Positions 1-64,000 of a stretch of 64,000 nt of DNA are shown here, piece by piece. The translations under genes were made by a program, and so were the position numbers. Every line of letters starts with the position of its first letter. The first letter of the stretch is position 1. The notes under the pieces are model-generated. The model had not been told where the DNA came from, did no database searches, and worked only from the letters and a program-made list of their open reading frames with translations. Where the stretch lies: positions 4,154,001 through 4,218,000 of the forward strand of contig JAGVVL010000002.1 in the NCBI GenBank assembly GCA_018287875.1, in the 5' to 3' direction. Source of the DNA: Nigrospora sphaerica (lineage: Eukaryota; Ascomycota; Sordariomycetes; Amphisphaeriales; Apiosporaceae).

Positions 1-1808
1 CAGTTGGAGATGCAGACCTTGCCAGATAGGTGCGACTTGGCTCGGGTGCGCATGACAGTGTTCAAGTTCACCTCGCTTTTGTATCTGGCCCAGTGACGAA
101 GCTCTTCAAATAGCAGCAATAAACAGAAGAGCGTATTGTAGACATGCTACTGGTTCTTTCTGACTGCCTGCAGAGGCAGGCCGCCTGTTGAGTGCGGTAT
201 GTGCAAACAAAGGAATGCATTGGTGTTGCATCTGCCGTCCTTTTCACGGCATCGGACAACTCGCACAGGCGCGATCCAACTAATTGGCTTTCACCAGGTG
301 GTGGTGAATGGATAAAAAGAGTACTGTCAGGGGTAAACGAGCGTGTGGCTTTGCCGGCTCCTTTGCATCCACGATACTAGCGTGCAGTAAACGCAACCTT
401 CCTTCATGAAGCGTTCCACTTGGTTGTTCATTGGTGAACATGAAGCTAGAGTGTTTTTATGCAGCAGAGACGACGGAACTGCAGTTTGCCGCATAGCAAA
501 CTGTTGTGGGTGATTTGATACTTTGTCGTGCGTTGTACCTACATTACTTGGAATGGGAAGTTGTGAAGCATACAACATTGGCCGTTGACACAATTACCAG
601 GTCACACGTGTACATGTACCTGACACAACTTGCTGCTGTAAGAAGCCAGAATCTCGGGGTGTTGGATTCTAGTAGAAATCTGATGGGAGATGAAAGATAG
701 CCATTTCCTTTTACTGATTATGCCGCAGAACAATTCAAATACCACGGGTGGAGTGAGGTGTCTAAGAGGGTTCAGGGTTTCAGACAGTATATATAGCATA
801 TACACCAACACGGAAGTGGACAATCGGTACTAGTAAGTCCTTGTCAACGGTGCCCAGAATACTAGGGGAAGTAGTTCGGTTCACCATATACATTGGGTTT
901 GGGGGATGCCAGGGTGGGACTCTGTCATGGCGGCCAGCGGCCAGCGCGCCACATTGCCATGCCTTATCTACTTTCTCGTATTTCGAGTCTCATGAAGTAC
1001 TTGCGAATAAGGGCATGGGAGAGGAGGGCCAAGCAGCAGCAGGAGAAGCGCATAGGCCTTGGCCTACACGGCACGAGAACAAGCAACTTCACATTCCGCA
1101 TCGGGCTTTGCCGACCGAACCCCACTAGAGCCCGTGAACATCATAACCAGCGTCATGACCTCCGAGACGGGGCGGATAGCGAGGCTAAGCTTGGCCAGCT
1201 CTCACCCGGGAAGGTGGTTTTTTTTCTACGGAGTATGCGCGTCCGTATCTGGCTTTGCTTGTCGGTGCAGACTGAGGCGTTGACGATAAGAAGCTTGGCA
1301 ACCCACCTGGGGTAGGATAGACAGGGGCTGAACAGGGGGTTAGCCCCGGAGATGGACCTTTGCAGGGTAGTTGGTGTCCCAACGCTACGCCGTATGCAGC
1401 AGGCCGGCAGTCCTGCATCTGCGGCCACGGCATCGCTGTCTTGGCAATGCAATAACCTGATCAAGCCTCGTGGTTACCTGGGTAGACGATAGAGCCCTTC
1501 GCCGTCGTCGTACCGTCCCGCGCATCTGCGGCCTGCGACCCGCGTGCCCCTTCCCCCCTGGTAGGACCAAACGAAGGAGGGTCCCCGAAGCCACCTTCCG
1601 ATACCAAGTAGCACCAGGTTCCCCACGCGCATCAACATCCTCCCAAAGCTTCCTTGCCTTTTCGTGCCCCTACTATGTAAGCGTACCTATATATATCGGG
1701 GGCAAGCGTTCCTCGGAGGAGGAGAAGAGCAGACGTGCTTGCTCTCGCTGCCCGTCCCGTCCTTCTTCGTCTAGCCCGTGCCCGCTCGCCCAGCCAACCT
1801 TCGTCATC
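1..1808. other. Intergenic region, window start to aminopeptidase gene
   Basis: No convincing gene is visible. The first ~850 bases are less GC-rich than the rest and carry only short overlapping ORFs on both strands without family resemblance. The last ~150 bases before the aminopeptidase ATG are pyrimidine-rich, as is common in promoters and leaders of filamentous fungi. A TATA-like stretch lies near 1689-1697. Confidence 0.5.
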
Positions 1809-3183
1809 ATGGTCAAGCCCCTCGCTTTTGGAGCCGTGGCGCTCCACGCCTCTGTTGCCCTCGCAGCCGTGACCTCGCCCTCTCTGCCGACGCAGCAGAA
1901 TGGCGATCTCCGGCTCGTCAAGACGGCCGAGAACGACGCCGGTGTCTGGATGACCGAGGAGGAGAAGTTCAACCAGCTCATCTCCAAGCACATCAACTTT
2001 GTCGACATCACTGACACTATGGTAAATCCCCCTGCACCCTCCCCGGCGCACTGGTGCGTCTCGCCCGTTACCCGTCGCTGACTGCCTCTTCAGGAACTTG
2101 AAGCTATCCGGGTTTCTGAGCTCGCGAGCGTTGAGAAGCGCGCGACCTTCCCCAGCGCGGCGAGCCACCAGGCACAGGCCAACCCCCTGATCGCCAAGCT
2201 CTCGCAGAGCAATCTGCAGACTTGGACGAACAGCATGGCCAACTTCTACAACCGCTACTACCGTGGCTCGTACGCCGCCACGAGCTCGCAGTGGATGTAC
2301 GACACGGTCGTCAAGGTCGCCTCGGCCAACCCGGCCGTCACGGTCAGCAAGTTCACGCACTCGTACAACCAGCCGAGCGTGATCGCGGCCATCCCCGGCA
2401 CGTCGGCCCGCAAGGTCATCGTGTCGGCCCACTACGACAGCATCGGGTCGACGACGAGCGGACGCGCCCCTGGCGCCGATGATAACGCCTCGGTACGAAC
2501 CAGGCGCCCCCTCCCCGATTCCCCTCCCCCGATTCCCCTCCCCCGATTCCCCTCCCCTGATCCCCCCTCCTGATCCCTCCGTGGTGATATTCAATGCTAA
2601 CCTGCCGGGGATTCCAGGGTGTCGTGGTGATTCTCGAGGCCCTGCGCGTGCTGGCCGAGGCCAAGTACAAGCCGGCCAACACGCTCGAGTTCCACTTCTA
2701 CTCGGGCGAGGAAGGCGGCACGCTCGGCTCGCGCGACGTCTTCCAGTCGTACAAGCGCGCGGGCGCCCAGGTGCTCGCCGTCATGAACCAGGACATGACG
2801 GGCTACTCGCCCAACAACGTCATCGCCGTCTACACCGACTACGTCGACGCCGGCCTGTCGTCCTACATCCAGCGCCTCGTGCCCGTCTACACGCAGCTCC
2901 CCGTCAGCACCGACCGCTGCGGTTACGCCTGCTCCGACCACCAGTCCGCCATGGACGCCGGCTACCCGGCCGCCTACGTCTGCGACGAGAACATGAAGGA
3001 CGCGAGCCCCTACATCCACTCGGCTCAGGATACCGTGTCGACCCTGAGCTTCCCCCACATCTTGCAGCACGCCAAGGTAGGACTTGCCCCCCCTCTCCCT
3101 AGCTTCTTTAGGGGGTAGATTACTGACTGTGTCATCCCGTGCAGCTTACGGTCGGCTTCCTTGTCGAGGGAAGCTACTTTTAG
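1809..3183 (+). CDS. LAP1: Secreted M28-family leucine-type aminopeptidase
   Basis: Exons 1809-2021, 2094-2492, 2618-3076 and 3145-3183 give a 369-residue protein; all joins are GT...AG and in phase. Residues 1-19 form a signal peptide with an alanine-rich cleavage region (VALAA), so it is probably secreted as a pro-enzyme. The two-zinc site of the M28 family is complete: H184 in VSAHYDS, D200/D201 in GADDNAS, the glutamate pair E235-E236 in SGEEGG, D263 in NQDMTG and H338 in YIHSAQDT. The cysteines in DRCGYACSD would form the family's disulphide. It should release N-terminal, preferably hydrophobic, residues from peptides outside the cell. Length and motifs fit fungal LAP1-like (M28E) enzymes; the symbol is by family resemblance only. 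The second intron contains a short minisatellite. Start chosen for the signal peptide and for the CATCATGG context. Confidence 0.92.
2508..2577 (+). repeat. Minisatellite in aminopeptidase intron 2
   Basis: About five imperfect copies of a 13-14 base pyrimidine-rich unit, core CCTCCCCCGATTCC, lie entirely inside the 125-base second intron. They end ~40 bases before the acceptor at 2616-2617. Confidence 0.8.
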
Positions 3184-3933
3184 GTCTGGCCTGGCTTTCT
3201 AAAGCCAGCTGAATGCTGGGAAGCCGGCTACGGGGGTTGAAACCGAACTTGTAGATACCAGTAGTCGGTCGTGGAAGACGAGAAATGCGTGTATGACCCG
3301 CCACTCCTCATCTCTGCTCTGTATGTGACGCCTGTGACACCGCGGACCACCCGTCATGTACCTCAATTTCTGCCCACCAATTCCGCCCCTTGCATGGTCG
3401 GCTGGAAGGAGCGAATCACATACCAAACAGGGCGCAGCGGGAAGCGACGTGCTGAATGAAATATTCAAACATCTGCCAGGCTTCGCCACGCAGACCGCAG
3501 CCCTGGCGTATCTGGGTTTATGCTGTCGTGTCATGCTGTTCACCTAATGATCCCGGTCGAGCTTCGCGGAACCGGCCACGAACCCGGGCCCGATGCCTCC
3601 GTTTGACCGACGGCATGTGGGCACGAAGTCTCCCCGCACGATCATGGCCCTTCTGGGGCATCTTCAAGCGCCTCGGAGGCGATGTATCCGGAAATACTTT
3701 TTTCTCTCTTCCTTTTTCCTTTTTTTCTCTCTTGCCAAGAGCCTGTCATGGAACTGAGGGTATCTCGGCTAGTTCGTCGGGATCACGCAGCACAAGGAAA
3801 GTCAGCCGCACTGACATGCATGGAGGTTCCCCGCAATGCCAGATAACAACCGAGGGCTGAGGCCCATCTCTCACCGCGGCCCGTCGATCAACATCGAATC
3901 CACGTCGAAGGTCCTTGCTCGTGCATTTACGCC
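3184..3933. other. Intergenic spacer
   Basis: Holds the 3' side of the aminopeptidase gene and the upstream region of the HET gene. A T-rich pyrimidine tract sits at about 3695-3732. No gene is seen. Confidence 0.5.
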
Positions 3934-6311
3934 ATGTCGACTGACAGCGCCTTCTATGACCCCTTCTTCTACGAGGAAAGCTGGTCCGAGGACGACGCCA
4001 GCTATGCAAGAGGAGGGCCGGGGAGTGACGGAGGCCATGAGCTGTTGGAACGCTCTCGCGAGGTACGGCCCCGGCGTGCCACGAAGCTGCGATAGACCGC
4101 GGAGAGAGACGCGCACTAACATGGAGGTGACACTTCCTAGTTTGAACCGGCAGTGCTCAAGGACTTTTATAAATATGAGCCAATCCCGCAGCAATTTCCG
4201 ACAAGCAGAGTGCTCATCTTGTATCCCGGAGACGGCCCGGAGCCTCTTCGGGGCCGCTTAGAGTCGCTCTATATTGGACAACGCCAGCAATACCAGGCGC
4301 TTTCCTACGTATGGGGCACCTCGAGTACGGTAAAGTCCATCCTCATTGATGGGAAAAAGCTTCCAGTCACAGAAGGCCTGTGTAAGCACTCTTGAGGTCC
4401 CTACGTACTTTGCCCTTGCTCGGCGTGAGAAGCCAAGTAGCGTGTTCTCCTCGTGTCGTTAGCCACGGGGGGCACCGGGGCTCTTGTCGACCCTTTCGAG
4501 CAAATACTGACTCTCGCTGTTTAGGGACTGCACTCGGCAACTTTCGTTCCAAGGAGCGGCCCCTCTGGATTTGGATCGACCAGATATGCATCAACCAAAA
4601 GGACAACATGGAGAGAAACTACCAGGTCGGGCTGATGCACGCCATATTCCGGGAAGCGAGCGAGGTTGTTGTTTGGCTAGGTCTTGACGCCAAAAGCCAA
4701 GCCCGGGATGCGTTCAAGCTGGTTCGTTCCCTCAGTGTCATTTTGGACGATGAGCTCGTCGGCTCGCTTTGCAGGGCCCCTGGGGCACGGTGTGATTGGA
4801 TTCCCGAGAAACACTGGCGGGCGCTCCGGGAGCTGCTACACCTGCCTTGGTTCCGGCGAGCGTGGATCCCTCAGGAAATCGGCACCGAAGCGCCAGCTAC
4901 CATTCGCTGGGGTGCCGATAGCATCGACTGGACGATCCTGAGCCAGGCGATGATCAAGCTCGAGGCGTGTTGGGAGCTGCGCACGGCCCACGGCATTGAC
5001 ACGACACGGGTGACGCTGCTGTACCGGCGCTTCGTCGCGGACCCGGACGTCCAACGCGATGCCGGGTCGCTCGGCTTCGTTCTCCAGCTCTGCCGCACGT
5101 CGCGCACCCTGGCGACGGACCCGCGAGACTACGTCTTTTCGCAACTGGGGCACTACTCGGCCTGGATCGAATCCGAGGGCGCCATCATCATAGAGCCCGA
5201 CTACGATAACTCGGTCCAGGACATCTACCACGAGGTTGCTATTCGCGCCTTCAAATCCTGTACTAGCCTGATGGTCCTGAACGCGGTAGCCGATCGGGGC
5301 ATCGAGGTGGGAAGGCGCATGACTCTGCCCAGCTGGGCGCCGCGATGGGATGCAGGGCGATTCCACAACACCATCGGCTATCCCGGCCACTACCAGGCGT
5401 CGGGCAGCAGCTGGTTCCTCCAGTCGGTGCGGTTTGACGATGCGCACCTAACCCTGTCCTTGCAGGGGCTCGTCGTAGACTCGATAGTCAGACAGGCGGA
5501 AAAGCCGTTCGAGAAGCTCGTGAAGCCCTACTTCTCGTCCAGCGGACGGTCCAAGCTGGTGGCCCAGCTGCGGAACGCCTGGGCCGTCTGCGGGCCCAGC
5601 GAGGGCGACTCGAAGTTCGCCAAGTTCACGACCAAGCCCAAGTACCGCGACGATGCCTCGGTCCCGGCGCTCAAGGCCTTCCTGGACACGCTGGGGCCCG
5701 CGCTGCGGGTTGCCCAGCTCGACGGCAAGACGGGCGCGTACCGCTCCGGTGTCGCCGTGCTCGAAAAGCTTTTTCCGCCCGCCATGTTCTCCTCCAAGAA
5801 CGACCCGCGCAGGACCGTAGGCGCAGAGGACCGGGGCCAGCCCGCCAAGGAAATACGAGAGACGGTATGGCTGCAGGCGGCCGGACAGAACGCCACGAAT
5901 CGTAAGCAACATCCGGTGTTCTTGGTGACCCATTCCGGCAAGACATCACTCTCGCTGTACCCCGCTTATGATGTGTTCTTGGCGTTTTTGCCTGAGAGTG
6001 CCCCGGAACCGGCTCCGTGAATACCTGCTTTAGGAAATAACTGACTTTAGATGATGGTAGGGAAGTTTGCTGTCACGAAGCAAGGCCACTTCGTTATGGC
6101 GCCACCCACGACACGACGAGGTGACCTCCTTTGCGTGTTATTCGGGGGTGAGACGCCCTACGTCCTCCGCAAGATGTCAGGCGATGCGCGCAGCAGCGAC
6201 GCCGTGTACCAATTCGTGGGCGAGGCGTACACGTACGGTTTGATGAAAGGCGAAGCCATGGACATGTTTCAAGCGGGCAAGCTACTTCCCACCACCTTTC
6301 GTATTCGATGA
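3934..6311 (+). CDS. Heterokaryon incompatibility (HET) domain protein
   Basis: Proposed exons 3934-4062, 4141-4381, 4525-5864 and 6051-6311 give 656 residues. The HET domain shows its usual blocks: YQALSYVWG at 94-102, LWIWIDQICINQ at 137-148, WIPQEI near 237 and DPRDYVF near 322. The C-terminal block of large HET proteins (GDLLCVLFGG, then YVLR and FVGEAY) lies in the last exon. HET proteins act in non-self recognition and can trigger cell death when unlike hyphae fuse; the partner cannot be read from sequence. Intron 1 has a good branch site (CACTAAC). The last intron, 5865-6050, is inferred because it restores the C-terminal block; if retained, translation stops at 6018-6020 after 78 extra bases of readable frame beyond the alternative donor region. 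The first exon encodes an acidic, aromatic N-terminus (FYDPFFYEESWSEDD). Confidence 0.88.
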
Positions 6312-7486
6312 CGGCCTCTTCTTTCCTTCCCGACCCCTTCACCTCGTCCATGCCTTGTTGCTAGAATCAGCAGCGAGACGACTCTCGTTTATTTGTTAAT
6401 ATCAGGCCATCGCTCGCGTCGAAGCAAACGCGGGTGGCCACTAGCATTTCTCTTCTTGGAACCCGCCATAGGGCGCACGATCAGCGATTACCGTGCATGG
6501 CGTTGCCGGTATCGCGACTCACCAATCAGGCCCTACATCCTAAATCCACCCGTTCCCCAGAATCGAGTCCGTGGTTTGATGTAATCAATGCACCACCGTC
6601 GCCGAGATCTCGCGTGCCAGCCGCCGTGTCACTGCTAATCCCTGACGTGGAGGATTTCCCCGCATTCTTTGATCCTGGCATCCTGCCGGTGACCGCTACC
6701 GCCAAGGGGCTACACGGACCGAATTCACCGCGGACCTCAAGGTACAGAGGAGGAGCGCCGCTTCAAGACCGACCTATCCTCGCAAAAGCTGCCTCGACGG
6801 GTTCTGTGAGCGTTCTGCCCCACGAAACGCCAAGACGGTGCGAGGCAGCTGGTGGCGCGAAGGGCTCTTCGGCGAGCTCTCCAGCTTTTCAGAGCCCATC
6901 AGAGAGAAGGACCCTTGCAGCGGGACGGGCCTCGAGGGTGACGCCCTTGCGTGTCTGCATCGTGGGCAGCAAACATAAGCCGGGCAAACATGTTGGGCTG
7001 CCAAGGGCCAAAGGTGCAACGAGTATAGCACCAACACGCCAAGACTGCACCATCACCATTCCCGGCCGTCCTTTGTTGTTCACGCCGCTGCAGGTAATTT
7101 ACGCATGCTACTCCATCGTTTTGCAGGCCAATGGAGGTCGATAGTAATTTGACCCAGTTGGTCAACCCTAGACGCGGATGCGGAGTGAAAGATCATTGTC
7201 ACGCTGCGCTGAGGCGCAGGTTTGGCCTTCTCTCGGATTTCTCACCGGTGTGCTGGAATAAGGGGCGGGGAGATATGGGGAAGGCACACTGATGAGGTAG
7301 TTGGTGACGATGCGGGAGTCCCAGCCCAGGAAAGAAGAGGGAGGAAGGAAGAATCCAGGGTCACGATTCTGTCAGGTATTGGGACCAAGATGGTGTGTGT
7401 CCTTGTCGCTGTCTGAAATACCAACGGTGTAGCGTTTGGTCCCCTCGCAATCTTCATCCTCTCTCATCTCATAACCACGACTTAAC
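6312..7486. other. Intergenic spacer
   Basis: A 236-codon open frame (6434-7144) crosses this stretch, but it shows no recognisable domain and is treated as chance. Nothing else is seen. Confidence 0.45.
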
Positions 7487-9271
7487 ATGTTACATTCCTA
7501 TCGAACCAAGGCCGGCCGTGCCGACATATCGGACGGTAAACATCTCGAGAACGGGTCCGGGACGGAGGGAACCCCTGGTTCCATCGACGACGGCGAGCCT
7601 ATCGACTCCGAGGCCGAGAAGAGACTGCTGCGGAAGTGCGATCGCCATGTTTCTGCCAGCATGCGCAGTATTGTTCTTTCTTGCTTTCATGGACCGTACC
7701 AACATCGGTTCGTCGAAACCTTCTGCCCCGAGGAAGACGGGGTTGCCCGAGCTGAAAGGGGTCGGGACGGACGTGGCCATATCGTCCTTGCCGCGTCAAC
7801 CGACTGCAGCATGCGTGCTTACTTCTCGTGCAGGCAACGCCAAAATCCAGGGTATGATGGAAGAGCTCAACAGGAGGGGCACCGACTACAACACTGCTCT
7901 GTTTACTTTTTTCCATACCGGTATGTCGGGCCGCGACGTGCGGGGCGCGCGAAAGCAGCGGTAGGGGTACGGGCCACTGACCTGTTCGAACCGGCGCAGT
8001 ACATCCTCGAGATCGCCTCCAACACCATCATAAAGCGGTTGGCTCCTTCAACTTGGCTCAGTCTCATCATGGTTTTATGGGGTATGTGCACAACCGCTTT
8101 AAGCGCCCCCCTTTTTCCGGTCGAAGCTGCGTCTCACACTTCTGGGCAGGCGTCTATTTCATCAGCATGTAAGCAGCCGTGGGCCTTATTAATGCCGAAT
8201 GGCGTGCGCTCATGGTCCTCGCAACGTCGGGCCACAGGTACTGTAAGCCTTATGAGCTTCAGTGGCGTATGTCGCTCCTTTCCAGCGGGGGCATGTTTTC
8301 AAGCGCCTTCTCGGGTCTGCTGGCCTTTGCCATCGCCCACGTGGCAGGCGTAGGCGGGTATGGAGGATGGAGATGTGAGTCCCACCAAGTGATGTTCGCT
8401 TGGCTCTGCCGCCGTGGTCAAGAAACCGCTCCAGTCTGCAGGCGGCTAGCTTTGCTAACCAGGCACCGAAGGGATATTTATCCCCGAGGGCCTCCCCACT
8501 GTGGTGGTGGGCGTCATTGCCAAGTTACGGATCGCAAACTGGCCGGAAGAGGCCGCGTTTCTCGACGCGGACGAGAGATGTCTCTTGTTGTCACGTTTGG
8601 CGTGGGGCGCAGAAGATGCACGTATGGACCGGCTCGACAAGATGGTAGTCAAGCGTATCGCACGAGACTGGAAGATATACGCAGGCACTCTGGCATACTT
8701 CGGCGTAGTGAACACGGGATATTCGGGTTCGGTATGTGCTCTGGCCCCCCTCCAGACCAAGGCCTTCCGGGTAGCTGGCACGCTGTTGGGTCGTCATCTA
8801 CGCTTGGTTATTCACACGCTTACACACTTGCACACTTGCAGTTCTTCATCCCTTCGATCATCAAGCAGATGGGGTACACGGCCGAGGCGTCACAAGTACG
8901 CATTATCCCCATCTACCTTGTGGCCGTCTTGTGCTGCTGGGTCTCGGCATACATGGCCGACCGGCTACGGCATCGCTATGCGTTTACGGTGATATGTGTC
9001 GTCTTGGCGCCACTGGGGTCCGCACTGTTACTCGCGCAGCGGCATTGTGGCATCTACTGTGTTCCTCGAGGTGGAGGCGCCGAGGTACGTGACGGGGTAC
9101 AGTGTCAGCTTGGACATGTTGTGTCTCTGTGGCGCGTCGTGCACTGTGCTGTATGTGGGCGCAGTCGCCGAGAACAGGAAGAGGGACCGCGGGGAGCGGG
9201 ACCCGAGGCTGACGGAACCCGACGCCGAAAACCTCGGAGATGGCCACTCGGCGTGGCGGTTGGCGACATGA
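7487..9271 (+). pseudogene. Decayed MFS transporter, Dal5/allantoate-permease type
   Basis: Scattered over all three frames are the ordered landmarks of the fungal anion:cation symporter (Dal5-like) family: KRLLRKCDRHV, FFLAFMDRTNIG, NAKIQGMMEELN, EIASNTIIKR, YELQWRMSLL, GGYGGWR, WIFIPEGL, NTGYSGS, FFIPSIIKQMGYTAEASQVR, the middle-loop and TM8 block ending LLLAQ, then GIVAST, FLEVEAPRY and the conserved tail LTEPDAENLGD. Several normal introns can still be placed (for example 8731-8841). The frame is broken by one-base indels near 7652 and 7913. Two segments of about 35-50 residues are also missing: one between VLWG and VYFISM (8079-8150) and one between LLLAQ and GIVAS (near 9036-9043), the latter also shifting frame. 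It cannot make a 12-helix carrier. An intact relative would import small carboxylates, ureides or vitamins. A sequencing error could explain single indels but not the missing helices. Confidence 0.85.
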
Positions 9272-11485
9272 GTGACTATGGGAATTTGTCAAGTTGCCGA
9301 GGAGATGTGGTGGTGAATGTGGCCCATACGTAGATGCGCTGTGTGCTTCAACGCTTTCCCGGGGCACTTGAGTCAACGTGGAGCCCTGAACATGGCAGCC
9401 TTATTACCGACTTCTTATCGAGTCGTGAGGCGTGCCTGCGAGGCGTACAATCGATTGCCGCAGGTGTATAGCCGTGGCCGGAAGGGATGCCGCTTTGCAA
9501 GACGACCCCTAGCGAGAAGGCAACAGGTCCGATGGTGTGACGCGGGACCAGGAACGGAGACGGCGGGTCGCCTAAGCGGAGAAAGTCCGGAGCCAGTGCT
9601 GGAAGTCAACTCGACTGTCGGCACGGACTTCTGCGCAATGCCTGTCCGAAGAGGGAGGGCAGAGAAAGGGAATTGGTAAGCATCAGAGGCGGACTGCCGG
9701 AAAGGGGTATAAGTTTCCGATGAGGCGGGTGAATAGTGGGCTAGCACCATATTACTGGGTGGAGGCTCTCTGCCTCAGGTGGCGCCGCCAGAGCCGAGTT
9801 CCGTGACGGTGCAGTACTCTGGCTCAAGACCAATAAACAGCAGCAACCCCGGCACTAACCAGGACAGACTCTGCAAAGCATTCACCTCTCACGGGGGCAG
9901 GTCGGCAGGCCGGGGGTCAGTATGCCACGGGTTTAGAAGGGAGGCTACCAGCAAAAGCTAGGCGAAGTGCCGTTGCTGGTGCTGGGTTTAGCGGACACAG
10001 AGGTACATTCTTACCCGGCCCTTCCTCTTCCGGCCCCATTCCTTCCGTCCAGCGGTATTTCTGCGCGTTCGGACGAGCACCGTGCTTGCACGAATGCAGC
10101 CGGAGTCCGATTAGTGCGAGGGGAATAGAGGAATTGGTCGCCACCCATGCCCAGAGTGGCGGTGCATGCGTGTGAGTGAGTGACCAGCGCCGCCGGTGGC
10201 TTGTACGACGTATGCACTAGAGGGCGTACGAAGTATGTCGTCATGCTCCGTCCCCCCTCAGGCGAAGACCAGCCCAGACCAACGCAGCCCTAGACCAAAG
10301 ACGTTTGCGTTGTCGTCGATGTCGATCCAGTGTGATTACGTATCCTGGGGAGGTGCTGTACTTTCCTCACCCAACGTTGCGGACCGGGCGGTAGTTGTTG
10401 GTAGCTGGAGGGAAGCTGGAAGTAAGCAGGGAGTCATTTACGAGCTTTATGATGGGGTTCGGAAGCTCTATCGGATCGTATGCCATGAATACCAGTGTCC
10501 AACCTCCAGCTGCGTTCCAGACGCACCTCCTTGGAAGCCTGCACCTCGGGCAGGCATGTAGGTCTCACGCGCCTAGAGCAAAACGACCATCCAGGCGTGT
10601 CTCCCCTTTGCAACCTTAACAGCAGAAGCTCCACTACTAGTTCTATTCCACGCACAACAGAAAGAGGTTGGTCGTATCTGATTCGTCGGTTTCTTGTAGA
10701 CCATGCTGCTATTGTTAGGGCAGGACATCAACCATGGTCGTTATGCTGTCAGACGCGTGTAGCGCATACCTCCCCAATTAAGTAGCTCTGTACAGAGCGC
10801 CTAGACGGAGGCATGGGATCTGTACAGAGATGGCATCTATCCATCCGGCCTGATCGCAGTAATTTACCGTTGAGCCAGGGACGGAGGTGCCTTCCTCTCT
10901 TCCTCTTTCTATCTCTCCCCTGCCGAGGCGTGCCTACCTAGTCACTTATCTGGGTACTCGATGGTAACCGAGCAAGACAGCGACAGTGAAAACGCATTCA
11001 CCCCGGCAAGAGGACAGAAAAAAAGAGAGAAGGATAGATAGAGAGAGAAGTCCTCAGTAAAAGTAAGCGAGTATTCCTATACCTTTACGTGCCTCTTCCC
11101 CGGTATGCCAAGTTCTCCTGGTATGGGATAAAGTACTGTACATCCCTCTCTGCTTCCCAAGACCTTGACATCCGATGCCAAGCCCCCGGCCCTGGAGGGA
11201 CTGATCTAAAGTGGGCTCCAGGTGGGTGGTGGAGGCGCGGAGTGGTAGCGGCAGGCTGGAGTGGGAGTATGTTAGCGGCCAGCCTAGGCAGGAGACGACT
11301 CATTCGCAACTCTGCTGCCCACTCCCCAGTCCAGCGAGCCCCCAGCAAACAGGGCCTTCGTCGTCAAGTCCCCACCTCGTTTCCTTTCCCCATCCATTGA
11401 TTTTTCCGTCGTAGGGGTTACCGAGCCTACCTAACATGGCTGTTGTACAAAGACCCAGACCGGGCTCGCCCAGGCCTCCTAGCCC

Positions 11486-11541
11486 CGAGAGGGAGAGAGA
11501 GAGTGTGTGTGTGTGTCTGTGAGAGAGATATACACATACAC

Positions 11542-11591
<50 letters not shown>

Positions 11592-11599
11592 AAAAAGAG
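11486..11599 (+). repeat. Compound GA/GT microsatellite
   Basis: A short GA run followed by GT repeats (about 11486-11516), then TACACA units, then an uninterrupted GA tract of about 40 bases (11547-11586) running into an A-rich GAAAAA stretch. It lies ~400 bases upstream of the OPT start codon. Confidence 0.95.
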
Positions 11600-11701
11600 C
11601 GCCCTCGCGCGCCCAGCCTTGCTGGTGCGAATGCGAGCACACAACTTCGGGGCCTCCATTCCCAGTACCTTCCTTACGTACAGTGTGAGAGCCCGCCCGC
11701 C

Positions 11702-11726
11702 CTGCTGCTGTTGCTGCTGCTGCTGC
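11702..11726 (+). repeat. CTG trinucleotide repeat
   Basis: About eight CTG/TTG units in the leader or promoter region of the OPT gene. They are outside any supported reading frame. Confidence 0.85.
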
Positions 11727-11990
11727 GCACCTCGAACCTTTACTGGACTGCATCCCATTTTCCCTCAGGCGGGTTCGCCAAGTAGTCCGACCCAAACCCA
11801 GACCCCATCCCGTCAATTGCTTAGCTGATGGGTTGATTGCTTGATCGATCCTCACCCAGACACCCTCGTTCGCCTCTTTTCACCCACCCTCCCCCCCCAA
11901 CGCCCGCTATTGTCGCGACCGCATCCATCCGACGCCTCGCATGCTCCGCCATCCTTGTCGGCGCGCAACGTCAATGACGACCCTGCAGTC

Positions 11991-14663
11991 ATGGTGAATG
12001 CCGCCGAGGTGAAGAGCGACACGCCTCCGCCCTCGTCGTCGTCGGGCGGTCTGCTGCAGAACGAGAAGTCTCCGCTGGACGACTTCCGCCGCCAGAGAGA
12101 TGCCGAGGCCACTGCCGACGACAACGTCCACTCGTAAGCTCGCAGGCCTCCCCGTCGCCCCTCCCTCCCGCCCCCCTCCGCGACCCCCACGATTGACTCC
12201 CGTGCCAGCGACTTCAATGTTTCGGCGGACGACCTGCTCGAGGGCAAGCGGCTTGCCTCAACGCTGACCCTCGAGGACATCCGCCCCATGCTGGAGGAGG
12301 TACTCGAGCTGCACAAGACGGACCCCAACTTTCCGTTTGCCATTATTGACAAGATCGAAACCTTCCTCGCCGACGAGGATATCTTTGACGACCCCGAGCA
12401 GCATGAGGCCATCATCAACGAACTCAAGCTCGAGGCCGCGCTGATGACCATCAACAGCCCGTATCCCGAGGTGCGCGCCGTCGTTGACAACCACGACGAT
12501 GTCACTACGCCCTGCAGCACCATACGCGCTTGGGTCATCGGCATGTGCTTCGCCGTCTTGCTCTCCTTCATCAACCAACTCTTCTCGATTCGTCAGCCCG
12601 CCATCACCGTCCAGGCGAACGTCGCCCAGCTGCTTGCCTACCCCATCGGCAAGTTCTGCGAGCAGACCCTTCCGGACATCGGTTTTACGCTGTGGGGCGT
12701 TCGCCATTCCTTGAACCCGGGCAAATTCTCACGGAAGGAACACATGCTGGTCACCATCATGGCCAACGTGAGTTGGAACACACCCTACTCGAACAACATC
12801 ATCTGGACCCAGTTCCACTACTTCCACCAGAGCTATGCCGGCCAGTATGGATACCAACTTCTCATCGCGCTCACCACGAATCTCTTGGGCTATGGCATGG
12901 CCGGCTTGGTCCGTAGGTTCTTGGTCTACCCTTCGCACTGCGTGTGGCCCGGATCGCTTGTGACCATCGCCTTGAATTCCGCCTTCCACAACGACAAGAA
13001 TACGCCTGTGCCGAGCCCGTTTGGGAACGTCTTCACCATGTCGCGCATGAAATTTTTTGGAATCACGTTTGCCGCCATGTTCGTTTACTTCTGGCTTCCC
13101 GGCTACCTCTTCACGGCCATGAGCGTCTTCAGCTGGATGTCCTGGATCGCTCCCGACAATGTGGCCCTCAACACCGTGACGGGCTTCAACAATGGCCTCG
13201 GCTTCAACCCCTGGCCTACCTGGGACTGGAACACGCTCCTCTTCGACGCCACAGATCCGCTTATGCTCCCCTTCTTCAGCACCTTTAACAAATTTATCGG
13301 CGCGGCGGTTTCGGGCGTCGTCATCCTCGTCATGTGGTATACCAACACGTACTGGACCGCCTATATTCCCATCAACAGCAACCGAATTTTCGACAACCAG
13401 GGGCGTCTTTACAACGTCAGCAATGCGGTCGATTGGAGCAGCGGTCTGTTCGATCCTATCAAGTACGCCAACTACTCGCCTCCCTTTCTTTCGGCCGGAA
13501 ACCTCGCCGTCTATCTGTTCTTCTTCGGCATCTACACGGCCACGCTGTCGTATACCTACCTCTACCATCGGCACGAGGTTATGATGGGCTTCCGCCACCT
13601 TTGGCGAAGCCTACGGCAGGCCCAAGACGAAGACACCGGCCATTACCAGGATGTTCACAACCGCCTCATGTCCAAGTACGTCGATGTGCCCGAGTGGTGG
13701 CACATGCTCGTCGTAGCCCTTGCCCTCGCCTGCGGCTGTGCCGCCATCAGTGGATGGCAGACATTCAGCAGCCCAGGGGTTGTCTTCTACGGACTTGGCC
13801 TCTGTGCACTCTTCATCATCCCGGTCGGCATCGTCAAGGCCACGACGGGTGTCGAAGTAACGTTGAACGTCTTGGCTGAATTTATCGGAGGTAGCTGGGT
13901 GCAAGGAAATGCTCTCGCTATGAACTACTTCAAGTCGTTCGGCTACGTCACCGTTTTGCATGCCATCTTCTTCTCAAACGACCTGAAGATCGCCCATTAC
14001 GCCAAATTACCCCCTCGTCAAACCTTTGCTGCCCAGGTAGTCGGCATTCTCATCTCCACATTTATCTGCGTCGCCGTACTCAATTTCCAGATGAAGCAGA
14101 TCCCCGACGTATGCACCCCGCAGGCCCCGTACCGATTCACCTGCCCCGGCATCAACACCTTTTTCGCCGCTTCGGTCGTCTGGGGCACGGTCGGGCCTGT
14201 CAAGATGTTCGGCTCCGGCGGCCTTTACCCGATGCTGCTCCTCGGCTTTCCCATCGGCCTGGTCATCCCCATCATCTTCTATTTCATCCAGAAGAAGACC
14301 AAGAAAGCTTGGCTGCGGCAACTTCACCCCATTGCACTGTTTTATGGTGCGTTAACGTGGAGTCCGTACAACATTTCGTACATATGGCCGTCGGTGCCGA
14401 TCGCCTGGATCTCCTGGGTATACCTGAAGCGGAAGTATCTTGGATTCTGGTCCAAGTACAACTTTGTACTATCTGCTTCATTCAGCAGCGCCATCGCCGT
14501 AGCTGGTGTCATCATATTTTTCACCTTGCAATGGAACCAGATCGAGCTCGACTGGTGGGGAAACTCGGTGGTCAACCAGACTGGTTGCGAAGGCTTCCCA
14601 TGCACCTTATATCAGGTGGACAAGGGTGAATACTTTGGCCCCGCGTTGGGCACGTTTACATGA
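11991..14663 (+). CDS. OPT-family oligopeptide transporter
   Basis: Exons 11991-12133 and 12209-14663 give 865 residues, typical of fungal OPT (peptide-transporter clade) proteins. The first ~110 residues are hydrophilic and cytosolic: a serine run (PPPSSSSGG), then charged sequence. The rest is polytopic. Family landmarks are NPGKF..KEHMLVTIMANVS from residue 217, the SYAGQYGYQLL block, LVYPSHCVWPG, the EFIGGSWVQGNALAMNYFKS block, the KLPPR motif near residue 647 (family form KIPPR), the proline/cysteine-rich loop FTCPGINTFFAASVVWG, and the cysteine-rich tail CEGFPC. It should be a proton-coupled plasma-membrane importer of tetra/pentapeptides or related substrates; the substrate cannot be told from sequence. 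The start has a good context (GTCATGG). An in-frame upstream ATG at 11841 exists but its extension is proline-rich noise. There are no frame defects. Confidence 0.95.
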
Positions 14664-17600
14664 CTGCCGCTGGACGAGACATGCGCAGCCAAAATCTCAG
14701 CAAACGCGGTGAAAGACAAGCCGCCGCCATCCAAGCCCGGCTGCTTTTGGCGCCGGGCGGCGCCACGCCCCATTCGCCTCACGAAGCGTCCGGTCGCTGG
14801 TCTAGATTCCAGGGAGTCTGAAAGAAGGGAGGGAAACAACAACCCTCGGGCACAAACACTCTTCCCGCCACCCAGACCGGCGGTGAAGGCGCACAATCGT
14901 GGACAATTCGAGTTGTGCGCCACCCGCACCACCCGCCCCAGGCGAAGTGCCCGCGTGCGATCAGCCATTTGCTGTGGTGTGCGACTGGGATGGTGGGAGG
15001 CCGGTGGCGAGAGATGCAACGATATCTGCAAAGCAGGCGATGCTCTGCGGAGAGCACATAAAGTTCACGCTCCTCACGGGTTGGCGTGGCCCCTGTCTTC
15101 CCTCAATCGGTAGTAAGACTGGATTTGTTCTCGCTAGAGTGGGTAGCAGACATGAATCGCAGAGTTTCAGCGACTTGTCTGTGCTCGGCGAAATGTCAAG
15201 GAGCCGACGTGCGTCGACGTGGGATTACTGACTACCCAGGTATCGGCCTCCGAAGAGGGGGGAACATGCGTGCTCCATGGTATGCAGCCGGCGCCCTAAG
15301 TGCCGGTAGAACCAGCTAGGGCCAAATGAGGTATCTATGGGCGCCGACGCGACTCCTACATAGACCAGACGGTGGTCTGCCTCCCAGTGCCGGATTGGGA
15401 ACTCGGTAGGGGCCGACGCCCACGTACCATGGATAAGACGTATGAATTGTTAGAGACGAAAGTGGCTATGTTTACATGTCTTCCAATAGACCCATGGCAG
15501 TTTCCAGTAGACAAAATGCGGCATGCTTCCCCCCCCTCCGTTCATGGAGGCAATGTCGAGGATAGAGAGGGGCCAAAGCAGCCTTACGATTCAACGCCAC
15601 GTCCTCCACAAGCGCGCCTCCGTGGGCTTGACTGAATGACAGCCCCTGTCCACAGGTACGTTAAGACGACGAGCGACGCGCTGGGTGGCCTGACAGCCCG
15701 AAGGCTTCGTCAAGTGCATCCGTAGGTACCGCTTTAGTACTCAAGTGTCAGTTACTTGATGGGGATGAATAGAATCCGAACATCGCATACACACGCACGT
15801 AAGTACCCACTTAGTGAAGTCTATAGAGGCCGGGCGCGTGGTTTTATCTATAACTGGATATTTCATTTCTTCAAGGCACGTCGGTGCTAGCGTGGGAGCT
15901 ACACAGTCTGCAAAGCCCGCGGGCGCACGTGGCTCTATGCACAAGACGGCGAGAGGCGTCGGAATCAACTGTCTGAGCCGGTCTTGGCCAGGGTCAGCGT
16001 AGGACAAGGACACGCGGCTGGGAGGAGCTGACGAAGCAGGCTTCTCTCCTGTGGCTGGCCGATCTGACCGATAACCAATAACCAGCGAAACACCACGAGG
16101 CCGGCTAGATACGAGCATTCAAGGAGCGGGCGGCGCTCGAGCAAGGCGTGTTTCGATACCGAGACCCGACACAGGTCATGGTACGCCCCGTTGGCGCTAG
16201 GGTTGCCGCGTGGTGGAAAGATTGAGCGACACCAACTTCGACTTCCAATGCCGACCAGACCGACCGAAGCTAAACGCCAACGCCGTTGGTTTTGGGTGAG
16301 CGCCGTTGGCTGGTACGGATGGGGTCTTATGGACTCCATACATTCATACTGATGGATGGGATCCCAAGTCCTCCATTCCAGCTGCGCCTCCCCCGTACCC
16401 TGATCTCCACATCCGGCACACTGGACGCGCCGGTGCGCCTGCACACGACGGGCCCTATCTGGGAGAACAGGGGGGTGATTATCGTGAACGGAGACGTGTG
16501 AAGGTTCCGACCACTCGGACCCGTCGGCCAAAACTTTCAATCTGCACACGGTGCCTTGCATCGCGCCATCGCCACCGAGATTACTGATGCGGAGGACGGG
16601 CTGGTTTTCGCCCGAGCTGGCTTGTGCCGCCTGGTTTCCTCGTGTACACAAACTGGAAAGGATGGATAGGACGTCGGACTTCACCTGCGGATGCGGATGT
16701 GCCGTGGCTGGCAGACGACGGCCGACCACCTACAAGGCGAGGGGGTGGACCAAAAAAAAAGTACCCCAGCTAGGACGGTCTTCCGGCGTGGCTCTGGTAG
16801 TGCTGCTGGGGCACTTTTTTGGTCCACCCCTCCGCCCGATTGTCCTGAAATCCAGCCCAGCGGCGTGTTTTGATTAGGCTTTGCCGGGAGGTTCTTACCC
16901 GAGTACAGTCGAGCAGCGAGAGCCTGGCGTGGACAGCCGGCTTGTCCCATGCTTGAGTATGTGGGGATGGATCGACCGACTGTTCCGAGCCAAAAGCTCG
17001 AGTCCTGCCATCCTTCGCTCGGCCGGTGACACAACGTCCTGCAGTGTCGGCCGCACGCCATCAGGTTTTGGCCCCACGATAGCGTCGTCGGTGTCGGGGT
17101 CCGGGTTAGACCACCGTGTCGGGTCCACGGTCGATTGGCGGGTCGCGCGCGGAATCGACACGGGCACATGCACAGAGGCAGACAAGCTGACGGCGGTGCC
17201 CGCGGCGGGTCATTGGCTCCTGTCCAGGCCTGCCGCTCCCCTCGACTGGTGTCCGGACTTCACCTCACCGTCGTCACAGGCGTACTCTGTACGGGGAGGG
17301 GGCGGAACGCGTAACTTCCGGCAGCTACAGCCATGGGTCAGTGGGCAGATGGCGCTCAAGTGCAGAGCTGCCTGGCAAGCCCGCCGAGGCTTCTTGGGTA
17401 GGAAATTGCTGTACCACCGAGGCTGATGGATGGTGCAACGGCACGGAATGCCTGGGCACCAAGGGCTGGCTACTGCTTCGGCTCACGAAATGCCCCTACC
17501 TCTATCCACGGTCCTGCGCTCCAGAGAGCCAGACGCCGGATGCCCATGAGTCGGTAAGGCCGTAGTAGGAGAGAGCAGAGCGTCCATACCGTGGGAGACA

Positions 17601-19520
17601 GGAAAGAAGTGTGCACGATGGAGGATGACTGGGCACATTGGACGGGCACGCGCGACCTACGCCGAGATGGTGCCTCCTTCGCCGTCTTACTTGCAGGAAA
17701 TGAAACAAGCGCGCTGGATGGGAGAAGAAATGTCAAGGCTCCGATGAGGGGGAGAGGCGCTGGCAAAGCCAAGGAGGATTGGATGCTAAATGCATCCCAA
17801 CCTGCCACCCTCAGTCCTCGTCGACACAGCCTCGTTGCGCCGCGCCGCGCCGCTAAATGATACGCTGCTAGTGGTCGCTTTGCGCCTACCGACGGCTGGA
17901 ACGCTTATTTTTAGTCGCTCTGTACCCCGTTGGTAGAGGTTGCGCGGAAGGAGGGTGGGATCTGTACAAGGGGAGTACATGCCGGCCTAAAGACGCTAGC
18001 AATTGGGGAGGGGTAGAGGGCGAGCGACTGCCAGGTGGGCCAGCAGTCAGCCAGTCCAGCCCGGGGGCTCCAGTGCGGGTGAGCGACGATGGGGTGCTCT
18101 GCGATGTCTCTCTCCACAGCTCCCCCTCCCACTCTCTCTCTCTCCTCGGTAGAGGATAGGGTATTCAATGCGATATGTGGGAGATAGGATTCTTCGGAGA
18201 CCTCTCTCTCGCACGCTCTGCTGGGATCGGCCCCCATGTTATCATCCATCCATTCGTCGCGCCTAGCCGTCGGGCCCGTCACTCACTTCCGTCCGTTCAC
18301 GCCTGCCCAGGTCATGGATGGCTTGACTCCCAAGGGCCCCTCTGCACACCCACAAACGACATTCTTTTCATAGTAAGAGAACCCAACCAACGACGTGGAA
18401 TGCTCGCCACCCCCCCTTCCTCAACGTAGGCAACTTCTTTCTTACTGTACAAAAAGAGTAAGGACGGAGCTTCTTACGTACGACATCCCGTGGACCCCAC
18501 CCTCCAGACTGCCGTCCGTCTATTAAAGCTGCCCGGGATGGGAACTGTACATACCTACGAGCCCTGCAACAATAAGGAAAAAATGGATGCAGCAATCTAG
18601 CGGGTCGCCCCCGGGACTGGGTCGCCGGGTCGGCCAGACCAGACCATCGCCCGCCGGCCCGGCGTCGCTGCTCGCAAGCATCATGCCTGTGAGGTCGCCT
18701 ACTAATGCATCACAGACGAGCTCGCGGTGCTTACTGCGTTCCGGCTATGCCTGGCGCCGCTGTTACTGCGCGTGCAGGTTGAGGTTGCTTCTTGGCCGCG
18801 CCTGCGCCTCTGGCAGCTGCGGTGTCCATAGCCGTTCAACATGCCCTGATCCCTGGAGCCCGGGACGCCGGGATGGGGAGGTAGGTACGGTGTACCTGCA
18901 ACGCGATCCATTGATAGCCCATGCAGATGCCGGGCGGTGGATCCCGCCCGCGTTTGGCTGACGCCAATCTATCAACTCTACTTACCGTGCCTCGCTCTCT
19001 CGCCGGGGACCTGGTAGCTAGTCTGATGTCAGTTGGGATTGGGATGCCGCATCAGGCCAGTCTTCGGGAGACGGCTGGGCGTAGTCCGGGGGCGCCGCCA
19101 GTCGTCTTACTGTTATACAGACTAAGATCCCTTCATAAACACCATGCCGTCCCGTCTGCCTGCCAGGCCACGACTTCCTACCTCTTTTTGCTCCCTTCCC
19201 TGTCCAAGTCTTTCCCCCACGCCTCGTCCGTACTCCTGGTCCACACAAGCCTTCTACCTCTTGCTTTCCTTTCCTACACTCAGGCCTCTCCAAACTTAGG
19301 CCGTGCTGTGCCCCGTTGTCAGTCGTGTCCTCCCTACCTCGCCGATACCCACAGCCCGTTTTCTTGGTTGGTCCAAACCTCTTGCTATATCGACTTGGGT
19401 GCCGGTTCGCTCGAGTGATGCCCCTCCGGGCCGCCTTCCTTGCTCCGAGCTTCTCTCGCTGAGCCGTAGCTGCTGCCCCCTGACTCCAACACGGTGGACG
19501 ACAACCTGACCCATCCCAAG
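14664..19520. other. Large intergenic region before the NRPS-like gene
   Basis: Nearly 4.9 kb with only overlapping short ORFs and no recognisable protein. It contains a MITE-like inverted repeat at 16732-16842. The last ~400 bases (about 19120-19520) are C/T-rich and are the likely NRPS promoter and leader. Confidence 0.5.
16732..16842. mobile_element. MITE-like inverted repeat (possible hairpin)
   Basis: Two arms of about 38 bases, left 16732-16770 and right 16805-16842, are inverted copies centred on a core of GGTGGACCAAAAAA..GTNCCCCAGC. They differ by a few bases and by A-tract length (nine A on the left against six T on the right). The loop between them is about 34 bases. It has no coding capacity. 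Size and terminal symmetry suggest a tiny non-autonomous DNA transposon or its remnant; no clean target duplication could be assigned. It could also act as a hairpin. Confidence 0.6.
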
Positions 19521-22500
19521 ATGTCGTCGGCCTATCTTGAGCTTCCGCCCCTGGACACGTCCTTGGGACTGTTCGATGAGCCACCGAAGGACCCGGCCCC
19601 GCCAAAGGCGAGCACCTTGGCCGCGAAAAGAAAACGTTTGCCCACTATTCGAACCTCACTTTCACTTACCCCGGCAGAACTGCCCCATGTGCCGCTGGAG
19701 CACGCTGCGGCCGCGGTTGCCCATGCTCTGGGCGTTAACCTGAGCGACCTCGAACCGCGGGCCACAAGTCAGACACGCGCATCCTGCGACGAGCCGCGGA
19801 GAACTAGTTCCGTCTATGAGACGACACCCGAGTTCGCACTAGATGACCCAGCGGACCACTCCATCGAGGAACGGTTCAGTTTCGCTGTCGCCGAGACCCT
19901 GGGGCTGGACAGTGACTCGGTGCCGAGGGACGAGTCGTTCCTGGAACTGGGTGGAAGCCCGCGGGCCGCCAGGTCACTCCGAGAATCGTGCATGCGGATT
20001 GGGCTTGCTGTGAAAACCAGAGACATCCTCAGCTGCAAAACCATGGCCGAGCTCGAAACCCGCGTCACCCCAATGAGCGCCTACTCGCAAGCCGCTGCCC
20101 CTTTCGTTGTGAGCCCTCTTCAGATCAGCCCGCCCCGCAGCCTGTTCTATTCCTCGAGCCGGAGTCTTTCTCTCAGCCATTCCTCGGCGACAAGTCTCCG
20201 GGGGCCTTCCCTCCGTGGTAACCCACCCCCAGTACAGCCCAAGGCCTCACGGCGGTATCACAACCGGGTGGAGCAAACGCTGGCTCTGTGCAGCCAAGTG
20301 ACCAAGGCCTGTGTCGTCAAGCCGAAGGCTGGTTTCTTCGAGGGCCAGATCGTGGCATTTGTCAGTCTTGCCACCTGTGCCGTGGAGGGTAGCAACGACT
20401 GCGACATCAAGCTCCTCAACGCCTATCACACCGGCCCGTTACCCTCGATACGGGCAGCCGTGGAAGAAAAGGTGCCGCCGACCATGGTGCCCGAGGTCTG
20501 GGTCGTTCTCGAGCGCCTGCCGTTGGACGAGTCGGGGCGTATAAACCGCCGGAGCCTCCAGACGTGGATTCAAAATGCCAACGAAGATCTCCATGGGCAA
20601 ATCATGTCGATAGAGACCCAGGATACGGTTACGGAGCCCGTCACGGACATCGAAAGACAACTACACAGCGCTGTTAGCAAGGTTCTGAACCTCGACCCCA
20701 AGTCGGTGGGAATGAACATGTCTTTCACGAAGCTGGGTGGCGACCCCACGAAGGCAATGCAGCTGGTTGTCCGGTGTAAATCGCAGGGGCTTTCTCTCAG
20801 GAGCGAGGATATTCTCCGGGCTCTGTCCCTGGCGCAGCTGACAACGCTTGCCACCTCCAAAGACGGCTGGGCGGGCAACTCGGCGGAAGAGAATGCTGCC
20901 GATTTCGCACTGTCGCCTATGCAGCGGCTGTACTTCCACACGGTTATGGGGAACAAGGCCTCGCGAAGGGCTCTGCGACACGGGTCCTACCGGTTCAACC
21001 AAAGCATGTTGGTCCGGTTGAACAAGTCGATCGGCTTGGAAGACGTGCGCGCCGCGATCGAGGCCGTTGTCGGGCACCACGCCATGCTCCGAACGCGCTT
21101 TCGGCCGATCGGCGCCACCTGGTCACAGTTTACGCTGGCGGACATCCCGTCTTCGTACCATTTCGATCACCACACTGTCGGCACCAACGAGGAGGTGGAG
21201 GGGGTTATTAAGCAAGCGCAGGCCAGCATCGATATCGAGCACGGCCCAGTTTTTGCCGCCCACCATTTCTACACCCACGATGGACACCAGATGTTGTATC
21301 TTGTGGCTCATCACCTCGTCACTGATCTCAAGTCATGGCAAATCATCGCACGCGACCTCGAAGAGCTCCTTACCAACGGCAGCCTGGCCTCGGATCACCT
21401 TATGTCTTTCCAAGCATGGTCGGGGTGCCAGCGCCGAAACGTTCGCAATACCGTAGGTGCCGGCGAAGCGCCATTCAAGATGGCGCCCGCAGACTGGGGC
21501 TACTGGGGCGTTGACAGTGACCACAACTCGTACGGGAACACAGCTGCCTACAGTTTCACGTTGAGCTCGGATTCCACATCGTTGTTGGAAGAGAGCAATA
21601 ACGCCCTGCGGACGGAGTCCTCCGACATTTTTATCGCCGCCCTCCTTTTGTCTTTCCGCCAGACCTTTCGTGAGCGGGCCGCCCCGGCCATCTGGAACCA
21701 GGAACACGACAGGGCGCTCCTCGGTTCGCAGATGGATATTTCCGAGACGGTGGGCTGGCTCACATCTCTATGTCCGGTAGCACTGGAGGTGAGCCCTGCC
21801 GACGACCTACTCCACGTCTTATGCCGAGTCAAGGACGCCCGTCGTGCCCTTGACCAGCGTGGCGTCCCTTACTTTGCCGCCAATCTCATGGATGCTGCCA
21901 CAGCAGAAGCCTTCACGTCTTCTCTCTGTCCCCTGGAAATCATTTTTACCTACGCCGGCATCATGCAAAACAACGAGCGCCCAGGTAGCATCCTGACTCA
22001 ACTCCCCGTGCCGGGCGAGTCACTGCCTTCTGAGGCTGCAGACATCGGGCCCAGCGTCGGCCGGGTCGCTTTGTTCGAGGTATCTGCTGCCATTGAGTAC
22101 GGAGAGACTAAAGTCAAGTTTCTCTGCAACCAAGGATCCAGGCATCGGGATCGTATTCAGGCCTGGATCCACAGCTATGAGTCTCTCCTCCGTTCGGCCA
22201 TTCACCGCCTGAGCAGCCAGTCCCCAGCGCTTTCCATGTCGGACCTGCCCTTTGTTGACATATCATATGATGGACTGACGAAGATGAACCTGGAGATTCT
22301 TCCCAGCCTCCACATCGACATCGCAAACATTGAAACCGTCTGCCCTGTCACACCGAACCAACAAAACGCTCTGATCAACGAGACCCTGACGCCTGGGAGC
22401 TCCCTCATGCAGGCCATTTACGATCTGGGTGGCGGCGAAGGTGCCGTTAATGTGAGTCGCATTTGCGCCGCATGGCAGCAGATCACAGAGAGGCATTCAG

Positions 22501-25500
22501 CTTTAAGGACAGTGTTTTCAGACAGCGTCTCCAACCACGACTTGTACGACCAGATCATTCTCCGTCGTCACTCGCCAAACATGTTGTTCATCGAGAGCAC
22601 GAATGCCGGCGAGGCTTTGAAGGCTGTCGAAAACTGCACTCCGCCAACGCTGGTCAAAGGTACGCCCTGGCACAGACTAGTCGTGTGTCAGGCGCCGGGC
22701 AGGGTTCTGCTGAAGCTGGAGATCACCCAAGCTCTCTGCGACCCTTCCAGTGTCGTCATCCTTTTTCAAGAGCTAGAGCAAGTCTACTTCCACCAGAGCA
22801 TCCCGGCAGCTTCGGAAGTGTGCTTTCCCGAGTACCGCCAATGCCTCAAAATCACACCGATCAGCACCGACTTCTGGCACGAGCTGGCGAAGGATGTACC
22901 TCCTTGCCTTTTCCCGACGCTGATGCTGAACCGCTCCTCGACTAGGCAATACGAGAGCCTTTCCGTTGATCTTGGCATTCCGCACCGCAGCCTGCAAGCC
23001 TTCTCTCGCAAGTACAAAGTTGGGGTTGCCGCACTCCTCAAAGTGGCATGGGGCATTGTCCTGCGGGCCTATGTTGGCTCCGACATCGTGTGCTTTGGGT
23101 ACCGCACGTCTGGTCGAGACTTGCCAGTCAGCGGTCTTTCAGAGGCAGTGGGGTGCTTCTCCAACATGCTGTTTTGTCGCCTCGCCTTGCCGTCATCACA
23201 GTTTCTAGTCCAGGCCGTGTTTGATTCGGAAAGCATCCACCGCGAGGCCCTGAACCACCAGCACATGCCCATTGGCAGCTTCCAACACAGCCCAGAAACA
23301 AAGGGTGCCAGGCGTTTCAACAGCTGCCTTACCTTCGGATACGAGACCACGGCGGCGATAAAAGACGAATCCAGATTTCGGCCCCTCAAGACGGTGCAGT
23401 CATCGGAGTACGACGTCCATGTCGATGTCAATATTCGAAACAACAATGTAACAGTTGACTTGGGCCATCGGATTCTGGGCTCGGACCAGGGACGCCACAT
23501 TGCCCATGTCTTCGGGAAGGCCATACAGAGTATCATACAGGCCCCTGAAAGCACGGTCAACGATGTCGACCTCTTCACGGAGCATGACCACAAACAGATC
23601 CTACAATGGAACGGACGATCCAAACCGGCGACCCCGAGCGACTACGTCCACCAGTTGATCGCCAGGCAGGCAGTCGAAAATCCCGATATGCAAGCTGTCT
23701 GTGCTTGGGATGGGGATCTGACTTATGGCGAACTAGATGAGTCTGTCATGACTGTTGCCAGCCACCTCCGCAAGTGCGGCGTAGATGCCAAGAGCCTAGT
23801 CCCCGTCATCTCTGACAAGAGCCGCTGGGCGGTAGTGGCGATGCTCGCGGTCTTGAAGTAGGTGCTCGGCCGAATAAGCGCTCGGTGATGTTTTGCTGAC
23901 GTCTTTGCAGTGCCGGCGGCATCCTTGTTCCCGTCGACGCCGAACTGCCCTTCATGTTCTCTTGGGTCATCAAGAACGTTGGCGCTAAAGTCATGCTGGC
24001 GTCGGAAAGCGTTCGTCGCTACCTCGAGCACAATGTGGGCTGCGATGTGGTTTACGTTAATGAGTCCACCGTCGAAGCCCTGGCCTCGCAGCCCGTCACG
24101 GTCACACCACCCCAGACCAGACCCCTGGACACGGCTTGTCTTCTTCTGGGCCACGAAGGCGCGAAGACACGCAAAGGTATTACGTATACACACCATGCTC
24201 TGGCGGTAGCATGTGCGGGCCAGGGGCCCGCGCTGAGACTAAATCCGTCCAGCCGCGTGATGCAGATCTCGTCATACAGCACCGACGTTGCTCTCTCCGA
24301 GATCTTCACGACCCTTATCCACGGCGGCTGCGTCTGCGTACCGTCGGCGGTTGAGCGAACAGCCGACTTCACCTCGGCGGCTCTCCGTATGCGCGTGAAC
24401 TGGTCCTACATGACCCCCACGCTGTCCCGGAGGATACGGCCAGAGAACCTGGCCGGCCTGGCCGTTGTATGTTTTCGGACTCTAGACCTCGACGAGGATA
24501 CGTACACACCGTGGGCGGGCAGAACAAAAGTCCTTTTGGCTTACGGCTCCTCCGAGGTCTGTCCTCTGGCCCTCTCGACCTGGGAGATCAAGGACGTCGG
24601 GGCGCTACGATGCATCGGTACGCCCTTCTGCGGCAACTACTGGATTGTTAATGCCGAAGACAGCAACCGCCTGGCGCCCGTTGGCGCCGTCGGTGCGCTG
24701 ATTGTACAGTCCGACACTCTCGCCGATGGCCACAAGGTCAAGGAAGGGGACAGCACGAGGTGGCTCGGAAAGGTGGCCGGTCGCAGTAGCCGGAACGGCG
24801 AAAAGCCGGGGCGTCTCCTGCGGACCGGACACTATGTCCGCTACACGGAACACGGCCAAGTCGAATTTGTCTCTTCCCAGAGCGGCCGGGTCGAGATCGA
24901 TGGCCACTCCTTTTCACCGTCCGAGGTTGAGGCAGCCCTGCGGCGGTGCCTGGGTCGTGGTGTCGATGTGGTCGTCGAAACCATCGCGTTTAGCTACCAG
25001 GACAGCAACTCGACCCCGATCCTTGCCGCCTTCATCGAGCTGAAGGACAGCCTCTTCGACGACAGGGAGGAGCTGACGGGGCTGAGCCAGAGCACCAAAG
25101 AAAAGCTCAACTCGGTCAAGCAGATAGCGCAGATGGCGCTTCGGGATACGCTGCCGGATTACATGGTCCCAGCGGCCTTCATCCCGGTGCGGCAGATCCC
25201 GCTTACGCCTTCCCTTGAGGTCAGCGGGCGGGACCTGCAAAAGCGCATCGCAGGGCTTTCGAGGCACCAGCTCCTCAACCTGGCGGAGGTGGACAACACC
25301 CAGGCCATGCCGATGGCCGGCTTCAGCCCCTTGCCGCTAACGGGGGTCGAGGGGCAGATGCGGCCCCTGTGGGCTGACGCTCTTGGTCTCGACGCGTCCC
25401 TTATTACGGCTAACGACGGCTTCATACGCCTGGGAGGCAGCATTGACCGTGCCCACGATCTTGTGATCGCCTGCCGGCGGCAGGGAATTGCTATATCCGC

Positions 25501-27876
25501 AGTCGATCTCCTGCGTGACATGTCGCTGGCCGAGGTATGCCGTACCATCGCCGTCCCAAGCAGCCCGGTATCGCGTCCAAGCAGCGGCGCCTTGCCGCCC
25601 CTCAGCAGCGGCGGCGGCGGTGGCACCTCTTCCTCGGCGGACGCCATGGCTCCTCGGCTCGCCATCGACCCCAGCACCATCGAAGACGCTGCCGAGGCCA
25701 CAACGCTGCAGACCATTTTCGTCGAGTCCGGTATGCTCGGGAGCCTAGGAGACGTCAACTGGTTTGCGCTGCACATTACTGGGGCAGTGGAGCGTCATCG
25801 GCTGGAGCACGCCTGCGGCCTGCTGGTGGACACGCACCCGATCCTCCGCACGGCATTTGCCTCGCACGACGGCAAACTGTGGCAGGTGGTACTGGGGCCA
25901 AGTCGACCCGACTTCCAGCGCTACCAATGCCCCGGCTGGAGGCTGTCGGCCGCCGCGGGGAAAATGGTCAAAAAGGAGCAAGCTGAAGGCGTGGACTTCC
26001 GGCGGCCCGTGACCAAATTCACGTAAGTTGACGAGGCTTTACCCGCGATACGACATTGTACTGACGGCAGCCACCTAGGTTTCTGGATAGCGGCAAGTCG
26101 TCCATCCTTTTGCTGCGCCTCTCCCGCGCCCAGTACGACGATACGACCCTGACGGCGCTCGTCCGTGACCTCGGCCGCTTTTATGAGCATGGCGAGTCGT
26201 CATCCAGACCCCGGGCCAGAGGCTTCTGCCACGTGGTAAGGGCCGCTGAGCGATCCTTTACTGCTCATGACGGCGCCACCATCAATTATTGGAGGAATCT
26301 TCTCCGAGGCTCCCAGATGACGCATGTCGTGTCCCAGCCAGCGCCCGAGGTGGCCACCTCGCAGTCGCCGCGCACCATTTACCAGCAGATACCCACGGGT
26401 GCGGTGAGGAACCTGGGCATCCCGTTCGAGACTGTGCTCAAGGGCGCCTGGGCCGTCGTCTTGTCCAACCTCTCGGGGCTCGACGACGTCGTTTTTGGGC
26501 AGCTCGTTGAGGGCCCGACGGACAGCAAGAGCCGCGGCGTCGTCGGGCCCTGCGAGGGCGTCGTACCCGTGCGCGCCAAGATCCCAAAGGAGCCCGTGAC
26601 GCCCTACGAGTACTTTGGCGCCATCCAGAGCCAGCACGTCGAGAGCGCGCCGCATGGGAGCATGGCCTTGGGGCCCCTTGTGCGGCTGTGCACCGACTGG
26701 CGGGCGTGGACGCGGTTCGGCAGCGTGGTGCAGCACCTGGGCTCGCCCAGTCGGTGCGAGTCGCTCGCCAGCCTCTCCTTGGGCAGTACGGCGTCGTGCC
26801 GGCTCAGCTGTCTGTCCGAGTCCAACAGTCAGGCGTCGGATCTCTTCGTGCGTTCCACCATCACGGCTGGCGGTCTTGCCGACATCTCCTTGGCCTTCAG
26901 CGAGGCGCGCGTGCCGGCCGCTTTCGCCGAAGACGCGCTGCACATGCTCTGCGCCACCATCAGCCTGCTTACCTCGGCTTTCGTGATGGAACCGCTGATG
27001 CTCCAGAGCCTAAACGACAACACAGCGTCACCCCACGGGCCGCCGCGTATTCCTCTGCCCGCGGCGCCACGGTCGCCGGCGGCGCGACGGTCCGGCGGCG
27101 AGGCGGCGCAAGCCGTGGCCCCCGACCTTGCCAGCGCCGTGCACGACGTGGTCTCGAGTGGGTGGGAAGCGGTGCTCCAGGTCCCGGCGGCCAGCCTGCC
27201 GGGCGACGTGCGCGCCGTTCCCTTTTACGACCTCTGGGGGTCGCTGCTCCCGGCCGTGGAGCTGTCCCGGCACTACACGGAATGCCTGCGCGGGAGCAGC
27301 ATCACGGTGAGCGCCGACGACGTCATCGGCGCGCCGACCATGATGAAGCAGTACGAAATGTTGATCGCGAAGCTGCAGCAAGCGCAGGGCCAGGCCCTCC
27401 CGGCCCTTGACGTGGCCCTGGTACGGGGACGGAGCAGCCTCAGTCCCACGCTGAGCTTGCGGCTGCCGCTGAGAGCCTTGTCCAAAGCCAAGCACTGCAG
27501 GAGGTCGAGCCTCGTTCCCGCCAGCGGTGGCCACGACGGTCTTGTCGGCGCCGGCCTCCCATCGCCACCCATGGGCACGCCCTCGTCGTATGCCATGCCC
27601 TCGTCCCCTCTGTCGCCCGCCGCGGGGGCAGCCAACAGCGCCGCGCGGCGGCAGCAGCCGCAGCAGCCGCAGGGCCACCGCCGCAACGGGGACAGCGGCG
27701 CGTCCATGGAGAGCATGACGACGGGGAGCAGCCAGAGCGACGAGGATGAGCTGCGCGAAGGCGGGGCGTCGCCCTCGGCCGGCGCGGGCGCCTCCAAGAA
27801 GTGGAACACCACTCTCATGGTCAAAAAGGCGCGGGATTCGGCACTGATACGGATGAAACTGGGCGGGAGCTCCTGA
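19521..27876 (+). CDS. NRPS-like protein with all carrier serines replaced
   Basis: Exons 19521-23857, 23911-26022 and 26079-27876 give 2748 residues. Order seen: T1 (~115-185), C-terminal adenylation subdomain only (~250-360, ending in an A10-like LPLDESGRINRRSL), T2 (~380-445), epimerisation domain (~463-900), condensation domain (~935-1370), full adenylation domain (~1385-1895), T3 (~1920-1985), terminal condensation domain (~2050-2430), T4 (~2500-2570) and a Ser/Gln/Gly-rich tail. Functional residues are lost throughout. The carrier motif LGGDS reads LGGSP (P147), LGGDP (P409), LGGSI (I1957) and LWGSL (L2539). The condensation histidine is Q1070 (ITQALCDP) and R2166 (LSRAQYDD). The adenylation P-loop reads GHEGAK, RTGD reads RTGH (H1753) and A10 SGK reads SLE. 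The E domain keeps HHLVTD (597-602), but its EGHGRE block reads QEHDR. Peptide synthesis as in active NRPSs is therefore unlikely. No stop or frameshift occurs in the joined frame. Start is the first in-frame ATG (CAAGATGTCG). Confidence 0.9.
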
Positions 27877-28520
27877 GGCCCCGCGGAGGGCGATGCTATC
27901 TTTTAGTCGGGTTTGTTTGGGTAGGCGGGCGGGCGGGCGCCCTGGGGTTGGTTGACGATGGCGTAGACGTGTCATTTACTTTGTATACTTTTCGGGTTTC
28001 TCCTGGTCCGTCCACGGCTGGTTCGGCGTTGGGCGCTTCTTTGGTCCTGTAGAGATAGAGATACCCTGGGTCCGGCCCGCGTTTAATAGCAAGGCCATGA
28101 TAACACACAAAACCGGCTTCTCCATTCGTGCGAGAACATGCACGGCAGTGATGCCGCGCTGGAGACTGCACTCGGTGCGTGCCAACGCCTCTGCCAGGGC
28201 CGGCAGCGGGATTGGGCAAAGCAACGAGGCGCACTCAGGGGCTGGGCGGTGGGCACCAGCATACTGAAACAAAGGCCGCTCGGGCTTACGGGGGTAAACC
28301 GTCGGTGAGGCCAGTGGCGCTCGGGAAACCAGGGACTAGGCACACACATGCCTGTTCGATACACATGTCATCCCATGGCCGACAGCGAGGACGCCATCTC
28401 ACGAAACCGGCCTATTCATGGCACGCAGTGGGTTGTGAAACTATATATTTCTTTCTTTGCTTGGTTCTGGGGGGTATGTATGCCAAGAGCTTTCCGCCAC
28501 TTCTTGTGCCGCCGTCACCT
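27877..28520. other. Convergent intergenic spacer, NRPS-like / BBE oxidase
   Basis: Tail-to-tail spacer of 644 bases serving both 3' ends. A GGGC tetranucleotide run of about four units lies at 27922-27939. No gene and no recognised terminator signal beyond AT-rich stretches around 27960-27990 and 28440-28460. Confidence 0.5.
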
Positions 28521-30408
28521 TTACGCCCGGCACATGCGGCCGTCGGGCGCGACGGTCCAGGCATCACTACCCACGGTGCGGATGGCGTAGAAGACGCCCT
28601 CGGGGTCCCACTTGCGCTTGATCTCGAGCAGCTTGGGGTAGTTGGCGCCGAAGAAGGTCTCCTGCCAGTTGGGCTGGTTAAAATCGGCCTCGTTGACGTA
28701 GGAGCCCGAGCCGGGCGTGACGGCCTCAATCTGGGGCATGAACTCGTTCGTCATGCGCGTCTGGGCCGCCACCATGTCGGCCCACGGGCCCGTCGACACC
28801 CACGGCGTCGTCAGTTGCATCTGGATGCCGGCCTTGCGCCAGGCCGGGTTGACGCCGTTCTGATAGCCCGCGGGGCCCGGGGCCGTGAGGGCGTCGCCCA
28901 CGGCGATGACGCCGTGTTCCGTCAGGTTGCGCACAACGGCCATGAAATCGTCGTTGTGGTTCACCAGCACGTCGCGGGGGATCAGACGCCCGCCAAAGTT
29001 GTACTCGGCGACGGCGATGTGGCCGTTGGGAAGGGGCCCCATGTACGTGTCGTAGTGGTCCCGGTAGGGCAACGAGGTGTAGCTAGCCTTGTAGGGGATG
29101 CCGGCCGCGTCGAGGTAGGCCGTGAAAGGGGCCAGCACCTCGTCGCGGACATAATCGCCCGTCGAGTTGTAGACGGTAACGGGGTTCACCATCAGCACGC
29201 TGCTAACGACGTAATAAACCACCATGGCACCCTGGTCCACCATGGTAGGGAGAAGCGAGTGGAACTTGGCAACGGCGTCGTAAAACTTGTCGGGCGTCGT
29301 GTACGCAGAAGCCAACTGGAGCGTGGCACCACCCACAGTCATGTCCGGGTGGGCGCGGACCGTGAGGGAGGTGACGACACCATAAGTACCGGGGCCGCCG
29401 CCGCTCAGCGCGAAGTACAGGTCAGGGTTCTCGGTTCTTGACGCCTTGACCAGCTCGCCCGCCGCCGTGACAACCTCGAACTCCAGAGTGTTGTCGGCCG
29501 CCAGCCCGAACGAAGTGGTCAAAGCCGAGTGGCCACCGCCTTGGGTGTAGCCACCGGCCAGGCCGACTGTAGGGCACTCGCCACCGACGACGACGAGGCC
29601 ACGGGCGTGGGCGGCCTCGGTGGCCTCGTAACCCAAGATACCGGCGCCGAACTTGATGGCATCGCCCTGGTAGAGGTCGTCAGACCAGTCGAGGAACTCG
29701 ATGTTCTTCAAGTGGTTGGTCCAGATGGCCAAGGCACCAGCGCCGGTGGAACGGCCGAGGAAGCTAGCACACGGTATCAGTCTCAGCACGCCGTGCTAGG
29801 CCGGTCGAGTACGTACTCATGACCGGTGTTACGGACGAGGGTCCTGATGTTGTTCTTCTTGGCGAAGCGGATAGCAGCTTTGACATCGTCGGGGCTGCTC
29901 ACGTTGACAGCGTAGGCAACGTAGTTGCCTAGCAGGCACGGCTGTGTGCGGGGGGTGAAGGGGTCGCAACTTTGGTTGGCGAAGAAGGGCTGCATTATCG
30001 ACGAGGACGAGGGGATGCTACGGTGCCGGAGCCGTCAGCACGCAGCCGTTGAGACAAGCAGGCCCTTTGGGCCACGGGCCACAACCACATCCGTGGCGCC
30101 GTCCTTCTCACGGCATACGGGGGGACTCACTGCAACTCGGGCGTCGTCCACTGGTCTTGGAGGGCTTTACAAGCAGCCTCATCGTAGGTCGGGTCATGGC
30201 AAGGTGAGCCGAGGGGCACGGTAGCCACCAGGCGGCCGCCGACGGTCGAGTTGAGGGCAGACCAGGCATTTGCCGAAGGCCAGCACGAATCCTGGGGCAG
30301 ACAATGGCAGTCCGGGGAGGCGGCGGCGGGGGCAGGCGGCGATGGGGCGACGTGCGCGAGCACGGCGGCCGGGGCCAGGGACGACAGGAACAGGGAAGCA
30401 GGCTTCAT
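28521..30408 (-). CDS. Secreted BBE-type FAD-linked oxidase
   Basis: Reading on the minus strand, exons 30408-30131, 30017-29817 and 29763-28521 give 573 residues. A signal peptide (MKPASLFLSSLAPAAVLAH) starts the protein. The FAD-binding PCMH domain follows, with NTGHD carrying H159 and GGECPTVG carrying C223. These match the two flavin-attachment residues (8-alpha-histidyl and 6-S-cysteinyl) of bicovalent berberine-bridge-like enzymes. The downstream GGYTQGGGHS and SFGLAADN blocks and the C-terminal BBE segment (YVNEADFNQPNWQETFFG..Y.KL..IKRKWDPEGVFY) are intact. It should be an extracellular or secretory oxidase using O2 and acting on a sugar or small-molecule alcohol, amine or ring; the substrate is unknown. 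It runs convergently with the NRPS-like gene. Such oxidases are common tailoring enzymes in fungal metabolite clusters but also occur alone. Confidence 0.93.
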
Positions 30409-33400
30409 TTCTTGAAAAGAGTGACTGGCGCGACGTGTCGGAAAGGAGCGACGGGACGGGCTGCGGGAGAGCTGAGGGACGACGCAACAGGTTAAGGCTG
30501 AGACACACGGCATCTTTAAACCACCCTCGTCCCCCCTCCCCCAGCCCTCGGTTTGCGGCTCATGTGGGCAACTGCGGCGGCTTCTGCGAGCGAAGTCTCG
30601 ACGGCGTACACGGCGGCGCGAACGCATAGAGGCGTGAAATGAGAGCCCTGCAGGTCTGGACGCCATGCCGAGCCAAGGCAGCCGCACCGCCCCGGTCCAG
30701 ATCCACCGGGATGCAGGTAGCAGGGCCACGAAGCGGCTTCATTTCCCGACTGAGAACCGTCCCGTGGGGTGATTGGCGGTCTTGGGTGGAGGACGTCGGG
30801 TGCGGTGCCGAAAGGCCTCTCTTCTTGCGTGTGGGCGACGGTGGAGGACCAGAAGACGATACTAAGGCAGGCCCGTCGCGTGCTCGCGCATGTGTCTCCT
30901 TACCCTCCCCATCCCAGGGCGGCGGACCCGGTCGCTTCAGTACGAAAACCTGCAGAGGAGACAGGCTGGCGGGGGAGAGGGGCCATGAGGAGGGGGGAAG
31001 GATCTGTTCCCGGGATGTGCGGCCGCCGACGAAGAGCCGGGCGACACGAAGCAAGCGCTACGGTGCCTCTGCGGTGAGGCTGCACGGCGACGTTCCTTCA
31101 GACGCCCAAATCGCGTTAGCAGCTCCGTTCCGGGTGGCCAGCCGGCTGCTCCTGTCTGTCCTTCTTTTTCGGCGAGCCATCCGGCGGTCCGGGGCCGAAG
31201 GCTTGCCCGTCTTGGCTTGGCGGCTTTTGCCCACGTTGCCCGTTCCATACACACGCGCAGCCTGCCCTGTCGGTGGCGCTGGTCATCGAGAAAATATTTG
31301 CCGCGTTCAGTGTCCATGCCGCCCTAACCGGTCGGCAGTTCTGGAGGTCACTGCCGTGGTGTCGCTTCCCTGGGACACGATTCACAGTCCTGCGGACCCC
31401 GTCCCCGCTGCTGTCTGCCTGTCTGTCCGTATCCAGGGCTGTCCGCCTGTCTGCTTATATGCAGGGCCGTCCGCCTGTCCTCCTGTATGCAGGGCTGTTT
31501 GTCGCAGATGCCCCGTGGAGCCATGGTTGGGGGAACGGAGAAGTCGGAGAGTGAGGCGCAGCCCCAGCCTTCCAGGATCCATGCTTTTGATTGGAACCTG
31601 TGGCAGAGCCGGTAGTCCCCTGCTGTCAGATACCCATGTACGGATCCTGTACTCCAGAAATTCTTTTTCGAGTGGACCCTGGGCTGCACGCCTGCGCGCC
31701 TGCACGTCCGCTCGGCCGTCCCTGGGACGAAGCCACCTCGGTACACCGTAACTAACCATTTTACATGCGATAGCGAACCGTGCCTCTTGTTTGTCATGGT
31801 TAGTTCAGCTGGCGGGGCTAATTGCTCGTACGAGCAGGGCATCTGTCTCGCGCTTTTCCCCCATTGCAACCCCTACCAAGCCTACAGACGGGTATCACAG
31901 CTACCACGGTCAACACGATGTTGGTTCACGCGTGGTTGACGCACCCACCGCTCGGACTTCCCTGGATGGTTTGGCGGGCTATCTTTACCGGGTCCATGGC
32001 CTCGTCTATGTCATCCTCCCCCCTCTCCTTCTCTCCCTCTCTCTCTACCGAGTAGAGACAGACGAGAGGGGGTGGCGGGGCTGTGATCACCCGCCACGCA
32101 CAGGAACCCCTCCTCCTCAGGGCACCCGGAGTGGATAGGGGGAAAAGTCCCTTACTGGAGGTCGATAGTAAAGGGCCGAGCGAACACGCCAAGCCGGTCA
32201 TCCCAGGGTTGTCAGGGTGGCCAGGGACGTCGTTCGAGAAGTGTTTCCACTTTGCGAATCCGTGACCGAAGGCCCGGACGGCCAGGGCTGTGGTCCCGTC
32301 CCATCACATCCCATTCATTTGTCCCACGCCGACCGCTATGGATCCGCCCATACTCGCTTGTCCATCATCGTAGATCAATAAGTGCCCGTTCGGTCTAGGC
32401 CCGCCCCCCGGGCACCAATGCCTGGTCTCCACTACTAGGGCAGCCGCCGCTGGAACAAAGTCCCCAAGTCCGCGCCCTTCGCTTACCTCTTGGGTTGGAG
32501 GCTTGGAACGTGCGCTGTTATACGGAGATGGAATCGAGACCCTCGGCGCCCAACGGCCCTTTTCGTCCTCCTCTACAGGCCCTGCTCGGCGTCAAAACTT
32601 TATCCTAAGCACGTATGCTCATTCCGGTCTGTGCTGGCTTGTCCTTTCCACCCCCAACCCAGACGAATCAGAAACCCCCGCAAGACGGGACCATCGCGGC
32701 ATGACAGGCGCACGCCTTTCACTGTCAGCCCTCAGGTGGTGGGGAATATGCAGACGAGGCAGAGAATTAAGTACCTGCTCAATGCACGGGATGCACTTCA
32801 TGCTCCCATTGTGCGAACCGCAGCTTCCGTACGGGCATTTACCAGCGGCCTTCTACGTAACTGCCCACCCGAAACCGGGGCACTACTCACTTGACGTCTT
32901 GGCACGTGGCGTTCCTGCCTGCATTAACTATCCTCTCGGATGTTGCTTCCTATCCCGTGAGAGGCCTGTATCTGTACAGGTTCGTACCTTTATCATCACC
33001 AGTTCGTGATCCGGGATTGCGGCTGTTACATTGTAGGTACTGCTAATCGTCCACCCCCAGCGCCCCTGGACCCACGGCAGCCATGATTGCGTCGATTTGG
33101 TTCTCATCTAGCCGCCTGATCCATCGGAGATTTCCCTCGTGGGCGTCTGCCCGGCCTCTGCTGCTGGTAACGGTCATTTGTGATCATGGGCGCTCGTGCT
33201 CATCGATCCTGGATTCCACATGGCCTTCTGTCGCCGATCGCTGCCGTTCCGCACAGTTGGTTTGCTGGCCGGAAACCCCTCCTCTTCGGCAGACTTGGCG
33301 CAGGGCTCACGCGACATTTCACAATGACGCCGAAGTACGAGCAACCATTGCAGCAGCAACATGGCTTCAAAGTTGGCCGCGCGCCCATCGGCGCTACCTC

Positions 33401-34055
33401 CTGAGGTGGCCAAAAAGCCGTCGGCCCAATACAGTTTCCTCCCCTGTTCCCAGCATGTACATGCCGGCACCGGCATCTTGGCTGGCTGGCGGCTTGGTCG
33501 ATTTCCGGCGACTTCCGGCTAGGCACCCGAGCCCAAGCTATTTGCCAGGCACAGACACTATCAGGGCAGACCTGCCAAAACCAGTCATGGCCGCCGTGGC
33601 CGAATTATGCACACGAAGGGGACGTGGGGTCGCCGGCTGTTTCTCCCAGCCAATGTGAAACGAATACCAACCTATAACACGCGGTCCTACTCTACAGCAA
33701 CCCGGATTCGGTAGCACAGAAGTGGATATAGTCTCAACGCTATCCACATGGCCGTAGTATCGCCACTAGATACTTGGACTCGGGTCCTGGCTGGGTCCTC
33801 TGCTTGACGTTTTCTCGCCAGGCGCCTTCCGGTACGAGCAACATCCCCCACGACGGGGCTTTGCCCGGCGATTTCCCACTTGCGAATCTTACCCGTCGCC
33901 CCGCTGGCCCAGTATCCTGCCGCCGTCTCGGCCGGGAGGGATATATACGGCGTTGCCCATCGGCCACGCCCACCTCTAGTTGGCCGTATGCTATGCTCGT
34001 CAAACGACTTTGGTCCAGGTGACCCATCCGTCTTTCAATCCCCAGCCCAGACGCC
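30409..34055. other. Intergenic region
   Basis: About 3.6 kb. A 370-codon open frame (30639-31751) is the longest here, but it is basic, low in recognisable structure and has overlapping long frames opposite; I do not call it. Contains a 28-base minisatellite at 31411-31494. Confidence 0.45.
31411..31494 (+). repeat. 28-base tandem repeat, three copies
   Basis: Three head-to-tail 28-base units at 31411-31438, 31439-31466 and 31467-31494. Each begins CTGTC/CCGTC and ends CAGGG, with several substitutions between copies. Confidence 0.85.
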
Positions 34056-36001
34056 ATGAGGGGTCTTATGAGGTTTCTGCTCGTGTGCCTCGCCTGGTGG
34101 CCCGCCGTCCAGGCCCAGTCAAATGGGATGGACGCCGGAGCCTTGGCTGCCTTGTCGCAACTCCCGCCATGTGCCGTAAGAACTTCTCGTGGGTGATGAA
34201 CGCCGTCCCCGGGAACTTTGGCTAATTAAAAGCGCCTAGTTGGGATGCCTGAAAGCCGCCGTCGACCGCTCGGCCTGCGAAATGACCGACATGCCGTGTG
34301 TATGCGCCGACGTGAAACTTCAATCCGCCGTTGAAAGCTGTGTATTAGCCAGTTGTACATTGAAGCAGGCTTTGCGTACGTTCCAAGCCGCGCAGATCCC
34401 CATCCCATCCTCCCTAACTGGCGCGTTGCCATGACACTGCATTTCGAACTACCAGACTCCCCATAACTGACCAAATGTTTGATCCAGACACCAAAAATGT
34501 AACAGCGACCAGCTGCGGTGCTCCGATTCGCGATAGGAGGGACTCGTACAACACCATCTCCATCACCCTGGGCGTCCTTTCCGGGTTCTTCATGCTACTG
34601 CGCATCTTCACCAAGCTCGTCATCCTCAAGACGGATCTCGGCGCGGACGATTGGACCATTATCGCCACCGTGTTTAATGGAACTCCTAGCTCGGTGCTCA
34701 ATATTCACGGGCTGACGGCCAGTAAGCAACTCCCGCTGGCTTCTTTTCTGCCCGTTCCAGCATAAGCCTCTCCTCGGTGCTCCCGCTATTCTTTGAGTCT
34801 GTCTTTCTGGCCTCATGAGGCTCCGGATCCTGCTATCCGACCAAGTGTTTTGGGAACATTGCTGACTTTGGGTGGTGAAGATGGGCTTGGTACGGACGTT
34901 TGGACCGTTCCCTTTGACAATATCACGGCGTTTGTCCGCTCCTTCTTCGTCATGGAGATTCTCTACTTCTCTCAGATCACGCTACTGAAGTTGTCGCTAC
35001 TCTTCTTCTATCTGCGCATCTTCCCGGGCACGAATGTGCGACGCCTGCTGTGGGGAACGGTTGTTTTCAACTGCCTCTTCGGCGCTTCCTTTGTCGTGGC
35101 TGCCATTTTCCAGTGTTCTCCCATCCCGTACTACTGGCTGCGGTGGGATGGCGAGCACAAGGGGACTTGCATCGACATCAACGCTCTAAGCTGGTCAAAT
35201 GCAGGCATTTCCATCGGCCTTGACGTGTTCATGCTGGTTGTCCCCCTTTGGCAGCTCTCGGGTCTGAAGATGCATTGGAAGAAGAAGCTTGGTGTCGGTG
35301 CCATGTTCCTTGTGGGCACATTGTAAGCAACGACCCCCTCGTTTCCAAAAGTAGATGTGGCTGACCAGCCATCCGGCCGCAGTGTGACCGTCGTCAGCAT
35401 CCTACGCCTGCAAGCACTGGCGAGCTTTGCCGTGACGCAGAACCCGACCTGGGACAACTGGGCAGTGGCCAACTGGTCCACGATTGAGATCAACGTTGGT
35501 AGGTCTTTCATCCTCGCCCTCTCTTTCTGACCCACGGTCCTTCGGCCATGCGCACGCCTCCCTTTCCCCGCCTTCTGCGCTTTTCGCTAATCGTTCTGCC
35601 CCAAAACAGGCATCATCTGCGCCTGCATGCCGTCGCTGCGCCTTCTCCTGGTCAAGTTCTTCCCCAAGGTGGTGGGAAGCTCATCATACGCAGGCACGGG
35701 CGGGCCCAACTCGCGGGCCCAGTACTATATGAGCGGCAACGGCAAAGACATGCCCAGCCAGTCCTACGGCACGAGCAACCACAGCAAGGCGGTCCGGAGC
35801 CCTACCTCGTCCAAGTCTTCCGACTCCAAGGCGGGCGGCATCACCTTCACCAAAACCTACGCCGTCGAGTACCACGGCGATGACTACGATGAGGCCAACC
35901 TGGTGCGGATGGAGCCGCTCAACAAGCAGCACAAGATCGACACGGGCGAGAGTGCAGCGCGCTCTGGAGATTCGAGGCGCGGGGGTGGATCTCTCGTCTG
36001 A
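34056..36001 (+). CDS. CFEM-domain Pth11-like seven-helix receptor
   Basis: Exons 34056-34175, 34240-34375, 34488-34721, 34881-35322, 35383-35498 and 35610-36001 give 479 residues; all junctions stay in phase. A signal peptide ([20 protein letters not shown]) is followed by a CFEM domain whose eight cysteines are spread over exons 1-3 (PPCA, LGC, SAC, MPC, VC, ESC, ASC, TSCG). Then comes the fungal rhodopsin-like seven-helix region with the family blocks [35 protein letters not shown] and [22 protein letters not shown]. The cytosolic tail is short, polar and Ser/Gly-rich. Pth11-type proteins are plasma-membrane or endosomal receptors; in plant pathogens some sense host surfaces, and extracellular CFEM modules can bind haem or iron. 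The ligand cannot be inferred here. The gene is isolated between long spacers. Confidence 0.93.
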
Positions 36002-39000
36002 GAACCACAGGCGCAGGCCTTGGGGTGATCGGTAGCCCCGGATATAGCAACTAATGGAGGCTTTTCCTTTGTTACACCACCGTTAATGAGAAATCAGAAC
36101 ATTTAACCCGGTATATACCATTATACTTGGACCCGGGCGGCTGGGTAGCAGAGATAGAGACGGCCCTCGGGAGCCATCTCGAGCCGACGCTACGCGAGGT
36201 AGCGCTTGTCAGGACCACCTATTCAGACGCATCCAAGCGAGTCTCGGCCCGGTGCGCAGTGGCCCGGGGGCTCACGGCGGAACAATTAACCTTGGCCGGG
36301 CTGGTAGCCGGCCATGGATAGCACGTCATGGCTACCAGAGGGGTTCCGAGGCATGCCCGTGCTGCCTGCCTGCCTGCCTCGCGGCGGTGCCAGAGCAGCA
36401 CAATGGTCCCGGCAGCCTTGGCCAAGCTCTGCTCTCGTCATCAACTAGGAGTCGCGTGCCGTGGGTGGAGATGGTGTGGTTACTCGAAGCCGTAGGCAGC
36501 GAGCAATCATCGTCCGAGACCGTCGCCCGCCAAGAACGCAGCTTCGGGGGTTGCGAGCCGGCGAGATTGGTCAACGAACAGGGTGCCATGGGACTTGGTA
36601 CGTATCACGCAGGCGGCGATCCGACAGCGGCTGGCCAGCGAGCTGCCCGGGGCCTGGGTTGGGGCAGGTCTTTTTGGATGAGGATAAGGAGGAGGAGGAC
36701 ATTTAGCAGCGGGCGTGGGGGTTCAGAGGAGAAGAAAAAGAAACCGAAAGCCTCGATACCTGGAGGGCTCTCGTTGTCGTCCCGATAGTCCCCCGTCGAA
36801 CTGGGGCAGGGGCAGACGAATCCACTCGAGGCAGCCCGAAAAGAGGAGCTGGTTTGGTGGGAAACGGGCGCGAAGGGGACCCGTAAGACGGCAGGTGGGG
36901 ACGGGAGCGGGAATCCCCTTGACAGATAAAGCCCGAAGGCGGAAGCTGAGATGGAAAGCCCTACGACCAGGTCAGTGCTTTACATACATGGTGCTGACTC
37001 GCGGCCAGTCCATGTGTGTGGCACGGACAGGAAGAGACGACGTGGAGAGGAGAAGGGAAGGAGGGAGAGAAAGGCGATGGATACTGGGATCCTTCCGGGA
37101 CCATTTTCAAAAGTGGTTTGCATCCGTGATCAAAACGGTGGTGTCATATCGGCGCCTACGGGCAGCGAGAGCTTCTAGGGGCCTTCGGTCGCAGCTGTCG
37201 CATGCGGGTGAGCAGCCATGTAAGAAGGAAATGTGGGCATGAAGGTGAAGGCTGGCCATTCATGGATGGTCGTCCATGGCTGGTGGCTCTACTCCGGTGC
37301 ATCTCGTTGGGCCTATTCTTACTCCCATACGGATGCGGACGTGTCAATGCTACCCAGTCATCGGGCTGCTGCTGTCAGCCCTCGGTTCCATCTGAGGACG
37401 CCCGACCGGCCGTCCACCCGATGGGAGGGGAGTGGAAATGGATATTGAGATGCACTCGCATCCATCCATGCATCTTGGGCCCATTACACCCACCCACCTA
37501 GGCGACTTTAGTAAGGCGGGTCTGGGATGTAAGAGTGTTACTCGGTATCTATCCATGGAGGCTGGTCCAAGTGTGAGCTCGCGTTGCGTCCCGAGAGATT
37601 GGCGCAGAGCTGGGATGTTATCTGTGACTGGGCCTTCCACTGGGCTGCTATCTATGACTGGGCCTTCCACTGGGCTGCTTGCTGCATGAAGCCATACCTC
37701 TTACCCAGGTACCTCTCTTTCGTGGCTGATCTCCGGGTGGGAAATGGACGGGTGAACGGATCAGGTAAGAGAAAGGTAGGTATTGATCCAGGCCATGAGG
37801 TCGATCCCCGGGTTGCCCGCCCTCTCTTGCTCTTCCCCTCTCCCTCTCTAACCTAGTTTCTACCCCCCCTCTTTCTACCGACCACGCGCCCCCGTAAGAA
37901 AGCGCGCCGAGCCCCAAGTGCCGTAATCAAGCTCGCCAAGTCTGCGCCCAAGAGTGCTGGGAATGCTTAGGATGGATATGCTCGAGACCCGCCTACCCCA
38001 GCAGCTGCTTCCGTGTTTTCATTCATGGACTGGACGTCCATCGTACGGGTGCTCGTCATTCACCCCGTCTCAGCCGCAGGCGCTACCTCACGATGACGGA
38101 CGCGCCGGCCAGATCACGCTCTTTTTCGGCCGGCGGCGAGTCCAAAATGGCGAGAGATACAAACCAAGCCATATTTGCTCAGACGGGGTAGGTACCTCTT
38201 TGCGTGCTCTCCAATGGATACCTGGATAAAGGTCGGTAGGCAGGGACTTAGGGTTCCATCGAGAAAGCAAAGAGATGGAAGCGGCGAGGGGGTGCACACG
38301 GTTAAGTACATGTAGAACGTACGATCTGCCTGCTGACGGTTGTTTATTAGCCTCCAGCTCTCGCCCACCCCGTTCGTCTGTGCCGGGACTCTGGCCGTAT
38401 CATCCATTGGCACAGCCAACGGCCGGGCAGCGAATAGTGTCTGCTAAGAAACAAGGCGAGACCGCGGGTTCGACCAACCACAAGCCGCCCGTCCGTTATC
38501 ATCCCATGTCGGAGCTGTCATGGCAGGATTTGGTTCACGGTCTCCATTACGTACCTCCCCAGACCGGGCAGCTGCTTGTTGCATCTATACCACCCAGACG
38601 ATCCGCCATCTCTCCTAAACCGGTCTAACGTACCTCGCAACTTTGTGAGCCACTCCCTAGCTAAGTATGGAGAGATGGATGTCTGTTTCCCTTGCGCCGG
38701 CTCGTGGTAGGGATCGGTGCGCGTTGGCGATACCGAGCAGGTGTGGGAGACGAGCTCCAATGGGTCTTTCCACCTGTTACGTTGCAGTCCGCCGTATCAG
38801 GCCAACAACAGATATCACCTCCTCCTCCTCTTCCCCCCTCCCATACCAAGTCGTTCCATCCCATCGGCTCTCATCCTTGCAACCGCGCGTGTGCCCTGCT
38901 CTCGCCTGCTACACGTACCTCCCCCGCTCCCCCCCCCTCCAGCTCTCTCTTGCTCTGCCCATTCACAACCCCTGGCCTTGTCGTCGTCCTGCCAATCCTT

Positions 39001-39335
39001 TCCCAACCCAGCACTGCGGCGTACAGTAGTCACATAACGGCCACGGGGCCGCCCTCGTCCCTCTGGCTTCCTTCTTCTCCAGTTCCAGCACCCCTCGTCA
39101 TAGCGCCCACGGATACACTTGGAGCACCACCCTGTCGAACTCGCCCCCCCAAGAACGTTCCTGGGAGCCGGGCATATAAGAATTGGTTCCGTCCACACAT
39201 CCTGCCCACAGGGGGGCATCCTCCAGCCCCAAGATATCTCTCACCAACTTCACCTGCCTTGTCTGAAGCACCCAAGTAACAACTACCCAGGTAGCTGCTC
39301 AGCCGTCTGGTCGCCTTTTCCTCCCCCACCCCATC
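36002..39335. other. Intergenic region upstream of amino-acid permease
   Basis: About 3.3 kb without a recognised gene. Contains a CTGC tetranucleotide run (36362-36379) and a 30-base duplication (37621-37680). The last ~500 bases are strongly C/T-rich, suggesting the permease promoter and leader. Confidence 0.5.
37621..37680 (+). repeat. 30-base tandem duplication
   Basis: Two adjacent 30-base copies (37621-37650 and 37651-37680) sharing GACTGGGCCTTCCACTGGGC and differing at only two positions, which indicates a recent duplication. Confidence 0.9.
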
Positions 39336-41248
39336 ATGGCGGCCGACAAGGACGTAGAGTCCTCTTCTCCCGCCGAAAAGAGCCACATCCCCGAAGCCAC
39401 GAGGACTGCCAGCCATCAGGATGGCGCCGTCCGTTCGGATAATTTCATGACGCGCAATGGTCTCAATCTCGAGTCCTTTAAGAAACGTGACTATGGCCAC
39501 GGTATCGTCGAGTTGGACCGGTCCATGAAGCCGCGGCATCTGCAGATGATTGCCATTGGTGGCTCCATCGGCGCCGGCTTCTTCGTCGGTTCGGGCAGTG
39601 CTTTAAGTACTGGCGGGCCAGGTTCTCTCCTGATTGACTTCCTGATCATAGGGTATGTTGCCGTGGTCTTCCTTCCACTTCCCCCTCGGCCCCTGTTGGT
39701 GCCGGGCCCTGCCGTCGCGCTGATGTCGCTTTCAGGGTCATGATGTTCAACGTCGTCTACGCCCTCGGCGAGCTGGGTTGCATGTACCCCGTCTCCGGTG
39801 GCTTCTATACCTATGCGAACCGCTTCATCGATCCCTCGTGGGGATTCGCCGTATGTATATGCCCCGCGGCCCTCTTACCCCGTGCTAACTGGCTGCCGAT
39901 AGATGGGATGGAACTACGTCATGCAGTGGGCGGTAGTGCTCCCCCTTGAGCTCACCGTCTGCGGCTTTACGGTGCAATACTGGAACAAGGACATCACGGT
40001 TGCCGCTTGGATTACGATATTCTGGGTTGCCATCATTGTTGTTAACGTCTTTGGCACGCTGGGGTACGCCGAAGAGGAGTTTGTGTCCTCGTGCATCAAG
40101 TTGACGGCGACCGTCATCTTCATCATCATTGCTTTTGTCCTCGTCCTCGGTGGCGGCCCCTCGAACGGTATGTACAGCCAGTACTGGGGCGCTCGCCTTT
40201 GGTATGAGCCGGGAGCCTTCCAGAATGGTTTCCGAGGATTCTGCTCCGTCTTCGTGACGGCCGCCTTCGCCTTCAGCGGCACCGAGCTGGTTGGTCTGGC
40301 TGCCGCCGAGGCCCATAATCCGGTTCGGTCCCTGCCGGGCGCCATCAAGCAGGTTTTCTGGCGGATTACCCTGTGAGTAGACGTGCTTCCGGCGGCCTCT
40401 CGCTCAACGAGCCGGTCCGACTAATGTACTCGGGTAGCTTCTACATCCTGGGTTTGTTGTTCATCGGTCTGCTGGTTGACAGCAGGGACGAACGGTTGCT
40501 GGGCGCCAACCCCTACGCCGATGTCAGCGCCTCCCCCTTTGTCATCGTCGGCATCAACGCTGGCCTGCACGGTTTCGACTCCTTCATGAATGTCATCATC
40601 CTCATCTCCGTCATCTCCATCGGCGTGTCGGCCGTTTACGGCGGCAGTCGAACACTGACGGCCCTCGCGCAGCAGGGTTTCGCCCCCAAGATCTTCACCT
40701 ACATTGACCAGTCCGGCCGCCCGCTCTTCTCCGTCAGCGCCATCCTGGCCTTTGGCGCCATCGCCTACGTCAGCTTGGCCGAGGCCGGCGCCGAGGTCTT
40801 TGCCTGGCTGCAGGCCATCTCGGGCCTTGCCGCCCTCTTCACCTGGGGTTCCATCTGCCTGGCCCACATCCGCTTCCGGACGGCATGGAGGCACAACGGC
40901 CACACGACGGACGAGATCCCCTTCCGCGCCATTTTCGGCGTGACGGGATCGTGGGTGGGGCTTGCCTTGTGCGTCATCGTCCTGGCCTTCCAGTTCTACA
41001 AATCCATCTGCCCGCCCAAGGGCGGTTACGGGGATGCCGAGAGCTTTTTCAAGGACATGCTGGCCTTGCCCATGGTCATCTTCTTCTGGATCTGCGGCTA
41101 CGCCTGGAAGCGCAAGGGCTGGATTCGAATCGACCAGATTGACGTCGACTCGGGCCGCCGCGAGCTGGACTGGCACGAAATCAGGGCGTACCGCGCCGAG
41201 CTGGCCGCCCAGCCCACGTGGAAGCGGCTTCTGCACGTCTTCTTTTAA
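39336..41248 (+). CDS. Amino-acid permease, yeast AAT (APC) family
   Basis: Exons 39336-39652, 39736-39850, 39903-40372 and 40438-41248 give 570 residues. The ~70-residue N-terminus is hydrophilic and Ser/Lys-containing, as in nutrient permeases controlled by ubiquitin. It is followed by the family signature around helix 1 ([21 protein letters not shown]), [19 protein letters not shown], the helix-6 region [19 protein letters not shown] and about twelve hydrophobic segments. The tail WKRLLHVFF is cytosolic. It should be a proton-coupled plasma-membrane importer of amino acids; Gap1/Agp/Dip5-type specificity cannot be resolved by eye. The start follows a long pyrimidine leader with context CATCATGG. 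The frame is intact. Confidence 0.95.
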
Positions 41249-42093
41249 AGCCTTCGCCCGCGGGAAGCAGAGGGGCCGCCGGGGGGAAGTGCCTCGGCAA
41301 CACTGTAGAGCCTCCCCAGCGCGAAGTTCGGTATTGTTCAGCTTCCCCCAAACTCCGGTGCAAGACGCACCGTCTCCTTTCGCGCATGGTAAGAACAATC
41401 CTTGGAATTTGCTTCTGAATGATACCACTTGAGACCCCACGCCTTCTCGCATCTCTTGCATGATATGACCCGCCAAAAAACGCCACCGCCGAGGCCTGTC
41501 GAAAGGAACTGTTCCCACTGCCTGTCCCCTTCGGATGGGGACGCAGGGGCTCCCCGGGCACGGCGATCCCCTGGAGTATGCAGGAACGGGTATGCCTGCA
41601 GACTGGAGGGGTACATAGTTGCCAGGCCTTCCCGGGTGGTGAACTAGCTTTGGCTCCGCACCCAGTCCGAACACCCAGCTCCCTTGCCGAAACCTCTTTA
41701 AAACCCATCAATTCGACATTTGTGTCCGGGTTACTGTACAGCCGAGAGCCTCCAGTCCACAGCGCAACCCTCCGCACACATGGCAACCGTGGTGTATCGC
41801 TAGATGAAGACAATATATAGTTACAATAAGACACACACAATGGGGCGCGCCTTCTTTCACCCGGAATCCGCGCATCGCGCTGACACGGGACCCCGTAGCC
41901 GTCGTGGGCGCCCCTGGCATTTCGTCGTGTCGCATACTCATCATCCATGCCTACACCTGGGCCTCATGAAATCTTCGTATCGACAACGAAACAACCCTGC
42001 CACCGGCCTGTGCGACACCACACCCGTCGGGCCGGCGGGAAGGCCTGCGTCGTCTGTTCTGGCGGCCAAAGTTCCTGGAAACCCAGTCGCATC
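41249..42093. other. Convergent spacer, permease / SAPS protein
   Basis: Tail-to-tail spacer of 845 bases. AT-rich stretches near 41805-41835 may serve 3'-end formation. No gene is seen. Confidence 0.5.
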
Positions 42094-45000
42094 CTAGACG
42101 ACGACCTCCTCGTCGTCGGGATCCTCGATACTCGTCCTCGAAGTGGCCTCGTGTGTGCTCTTAATCTTCTTTCCGTCATCGCCTGTGACGGTGCTCTGTT
42201 CGCCCGCCGAGGTCGTTCCGGCCTCGTCGCTCTTGGCTGGCTTCTCCTTCTCCCTTTCTTTGTCCTTCTCCTTGGACGTACCGAAGCCCGGACTGCTGAA
42301 TGGCCACAGGCTGGTGAATGCAGAGCTCTTTTGGTTCTGGCTCGGGGGATGAACGGGAAGCGGCTTGACGATGACATTGGTCTTGCCAGAACTGGCGTTG
42401 CCCTCCCCGTCCACCTCGGGCATGGCAAAGTCTCCAAACTCTTCGTCATCATCGGCGGCGTCATCCTTGTCCGAATCGGAGTCGTCGTCTCTGCCGTCGC
42501 CAAACTTCTCCTCCTGACGAGACAAAGTACCTCGCCACCAGCCGCCGCGGCCTTGCGAATTCCAGGCGCCGCCGGCATTGCCGCTTTCGTCGCCCAAGCC
42601 GTCATCGCTATCGTCGTCCTCGTCAACATCCTCAGCGTCGTCTTCAAAGGGGTTTCGCAGCGTGCTGTCGGGTCCCGTTGTCATCGACAGCTCATCCTGG
42701 TCGTCGTTCTTCTCCGTATCTGCCGATTGCGCCGACGTCGCTGCCGAGCTTTTCTGATGCATGGCGAGCCGTGCCGCCAGCTGCAGACGAGCACGCGACG
42801 GCGGAATGTTCAGAGGAGGAGGCGGCGGAGGCGGCGGAGGGATCGACGGGGGGTTCATAGATGCCGAAGCTGCGTTCAGGGGATCGGTATAGGCGCGGAA
42901 CTAATGCACGAATTAGCCGACTATCCATCGACCCAGGCCCAGGACAACCGGGATGAGCCGCAGCTCGTGTTTGGCAGGGGGCGGGATGAGTCGAAAAGGA
43001 ACAGAACAGGAAAATGGGGCCACTGGGCCTAAGGGCAGCCCAGAGAGAGGACAACAACAACAAGGGGACCATCACACAGCCCGCGGTACATCCGGTCACG
43101 CGCGGAGGGAGGTGACCAAATGGAAGTGTGGGCGATGTCTTTGCTGTTGCTGCTATCCTACACTGCTGGTATCCTAAACGCTGCTGGAGCCGCCGGATAA
43201 AGGCGTCCAGGTAGGAGTTGCCGAGGGCTGTGGTATCAGGGTGCAAAGTGGTCAATCATCTGGCAACTCCCTTGGAGTGCCAATGTCCACGCCCTTGGCG
43301 ATGGGGCTCCCAGTGGGGCTGTCGGGTTCTGCGGCTTCAGAACTGCAAAGCAGCCATGGGTGGTGTTCAGCCAGTGCAAGCGCACTGCAACGATCGCCAC
43401 CAGCGGCGGAATTTGTCCAAAAGGGGCAGCGTCGGAGCCATCGTGGCTAGCCCGACTAAGCTGGCTCCTGTTCGCCGTGGGATGGGCCACCCAACACCGA
43501 GTTAAGTGCCATGCTGGCAACCGCGGCGCCCAGCACATTCCGCGACGAGCCTGCTGAGGCGGTCGCCGGGGAAGAAGGGGGAATATTTGGGGGCTGTAAA
43601 GGTGCTTGGGGGGAAAGGTGAGGGTTCTCGCCAGACCGAATGTCTAGGCGATCCAATGGGCTACTGACCTCGTTGTTGACTTCCTCCTCGTTGTCTTCCG
43701 ACTCGTCCTCTTCTTCGTCACTGGAGCTCCCGAATCCCGAGCCCAGAAGCCCAGAGCTGATACTGAACGGGCCAAGGCTGCTGCCGCTGCCATTGTCCGG
43801 CAGTTCCATGCTGGCGCCACCGTTCAGACCGGCCTCGGCGAGAGCGTTGGACGCCCCAGCTTGCGAGGCGCCGAGCCCGAGGCTGGATAGGCCCATGCCT
43901 CCGAGGCCGTTGCCAGCCATGGCAGCCCGGTTGCTCATAGCTACCTCGGGCCGGACACCGCCGAGAATTGCGTTGTCCCTTTCTCGCGTCTCGGCCAGGG
44001 CACCCTCTACGTAGTTGATCCAGTCCTGGCTCATGACTCGCTCCAGCACAAGCTCCGACAGAAGTTCGGGAGGGTTGCGCTCCGTGAACTTAACGACCTC
44101 TTCAGCGATGAGGGTTAGGTGGCCCATGTAACCCATTCGAGTCTTGTTCTGGGTTTGCGAGGCCTCGCTAGCGTTCTGGCCCTTGATAATGGCGTTTGTG
44201 ACATCGGCAGCTTCGAAAAGCGAGATTGCCAGTGTGGGGTTGAAGCCACGATCCATAGGGCCATTGAACACTTGCTGTACAATGTCGTACACCACGTTGT
44301 GAAGGAAGTTGTTCCAAGGATACTTGAAGAAGAATGTCTGGGATGCGAGTCAGTGGCAAGTCGCAGCCGCGGCGAATAAATTATCTCACCAGTATAGTTG
44401 GAACAACGCGATGGTTCACAAATTGCATTTTCAGGAAATCCCCGACAACGGGCCCAGTCTGCTCTTCAGTGGGAACTGGCTTGGGCTGTTCGGCCTCGTG
44501 ACCGTCGACAGCAGATGCGTCGCCAATTTCGTTTTTCGGCTCAGGGGTTGTAGAAGCGCCGGTACCTGGCACTGACTCCTCATTGGCGGGCTCCGCCTCC
44601 TTGGAGAGTTTGCTCATATCAACGGTCTCGTCCGTAGACCCAGAGGTTTCGTCCCCTTTTTCGGTCGAGGCGGAATTCGGTTCCACTTCTGTTTGCCGAG
44701 GGCTGGTGGGTGTTTCCGGAGAAGGCTCGGTGGCCGCCGGGGACTCCGAAGCGGCCCCGCCAACATGTGATGCCGTACTGGCAGCGGAAGGGGCCCCTGG
44801 GGAGGTCTTAGATACGAAATCGGCCGTGGCCGCATCTGGCGATGTCTCGGCGGACGCCGGCGTCGGCCCGATGGCTTTAGACTCCAAGTCGGCCGAGAGG
44901 GCAGTTGTGACGGCGGACTTCCTGGGCGATAACGGGGCCACAACCAGCTCGGGGTTCTCAAACTCGGGGATATCCTGCTCATGAACCTGGTTGTCATGGG

Positions 45001-46618
45001 TATTAAGCCGAGGAGAGCTCAAAGGCTCGTCGACGAACTCATCATCGTCCTTATCGAGGAACGAGGAAGACGGGCCGGCGGAAATCTCTTCCTCGGCCTT
45101 GACAAACTCGTGAGACGTGTCTTCGATCATCTCGCCTGACGGCGTTACCTCCTCAAAGCCATCATCGTCCGAGGCATTGGTGACTTCCAAACGGCGTCCG
45201 TCATCGGGCGAAGGGTGGCGGCCGCGCATTGTAAGGTCCTCGGCCGACGACTGCGCCTCGTCGCCGTGGTGGAGGGACAGCTTGCCCTCGGATCGCAGCT
45301 TCTGCCTCTCCTCGTCGCGCAGGGCTATGACCTGCTCCGAGCCCACCTCATTCAACAAGGCCATGTTGCTGCAGTGAAGAAGCTCGGCCATGAGCTCGCA
45401 TGTTTTGAAACGATCGAAGCCAAGGGGCTCAATCTTGTCGCCAAAGGTCGATTCGAGATGCGCTTTTTGCGACGGGGCGTTCATGATCAAGCCCATGAAG
45501 TCGGGCACGGCCTCTGCGAACATGCGCAGAAGGGTGCCCAGGTAAATTGGATCGCGACTCGAAGGCTGGGCGTTGTTGTCGGGACCGACATCCGGGTCGT
45601 AATCCGAGTTGTTTTTACGAATCACCTCGATAATGATACCGACACCCACCGTCAGTGGGTTTCCGCCGCCGAGCATGTAGCTAATCAGCTTTTCAACGCA
45701 AGGCTTCGACACCAACTGCCGGGTGAGTTCATTAGGGCCGATGCAGGCCTGCTCGTTCTGGGAGGCATTGGCCGACACCGTAATGATGGCCTTGATGAAG
45801 TCACCGGCTGACGTTTGCGTGGCCCAGCTGTGTTCGGGACCCAGGAAAGACAGCAAGGTCGGCATCACATCTTTGGTGTAGAGCCACTGTGCAGCCGGGT
45901 CAGGAGGAAAGGTCGAAAGCAGGCGGGGGGGTAGGGGGGTTCAGCTTACCTCGACAATGCCCTGGCCGCTATCTGTCCGCTCCAGGCTGATGATCTTCAG
46001 GAGCAGATCCATGATCATGGGGCAATCCACATGGCGCAGCATGTCAGGCACGGCGCTATCCAGGGATTTGAGAAGCTCCAGCATCTCTTCCGTCTTCTTG
46101 TCGAAGAGAGACTCGTTCACTTTGGTGAAGTAACTAGCCTGCAGCGGATCCAGAGGAGCGGGCAGCTTGAGGAAATTCCAGAAGTTGCGTAGAAGCGAGG
46201 TGCTCTCCATCAAGGCCTCGTAGATGGACCAGTTGTCGGAAGACAGCACCTCGGCAGCCACGTACGCGTATCGGTTGCGCTTCTTCTCGACCTCGTCATC
46301 GTCATTCTCGCCATCGTTGGTTGTCCGGGACGAGGCGCGCGGGCGTGGGAAGGACAGGCGGGACTTGCCCTTCTTGTCCTCGTCGTATTTCTCCTCGTCC
46401 GGGTTGACGACGGGTTCCAGCCTGGGGGCGACTACATACTCGAGCAGCTTCTGCAGGACCGTGTCCTCGCGCAGGTACTCGATGAGCTTGGTGTTGTGCT
46501 GCTTCAGCTCCTGGATCAGGTCGCTCTCGTCCAGGAGGTCCTCAAGCTGAAAGTCCTGCTTGTCGAGAATGGTGTCAATGGTGGAGATGTTGGCGTAGCC
46601 GCCAAATCTCCAGAACAT
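42094..46618 (-). CDS. SAP190: SAPS-domain Sit4 phosphatase-associated protein
   Basis: On the minus strand, exons 46618-45950, 45886-44390, 44337-43669 and 42900-42094 are all phase 0 and give 1213 residues. The N-terminus MFWRFGGYANISTIDTILDK is the hallmark of the family. SAPS helical blocks continue through exons 1-2 (LEDLLDESDLIQEL, NFLKLPAPLDPLQASYF, LLGG-type repeats). A long acidic Ser/Pro/Thr-rich insertion (~430-690) splits them from the block beginning TFFFKYPWNNFLHNVVYDIV (residue 723). The last exon has FRAYTDPLN (946), a proline run, acidic patches and a Lys/Glu-rich segment. These proteins are regulatory partners of Sit4/PP6-type phosphatase in G1 progression and nutrient signalling. 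The family symbol is given loosely, since yeast has several paralogues. The third intron (42901-43668) is unusually long for this genome, and an undetected small exon there is possible. Confidence 0.92.
42901..43668 (-). other. Unusually long intron of the SAPS gene
   Basis: 768 bases between donor GTCAGT (43668 downward) and acceptor CATTAG (ending 42901), against 52-66 bases for the gene's other introns. If retained, the frame stays open for 70 codons to a stop at 43456-43458, giving an alternative, shorter C-terminus. No tRNA, 5S or clear snoRNA was recognised inside. Confidence 0.65.
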
Positions 46619-49600
46619 GGTGACGGGGTTGAGGAGGGCTCGAAGCCCTTTCTCGTTCTCACGCGGCTCGCTGGCTGGGTTTGGGCTGTGGCGGCGGGCC
46701 GGGCAGGCACGTCCAGCATGCGGTCAGCGGGAGGAGAGGCAGTTACGGATGGCTTGGGCCGCGTGGTCAGCACGCAAGATGCCGAGTCGTCGCCGCAGCG
46801 TGCGTGTAGGGTAGGTTGCGAAACCAGAGTCACGGCGGGCAGGTTGGGGTGGAGGACTTGGTTTCGATCGGGGTTCAATCGGGCGGGCTTTTGGCGAGAC
46901 AGAGCGGAGCGGAGGGTCACCGGGGGGGGGGTTTTATGGGATCGATGTGTGGTGGGATGGGCGGTGCGTCGTGGGTGCAGGCGCGGGCCCCTCAATCATC
47001 AGTCGGCCGGAGAAGACTATCGGCCTAGGCGCAGCCGTGGCCGGGATCGCACACACGCGCAGCCAGGCGGCAAAGGGTGAAGGGGCGGGTGATTGTGGTG
47101 GGTAGTATTGGTGTCGCGGTGCGTGGTTGTTGTTTGAGGGAACGTTGGAATGGTACGGCTTGTTGTGGTGGTGGACGAGGGAACGCCCGCCTTAGACGTG
47201 CGCGCGCAGCACCGCCGTCGATCGGTCGTTTGGCCGGTTGGTAAGCCAGCCAGCCAGTCTCGGAAACCTCGGCGTCTCCTCAACAGAAGTACGATGTACG
47301 CAACGATGGAAGCGGGAATACCAACCTCCAGGGACTCTGTATTACAGGTGCAGGTATGTATGTGTGTATGCACGTACTTGGGTAGTATGTATGTAAGTAA
47401 CCGGCATGCCAGGTCCGGTGAGGTCAGTGGTTCGGGGCACTTTGGGTACTCAAGTAATGTAGGTGGTAAGGCATTGTAATGTGGAGGAAACAAGCAGGCG
47501 GGCTGGCGGCAGGAGGAATGGAGGCATGCATCCCCGTCCACACCCGACAGTATACCCTAGGTCGAACTACTACAGTACCTACGTGTATGTAAATTACTAC
47601 CTACCGTAAATACCTATGTAGTAAGCGACTTGGTAATGGCCATAGGGTCGGTCATATGCACATCATTTGCTCGTGCAATTGATTGATCATCCACTGCCCT
47701 CATGTCGTAGGGCAGCAGGCGGGTGCTGCTTACGGCACGCGCTTCCATTCCTTCCATGAGATGTCGCCTGCCGCCTCCTCCTCGTCCTCCCTTCCTTGGT
47801 GGGGGAATTGCTCGATCATGTCACCTTGGGACCCCCCCTGAAGATGGGATACGTGCAGGCAGAAAGGCATGACGAACACATCGGCGGAGTCGCCCGGTGA
47901 GCACGGCCCGACGGGCTACACCCTCGAGTTGAACAACACCTATACCATACAGTGGATATCAAGTACTAGCCAAGACTGGATGGATGATATTGGATGCAGA
48001 CAACTCGACAAAACCCCCGGCTGGCTCGGGCATTCTGGAGAGAATGACAGACGTGCCGCGGTCCTAACTTGGTGTCTCATGTAGGCAGGCCACTCGGTAG
48101 TTACCCAATGACGACCTATTCCTCATCGTCACATTGCTAGGTACATTGAGCGGGTTGGGCTCTAGCCTCTAGCTGTCTTGGAAACGGCCCGGGACAAGAT
48201 AGGGGAAGGACGCACACAATCAACAGTCCGTACTGCTAGCCTCCCCTCGAACGTACCTAAGCTGGCAGGGCAAACAAGCAAAGTTGAGATACAGGGGGCA
48301 CAAGTATACCTGTTTGGCAGTGCGATTAAGTCTACAACCAGAGACAGAGAGAGAAATCTTCGGAGCTTTCCATCCTCCTTGGTCTGCCAGGGCTGACAAG
48401 GTCCAACTCACTACGGGCCGCGCGGGCTGGCCAGCTAATCATAACAAACGGGAGGACAAGCCGTGCCTGGTCTGGTTGGTAAACCCGTGCCTGTTGGATT
48501 AACCCGCCACGGAGACCGACACCCTCCCTAGCGGGCGACCATCCATCCCATACCATCACCACGACCCCCCTACCACGGACGTTTCTCCTCCCCTCCCACC
48601 ACCTTACCTCTTATTGTACGGGATGTGTATGTACACAGTACTTCTCAAGGTCGAGGCAAGGGCGTGGGCCACGTGGAACTTAACCTCATGGAGATTAGCG
48701 CTCACACCTTACGTATACGCAGCACTTCGTAGGCCATTCCCGCACGTGAAACAACCTAGATCAACCCGCACCCGCTAAAAGCTACTCTACACGTGAAGCC
48801 CACCCCGGCTCGGGATAGATGAAAGATGGAATCAACCTGGATAAGAGAATCCCCCACGTACATACCTCTTTGCCCAGGTGGCCCGTTCCGAATCTGTCAA
48901 GCCATTCCTTCATGTGCGACTTGTTTACCGTGCCTTCTACGGCGTGGTTGTCTTTGTTTCTTCGCAACTAATGCAACGTGGGCACCGGTTATTGGAAGCG
49001 CCCGAAATCAAGCCCGGGCTAACTGATATATCATCAAGGCGTTGAGGGACTTCTTGTTGGTCCCTTAGACCTGCAGGCTTCAATTCCCACGTAGGATCCA
49101 TTTGTAGGTGCGGCTATCTTCATGCATCCAAGTTGCCGGCGTGCAAAACCCCGGCGTATTGGACGTAGTGTGCCTGGATACAGCCAATCCATCGAGCCCG
49201 ACGCAGTAACGAACCTTTTGGCACTCGATGAAAACGTTCGGGTGCCTTCTCCGTACCTCTTTTCCTGCCGTAACTTCGCTACTAAGTAACCCCGATGCAA
49301 AGGACGATTTGTCTTCCCTGAGATGCGGATTCTTCCCACACCCCCACTGTGTGAGGCCACAAGGCTAGATGCCAAGTCGGCGCCAAGCCGAAGCCGCCCC
49401 CGTTTTCCGCCGCAGCCAAATTATCTAACAGGCGAAGAGAAACGGCCGGGAAAGTTTGGTAGTCCAACGCCTTCTGGCGCCCACATATGTTGTCGACGAT
49501 GGTACCCGTAAAAACCGTTACGCCCGACGTGTGACGGCTAATGGACGCGTGTCTATTCTCTCGCTTCTCTATTTCCTCTGCTTCTTTACAAATCAGCTCG

Positions 49601-49869
49601 CGCCCATGCCAGCATACATTGGGGAAAAGGCCAACCTGTCGATGTCTTCGGTATCGTGTCTGGGACGGGTCGAATTGTGTCGTCCAAGACCCCTTTCTCA
49701 CACCACGATAAGAGGCGAGCGAGCATTGTCTCGTCCTGCCAATCCTCCCAGGCTCGGCGAGGCTGTCCAATCATGGTCGGCGTCTCGTCTTTCTTCGTCA
49801 TTGCCGCGCGACGTTGCTGGTGCAATACTAGGTGGCAGAGTTCGCTTTCTCGGGTGGAGATAACGGCGC
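46619..49869. other. Intergenic region
   Basis: About 3.25 kb. The first ~500 bases are the divergent upstream region and probable leader of the SAPS gene, with a run of nine G at about 46921-46930. Around 47560-47640 there are several TACCTA/TAGGTA-type words in an AT-richer patch. No gene is recognised. Confidence 0.5.
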
Positions 49870-51342
49870 TCAATTCGCAAAGACTCGGACATTCAGGTCG
49901 ACGCTGCCCGTGGCGATAACACACCGAATCTGGACTTCCTGCGTCGGGGCTTTGGAAGCCCCGTTTGCTGGTACGCCATTCTGACCCTCGGCTGCGCCGT
50001 TGGGGCCCGACTCCTTCACGATCCCAGGAGCCCAACGGATGCACGATACAAAGTGAGCATGCACGTCTGACATGGTCTTGACGCACTTGCCATCCTGGCT
50101 CAAGTCCCAGCAGCGCAGTGTCTTGTCGTCGGATACACTCAGGAGGTATTTCCCGCCGGGGTGGAAGACTAGACCGCGGACCCAGTTGTCGTGGCCGGCG
50201 AGGGTCTTGATGCAATTGCCGCGGGCATCCCATAGACGGATGGACTTGTCTCTCGAGCCCGTCGCCATGAACTCGGCACTGCTCGACGCGGGCGGCGCCT
50301 TCTTCAGCCCCGCCAGGGGCGCCAGATATTGGTAAGCGGCGGGCGGCGCCAGCGTGCAGCACTCCACCACGTGTTCGTGGCCGATGAGGGTCAATTTGCT
50401 TTCCGGGTTCGCCAGCGAAATGTCCCACAATCGAGCCGTCTGGTCGTTGCCCGCCGACAGGAGAAAGCGACCGTCTGGGGACGGGCAAATGTCCCGCACC
50501 CAGTCGGCATGGCCGCGGATCGTCTTGACGCAGTAGCCAGTGGACACGTCCCATATGCGCAAGGTCTTGTCTCTTGATGCCGACACCAAGAGGTTCCCCG
50601 AGCTCGGCGCCCCCGCAGCGCCCGAGGGCACGAAACGAACTGCACTGACGCTGTGGTCGTGGCCTGGTAATGTCCTAATGTTCTTGTACTCGTCGGCGGG
50701 ATCCCACAGCTTGATGGTCAGATCACTGGAGCAGGAGGCCAGCAGGGTGCCGCCTCGGGGCCCACCGAAATCGACATCGAGAACGGCCTTGGTGTGGCCC
50801 TTGATGGTGCGTTCCAGCTCACCCAGTTCCCAGTCCCATATCTTAATGGTATAGTCTTCGGAGCCCGAGGCTAGCGAGGAGAAGACGGGGTGGAAAGCGA
50901 CGCAGGTGATGGGTTCTCTGTGGGACTGCAGCGTATGCCTTGCGGGAGACCTTGGCAGCCAGCTGGCGGGATCTTGGTTGCGGCGGGAGAGCGAGGTAGG
51001 GGTTGCGTTATCTATTTCCGACTGCAGTGCGGCGTTTCGGGCCTCGAGATCCATGATCTGGTGTTTGGCCCGTCAGTCAGCGGATGCCACGATGTCTTTG
51101 GGGGGCGAGGTCGGGCATCAGACCGGGGCGCGTACCTTTTTCTGCAGCCTCACGACGCTCGTCCATTTCTTCTCCAGGAGACCCTCGTATTTCTTGGACG
51201 TCGTGGCGTCAAAGCTGTCGCCCAGATCCAGCTCCTGGCGCAGAGCCTCGGCTGTATTCGGCAGGCCGTTGGATGACAGGTAGGCTATGATGGCCTTGTG
51301 CAGCTCTTCGGCCTGCCGTGACGTTAATATCGGACCACTCAT
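49870..51342 (-). CDS. nudF: Nuclear distribution protein NudF (LIS1/PAC1)
   Basis: On the minus strand, exons 51342-51136 and 51057-49870 join in phase 0 and give 464 residues. Residues ~8-36 form the LisH dimerisation motif ([20 protein letters not shown]), followed by a short coiled coil (~55-85, [12 protein letters not shown] then [15 protein letters not shown]). Seven WD40 repeats follow, with clear GH..WD ends: IKIWD, IKLWD, LRIWD, ARLWD, IRLWD, LRCWD, and a final repeat ending DLNVRVFAN. NudF/LIS1 binds cytoplasmic dynein and microtubule plus ends and is needed for nuclear migration in hyphae. A fungal-type insertion rich in Ala/Pro ([15 protein letters not shown]) sits in repeat 5, and another ([11 protein letters not shown]) in the last repeat. 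The frame is intact and the match to the family is unambiguous. Confidence 0.97.
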
Positions 51343-54300
51343 GATGATCCCTTGCTCTTTGCGCCCTCTGTCGGTCTCCCAGTTTGGCTCGCCCAGAGCC
51401 CCAGAAGCGTAAGTCTGGCCGACTTGGAGAGTGGCAGATTTGGAGGCGGGAATTTGGATTGCTGGTCGGCCGCCGTATCTGCTACCGGGTCTGCCCGCAA
51501 TCGTGGCACGTCGGGCGGTGAATGACCGGCCGTCTTGGTGGGCGCCGTCGTCTTCGTCAGTCAGTGCGTATGTGCGTGCGTGCGTGCTTTGCCTTCGCTG
51601 GTCCAATCCCCCTCGTGACTACGGACAAGGAAAGGAGCTACAATAAGTTTCGGCGTAGCGTGGTACACGGATGACTGAGCAGTCGCAGGGACGAGGAATT
51701 GTAAAGGGACGGGAGGTCAGGTCAAGTCCAAGAGGTAGAGGCTGCCTTTCCTTCAGCCAGAGGTGATGTACGGGGCCGCCAAAAGGCTGCGCTGTCACAC
51801 TGGCGGGCAGATACCTAGTACCTAAGGTAGGTTACCTTGTAGGTATGGGTCTTCGCGGGGTACAGTGGAAGCTCCAACGGCGGAGGTGATTTTTGCGCAT
51901 TGCTGGCGAGAGCCTAACTAGTGGGAGTAGGAAGTTGTGTATGGACTCCCTATGTGCATTTGAGTACCTGGTAGGAAGCATGGGTGTGTTGTGTGCCCCC
52001 CCCTCCCCCGGTCTCGGTCTCTGGGTTCGAGTGCCCAATGGGCAGCAAAGAGGCGGCGAGTCAGGGGGGCTTCCCATTCGTCTACAGAAGGACCAGACGC
52101 GAGTATCGTGTTGCCGTCGAGCGATTGGAATATTTCGAAGAGGTCCTTCAATGCACCCACCAATACGGGCAGTTGAATACCTTGCTCCCGGCCCTTTGCC
52201 TCGCATGACATACAAGATATAGATGCCGGTACGAAAGCACTACAGCCACGGCGCATAAATTGACGACCGATTCGTCCTATCAAAGTCGGAACCCGCATAC
52301 ATACAGATTATATAACCGTCCATCAGGTGGTCACGGGGAGGGGCTTCTTGCCCCCATCAATCTTGTGGACGTTCCAGGGTTGTCCCCTCGTGGGCAAACG
52401 CGGCGACGCCGTGGCATCGTGCTACAACAATCATGTTGGTCAACAACCTCCGTGGGAGTTGGACATCTGTCCCCAGCTTTTCTCGTTTCGTTTCTTCGTC
52501 TTTTCGTCGGTTCCGGCTGGGCTAGGGTGCTGTGTGCGTTGGCGAGTGATGGAGCGAGCCACTCGACGACCCGATCTCCATACATGCACAGCTCGTGGCC
52601 CTACGACCATTGTTGTGGTTTTCGCATGGAGCAACTTGCGGTGCAGACCCGGGCCCTTGCTTCGGTGCACGCGGCTTTTACTACCGTTGTCCCCGCCCAG
52701 CCGTTTCTATGGCAATGGACGGGCTGAGGGAGTGGGAGGGGCGCCCATGACCCTTGTTGCCGTGCATACCGAGTTTGTTTGGACGGTCCAATGTTTCTTC
52801 GGGCCGCCCATCAAAATCGCGTCCCGTCGTCAGCACAGGCCACGGGGACGGGCAAGCAAGCCCCTGTGACGTGGAAAATGCTCGCTCGGGTGCGGCTTTC
52901 GATCTCGTCGTATTCGGTCCGGTGGCCCTTGATGTTTTCCAGAGATCGAAACGCCTACCTTCCATACCGGTGACTGACTGACTACATGTAGTCGATGCTC
53001 CGTCCATTTCACACACCGTTCTCGGCTTGCCCATTGCCCATGGCGATGGTTAAGGAAGCACGTCGGCGGATAAGCAAAGGTACCTGCCTACCTAGGTAGG
53101 TAGGTACTTAGAAACCGATTTTCCGCTGAGGCTCAGGGTCATTGAGTTGTCGGGCATCCATGTTCCTGGTCTGGACGCCTGTCGAAAGGTAGCCGGGACG
53201 CGGCACCTACATTAGTAGGAATCTATCTGACTGAAATTTTTCTTCGGCCGCTTGGCTAACGGGATATCGGGCGGGCACAGCCTTGAAGTTGTCGGGACGC
53301 CTTGTTTCCTAATAGGCAGGGGCGCCAGTGACCGCGCTTCGGTTTGGCTTTCCAAGGGCTTCTTTCGCTCGGACCCCCGCCGCTGCCGACAGCCTCGCCA
53401 TGGATGACGGAACGAGGAAACCTTTTTGAAGCCCAAAGTGCCGTTAGTCGGAGCCCAACTTTCTCTGCGGATATCCTTCCTGGTACCTACCTCCTCACAG
53501 CGTCCCTCCGCACCCCCATTGTGGCTTACATGCTCCGGCCCTGATGCTGTCCGACATGTGTCCAGGGCCGCGCGGGCTCGGTACTACACCATGAACATCC
53601 AGAACGCTGCCAGCGGCCGTGCCGGGTTGGTCGCATCGCATCGCTTCATGCGTCCGACTGAGGGCAGGTCGGTGTGGTGCAGGTAGGGGAGTAGGTACAT
53701 AGTATAGTAGATGGGAGGTAGGGATGTGGATGTACCTATTGGGAAGTGAAGGTGTGGGATTCCCCTCCATATCCCACCCGCGCCGCCGCCCACAATTGGC
53801 CGGCTGGCGGCCGGCCACCAAAACACACACATCAATACAAGGTCATCACAGACAACGGCTATTCGTACACAGCCGCAGTCATGAGCAACCTAATCCGTCC
53901 CGTAGATACTTCAACTCGGATCCTCGCGCCTGCTTTTCTCCACGCCTGCGTCCCCTTCCCCCGCCCACCATTGCGCGTACGGATCTAGCCCTGCCAGGCC
54001 AACAGCTGGGAGGCAGAAAGGTAAAGTACCTTGCCGCCCGTCCCATGGATCCATGCTTTTCCTTACCTTCCTTGCCTCTTGTGCAGATACATCCATAATT
54101 CGTCAGTACACGCAGACAGCCATTGGCGACCCCACGCCGCATTCTTCGCCGGCTACGAGCAACCTTTCTCAGCGAAAGTTCCGAAGCCGAAGAAACTTCT
54201 CCAGCCTCAACCCAGCGTGACAAAGCGCCCGGACGCGACCCGCGAACCCATATCGACCCAACGCAGGTAGGTCCTCTCCCCTCTGTCCTCTGGCCATGCC

Positions 54301-54566
54301 GAGCAGCAGCAGCACCTTGGTCCGGCCCACCAGACGTGCGTTGGAGCCCGGCATGGCCTGAGAGAAGCCCGCGCACGCATCCCTTGCCGTGGAGGTGGAC
54401 TGCAGCTTCCTGCCTGTGCATTGGCTCGCCAGCTCGCTGCCTATTGTCCGTTGCCCCAAGGGAAATAGCCGCCCTCACGTGCCCCGAACCACCGCCGCCA
54501 CATGGATATCGTGGGCCCGGCGGCCTTCGCCCATTTCCCCTGAGCCTCACTGCCCTCTTACCCAAG
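51343..54566. other. Intergenic region between nudF and Stu2-type gene
   Basis: About 3.2 kb with no recognised gene. TACCTA-type words occur at 51811-51845 and form a near-perfect palindrome at 53080-53107. The last ~450 bases may include 5' untranslated exon sequence of the TOG gene: a plausible donor (GTAGGT) lies at about 54269. Confidence 0.5.
53080..53107. repeat. 28-base TACCTA palindrome
   Basis: Built from CCTACCTAGGTAGG-type words; the two 14-base halves are inverted copies with one mismatch, centred on CCTAGG. Related TACCTA/TAGGTA words recur in other spacers of the window but not in the coding exons I inspected. Confidence 0.85.
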
Positions 54567-57549
54567 ATGCATTTCGATGGCATGCGCAAGCCTTCCCTCC
54601 AGAAACTGATCCGGAAAGTAGCTCACGCAGTATCGCCGCCGTCCAAGCGAGCCGACGGCACCAGCTCCCCCGACTTTGCTTCCGTCTTCAGGAGCAAGAA
54701 GGCGAGGTCGAGAAAGAATCGCGATCCCGACTCCGCCACGCCCCCGGCTTCCGTGCCGTCGCTTACATCCGCATCGACCCTGACCCGGGACCTCGACACG
54801 CCCGCCAGCAACATGGCCGAAGGCGAGCCCGACTACAGCTCTCTGCCCCTGACGGAAAGATGGGTGCACAAGGTGTGGAAGGTGCGCAAGGGCGCGTACG
54901 AGGAGGCTGCCAAGCTGTTCGAGGTGACCCCTGACGAGTACGACCCGGTCTTCAGACCCTTTAACCAGGACCCCGGCCTGTGGAAAGGTGCGGTGGCAGA
55001 CTCCAACGTCGCGGCGCAATCCGACGGCATCGCCGCCTTTTGTGCCTTTCTGAAATTCGGCGGCAAGGAAAACGGCCAGCGGTCACGGGGCCAGGTCGTC
55101 GCCCCTATATGCGAAAAGGGCCTGATTTCCACCAGACCGGCTACCAAGACCTCCTCCGTCGAGGCCTTACTACTGCTCATTGAGCTGGACATACCAGGTC
55201 CCGTCATCGAAGAGATCCTGCCGGCCCTCTCAGCCAAGCTTCCCAAAGTCATTGCGGCCGCCCTCGCCGCCCTCACCACCATCTTCCACAGCTATGGCTG
55301 CAAAACAGTGGACCCCAAGCCTGTTCTCAAGCTCCTGCCTAAAGTATTCGGCCATGCCGACAAGAATGTGCGGGCCGAGGCAACAAACTTGGCCGTGGAG
55401 CTCTACCGATGGCTGCGGGAAGCGATGAAGCCCATGTTCTGGGGTGACCTGAAGCCGACACAGCAAGCAGATCTCGAGGCCCAATTCGAAAAGATCAAGG
55501 AGGAAGGGCCGGCCAAGCAGGAGCGTTTCTTGAGGTCGCAACAAGCAGCTATGGCTCGGGCCCCTCCCCCCGGTGCCGGGGGAGACGACGAGTACGACGA
55601 CGGCGACGGTGAGGAAGAAGCGGCCGAGGTCGATGCGTTCGACCTTGCCGAGCCACAGGACGTACTATCCAAGGTGCCCGGCGATTTCCACGACAAGCTT
55701 GCCTCGTCCAAGTGGAAAGACCGAAAGGAGGCTCTCGAGGCCCTGTATGCGATCCTGAACGTACCCAGGATCAAGGACGGCAATTACGACGAGATCAATC
55801 GCGGGCTGGCCAAGAGCATGAAAGATGCCAACGTTGCCGTCGTGACTCAGGCAGCGCAATGCATAGAGGTGCTCGCTAAGGGCCTTCGCAAGTCCTACGC
55901 CAAATACCGATCCATCGTTATGGCGCCAATCATGGAGCGTCTGAAGGAGAAGAAAGCGTCGGTTTCTGATGCCCTCGGCGCTGCGCTGGACCAGGTGTTC
56001 CTGGCTACGACGCTTTCCGACTGCATGGAGGAAACCACGGCCTTCCTCGGCCACAAAAACCCCCAGGTCAAGGAAGGCACCATGAAATTTCTCATTCGCT
56101 GTCTCCGCACAACACGCGATGTGCCGAACAAACAGGAGATCGCCACCCTGGTGGAGGCCGGAAAGAAGCTCCTGGCCGAATCTAGTGAAGGCCTGCGGTC
56201 TGGCGGCGCCGAAGTGCTGGGAACCATCATGAAAATCATCGGTGAACGCGCCATGAACCCGCATATGGAGGGCCTGGACGACATCCGCAAAACCAAGGTC
56301 AAGGAGTTCTTCGAAAAGGCTGAGGTCAAAGCCAAGGACAAGCCGAAGCCCCCTCCTGCTCCTGCCGCGCGAGCACCGCCTCCTGCTGCCAAGAAGATGG
56401 TCAAGAAGGCCCCTGCAGGCACCAAGAAGCCCGCTGCACCCGCGGCGCCCGCCGCAGCCGCAGCACCAGCTGCCGCAAAGACCAGCATGCCTAAGCCTGC
56501 CGGCCTGTCTGGGCTGAAAGCGCCTGGTGCCGGCCGGGGCCGGATCGGGGGCCCTGCGGCAGTGGCCTCTCCTCGTAGGCCCCCATCGGCGGCACCTCAA
56601 ATCATCGACGACTATTCGGACGAGGAGGAGCCTGCGCCAGCATCGCCACCTCCGCGGCCGCGAGTAGGTCTCGGCCGCGGCGGTCTGGCAGGACGCTCTC
56701 TGGCGAAACCCGCCGCGGCGGCAGCCCCGGCGCCCATGTCGACTTCGCCCACCCCCTCCAGCGGACTGACTGCTATGGAACGTGCCGAGCTGGAGGAGCT
56801 GCGCTCGACCAACGACCGCCTGATGAAGCAACTGGATGAGATGCGCCACGAAAAATCCAAGACGATGTCGGAAACACTGGAGCTGAAGAACCAGAATGCG
56901 CAGCTTATTGAAGACCATACGCGTGACGTGCTGAGCATTAAAGCGAAGGAGACGCAACTGGTTAGAGCAAGGAGCGATGCCGAGGCGGCCGAGCAGACCA
57001 ACGAGCGATTATGCCGGGAACTTGACCGTCTCAAGCGTGCCCTTAACAAAGCCGAGGCAGCCCAGGCCGCCAGTGGCCGAGCAAGCCCCGGCCGAGGCAG
57101 TCCCACGTATGACGACATGGGTCATTATCGAGACGGTGGCAGCCATGCTAGCGGCAGGTCGCAGAGAATGAGCTTCGCCAGCAACCACTCGGAGGAGAAG
57201 GAGAACGGGGACCTTCAGCCTCATTATTCCAGGAGCAAGATGATGAGCCCGGAGCTTCGATATGGTGGCAGTGGCTCGAGTGGACGCGCAAGTCCCGCCA
57301 GGGGCTTCCGAAGCGCGCCAGTCGAAGAGCCATTCGGCAACGGCGGCTCCGGGTCCGCCACAAGTTCGGTCGTTGGGGGTGGCGGCAGCAACGGCGTCGA
57401 AAGCTGGAAACGCGCGGCCGAGGTAACGAGCCAGCTGAAAGCGCGCATCGAGCAGATGAAGGTGAGTGTGCCCCTATGCAGTGACTGATTTTGTTGGGAG
57501 TGCGCCGCTGACGATGGAATAGGCCAGGCAGGGATTCAATAGGCCTTGA
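54567..57549 (+). CDS. Stu2/Alp14 TOG-domain microtubule polymerase
   Basis: Exons 54567-57461 and 57523-57549 give 973 residues. A more conservative start at 54813 (MAEGEPDYSS, good ACATGG context) gives 891, the usual family length. TOG1 begins at LPLTERWVHKVWKVRKGAYEEA. TOG2 (from FHDKLASSKWKDRKEALEAL) follows an acidic linker. Then comes a basic Ala/Pro/Lys-rich region (KKAPAGTKKPAAPAAP) that would bind the microtubule lattice, a coiled coil from ~737 (ERAELEELRSTNDRL) for dimerisation, and a Ser/Gly-rich tail. The last exon encodes only ARQGFNRP, matching the conserved C-terminal end of the family and supporting the final 61-base intron. XMAP215-type proteins add tubulin at plus ends and act at spindle poles and kinetochores. 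The extra N-terminus (MHFDGMRKPSLQKLI..) is basic and phospho-site-like, with coding-type codon use. Confidence 0.92.
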
Positions 57550-59070
57550 GACCGTAATGGTATGCAAGCAACCAAGCTTGACGACGGCTACTCGGGGCGA
57601 TGCGAGGCGTGTAGGGCGTGGGGCTGAGGGTTGGGATTGGCTTGTTTGTGGAAGATGCATTTCTACGGCGTCAATCGGATACATACCCCTTTTCGGTTGT
57701 TTTCCTCTCACATTGTGGAAGAGGCTGTTCTAGAGATGTTAATGATACCTGCTTTCAACTTTGTCATTTTTACTTCCTCCTCTCTACGCTATATCTATCG
57801 CTAACATTCATGTTCCGCGGTCCCGTCACGCGCCATTTCGGATTGCCGTCTCTGTGACGCTGTTACGTGAAAGCCTCCTTCCCTTGTCGGTGCAGCCGCG
57901 CAGACCTTGCCAAGAAAAAGAAAAGGGGCGGCGGTGATATTCATTAGCCCAGGCGCGCATTGTTCTCCTGCAGCCGGTCTTGCTTATTGGCTACATACCA
58001 CTTCGGCACAGCACGCGTACCTCAAATCACTCCCTACTATTTCTCTCGTCAGTGAGAGTTTTCGTCAATATGGCACATGGCGCCTGTGAAGACCTCAACT
58101 ACGTCTGATGATTTCTGGCTCAACCCTGTCACCCATTAGGGAAAGCGTAGAGGTGGTTGTCTTGGGGTGACGGGCCACACACGGTTTCACCGCGACGCGA
58201 ATCAACGGCACACGTACGCAAAGTTAACGATATTTGGCAGGTATATTAGCACTACAAATGCTATCCCAGATCTGGCCCCAGTCGACAGTCTCACAAGGCA
58301 GCCCTCGGTCAAGGGTTGCTAAGAAAGGACCGTCTCGAGGAACAGGATTATCTGAGCGTCAGGCCGCAAGGGGCCCAACGAAGACCAACAACGCGTGGAA
58401 GTGGTCTGACCTGCCGCTCGCCCACCAATAGCCAATCTGATGTCATCGTAACCGACAGCACCAACACGTCCGTAGGCCCCCGAATGGGGCCCACGAAGCG
58501 TCGACGGGCCGTCCCGGCGTACCTGGGACACCACGCCGAACGGGCCAAGGCAACTCCTGCCGCACGACGGGAACGAGAGTCCTCTCGCGCTTCGACAGCA
58601 GCGTGAGTAAAGTGCATGTCTAGTATGCGGCCCCGGGGTCCCCGAGAGCGAGAACCCGGAAATGGGGGGCCCGTCTCATATCCAATGAGAAGAGGCCTAG
58701 TCTAAATAAGCGACGGGGGATGCGGCGCGTCATGCAGCGATGACGGGAGGCCGCAATGTGACGCCGTGTATGAGATTAATGCATCCAATCGAATTCGCCT
58801 CCTCGCAGGTGCCTTTCCGGGGGACACCCGCGCACCCGCAAACCGCGGGATGGGGAAAATGTCATCAAACGCCGAGTCTAGATGTAATGAAGATGCTGAG
58901 GAGGGGGAAACGCGATGATCGATAAGTTGAGGGTAAAAGCAAGGCCAGGCCGGAAAGAGCGCCGTCACCGAGATGTTCAGTGTAAAGAAATGCCGGGGTA
59001 TCTCGAGAGTAATAGGAAGATGATGCAAGGTTCGCTGGCGCGATTTGTTTCCCTCGTCACCCCAGCCAGT
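57550..59070. other. Convergent spacer, Stu2-type / His-rich gene
   Basis: About 1.5 kb between two converging genes. No gene is recognised. AT-rich patches near 57740-57800 would suit 3'-end formation for the TOG gene. Confidence 0.5.
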
Positions 59071-59661
59071 TTAGTGCTTCTTCTGCTCGCCGCCTGATTT
59101 GGCTGGGGCGGGCTGGGTGTGATGATGCTGGTGGTGGTGATGGTGGTTGTGTGAGTGAGCATGTTGCTGCCGCACCTAGAAGTATGTCAGGATCCGAGAA
59201 GGGAGGTCGCCAGGACGGGTCCGCTCGTGACAAAAACTTACCCGTTGGCGACCGCGGCGCTCCTCTTCCGGAGGGCTCGCCGCTCGCGTGCGTTCCTCCT
59301 CGTACCAGGCACTGAGGCTCTTGCCTCCGAACATTAGGTCATCATCGTCGATGTCGATGGGCGTCATCCATCCCTGGCCGGCCAGTTCCACCTCGCTGGG
59401 AAGGTAGTAGTAAGACATATCGTCGTGTTGGCGGTGAGCAGCGGATGTCTGGGTGGTAACCATTTTCAGGGGTGACGGGTTGACGATCTGCGTATGACCA
59501 CTGAAGCGCTTGGAGACAGACTGCGGAGACGGCGAAGAGCGGGAGCTCGCGTGGTGGTGGTGGTGAGGGTGGTGTTGCCCGTGGTAGTGGCTGGACTGCG
59601 ATGAGGTTCGGCTGCGCGGCTTTCGATTTTCGTCGGAGGCCGTGGGGTTGGACCGCGACAT
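59071..59661 (-). CDS. Small histidine-rich protein, function unknown
   Basis: On the minus strand, exons 59661-59242 and 59175-59071 join in phase 0 through a 66-base intron (donor GTAAGT) and give 174 residues. An in-frame ATG at 59700 would add 13. The N-terminus is polar, Ser/Arg/His-rich with a run of five histidines (HHPHHHHHASS). The middle (from about residue 80) looks folded and specific: MSYYYLPSEVELAGQGWMT, then PIDIDDDDLMFGGKSLSAWYEEE. The second exon is again His-rich (HAHSHNHHHHHQHHH) and ends PAKSGGEQKKH. No known domain is recognised. Metal binding or condensate formation are possible from composition only. Codon choice in the middle block and the clean intron support a real gene. 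Confidence 0.75.
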
Positions 59662-62600
59662 ATGAGAAGCGCGCGGGGCCCGGGTTAAATGTTGAGACAC
59701 AACGCGGGCGAGCCGAATGCGGTTCGTGTAGGTTGTGCTACGCGTCGTCCGGTCGGGGAAGGAACAGTAGTGAAGTGATGCGCGGCCAGGCGAGGGCTCC
59801 GAAGGCTAATCAACAACGGCCGTGGAGCGACGTGGGGAGCGAAGTAAACTCTGCCGGGGAGGGACGGACAGGGGATGGCGCAGAAGCGTATCGGCGAGGA
59901 GAGAAGAGACGGCACCAGGCGGTCTGTCTGCCTATATGTCTTGTCGGTTCCAAGGTGGTATGTGCCGGAGGGGCTGGCTGGGCCGGGAGGGGGGGGACGC
60001 TGAGGACTATGTATATATGTGTTTGTGCCTCCTGGGAAGGTTGTCGCGTCGGCGGCAAGACAGGGAGGTAGGCGGGCGATCGTGGGTTGGTAAAGCGGAT
60101 CGGTCGAGGCTGTCAATAAGCAGGATGAAAAGAAGAAGGCTGGCGTCGTGCCGGGACAAGTGGGCGCGAGCTAAACTTAATAGTCGGCGCGGTCGTGCTT
60201 CCTGTGGATGCTTGTGCGTGTGCCAGGGGGTGACAGGCCACGAATAGCTATGGGGACCGATGGATTACGGGACGGAAGCTGAGGGACGGGTAGGTATGCA
60301 GAGCTCAAGGTACCTCGGGGTACTACGCAGGCCAGGCGGGGGAGGAAAACAGCACGTCAAGTACTTGCAGATAGCGTGCAACGCCGGGCGCAGGAATGAA
60401 GAGATGGACCACGGGGGGTCCGGAACGGGGGTTTCCAGGATGGGAAACGAATAGAAACCGAAGAGCCACACACACGCACGCACACTCACACGACTGGTCT
60501 CGCTGGTCTCGGCGAAGGGGGGGTGCGGGTGATGGGCCTGTCTCAGCTGCTCAGCTACTCAGCTACTCAGCTCCGACGCTGCTAGCGGGAGGGTGGGTAG
60601 TTTGGCAGGGTGGTGGCGTGGCCGTATCTTAGATGAACAGAGCGAAGCGAGTCAAGCGTCCGGGGACCGGCCTGCTCCAGGTTGCTGTTGTTTCTGCCCG
60701 AGTGGCCTTGGCGGCTGTGACAGGGTCCGAAGCCGTAGGTACGTGGTGGACGACGAGGGGACCGACGGGTGGCTGGCGGGCAAAATTGCCGGTGCTATTG
60801 TTTGTTGTTGTTATTGTTGTTTTGCTGTCACGGCGGATGTGGATGCGGCTGCGGAGGCGTGGGAAGGAGGGAAAGACGGAGAACGCGTGTGTCGGTCAAC
60901 AGGAAGTGGCTGCAGAGGAAAGGGTCAAAAGGTCTAGATTCACGGATCGATCAGGAGCAAGGAGGTATTTCTGGGGAAATGCAGGCGGCGCCGTCGCGGG
61001 GGGGGACCGGTGGATATATGGGCTGCCTTGTCGACGGCGCTGCCTCTGGGGGTAGAGGGGAGAAGAAGCGAGAATATCTCAAGTACAGGGGTTGCGTGAT
61101 GGTCAAGGCTTTTTCCATTACGGAGCCGCGGACGGGGTCGGGAGGGGGGCAGGCGGTATCGTTATGGGTCTGGCGAGATGATGGAGACGGGGTGCAATGT
61201 TTCGCCTCCTCTCCGCCGCGCAGGTACAAGGTTGTAAGAGGCGCCTCGCCGGCAGCCCCATGGACAGGGTCCAGGTACGTACAGGACGGGCGACGTAACG
61301 CAGGCGGAGGACCATAAAAAACACAACGGCACCTATCTACCGCTGTGTCCGACCCTTTGTCTACCGTATTCCAGTTCCGGCGAAAGAAGAGGTAAGTATG
61401 AAGTAAGGAAAACAGCCTACCTCTTACTCGGCTTGGGTACTCTGCTTTAGGTAGGTACATGAGTTTTCCGGTTTGCATAGAAACAGAACAGCCCTCTTAG
61501 GGAAAGAGAGGGACCGTGCAACATGGAAAAAGGAAGCCAACGTCTCGGGCCTTCACCAATGCGATGCAACGTCGTGCCAGCATACACGCACAGACGGGAG
61601 TGCCTGTAGCACTGGAAACGCCCCCTACATACCTCTCGGCCACGATCCGGAAGATGGGGTCGTGAGTACGACGCGCCAATTCCCTTCCGGAGGCTTCTCG
61701 CAAGACGCTCTCGATTGCCTAAACGTCAAGTCGGTTTGTCACCAGTAGATCGGTCGAGAAGAATCGAGGACGACTTCGAGGCTCGACGCCCTTCTAGCCC
61801 GCGCGGGTTGGATGATGGGCTTCCCCCCTGGTCGCCCACTCACCACGGCCAGTGAGGTGGCTGGCCGTCCGGGGTTGCTGGGAGGCCAACAATTGGCGGA
61901 TGCCAAACCCGACCGTGATGTAAAGAGGAGGTACCTAACAAGATAAAGGCCCGGCTACGACGGTCGCCATCCTGTTACCCTTTCCCTGCACAGATCGGCG
62001 CCGCTGCTTTCTTCCAACTCAAGTGCCTACGCAGTTGACTCATCATAAGAACGTGTGTAGTATGTCTTTGGCATCGCTCCAGGGCCAAGATGACGGGCGG
62101 ACGTGGCGCAAGCCTCATGCCCCCGACGCCCTTGACGCCCTGCCTGCCGGTCCGTGTTGGTCTACTTCCCTGGGACAAATCTTTCTCTATCTCTCTAAGG
62201 TACAGAAGTAAAGAGGAGATAGGTGGTTGGTTGGTAAGTACTTAGATGGCGCAATGCTAGTAGCTACGGTGGATAAAAGAGTACTTGGCCACGTGGGTAG
62301 TGCAATAATAGCTGCCCGCTTCTTCCACTGCGTCTGCTGAGCTCGGTCGCTATGCACCCACGACGACTGCCGGCCTGTTTCCTCGCGTGGCCCGCGTGGA
62401 ATCCGTATTCCCGTGGATGTTGTGGGTGCTGTGCGATCGATTCCTCATCGGCGCCACAACTGCCGGGCGGCGGGTGCGGTTGTCCCCTGACCCTGGGCGG
62501 CGACGGAGTGAAAAGCAGGGCAGGCGGGACTAAGACCCAAGGCCAGAGCCTCATGAGCGCAATCGAACGGCTGATGATGCCATCATGGAGACATCTGCTC

Positions 62601-64000
62601 CGCCGCCCCTGCTAGAGGACATGGATGGCTTAGACCTGGCGGTCCGGGTAAAGTGGCACATGGATGGGAGCGACAGCCGCCGAGATCTCTCCCATGACAC
62701 CAATCCATGGATTAATGGACATGTTCACTGGCAGGACGGGGACAGAAGAACTGGCTCACCACTAGTCCAATGGTTTATAGTGCAGTGAGCCATTTCTTCC
62801 GTCCCACTTCTGACTGGCTGGCGTGGCTGGCACGACGCCCGCTGCGGAGCGCGCCTAACGGAGGCATAATTTGGATCATTTATTACCGCCATCGGCACTA
62901 GGTAAGTTGTGGATAGGTAGGATGAAGGTGGGTAAGAAGGACTTTGCTCTCAAGGTTACGAGGGAAGTGGTCGAATACAGGCTAGGTAACCTGCACACTT
63001 GTTATGTATGACATGGCGAACTCCCGGACTGCCGGGCAACGGGACTGGGGTTCTCCTGGCCACGACGTATGTCACCTAACACAGAGAGGTATAGCGGCTG
63101 AGCCAACAAAGCCCTTCACACGTCTGTAAATGACTAACCGCTCTTGGCAGTCGTGATTGGTAAATGGTGGGTGCCAGGCTCTGCTCCGTCTGTCGGTTAG
63201 TTACCTAGGAAGGAAAGAAAACGCCCCTCCCAGATGCGCTCTCTTTCTCCTATTGCACGCCCCCAGCTGCGAACGCAACGACAACTCAGTCGGGCCGGCT
63301 GAATCGTACCTACGTGGAACGTATTTAAACCAACGCAAGCGGTCGACGCGGCCCAACGCCAACCGCGTGCGCTGAGACTCGCAGCAGCACCGCAACTACG
63401 GGTCATCGTTATCGAGGAGCCATGGGTGCTTCACTCCATCGCCTTAACTCCGTCCCATCGTGTTCAATGCACGGAAGTAGACGAGGTACCTTACCTACCA
63501 CTCTACGCACCTGCACAAGGCACGAGGACATGGACCAATGCCAGCATAGCCCTGTCATCAACACGACCAGAGCATCCATCAGTGGTGGAAAAGCCTGTCT
63601 GCCACCCTCCCAAGGCGCGCCTAAGACGTCCGGCGCTCAATGCGCGCAGTCATCTTGCCCGTTTGGGAAGCAAGCATCGGTCAATTCGAAGTCTATCGTG
63701 TCGGGTCCCTCGCGAAGAGAAAAAAAACAAGGTGCCGCCGGCCGTGACGCCCTGGACCTTGACTCAAACCCGGAACATCGCTGCGAGACAGCGCGACGTT
63801 GTTTCTGGACGATGCATTCCCCCTGGCAGCTCTGGGGGGAGAAGTCCTCCATCCGGGCCCAGACGTCCGTATCTGGCGGGTCTCGTCTGTTGGGTATTGT
63901 TGGATGCCGGCGCGCCATGGGACCTGGATTGCCCGCCCTCGACACGGTCATCCCGTCCGTCCGATCAAGGCACGGGGTTGGCGGGCCTGACAGCTGTAGC
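59662..64000. other. Intergenic region to window end
   Basis: No convincing gene. The first ~1.6 kb, upstream of the His-rich gene, is G-rich on the plus strand (pyrimidine-rich in the sense of that gene) and probably holds its promoter and a long leader. Four 8-base CTCAGCTN units lie at 60542-60573 and a CACACA/CGCA run near 60468-60490. From 61.4 kb on there are scattered GTACCT/TAGGTA words and no coding signal. Confidence 0.45.
60542..60573 (+). repeat. 8-base tandem repeat, four copies
   Basis: Four consecutive CTCAGCTN units in the upstream region of the His-rich gene. Confidence 0.85.

Follow-up and report, generated by a model that had tools for sequence, protein, structure and literature searches.

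In a 64,000-nucleotide stretch of Nigrospora sphaerica DNA (the window) we describe a gene for a protein with the domains of an NRPS, which is very probably an ancient pseudo-NRPS under purifying selection. We favour this reading because nearly all tested catalytic residues are lost throughout its clade, while the domains are still recognisable, the distribution looks vertical and the pattern of substitution is conservative. What a functional NRPS needs is missing from the window protein, namely the carrier Ser, the C-domain His, the E-domain Glu and the ATP motifs. What marks a pseudoenzyme is present: catalytic residues are lost across orthologues, and the frame and the domains (the fold judged by sequence only) are kept.

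Gene model and domain order

The gene model was obtained by a frame and splice check supplemented with Pfam.

19521..23857, + strand: exon 1; start ATG; T1, A-domain remnant, T2, E, C1 and A start (frame/splice check, Pfam)
23858..23910, + strand: intron 1; 53 nt, GT..AG; the single working junction pair of nine
23911..26022, + strand: exon 2; A domain, T3 and C2 start (frame/splice check, Pfam)
26023..26078, + strand: intron 2; 56 nt, GT..AG (splice check)
26079..27876, + strand: exon 3; remaining C2, T4, low-complexity tail and stop (frame/splice check, Pfam)
20268..20537, + strand: remnant of an A-domain C-terminal subdomain; Pfam PF13193, 15.8 bits, under the cut-off of 24.5
27400..27873, + strand: low-complexity C-terminal tail with SMESMTTGSS

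Both donors were kept fixed while nine pairs of acceptors were tested; one pair alone gave a reading of 2748 codons whose only stop is the terminal one, so that the intact frame of the initial annotation holds, interrupted by two short introns. The ATG of exon 1 is supported by the N-terminal PPLDTS motif, since Apiospora marii has it too. As family traits the terminal motifs were rejected: the C-terminal pattern or close variants of it occur in 39/197 members and the N-terminal one in 80/197 members only. Pfam, PDB sequence matches and homologues all point to NRPS homology with C/E, A and T domains, in the order T-A remnant-T-E-C-A-T-C-T. With exon 2 as a query, no second copy of the gene was found in the N. 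sphaerica genome, the next match being 32% identical.

A Sordariomycete family

Three protein searches returned at least 196 relatives, which a score gap separates from other NRPSs, three fragments excepted; all named relatives are Sordariomycetes. The family is monophyletic in a FastTree phylogeny of 185 family and 28 outgroup rows (support 1.0, stem 0.77), and IQ-TREE gives its clade an SH-aLRT of 100 on 30 of the family and 12 of the outgroup rows. The nearest NRPS slices outside it in the tree are P0066 (Aspergillus steynii), P0072 and P0079. Among the orthologues examined none has a normal carrier set, the maximum being two Ser columns; losses are shared across the Sordariomycetes, and orthologues with LGGDS at all these positions, which would have spoken for recent decay, did not turn up among those examined.

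Carrier domains without their serine

The phosphopantetheine serine is absent from all four carrier domains of the window protein, and direct reading confirms the residues P147, P409, I1957 and L2539 named in the initial annotation.

19863..20060, + strand: T1 carrier domain; serine column Pro147 (19959-19961); HMM 29.2 bits
20649..20852, + strand: T2 carrier domain; serine column Pro409 (20745-20747); HMM 66.5 bits
25346..25546, + strand: T3 carrier domain; serine column Ile1957 (25442-25444); HMM 37.0 bits
27121..27348, + strand: T4, likely a diverged carrier domain; serine column Leu2539 (27244-27246) after WGS; profile-profile 75%

The gap-free alignment to LGGDS claimed for all four domains was reproduced for T1, T2 and T3 with a carrier HMM trained on 55 such domains taken from the outgroup NRPSs. 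From its single sequence T4 matched neither Pfam nor this HMM; a T4 profile of 180 family members did align with the carrier profile, with 75% probability and an E of 2.5e-5, placing WGSL over GGDS. T4 is likely a very diverged carrier domain, given that two control stretches in the same comparison reached 3.4% and 0.1%.

Across the family the serine column holds Ser in 6/174 letters at T1 (none of the six after LGGx), in 2/196 at T3 (outgroup 28/28) and in 0/190 at T4. T2 differs, with Ser in 23 of the 121 rows that have a letter there (outgroup 29/29): 8 Apiospora, 12 Xylaria-type, and P0013, P0018 and P0071. These counts vary with the alignment, another one giving 25/109 for T2 and 2/109 for T1. 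Thus the claim that every carrier lacks its serine is true of the window protein and of 168/197 family rows (gaps counted as absent), and fails for the T2 of those 23. In variability the serine columns of T1 and T3 rank at the 99.6th and 98.0th percentiles, which puts them in the top 2% of sites. The genome has 80 places of the carrier family, of which the 40 with the best scores (NRPS, PKS and others) served as a control; all 40 have Ser on reading by eye, although the sample is somewhat biased, since high-scoring places tend to have a normal motif. The missing serines of the window protein are not due to chance. A search for an intact carrier elsewhere was unsuccessful: GG[DHN]S-hydrophobic occurs in 14/197 members, 9 times in C2, 4 times in E and once as the T2 of P0071.

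In T1, T3 and T4 a Ser stands one position before the serine column, as noted initially, while T2 reads GGDP. One could imagine that the phosphopantetheine arm has shifted to this earlier residue, which is found in three of the four domains here and, for T4, in 149/190 members. However, the preceding column has Ser in just 4/174 (T1) and 9/196 (T3) members, 41/190 carry Ala, Cys or Thr there in T4, and the active sites of A, C and E are gone too, so this proposal of the initial annotation is highly improbable. Some chemistry might instead persist through the T2 Ser of the Apiospora and Xylaria relatives, regained as judged by presence/absence parsimony only, if a host transferase primed it for another enzyme to use in trans. 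Its occurrence in 23 rows, and the fact that T2 is the best preserved carrier of the window protein, fit such a role, but the residue after this Ser is polar or charged in 22/23, a canonical GGDS-hydrophobic T2 exists in P0071 only, most Hypocreales rows have T2 missing or unrecognisable, and the window protein itself has Pro; we regard such use as improbable.

Losses in the E, C and A active sites

The losses extend to every other domain type, and the usual tethering of intermediates is not to be expected, as was first proposed from the carrier domains.

20898..22265 (approximate), + strand: E (epimerization-type) domain; HHxxxD kept, catalytic Glu replaced by Gln727
22332..23603, + strand: C1 domain (limits from Pfam); second His of HHxxxD is Gln1070
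23661..25258 (end approximate), + strand: A domain, interrupted by intron 1; A3, A7 and A10 lost, pocket conserved
25676..27009 (approximate), + strand: C2 domain, interrupted by intron 2; second His is Arg2166

The catalytic Glu of the E domain is present in 0/185 family rows versus 29/29 in the outgroup, from which two slices without an E motif were dropped. For the second His the numbers are 11/177 versus 28/28 in C1, where the 11 rows are all Colletotrichum, and 0/193 versus 26/27 in C2. In the A domain, whose ATP motifs are A3, A7 and A10, the A7 Asp is found in 2/197 and the A10 Gly in 0/195 family rows, versus 26/28 each in the outgroup; A3 and A8 are released, with entropies of 2.36 versus 0.75 and 2.28 versus 0.96 bits (family versus outgroup). 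Some residual activity may be left, as judged from the motifs, since the HHxxxD of the E domain (His, His and Asp in 184, 153 and 185 of 185 family rows), the A10 Lys (152/195) and a Lys or Arg at the end of A3 (192/195) are mostly kept.

Selection and neighbourhood

Neutral drift to 56% identity produced at least 36 stops in each of 40 simulations. Mismatches against the closest relative have a mean BLOSUM62 score of –0.04, versus –0.66 to –0.74 (SD 0.05) under neutrality. The simulation and the substitution pattern both indicate purifying selection, and together with the class-wide orthologues and the intact frame they bear out the initial suggestion that the protein is kept by selection. 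The loss of many active-site residues could also be the mark of a recent pseudogene, or of assembly errors at the four serine codons, but the frame is intact, substitutions are conservative and the losses recur in relatives throughout the class. The last point refutes this explanation, which has virtually no probability left.

Of the 84 ORFs listed, 20 nearby ones were scanned without any biosynthetic cluster turning up, and a cluster association was rejected on these. Matched neighbours are an OPT transporter, a HET protein, a BBE oxidase, a rhodopsin-like membrane protein, SAPS, WD40 and a Stu2-type protein, beside one weak MFS match below the cut-off. The protein might act as a decoy, or as a subunit that regulates a different, active NRPS by docking onto it: the kept domain order would fit retained docking faces. 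No partner came to light, and the scanned ORFs form no cluster; we consider this unlikely.

The pocket of the dead A domain

Six of the nine A-domain pocket positions are nearly fixed in the family; the other three are not conserved.

24284..24286, + strand: Asp1571, amino-group clamp position; Asp in 185/185
24470..24478, + strand: Cys1633-Phe1634-Arg1635, family-specific pocket segment; Cys in 185/185, Arg in 183/185

Asp1571 presumably corresponds to position 235 in GrsA numbering. None of the 28 outgroup slices that have a residue at these places shows Cys1633 or Arg1635. The mean entropy of the nine positions is 0.59 bits versus 1.70 for the A domain (permutation p 0.0001, 20,000 draws). 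It should be noted that the outgroup has many substrates and that an ordinary group of orthologues with a single substrate would conserve its pocket too.

That the pocket is a working ligand site is possible rather than likely. Another possibility, itself doubtful, is that Arg1635 pairs with Asp1571 and closes the old substrate site, leaving a ligand-free, purely structural scaffold. The near co-invariance of these two residues and the decay of the ATP loops agree with a plug, yet a plug needs few residues, and Tyr1612, Cys1633, Pro1664 and Leu1665 are nearly fixed too.

Discussion

Thiotemplate chemistry would have been lost before the Sordariomycete subclasses separated, after which a non-catalytic, synthetase-shaped protein would have been kept by purifying selection. 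Such a protein would presumably act through binding, either as scaffold or as sensor. The likeliest ligand site would be the A-domain pocket, where most of the lining is nearly invariant beside decayed ATP motifs, and a ligand in it would determine the assembly's conformation. A more specific and speculative version, which we hold possible rather than likely, is that an entire NRPS assembly line turned, in one event, into a small-molecule receptor that needs no ATP and was kept throughout the Sordariomycetes. The A domain would sense a carboxylate, whether an amino acid or another, and a scaffold made of the dead T, E and C domains would pass the signal on. An acidic carboxylate would suit Arg1635.

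Fusarium NRPS3 (FGSG_10523, row P0285) lies inside the family clade (support 1.0). Like the window protein, to which it is ∼33% identical over 2264 aligned positions, it lacks the carrier Ser in T1, T3 and T4; unlike it, its T2 region is unrecognisable. In the accessible parts of the respective papers, the product of F. fujikuroi NRPS3 is given as not known (PMC3694855), NRPS3 is one of the 13 NRPSs conserved across ten genomes (PMC10455376), and it is grouped with EAS-subfamily NRPSs (PMC6480918); FGSG_10523 is given as not expressed (PMC3814326).

Scedosporium apiospermum SAPIO_CDS8684 is very likely an orthologue of the window protein, going by its published description: 2,708 aa, E-C-A-C and 'surprisingly no peptidyl carrier domain', annotated as a pseudogene and treated as one odd gene, with its authors speculating on conformational change (PMC6737921, available portion). 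That portion discusses neither other active sites nor a protein family; it also reports a 94% match to the Scedosporium gene in an assembly of Aureobasidium, a non-Sordariomycete (PMC6737921), which may reflect contamination or transfer.

Ordinary multimodular fungal NRPSs share ∼24–30% identity with the window protein over T-E-C-A-T-C and, unlike it, keep the carrier Ser, C His, E Glu and A motifs in nearly all slices. The ChNPS6 siderophore synthetases are conserved NRPSs with a degenerate domain, although in the part of the paper available one A domain alone is called degenerate (PMC2823734), whereas here catalytic residues are lost in all domain types. Among the literature matches listed, a single one concerned dead or pseudo-NRPSs, and of a further 78 matches, the 15 listed include no title that names an NRPS.

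In genome-mining papers Fusarium NRPS3 figures as a conserved synthetase with no known product. If the pseudo-NRPS reading is true, there is no peptide to be found, and efforts should shift to a binding or regulatory role. The family would then be a rare example of a megasynthase that has outlived its chemistry throughout a fungal class, and its ∼200 sequences form a ready collection in which to see what faces NRPS domains retain when catalysis goes.

Gene model and relatives

The initial annotation had placed an NRPS gene at 19521..27876, and its coordinates are correct: three open frames joined over two introns give 2748 residues with a single terminal stop. Third-position G+C ranges from 0.70 to 0.85 in the exons, and four neighbouring ORFs have 0.69 to 0.77. 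A search with exon 2 found no second copy in the 51.6 Mb Nigrospora sphaerica assembly, since the next match in this genome is only 32% identical. Gln/Pro-rich and Gly/Ser-rich low-complexity stretches lie at 27646-27702 (tail) and 25600-25650 (T3-C2 linker).

Introns of the NRPS gene and neighbouring features in the window
4392-6017: HET domain
12288-14663, + strand: OPT oligopeptide transporter gene, ~5 kb upstream of the NRPS gene
23858-23910, + strand: intron 1 of the NRPS gene
26023-26078, + strand: intron 2 of the NRPS gene
28524-29789, - strand: BBE/FAD-binding oxidase, directly downstream of the NRPS gene on the opposite strand
34793-35323: fungal rhodopsin-like membrane protein
43459-45868: SAPS phosphatase-associated protein
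49873-51054: WD40 protein
54123-57485: Stu2/XMAP215-type protein

Orthologues with shared losses were sought in other genomes, as the initial annotation had suggested, and were found: the matches listed by three protein searches (best 120 each) include at least 196 relatives, every named one a Sordariomycete, though absence elsewhere cannot be read off because scoring in each search was confined to some 8000 candidates, those with the most words in common. All but three relatives reach at least 1065 bits to at least one query, while other NRPSs stay at or below 960; the exceptions, fragments P0168, P0170 and P0291 (883, 839 and 749 bits), were retained for their 48 to 52% identity. Ten taxa looked up fall into ten orders of four subclasses (Amphisphaeriales, Coniochaetales, Lulworthiales, Thyridiales, Microascales, Magnaporthales, Glomerellales, Diaporthales, Sordariales and Xylariales). 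Hypocreales (Fusarium, Clonostachys, Claviceps and others) are represented as well. Two entries, P0144 and P0015, carry between them the source names 'Siderophore biosynthesis regulatory p...' and glycerophosphoinositol permease; slips in annotation or fusion of gene models would seem to explain both. A sequence 94% identical to its Scedosporium gene, reported by PMC6737921 in an Aureobasidium pullulans assembly, counts against a strict Sordariomycete limit.

One family member, P0285 (FGSG_10523), is NRPS 3 in PMC3814326, where it is without H3K27me3 and shows no expression in either wild type or kmt6. In F. fujikuroi the NRPS3 cluster is reported to be expressed at low glutamine, its product being given as not known (PMC3694855). 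NRPS3 is included in the EAS subfamily (PMC6480918) and conserved in ten genomes (PMC10455376), and for the protein SAPIO_CDS8684 PMC6737921 gives no recognised carrier domain. Among openly available papers we found none that reports the family to be catalytically dead, and no demonstration of function for any member.

Loss of catalytic residues

The serine columns of T1-T4 in the window protein hold P147, P409, I1957 and L2539, exactly as first annotated. The accompanying claim of gapless alignment stands for T1, T2 and T3, which are detected by a profile of 55 carrier domains from outgroup NRPSs; T4 is recognised only via the family profile (75%, E 2.5e-5, in a profile comparison that gave 99.8% for T3, 98.0% for T1, and 3.4% and 0.1% for control stretches). 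Over the 197 family rows the carrier HMM matches T3 at 196 places, T1 at 122, T2 at 118 and T4 in none. T2 is reduced to an unrecognisable linker in Hypocreales rows (e.g. P0285, P0258, P0233), and most of its region is absent in 64/197 rows, partly from other orders or fragments. The whole genome has 80 carrier-family matches; the best-scoring 40 of the 80 were examined and all have the serine (40/40), the window's own T2 being among the remaining, weaker-scoring 40. Outside the window, a 6719-aa open frame (contig C13:2732781-2749415 of this genome; carrier places L009, L011-L015) contains six near-identical carrier domains ~3.3 kb apart and looks like a recent module amplification, with a seventh near-copy at C16:2602713 (L034).

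Residues were counted over the 197 rows, gaps excluded, against 29 outgroup slices from the same searches, picked for long alignment and including five whole proteins added. The E-domain Glu is found in 0/185 family rows versus 29/29 slices, a figure that applies to slices selected for having an E domain, five others having been left out before the count (three without the E region; P0076_1 and P0060_495 with a domain in that place lacking the E motifs). Family and outgroup differ likewise at the second His of C1 (11/177 versus 28/28) and of C2 (0/193 versus 26/27), A7 Asp (2/197 versus 26/28), A10 Gly (0/195 versus 26/28), T2 Ser (23/121 versus 29/29) and T3 Ser (2/196 versus 28/28). T4 Ser occurs in 0/190 rows and T1 Ser in 6/174, LGGx directly preceding it in none. 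Over five sites, with gaps taken as losses in both, 13/925 canonical residues are left in the 185 fuller rows versus 135/145 in the outgroup. Retained are the E-domain HHxxxD (184, 153 and 185 of 185), A10 Lys (152/195) and the Lys or Arg ending A3 (192/195). As a functional NRPS the protein fails on several of the features tested.

FastTree joins the 185 fuller rows in a single clade with support 1.0, on a stem of 0.77 substitutions per site, and in a fast IQ-TREE tree of 42 rows the family has SH-aLRT 100 and a branching order matching the Sordariomycete subclasses. According to presence/absence parsimony, E Glu, C1 His, C2 His, A7 Asp, A10 Gly and T3 Ser were already lost ahead of the family base; T2 Ser is reconstructed as absent there and regained inside, and C1 His, present in all 11 Colletotrichum rows (P0131-P0141, SHALCD) and in no others, is reconstructed as regained, or may have been kept, in that genus. 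T1 and T4 have practically no outgroup letters for parsimony. Trees and parsimony fit a single early loss followed by vertical descent.

Selection and possible function

Ranked by variability among 2449 sites, the serine columns of T1 and T3 come at the 99.6th and 98.0th percentile, those of T2 and T4 at an ordinary 52nd and 36th; mean entropy is 1.75 to 2.2 bits in domains versus 2.5 to 2.9 in linkers and tail. When neutral drift of the window's coding sequence to 56% identity was simulated, all 40 runs acquired 36 or more stops, an argument weaker than its number because gene predictors avoid stops. Mismatches to the closest relative among the matches listed have a mean BLOSUM62 of -0.04, versus -0.66 to -0.74 (SD 0.05) under neutrality at like identity; the mean drops to -0.32 for more distant relatives, the neutral range being that simulated at the closest relative's identity only. 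At the level of sequence, these data show the protein to be intact, under selection and present across the class, and to have lost its NRPS catalytic residues.

The ATP loops of the A domain vary across the family, and the outgroup conserves them (A3 2.36 versus 0.75 bits, A8 2.28 versus 0.96). Nine substrate-pocket positions, set by motif alignment with GrsA numbering, have 0.59 bits in the family versus 1.70 for its A domain (p 0.0001) and versus 2.18 at these positions in outgroup slices, the latter contrast being overstated because the outgroup mixes substrates; such pocket conservation would also be expected in an ordinary orthologue group. Asp1571 (185/185), Tyr1612 (182/184), Cys1633 (185/185), Pro1664 (175/185) and Leu1665 (182/185) are kept, and 1572, 1575 and 1656 vary. 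Arg1635 is kept too (183/185), and the main rival to a ligand-binding pocket is one plugged by arginine. In one pairwise comparison with a solved structure, Phe-Arg falls against an earlier segment; the family alignment at the pocket is gapless and anchored on a shared Pro-Ser-Leu. We favour a ligand-gated scaffold in which the A-domain pocket would be the sensor. We infer that the pseudo-NRPS acts by binding, and hypothesize that it may work like a receptor.
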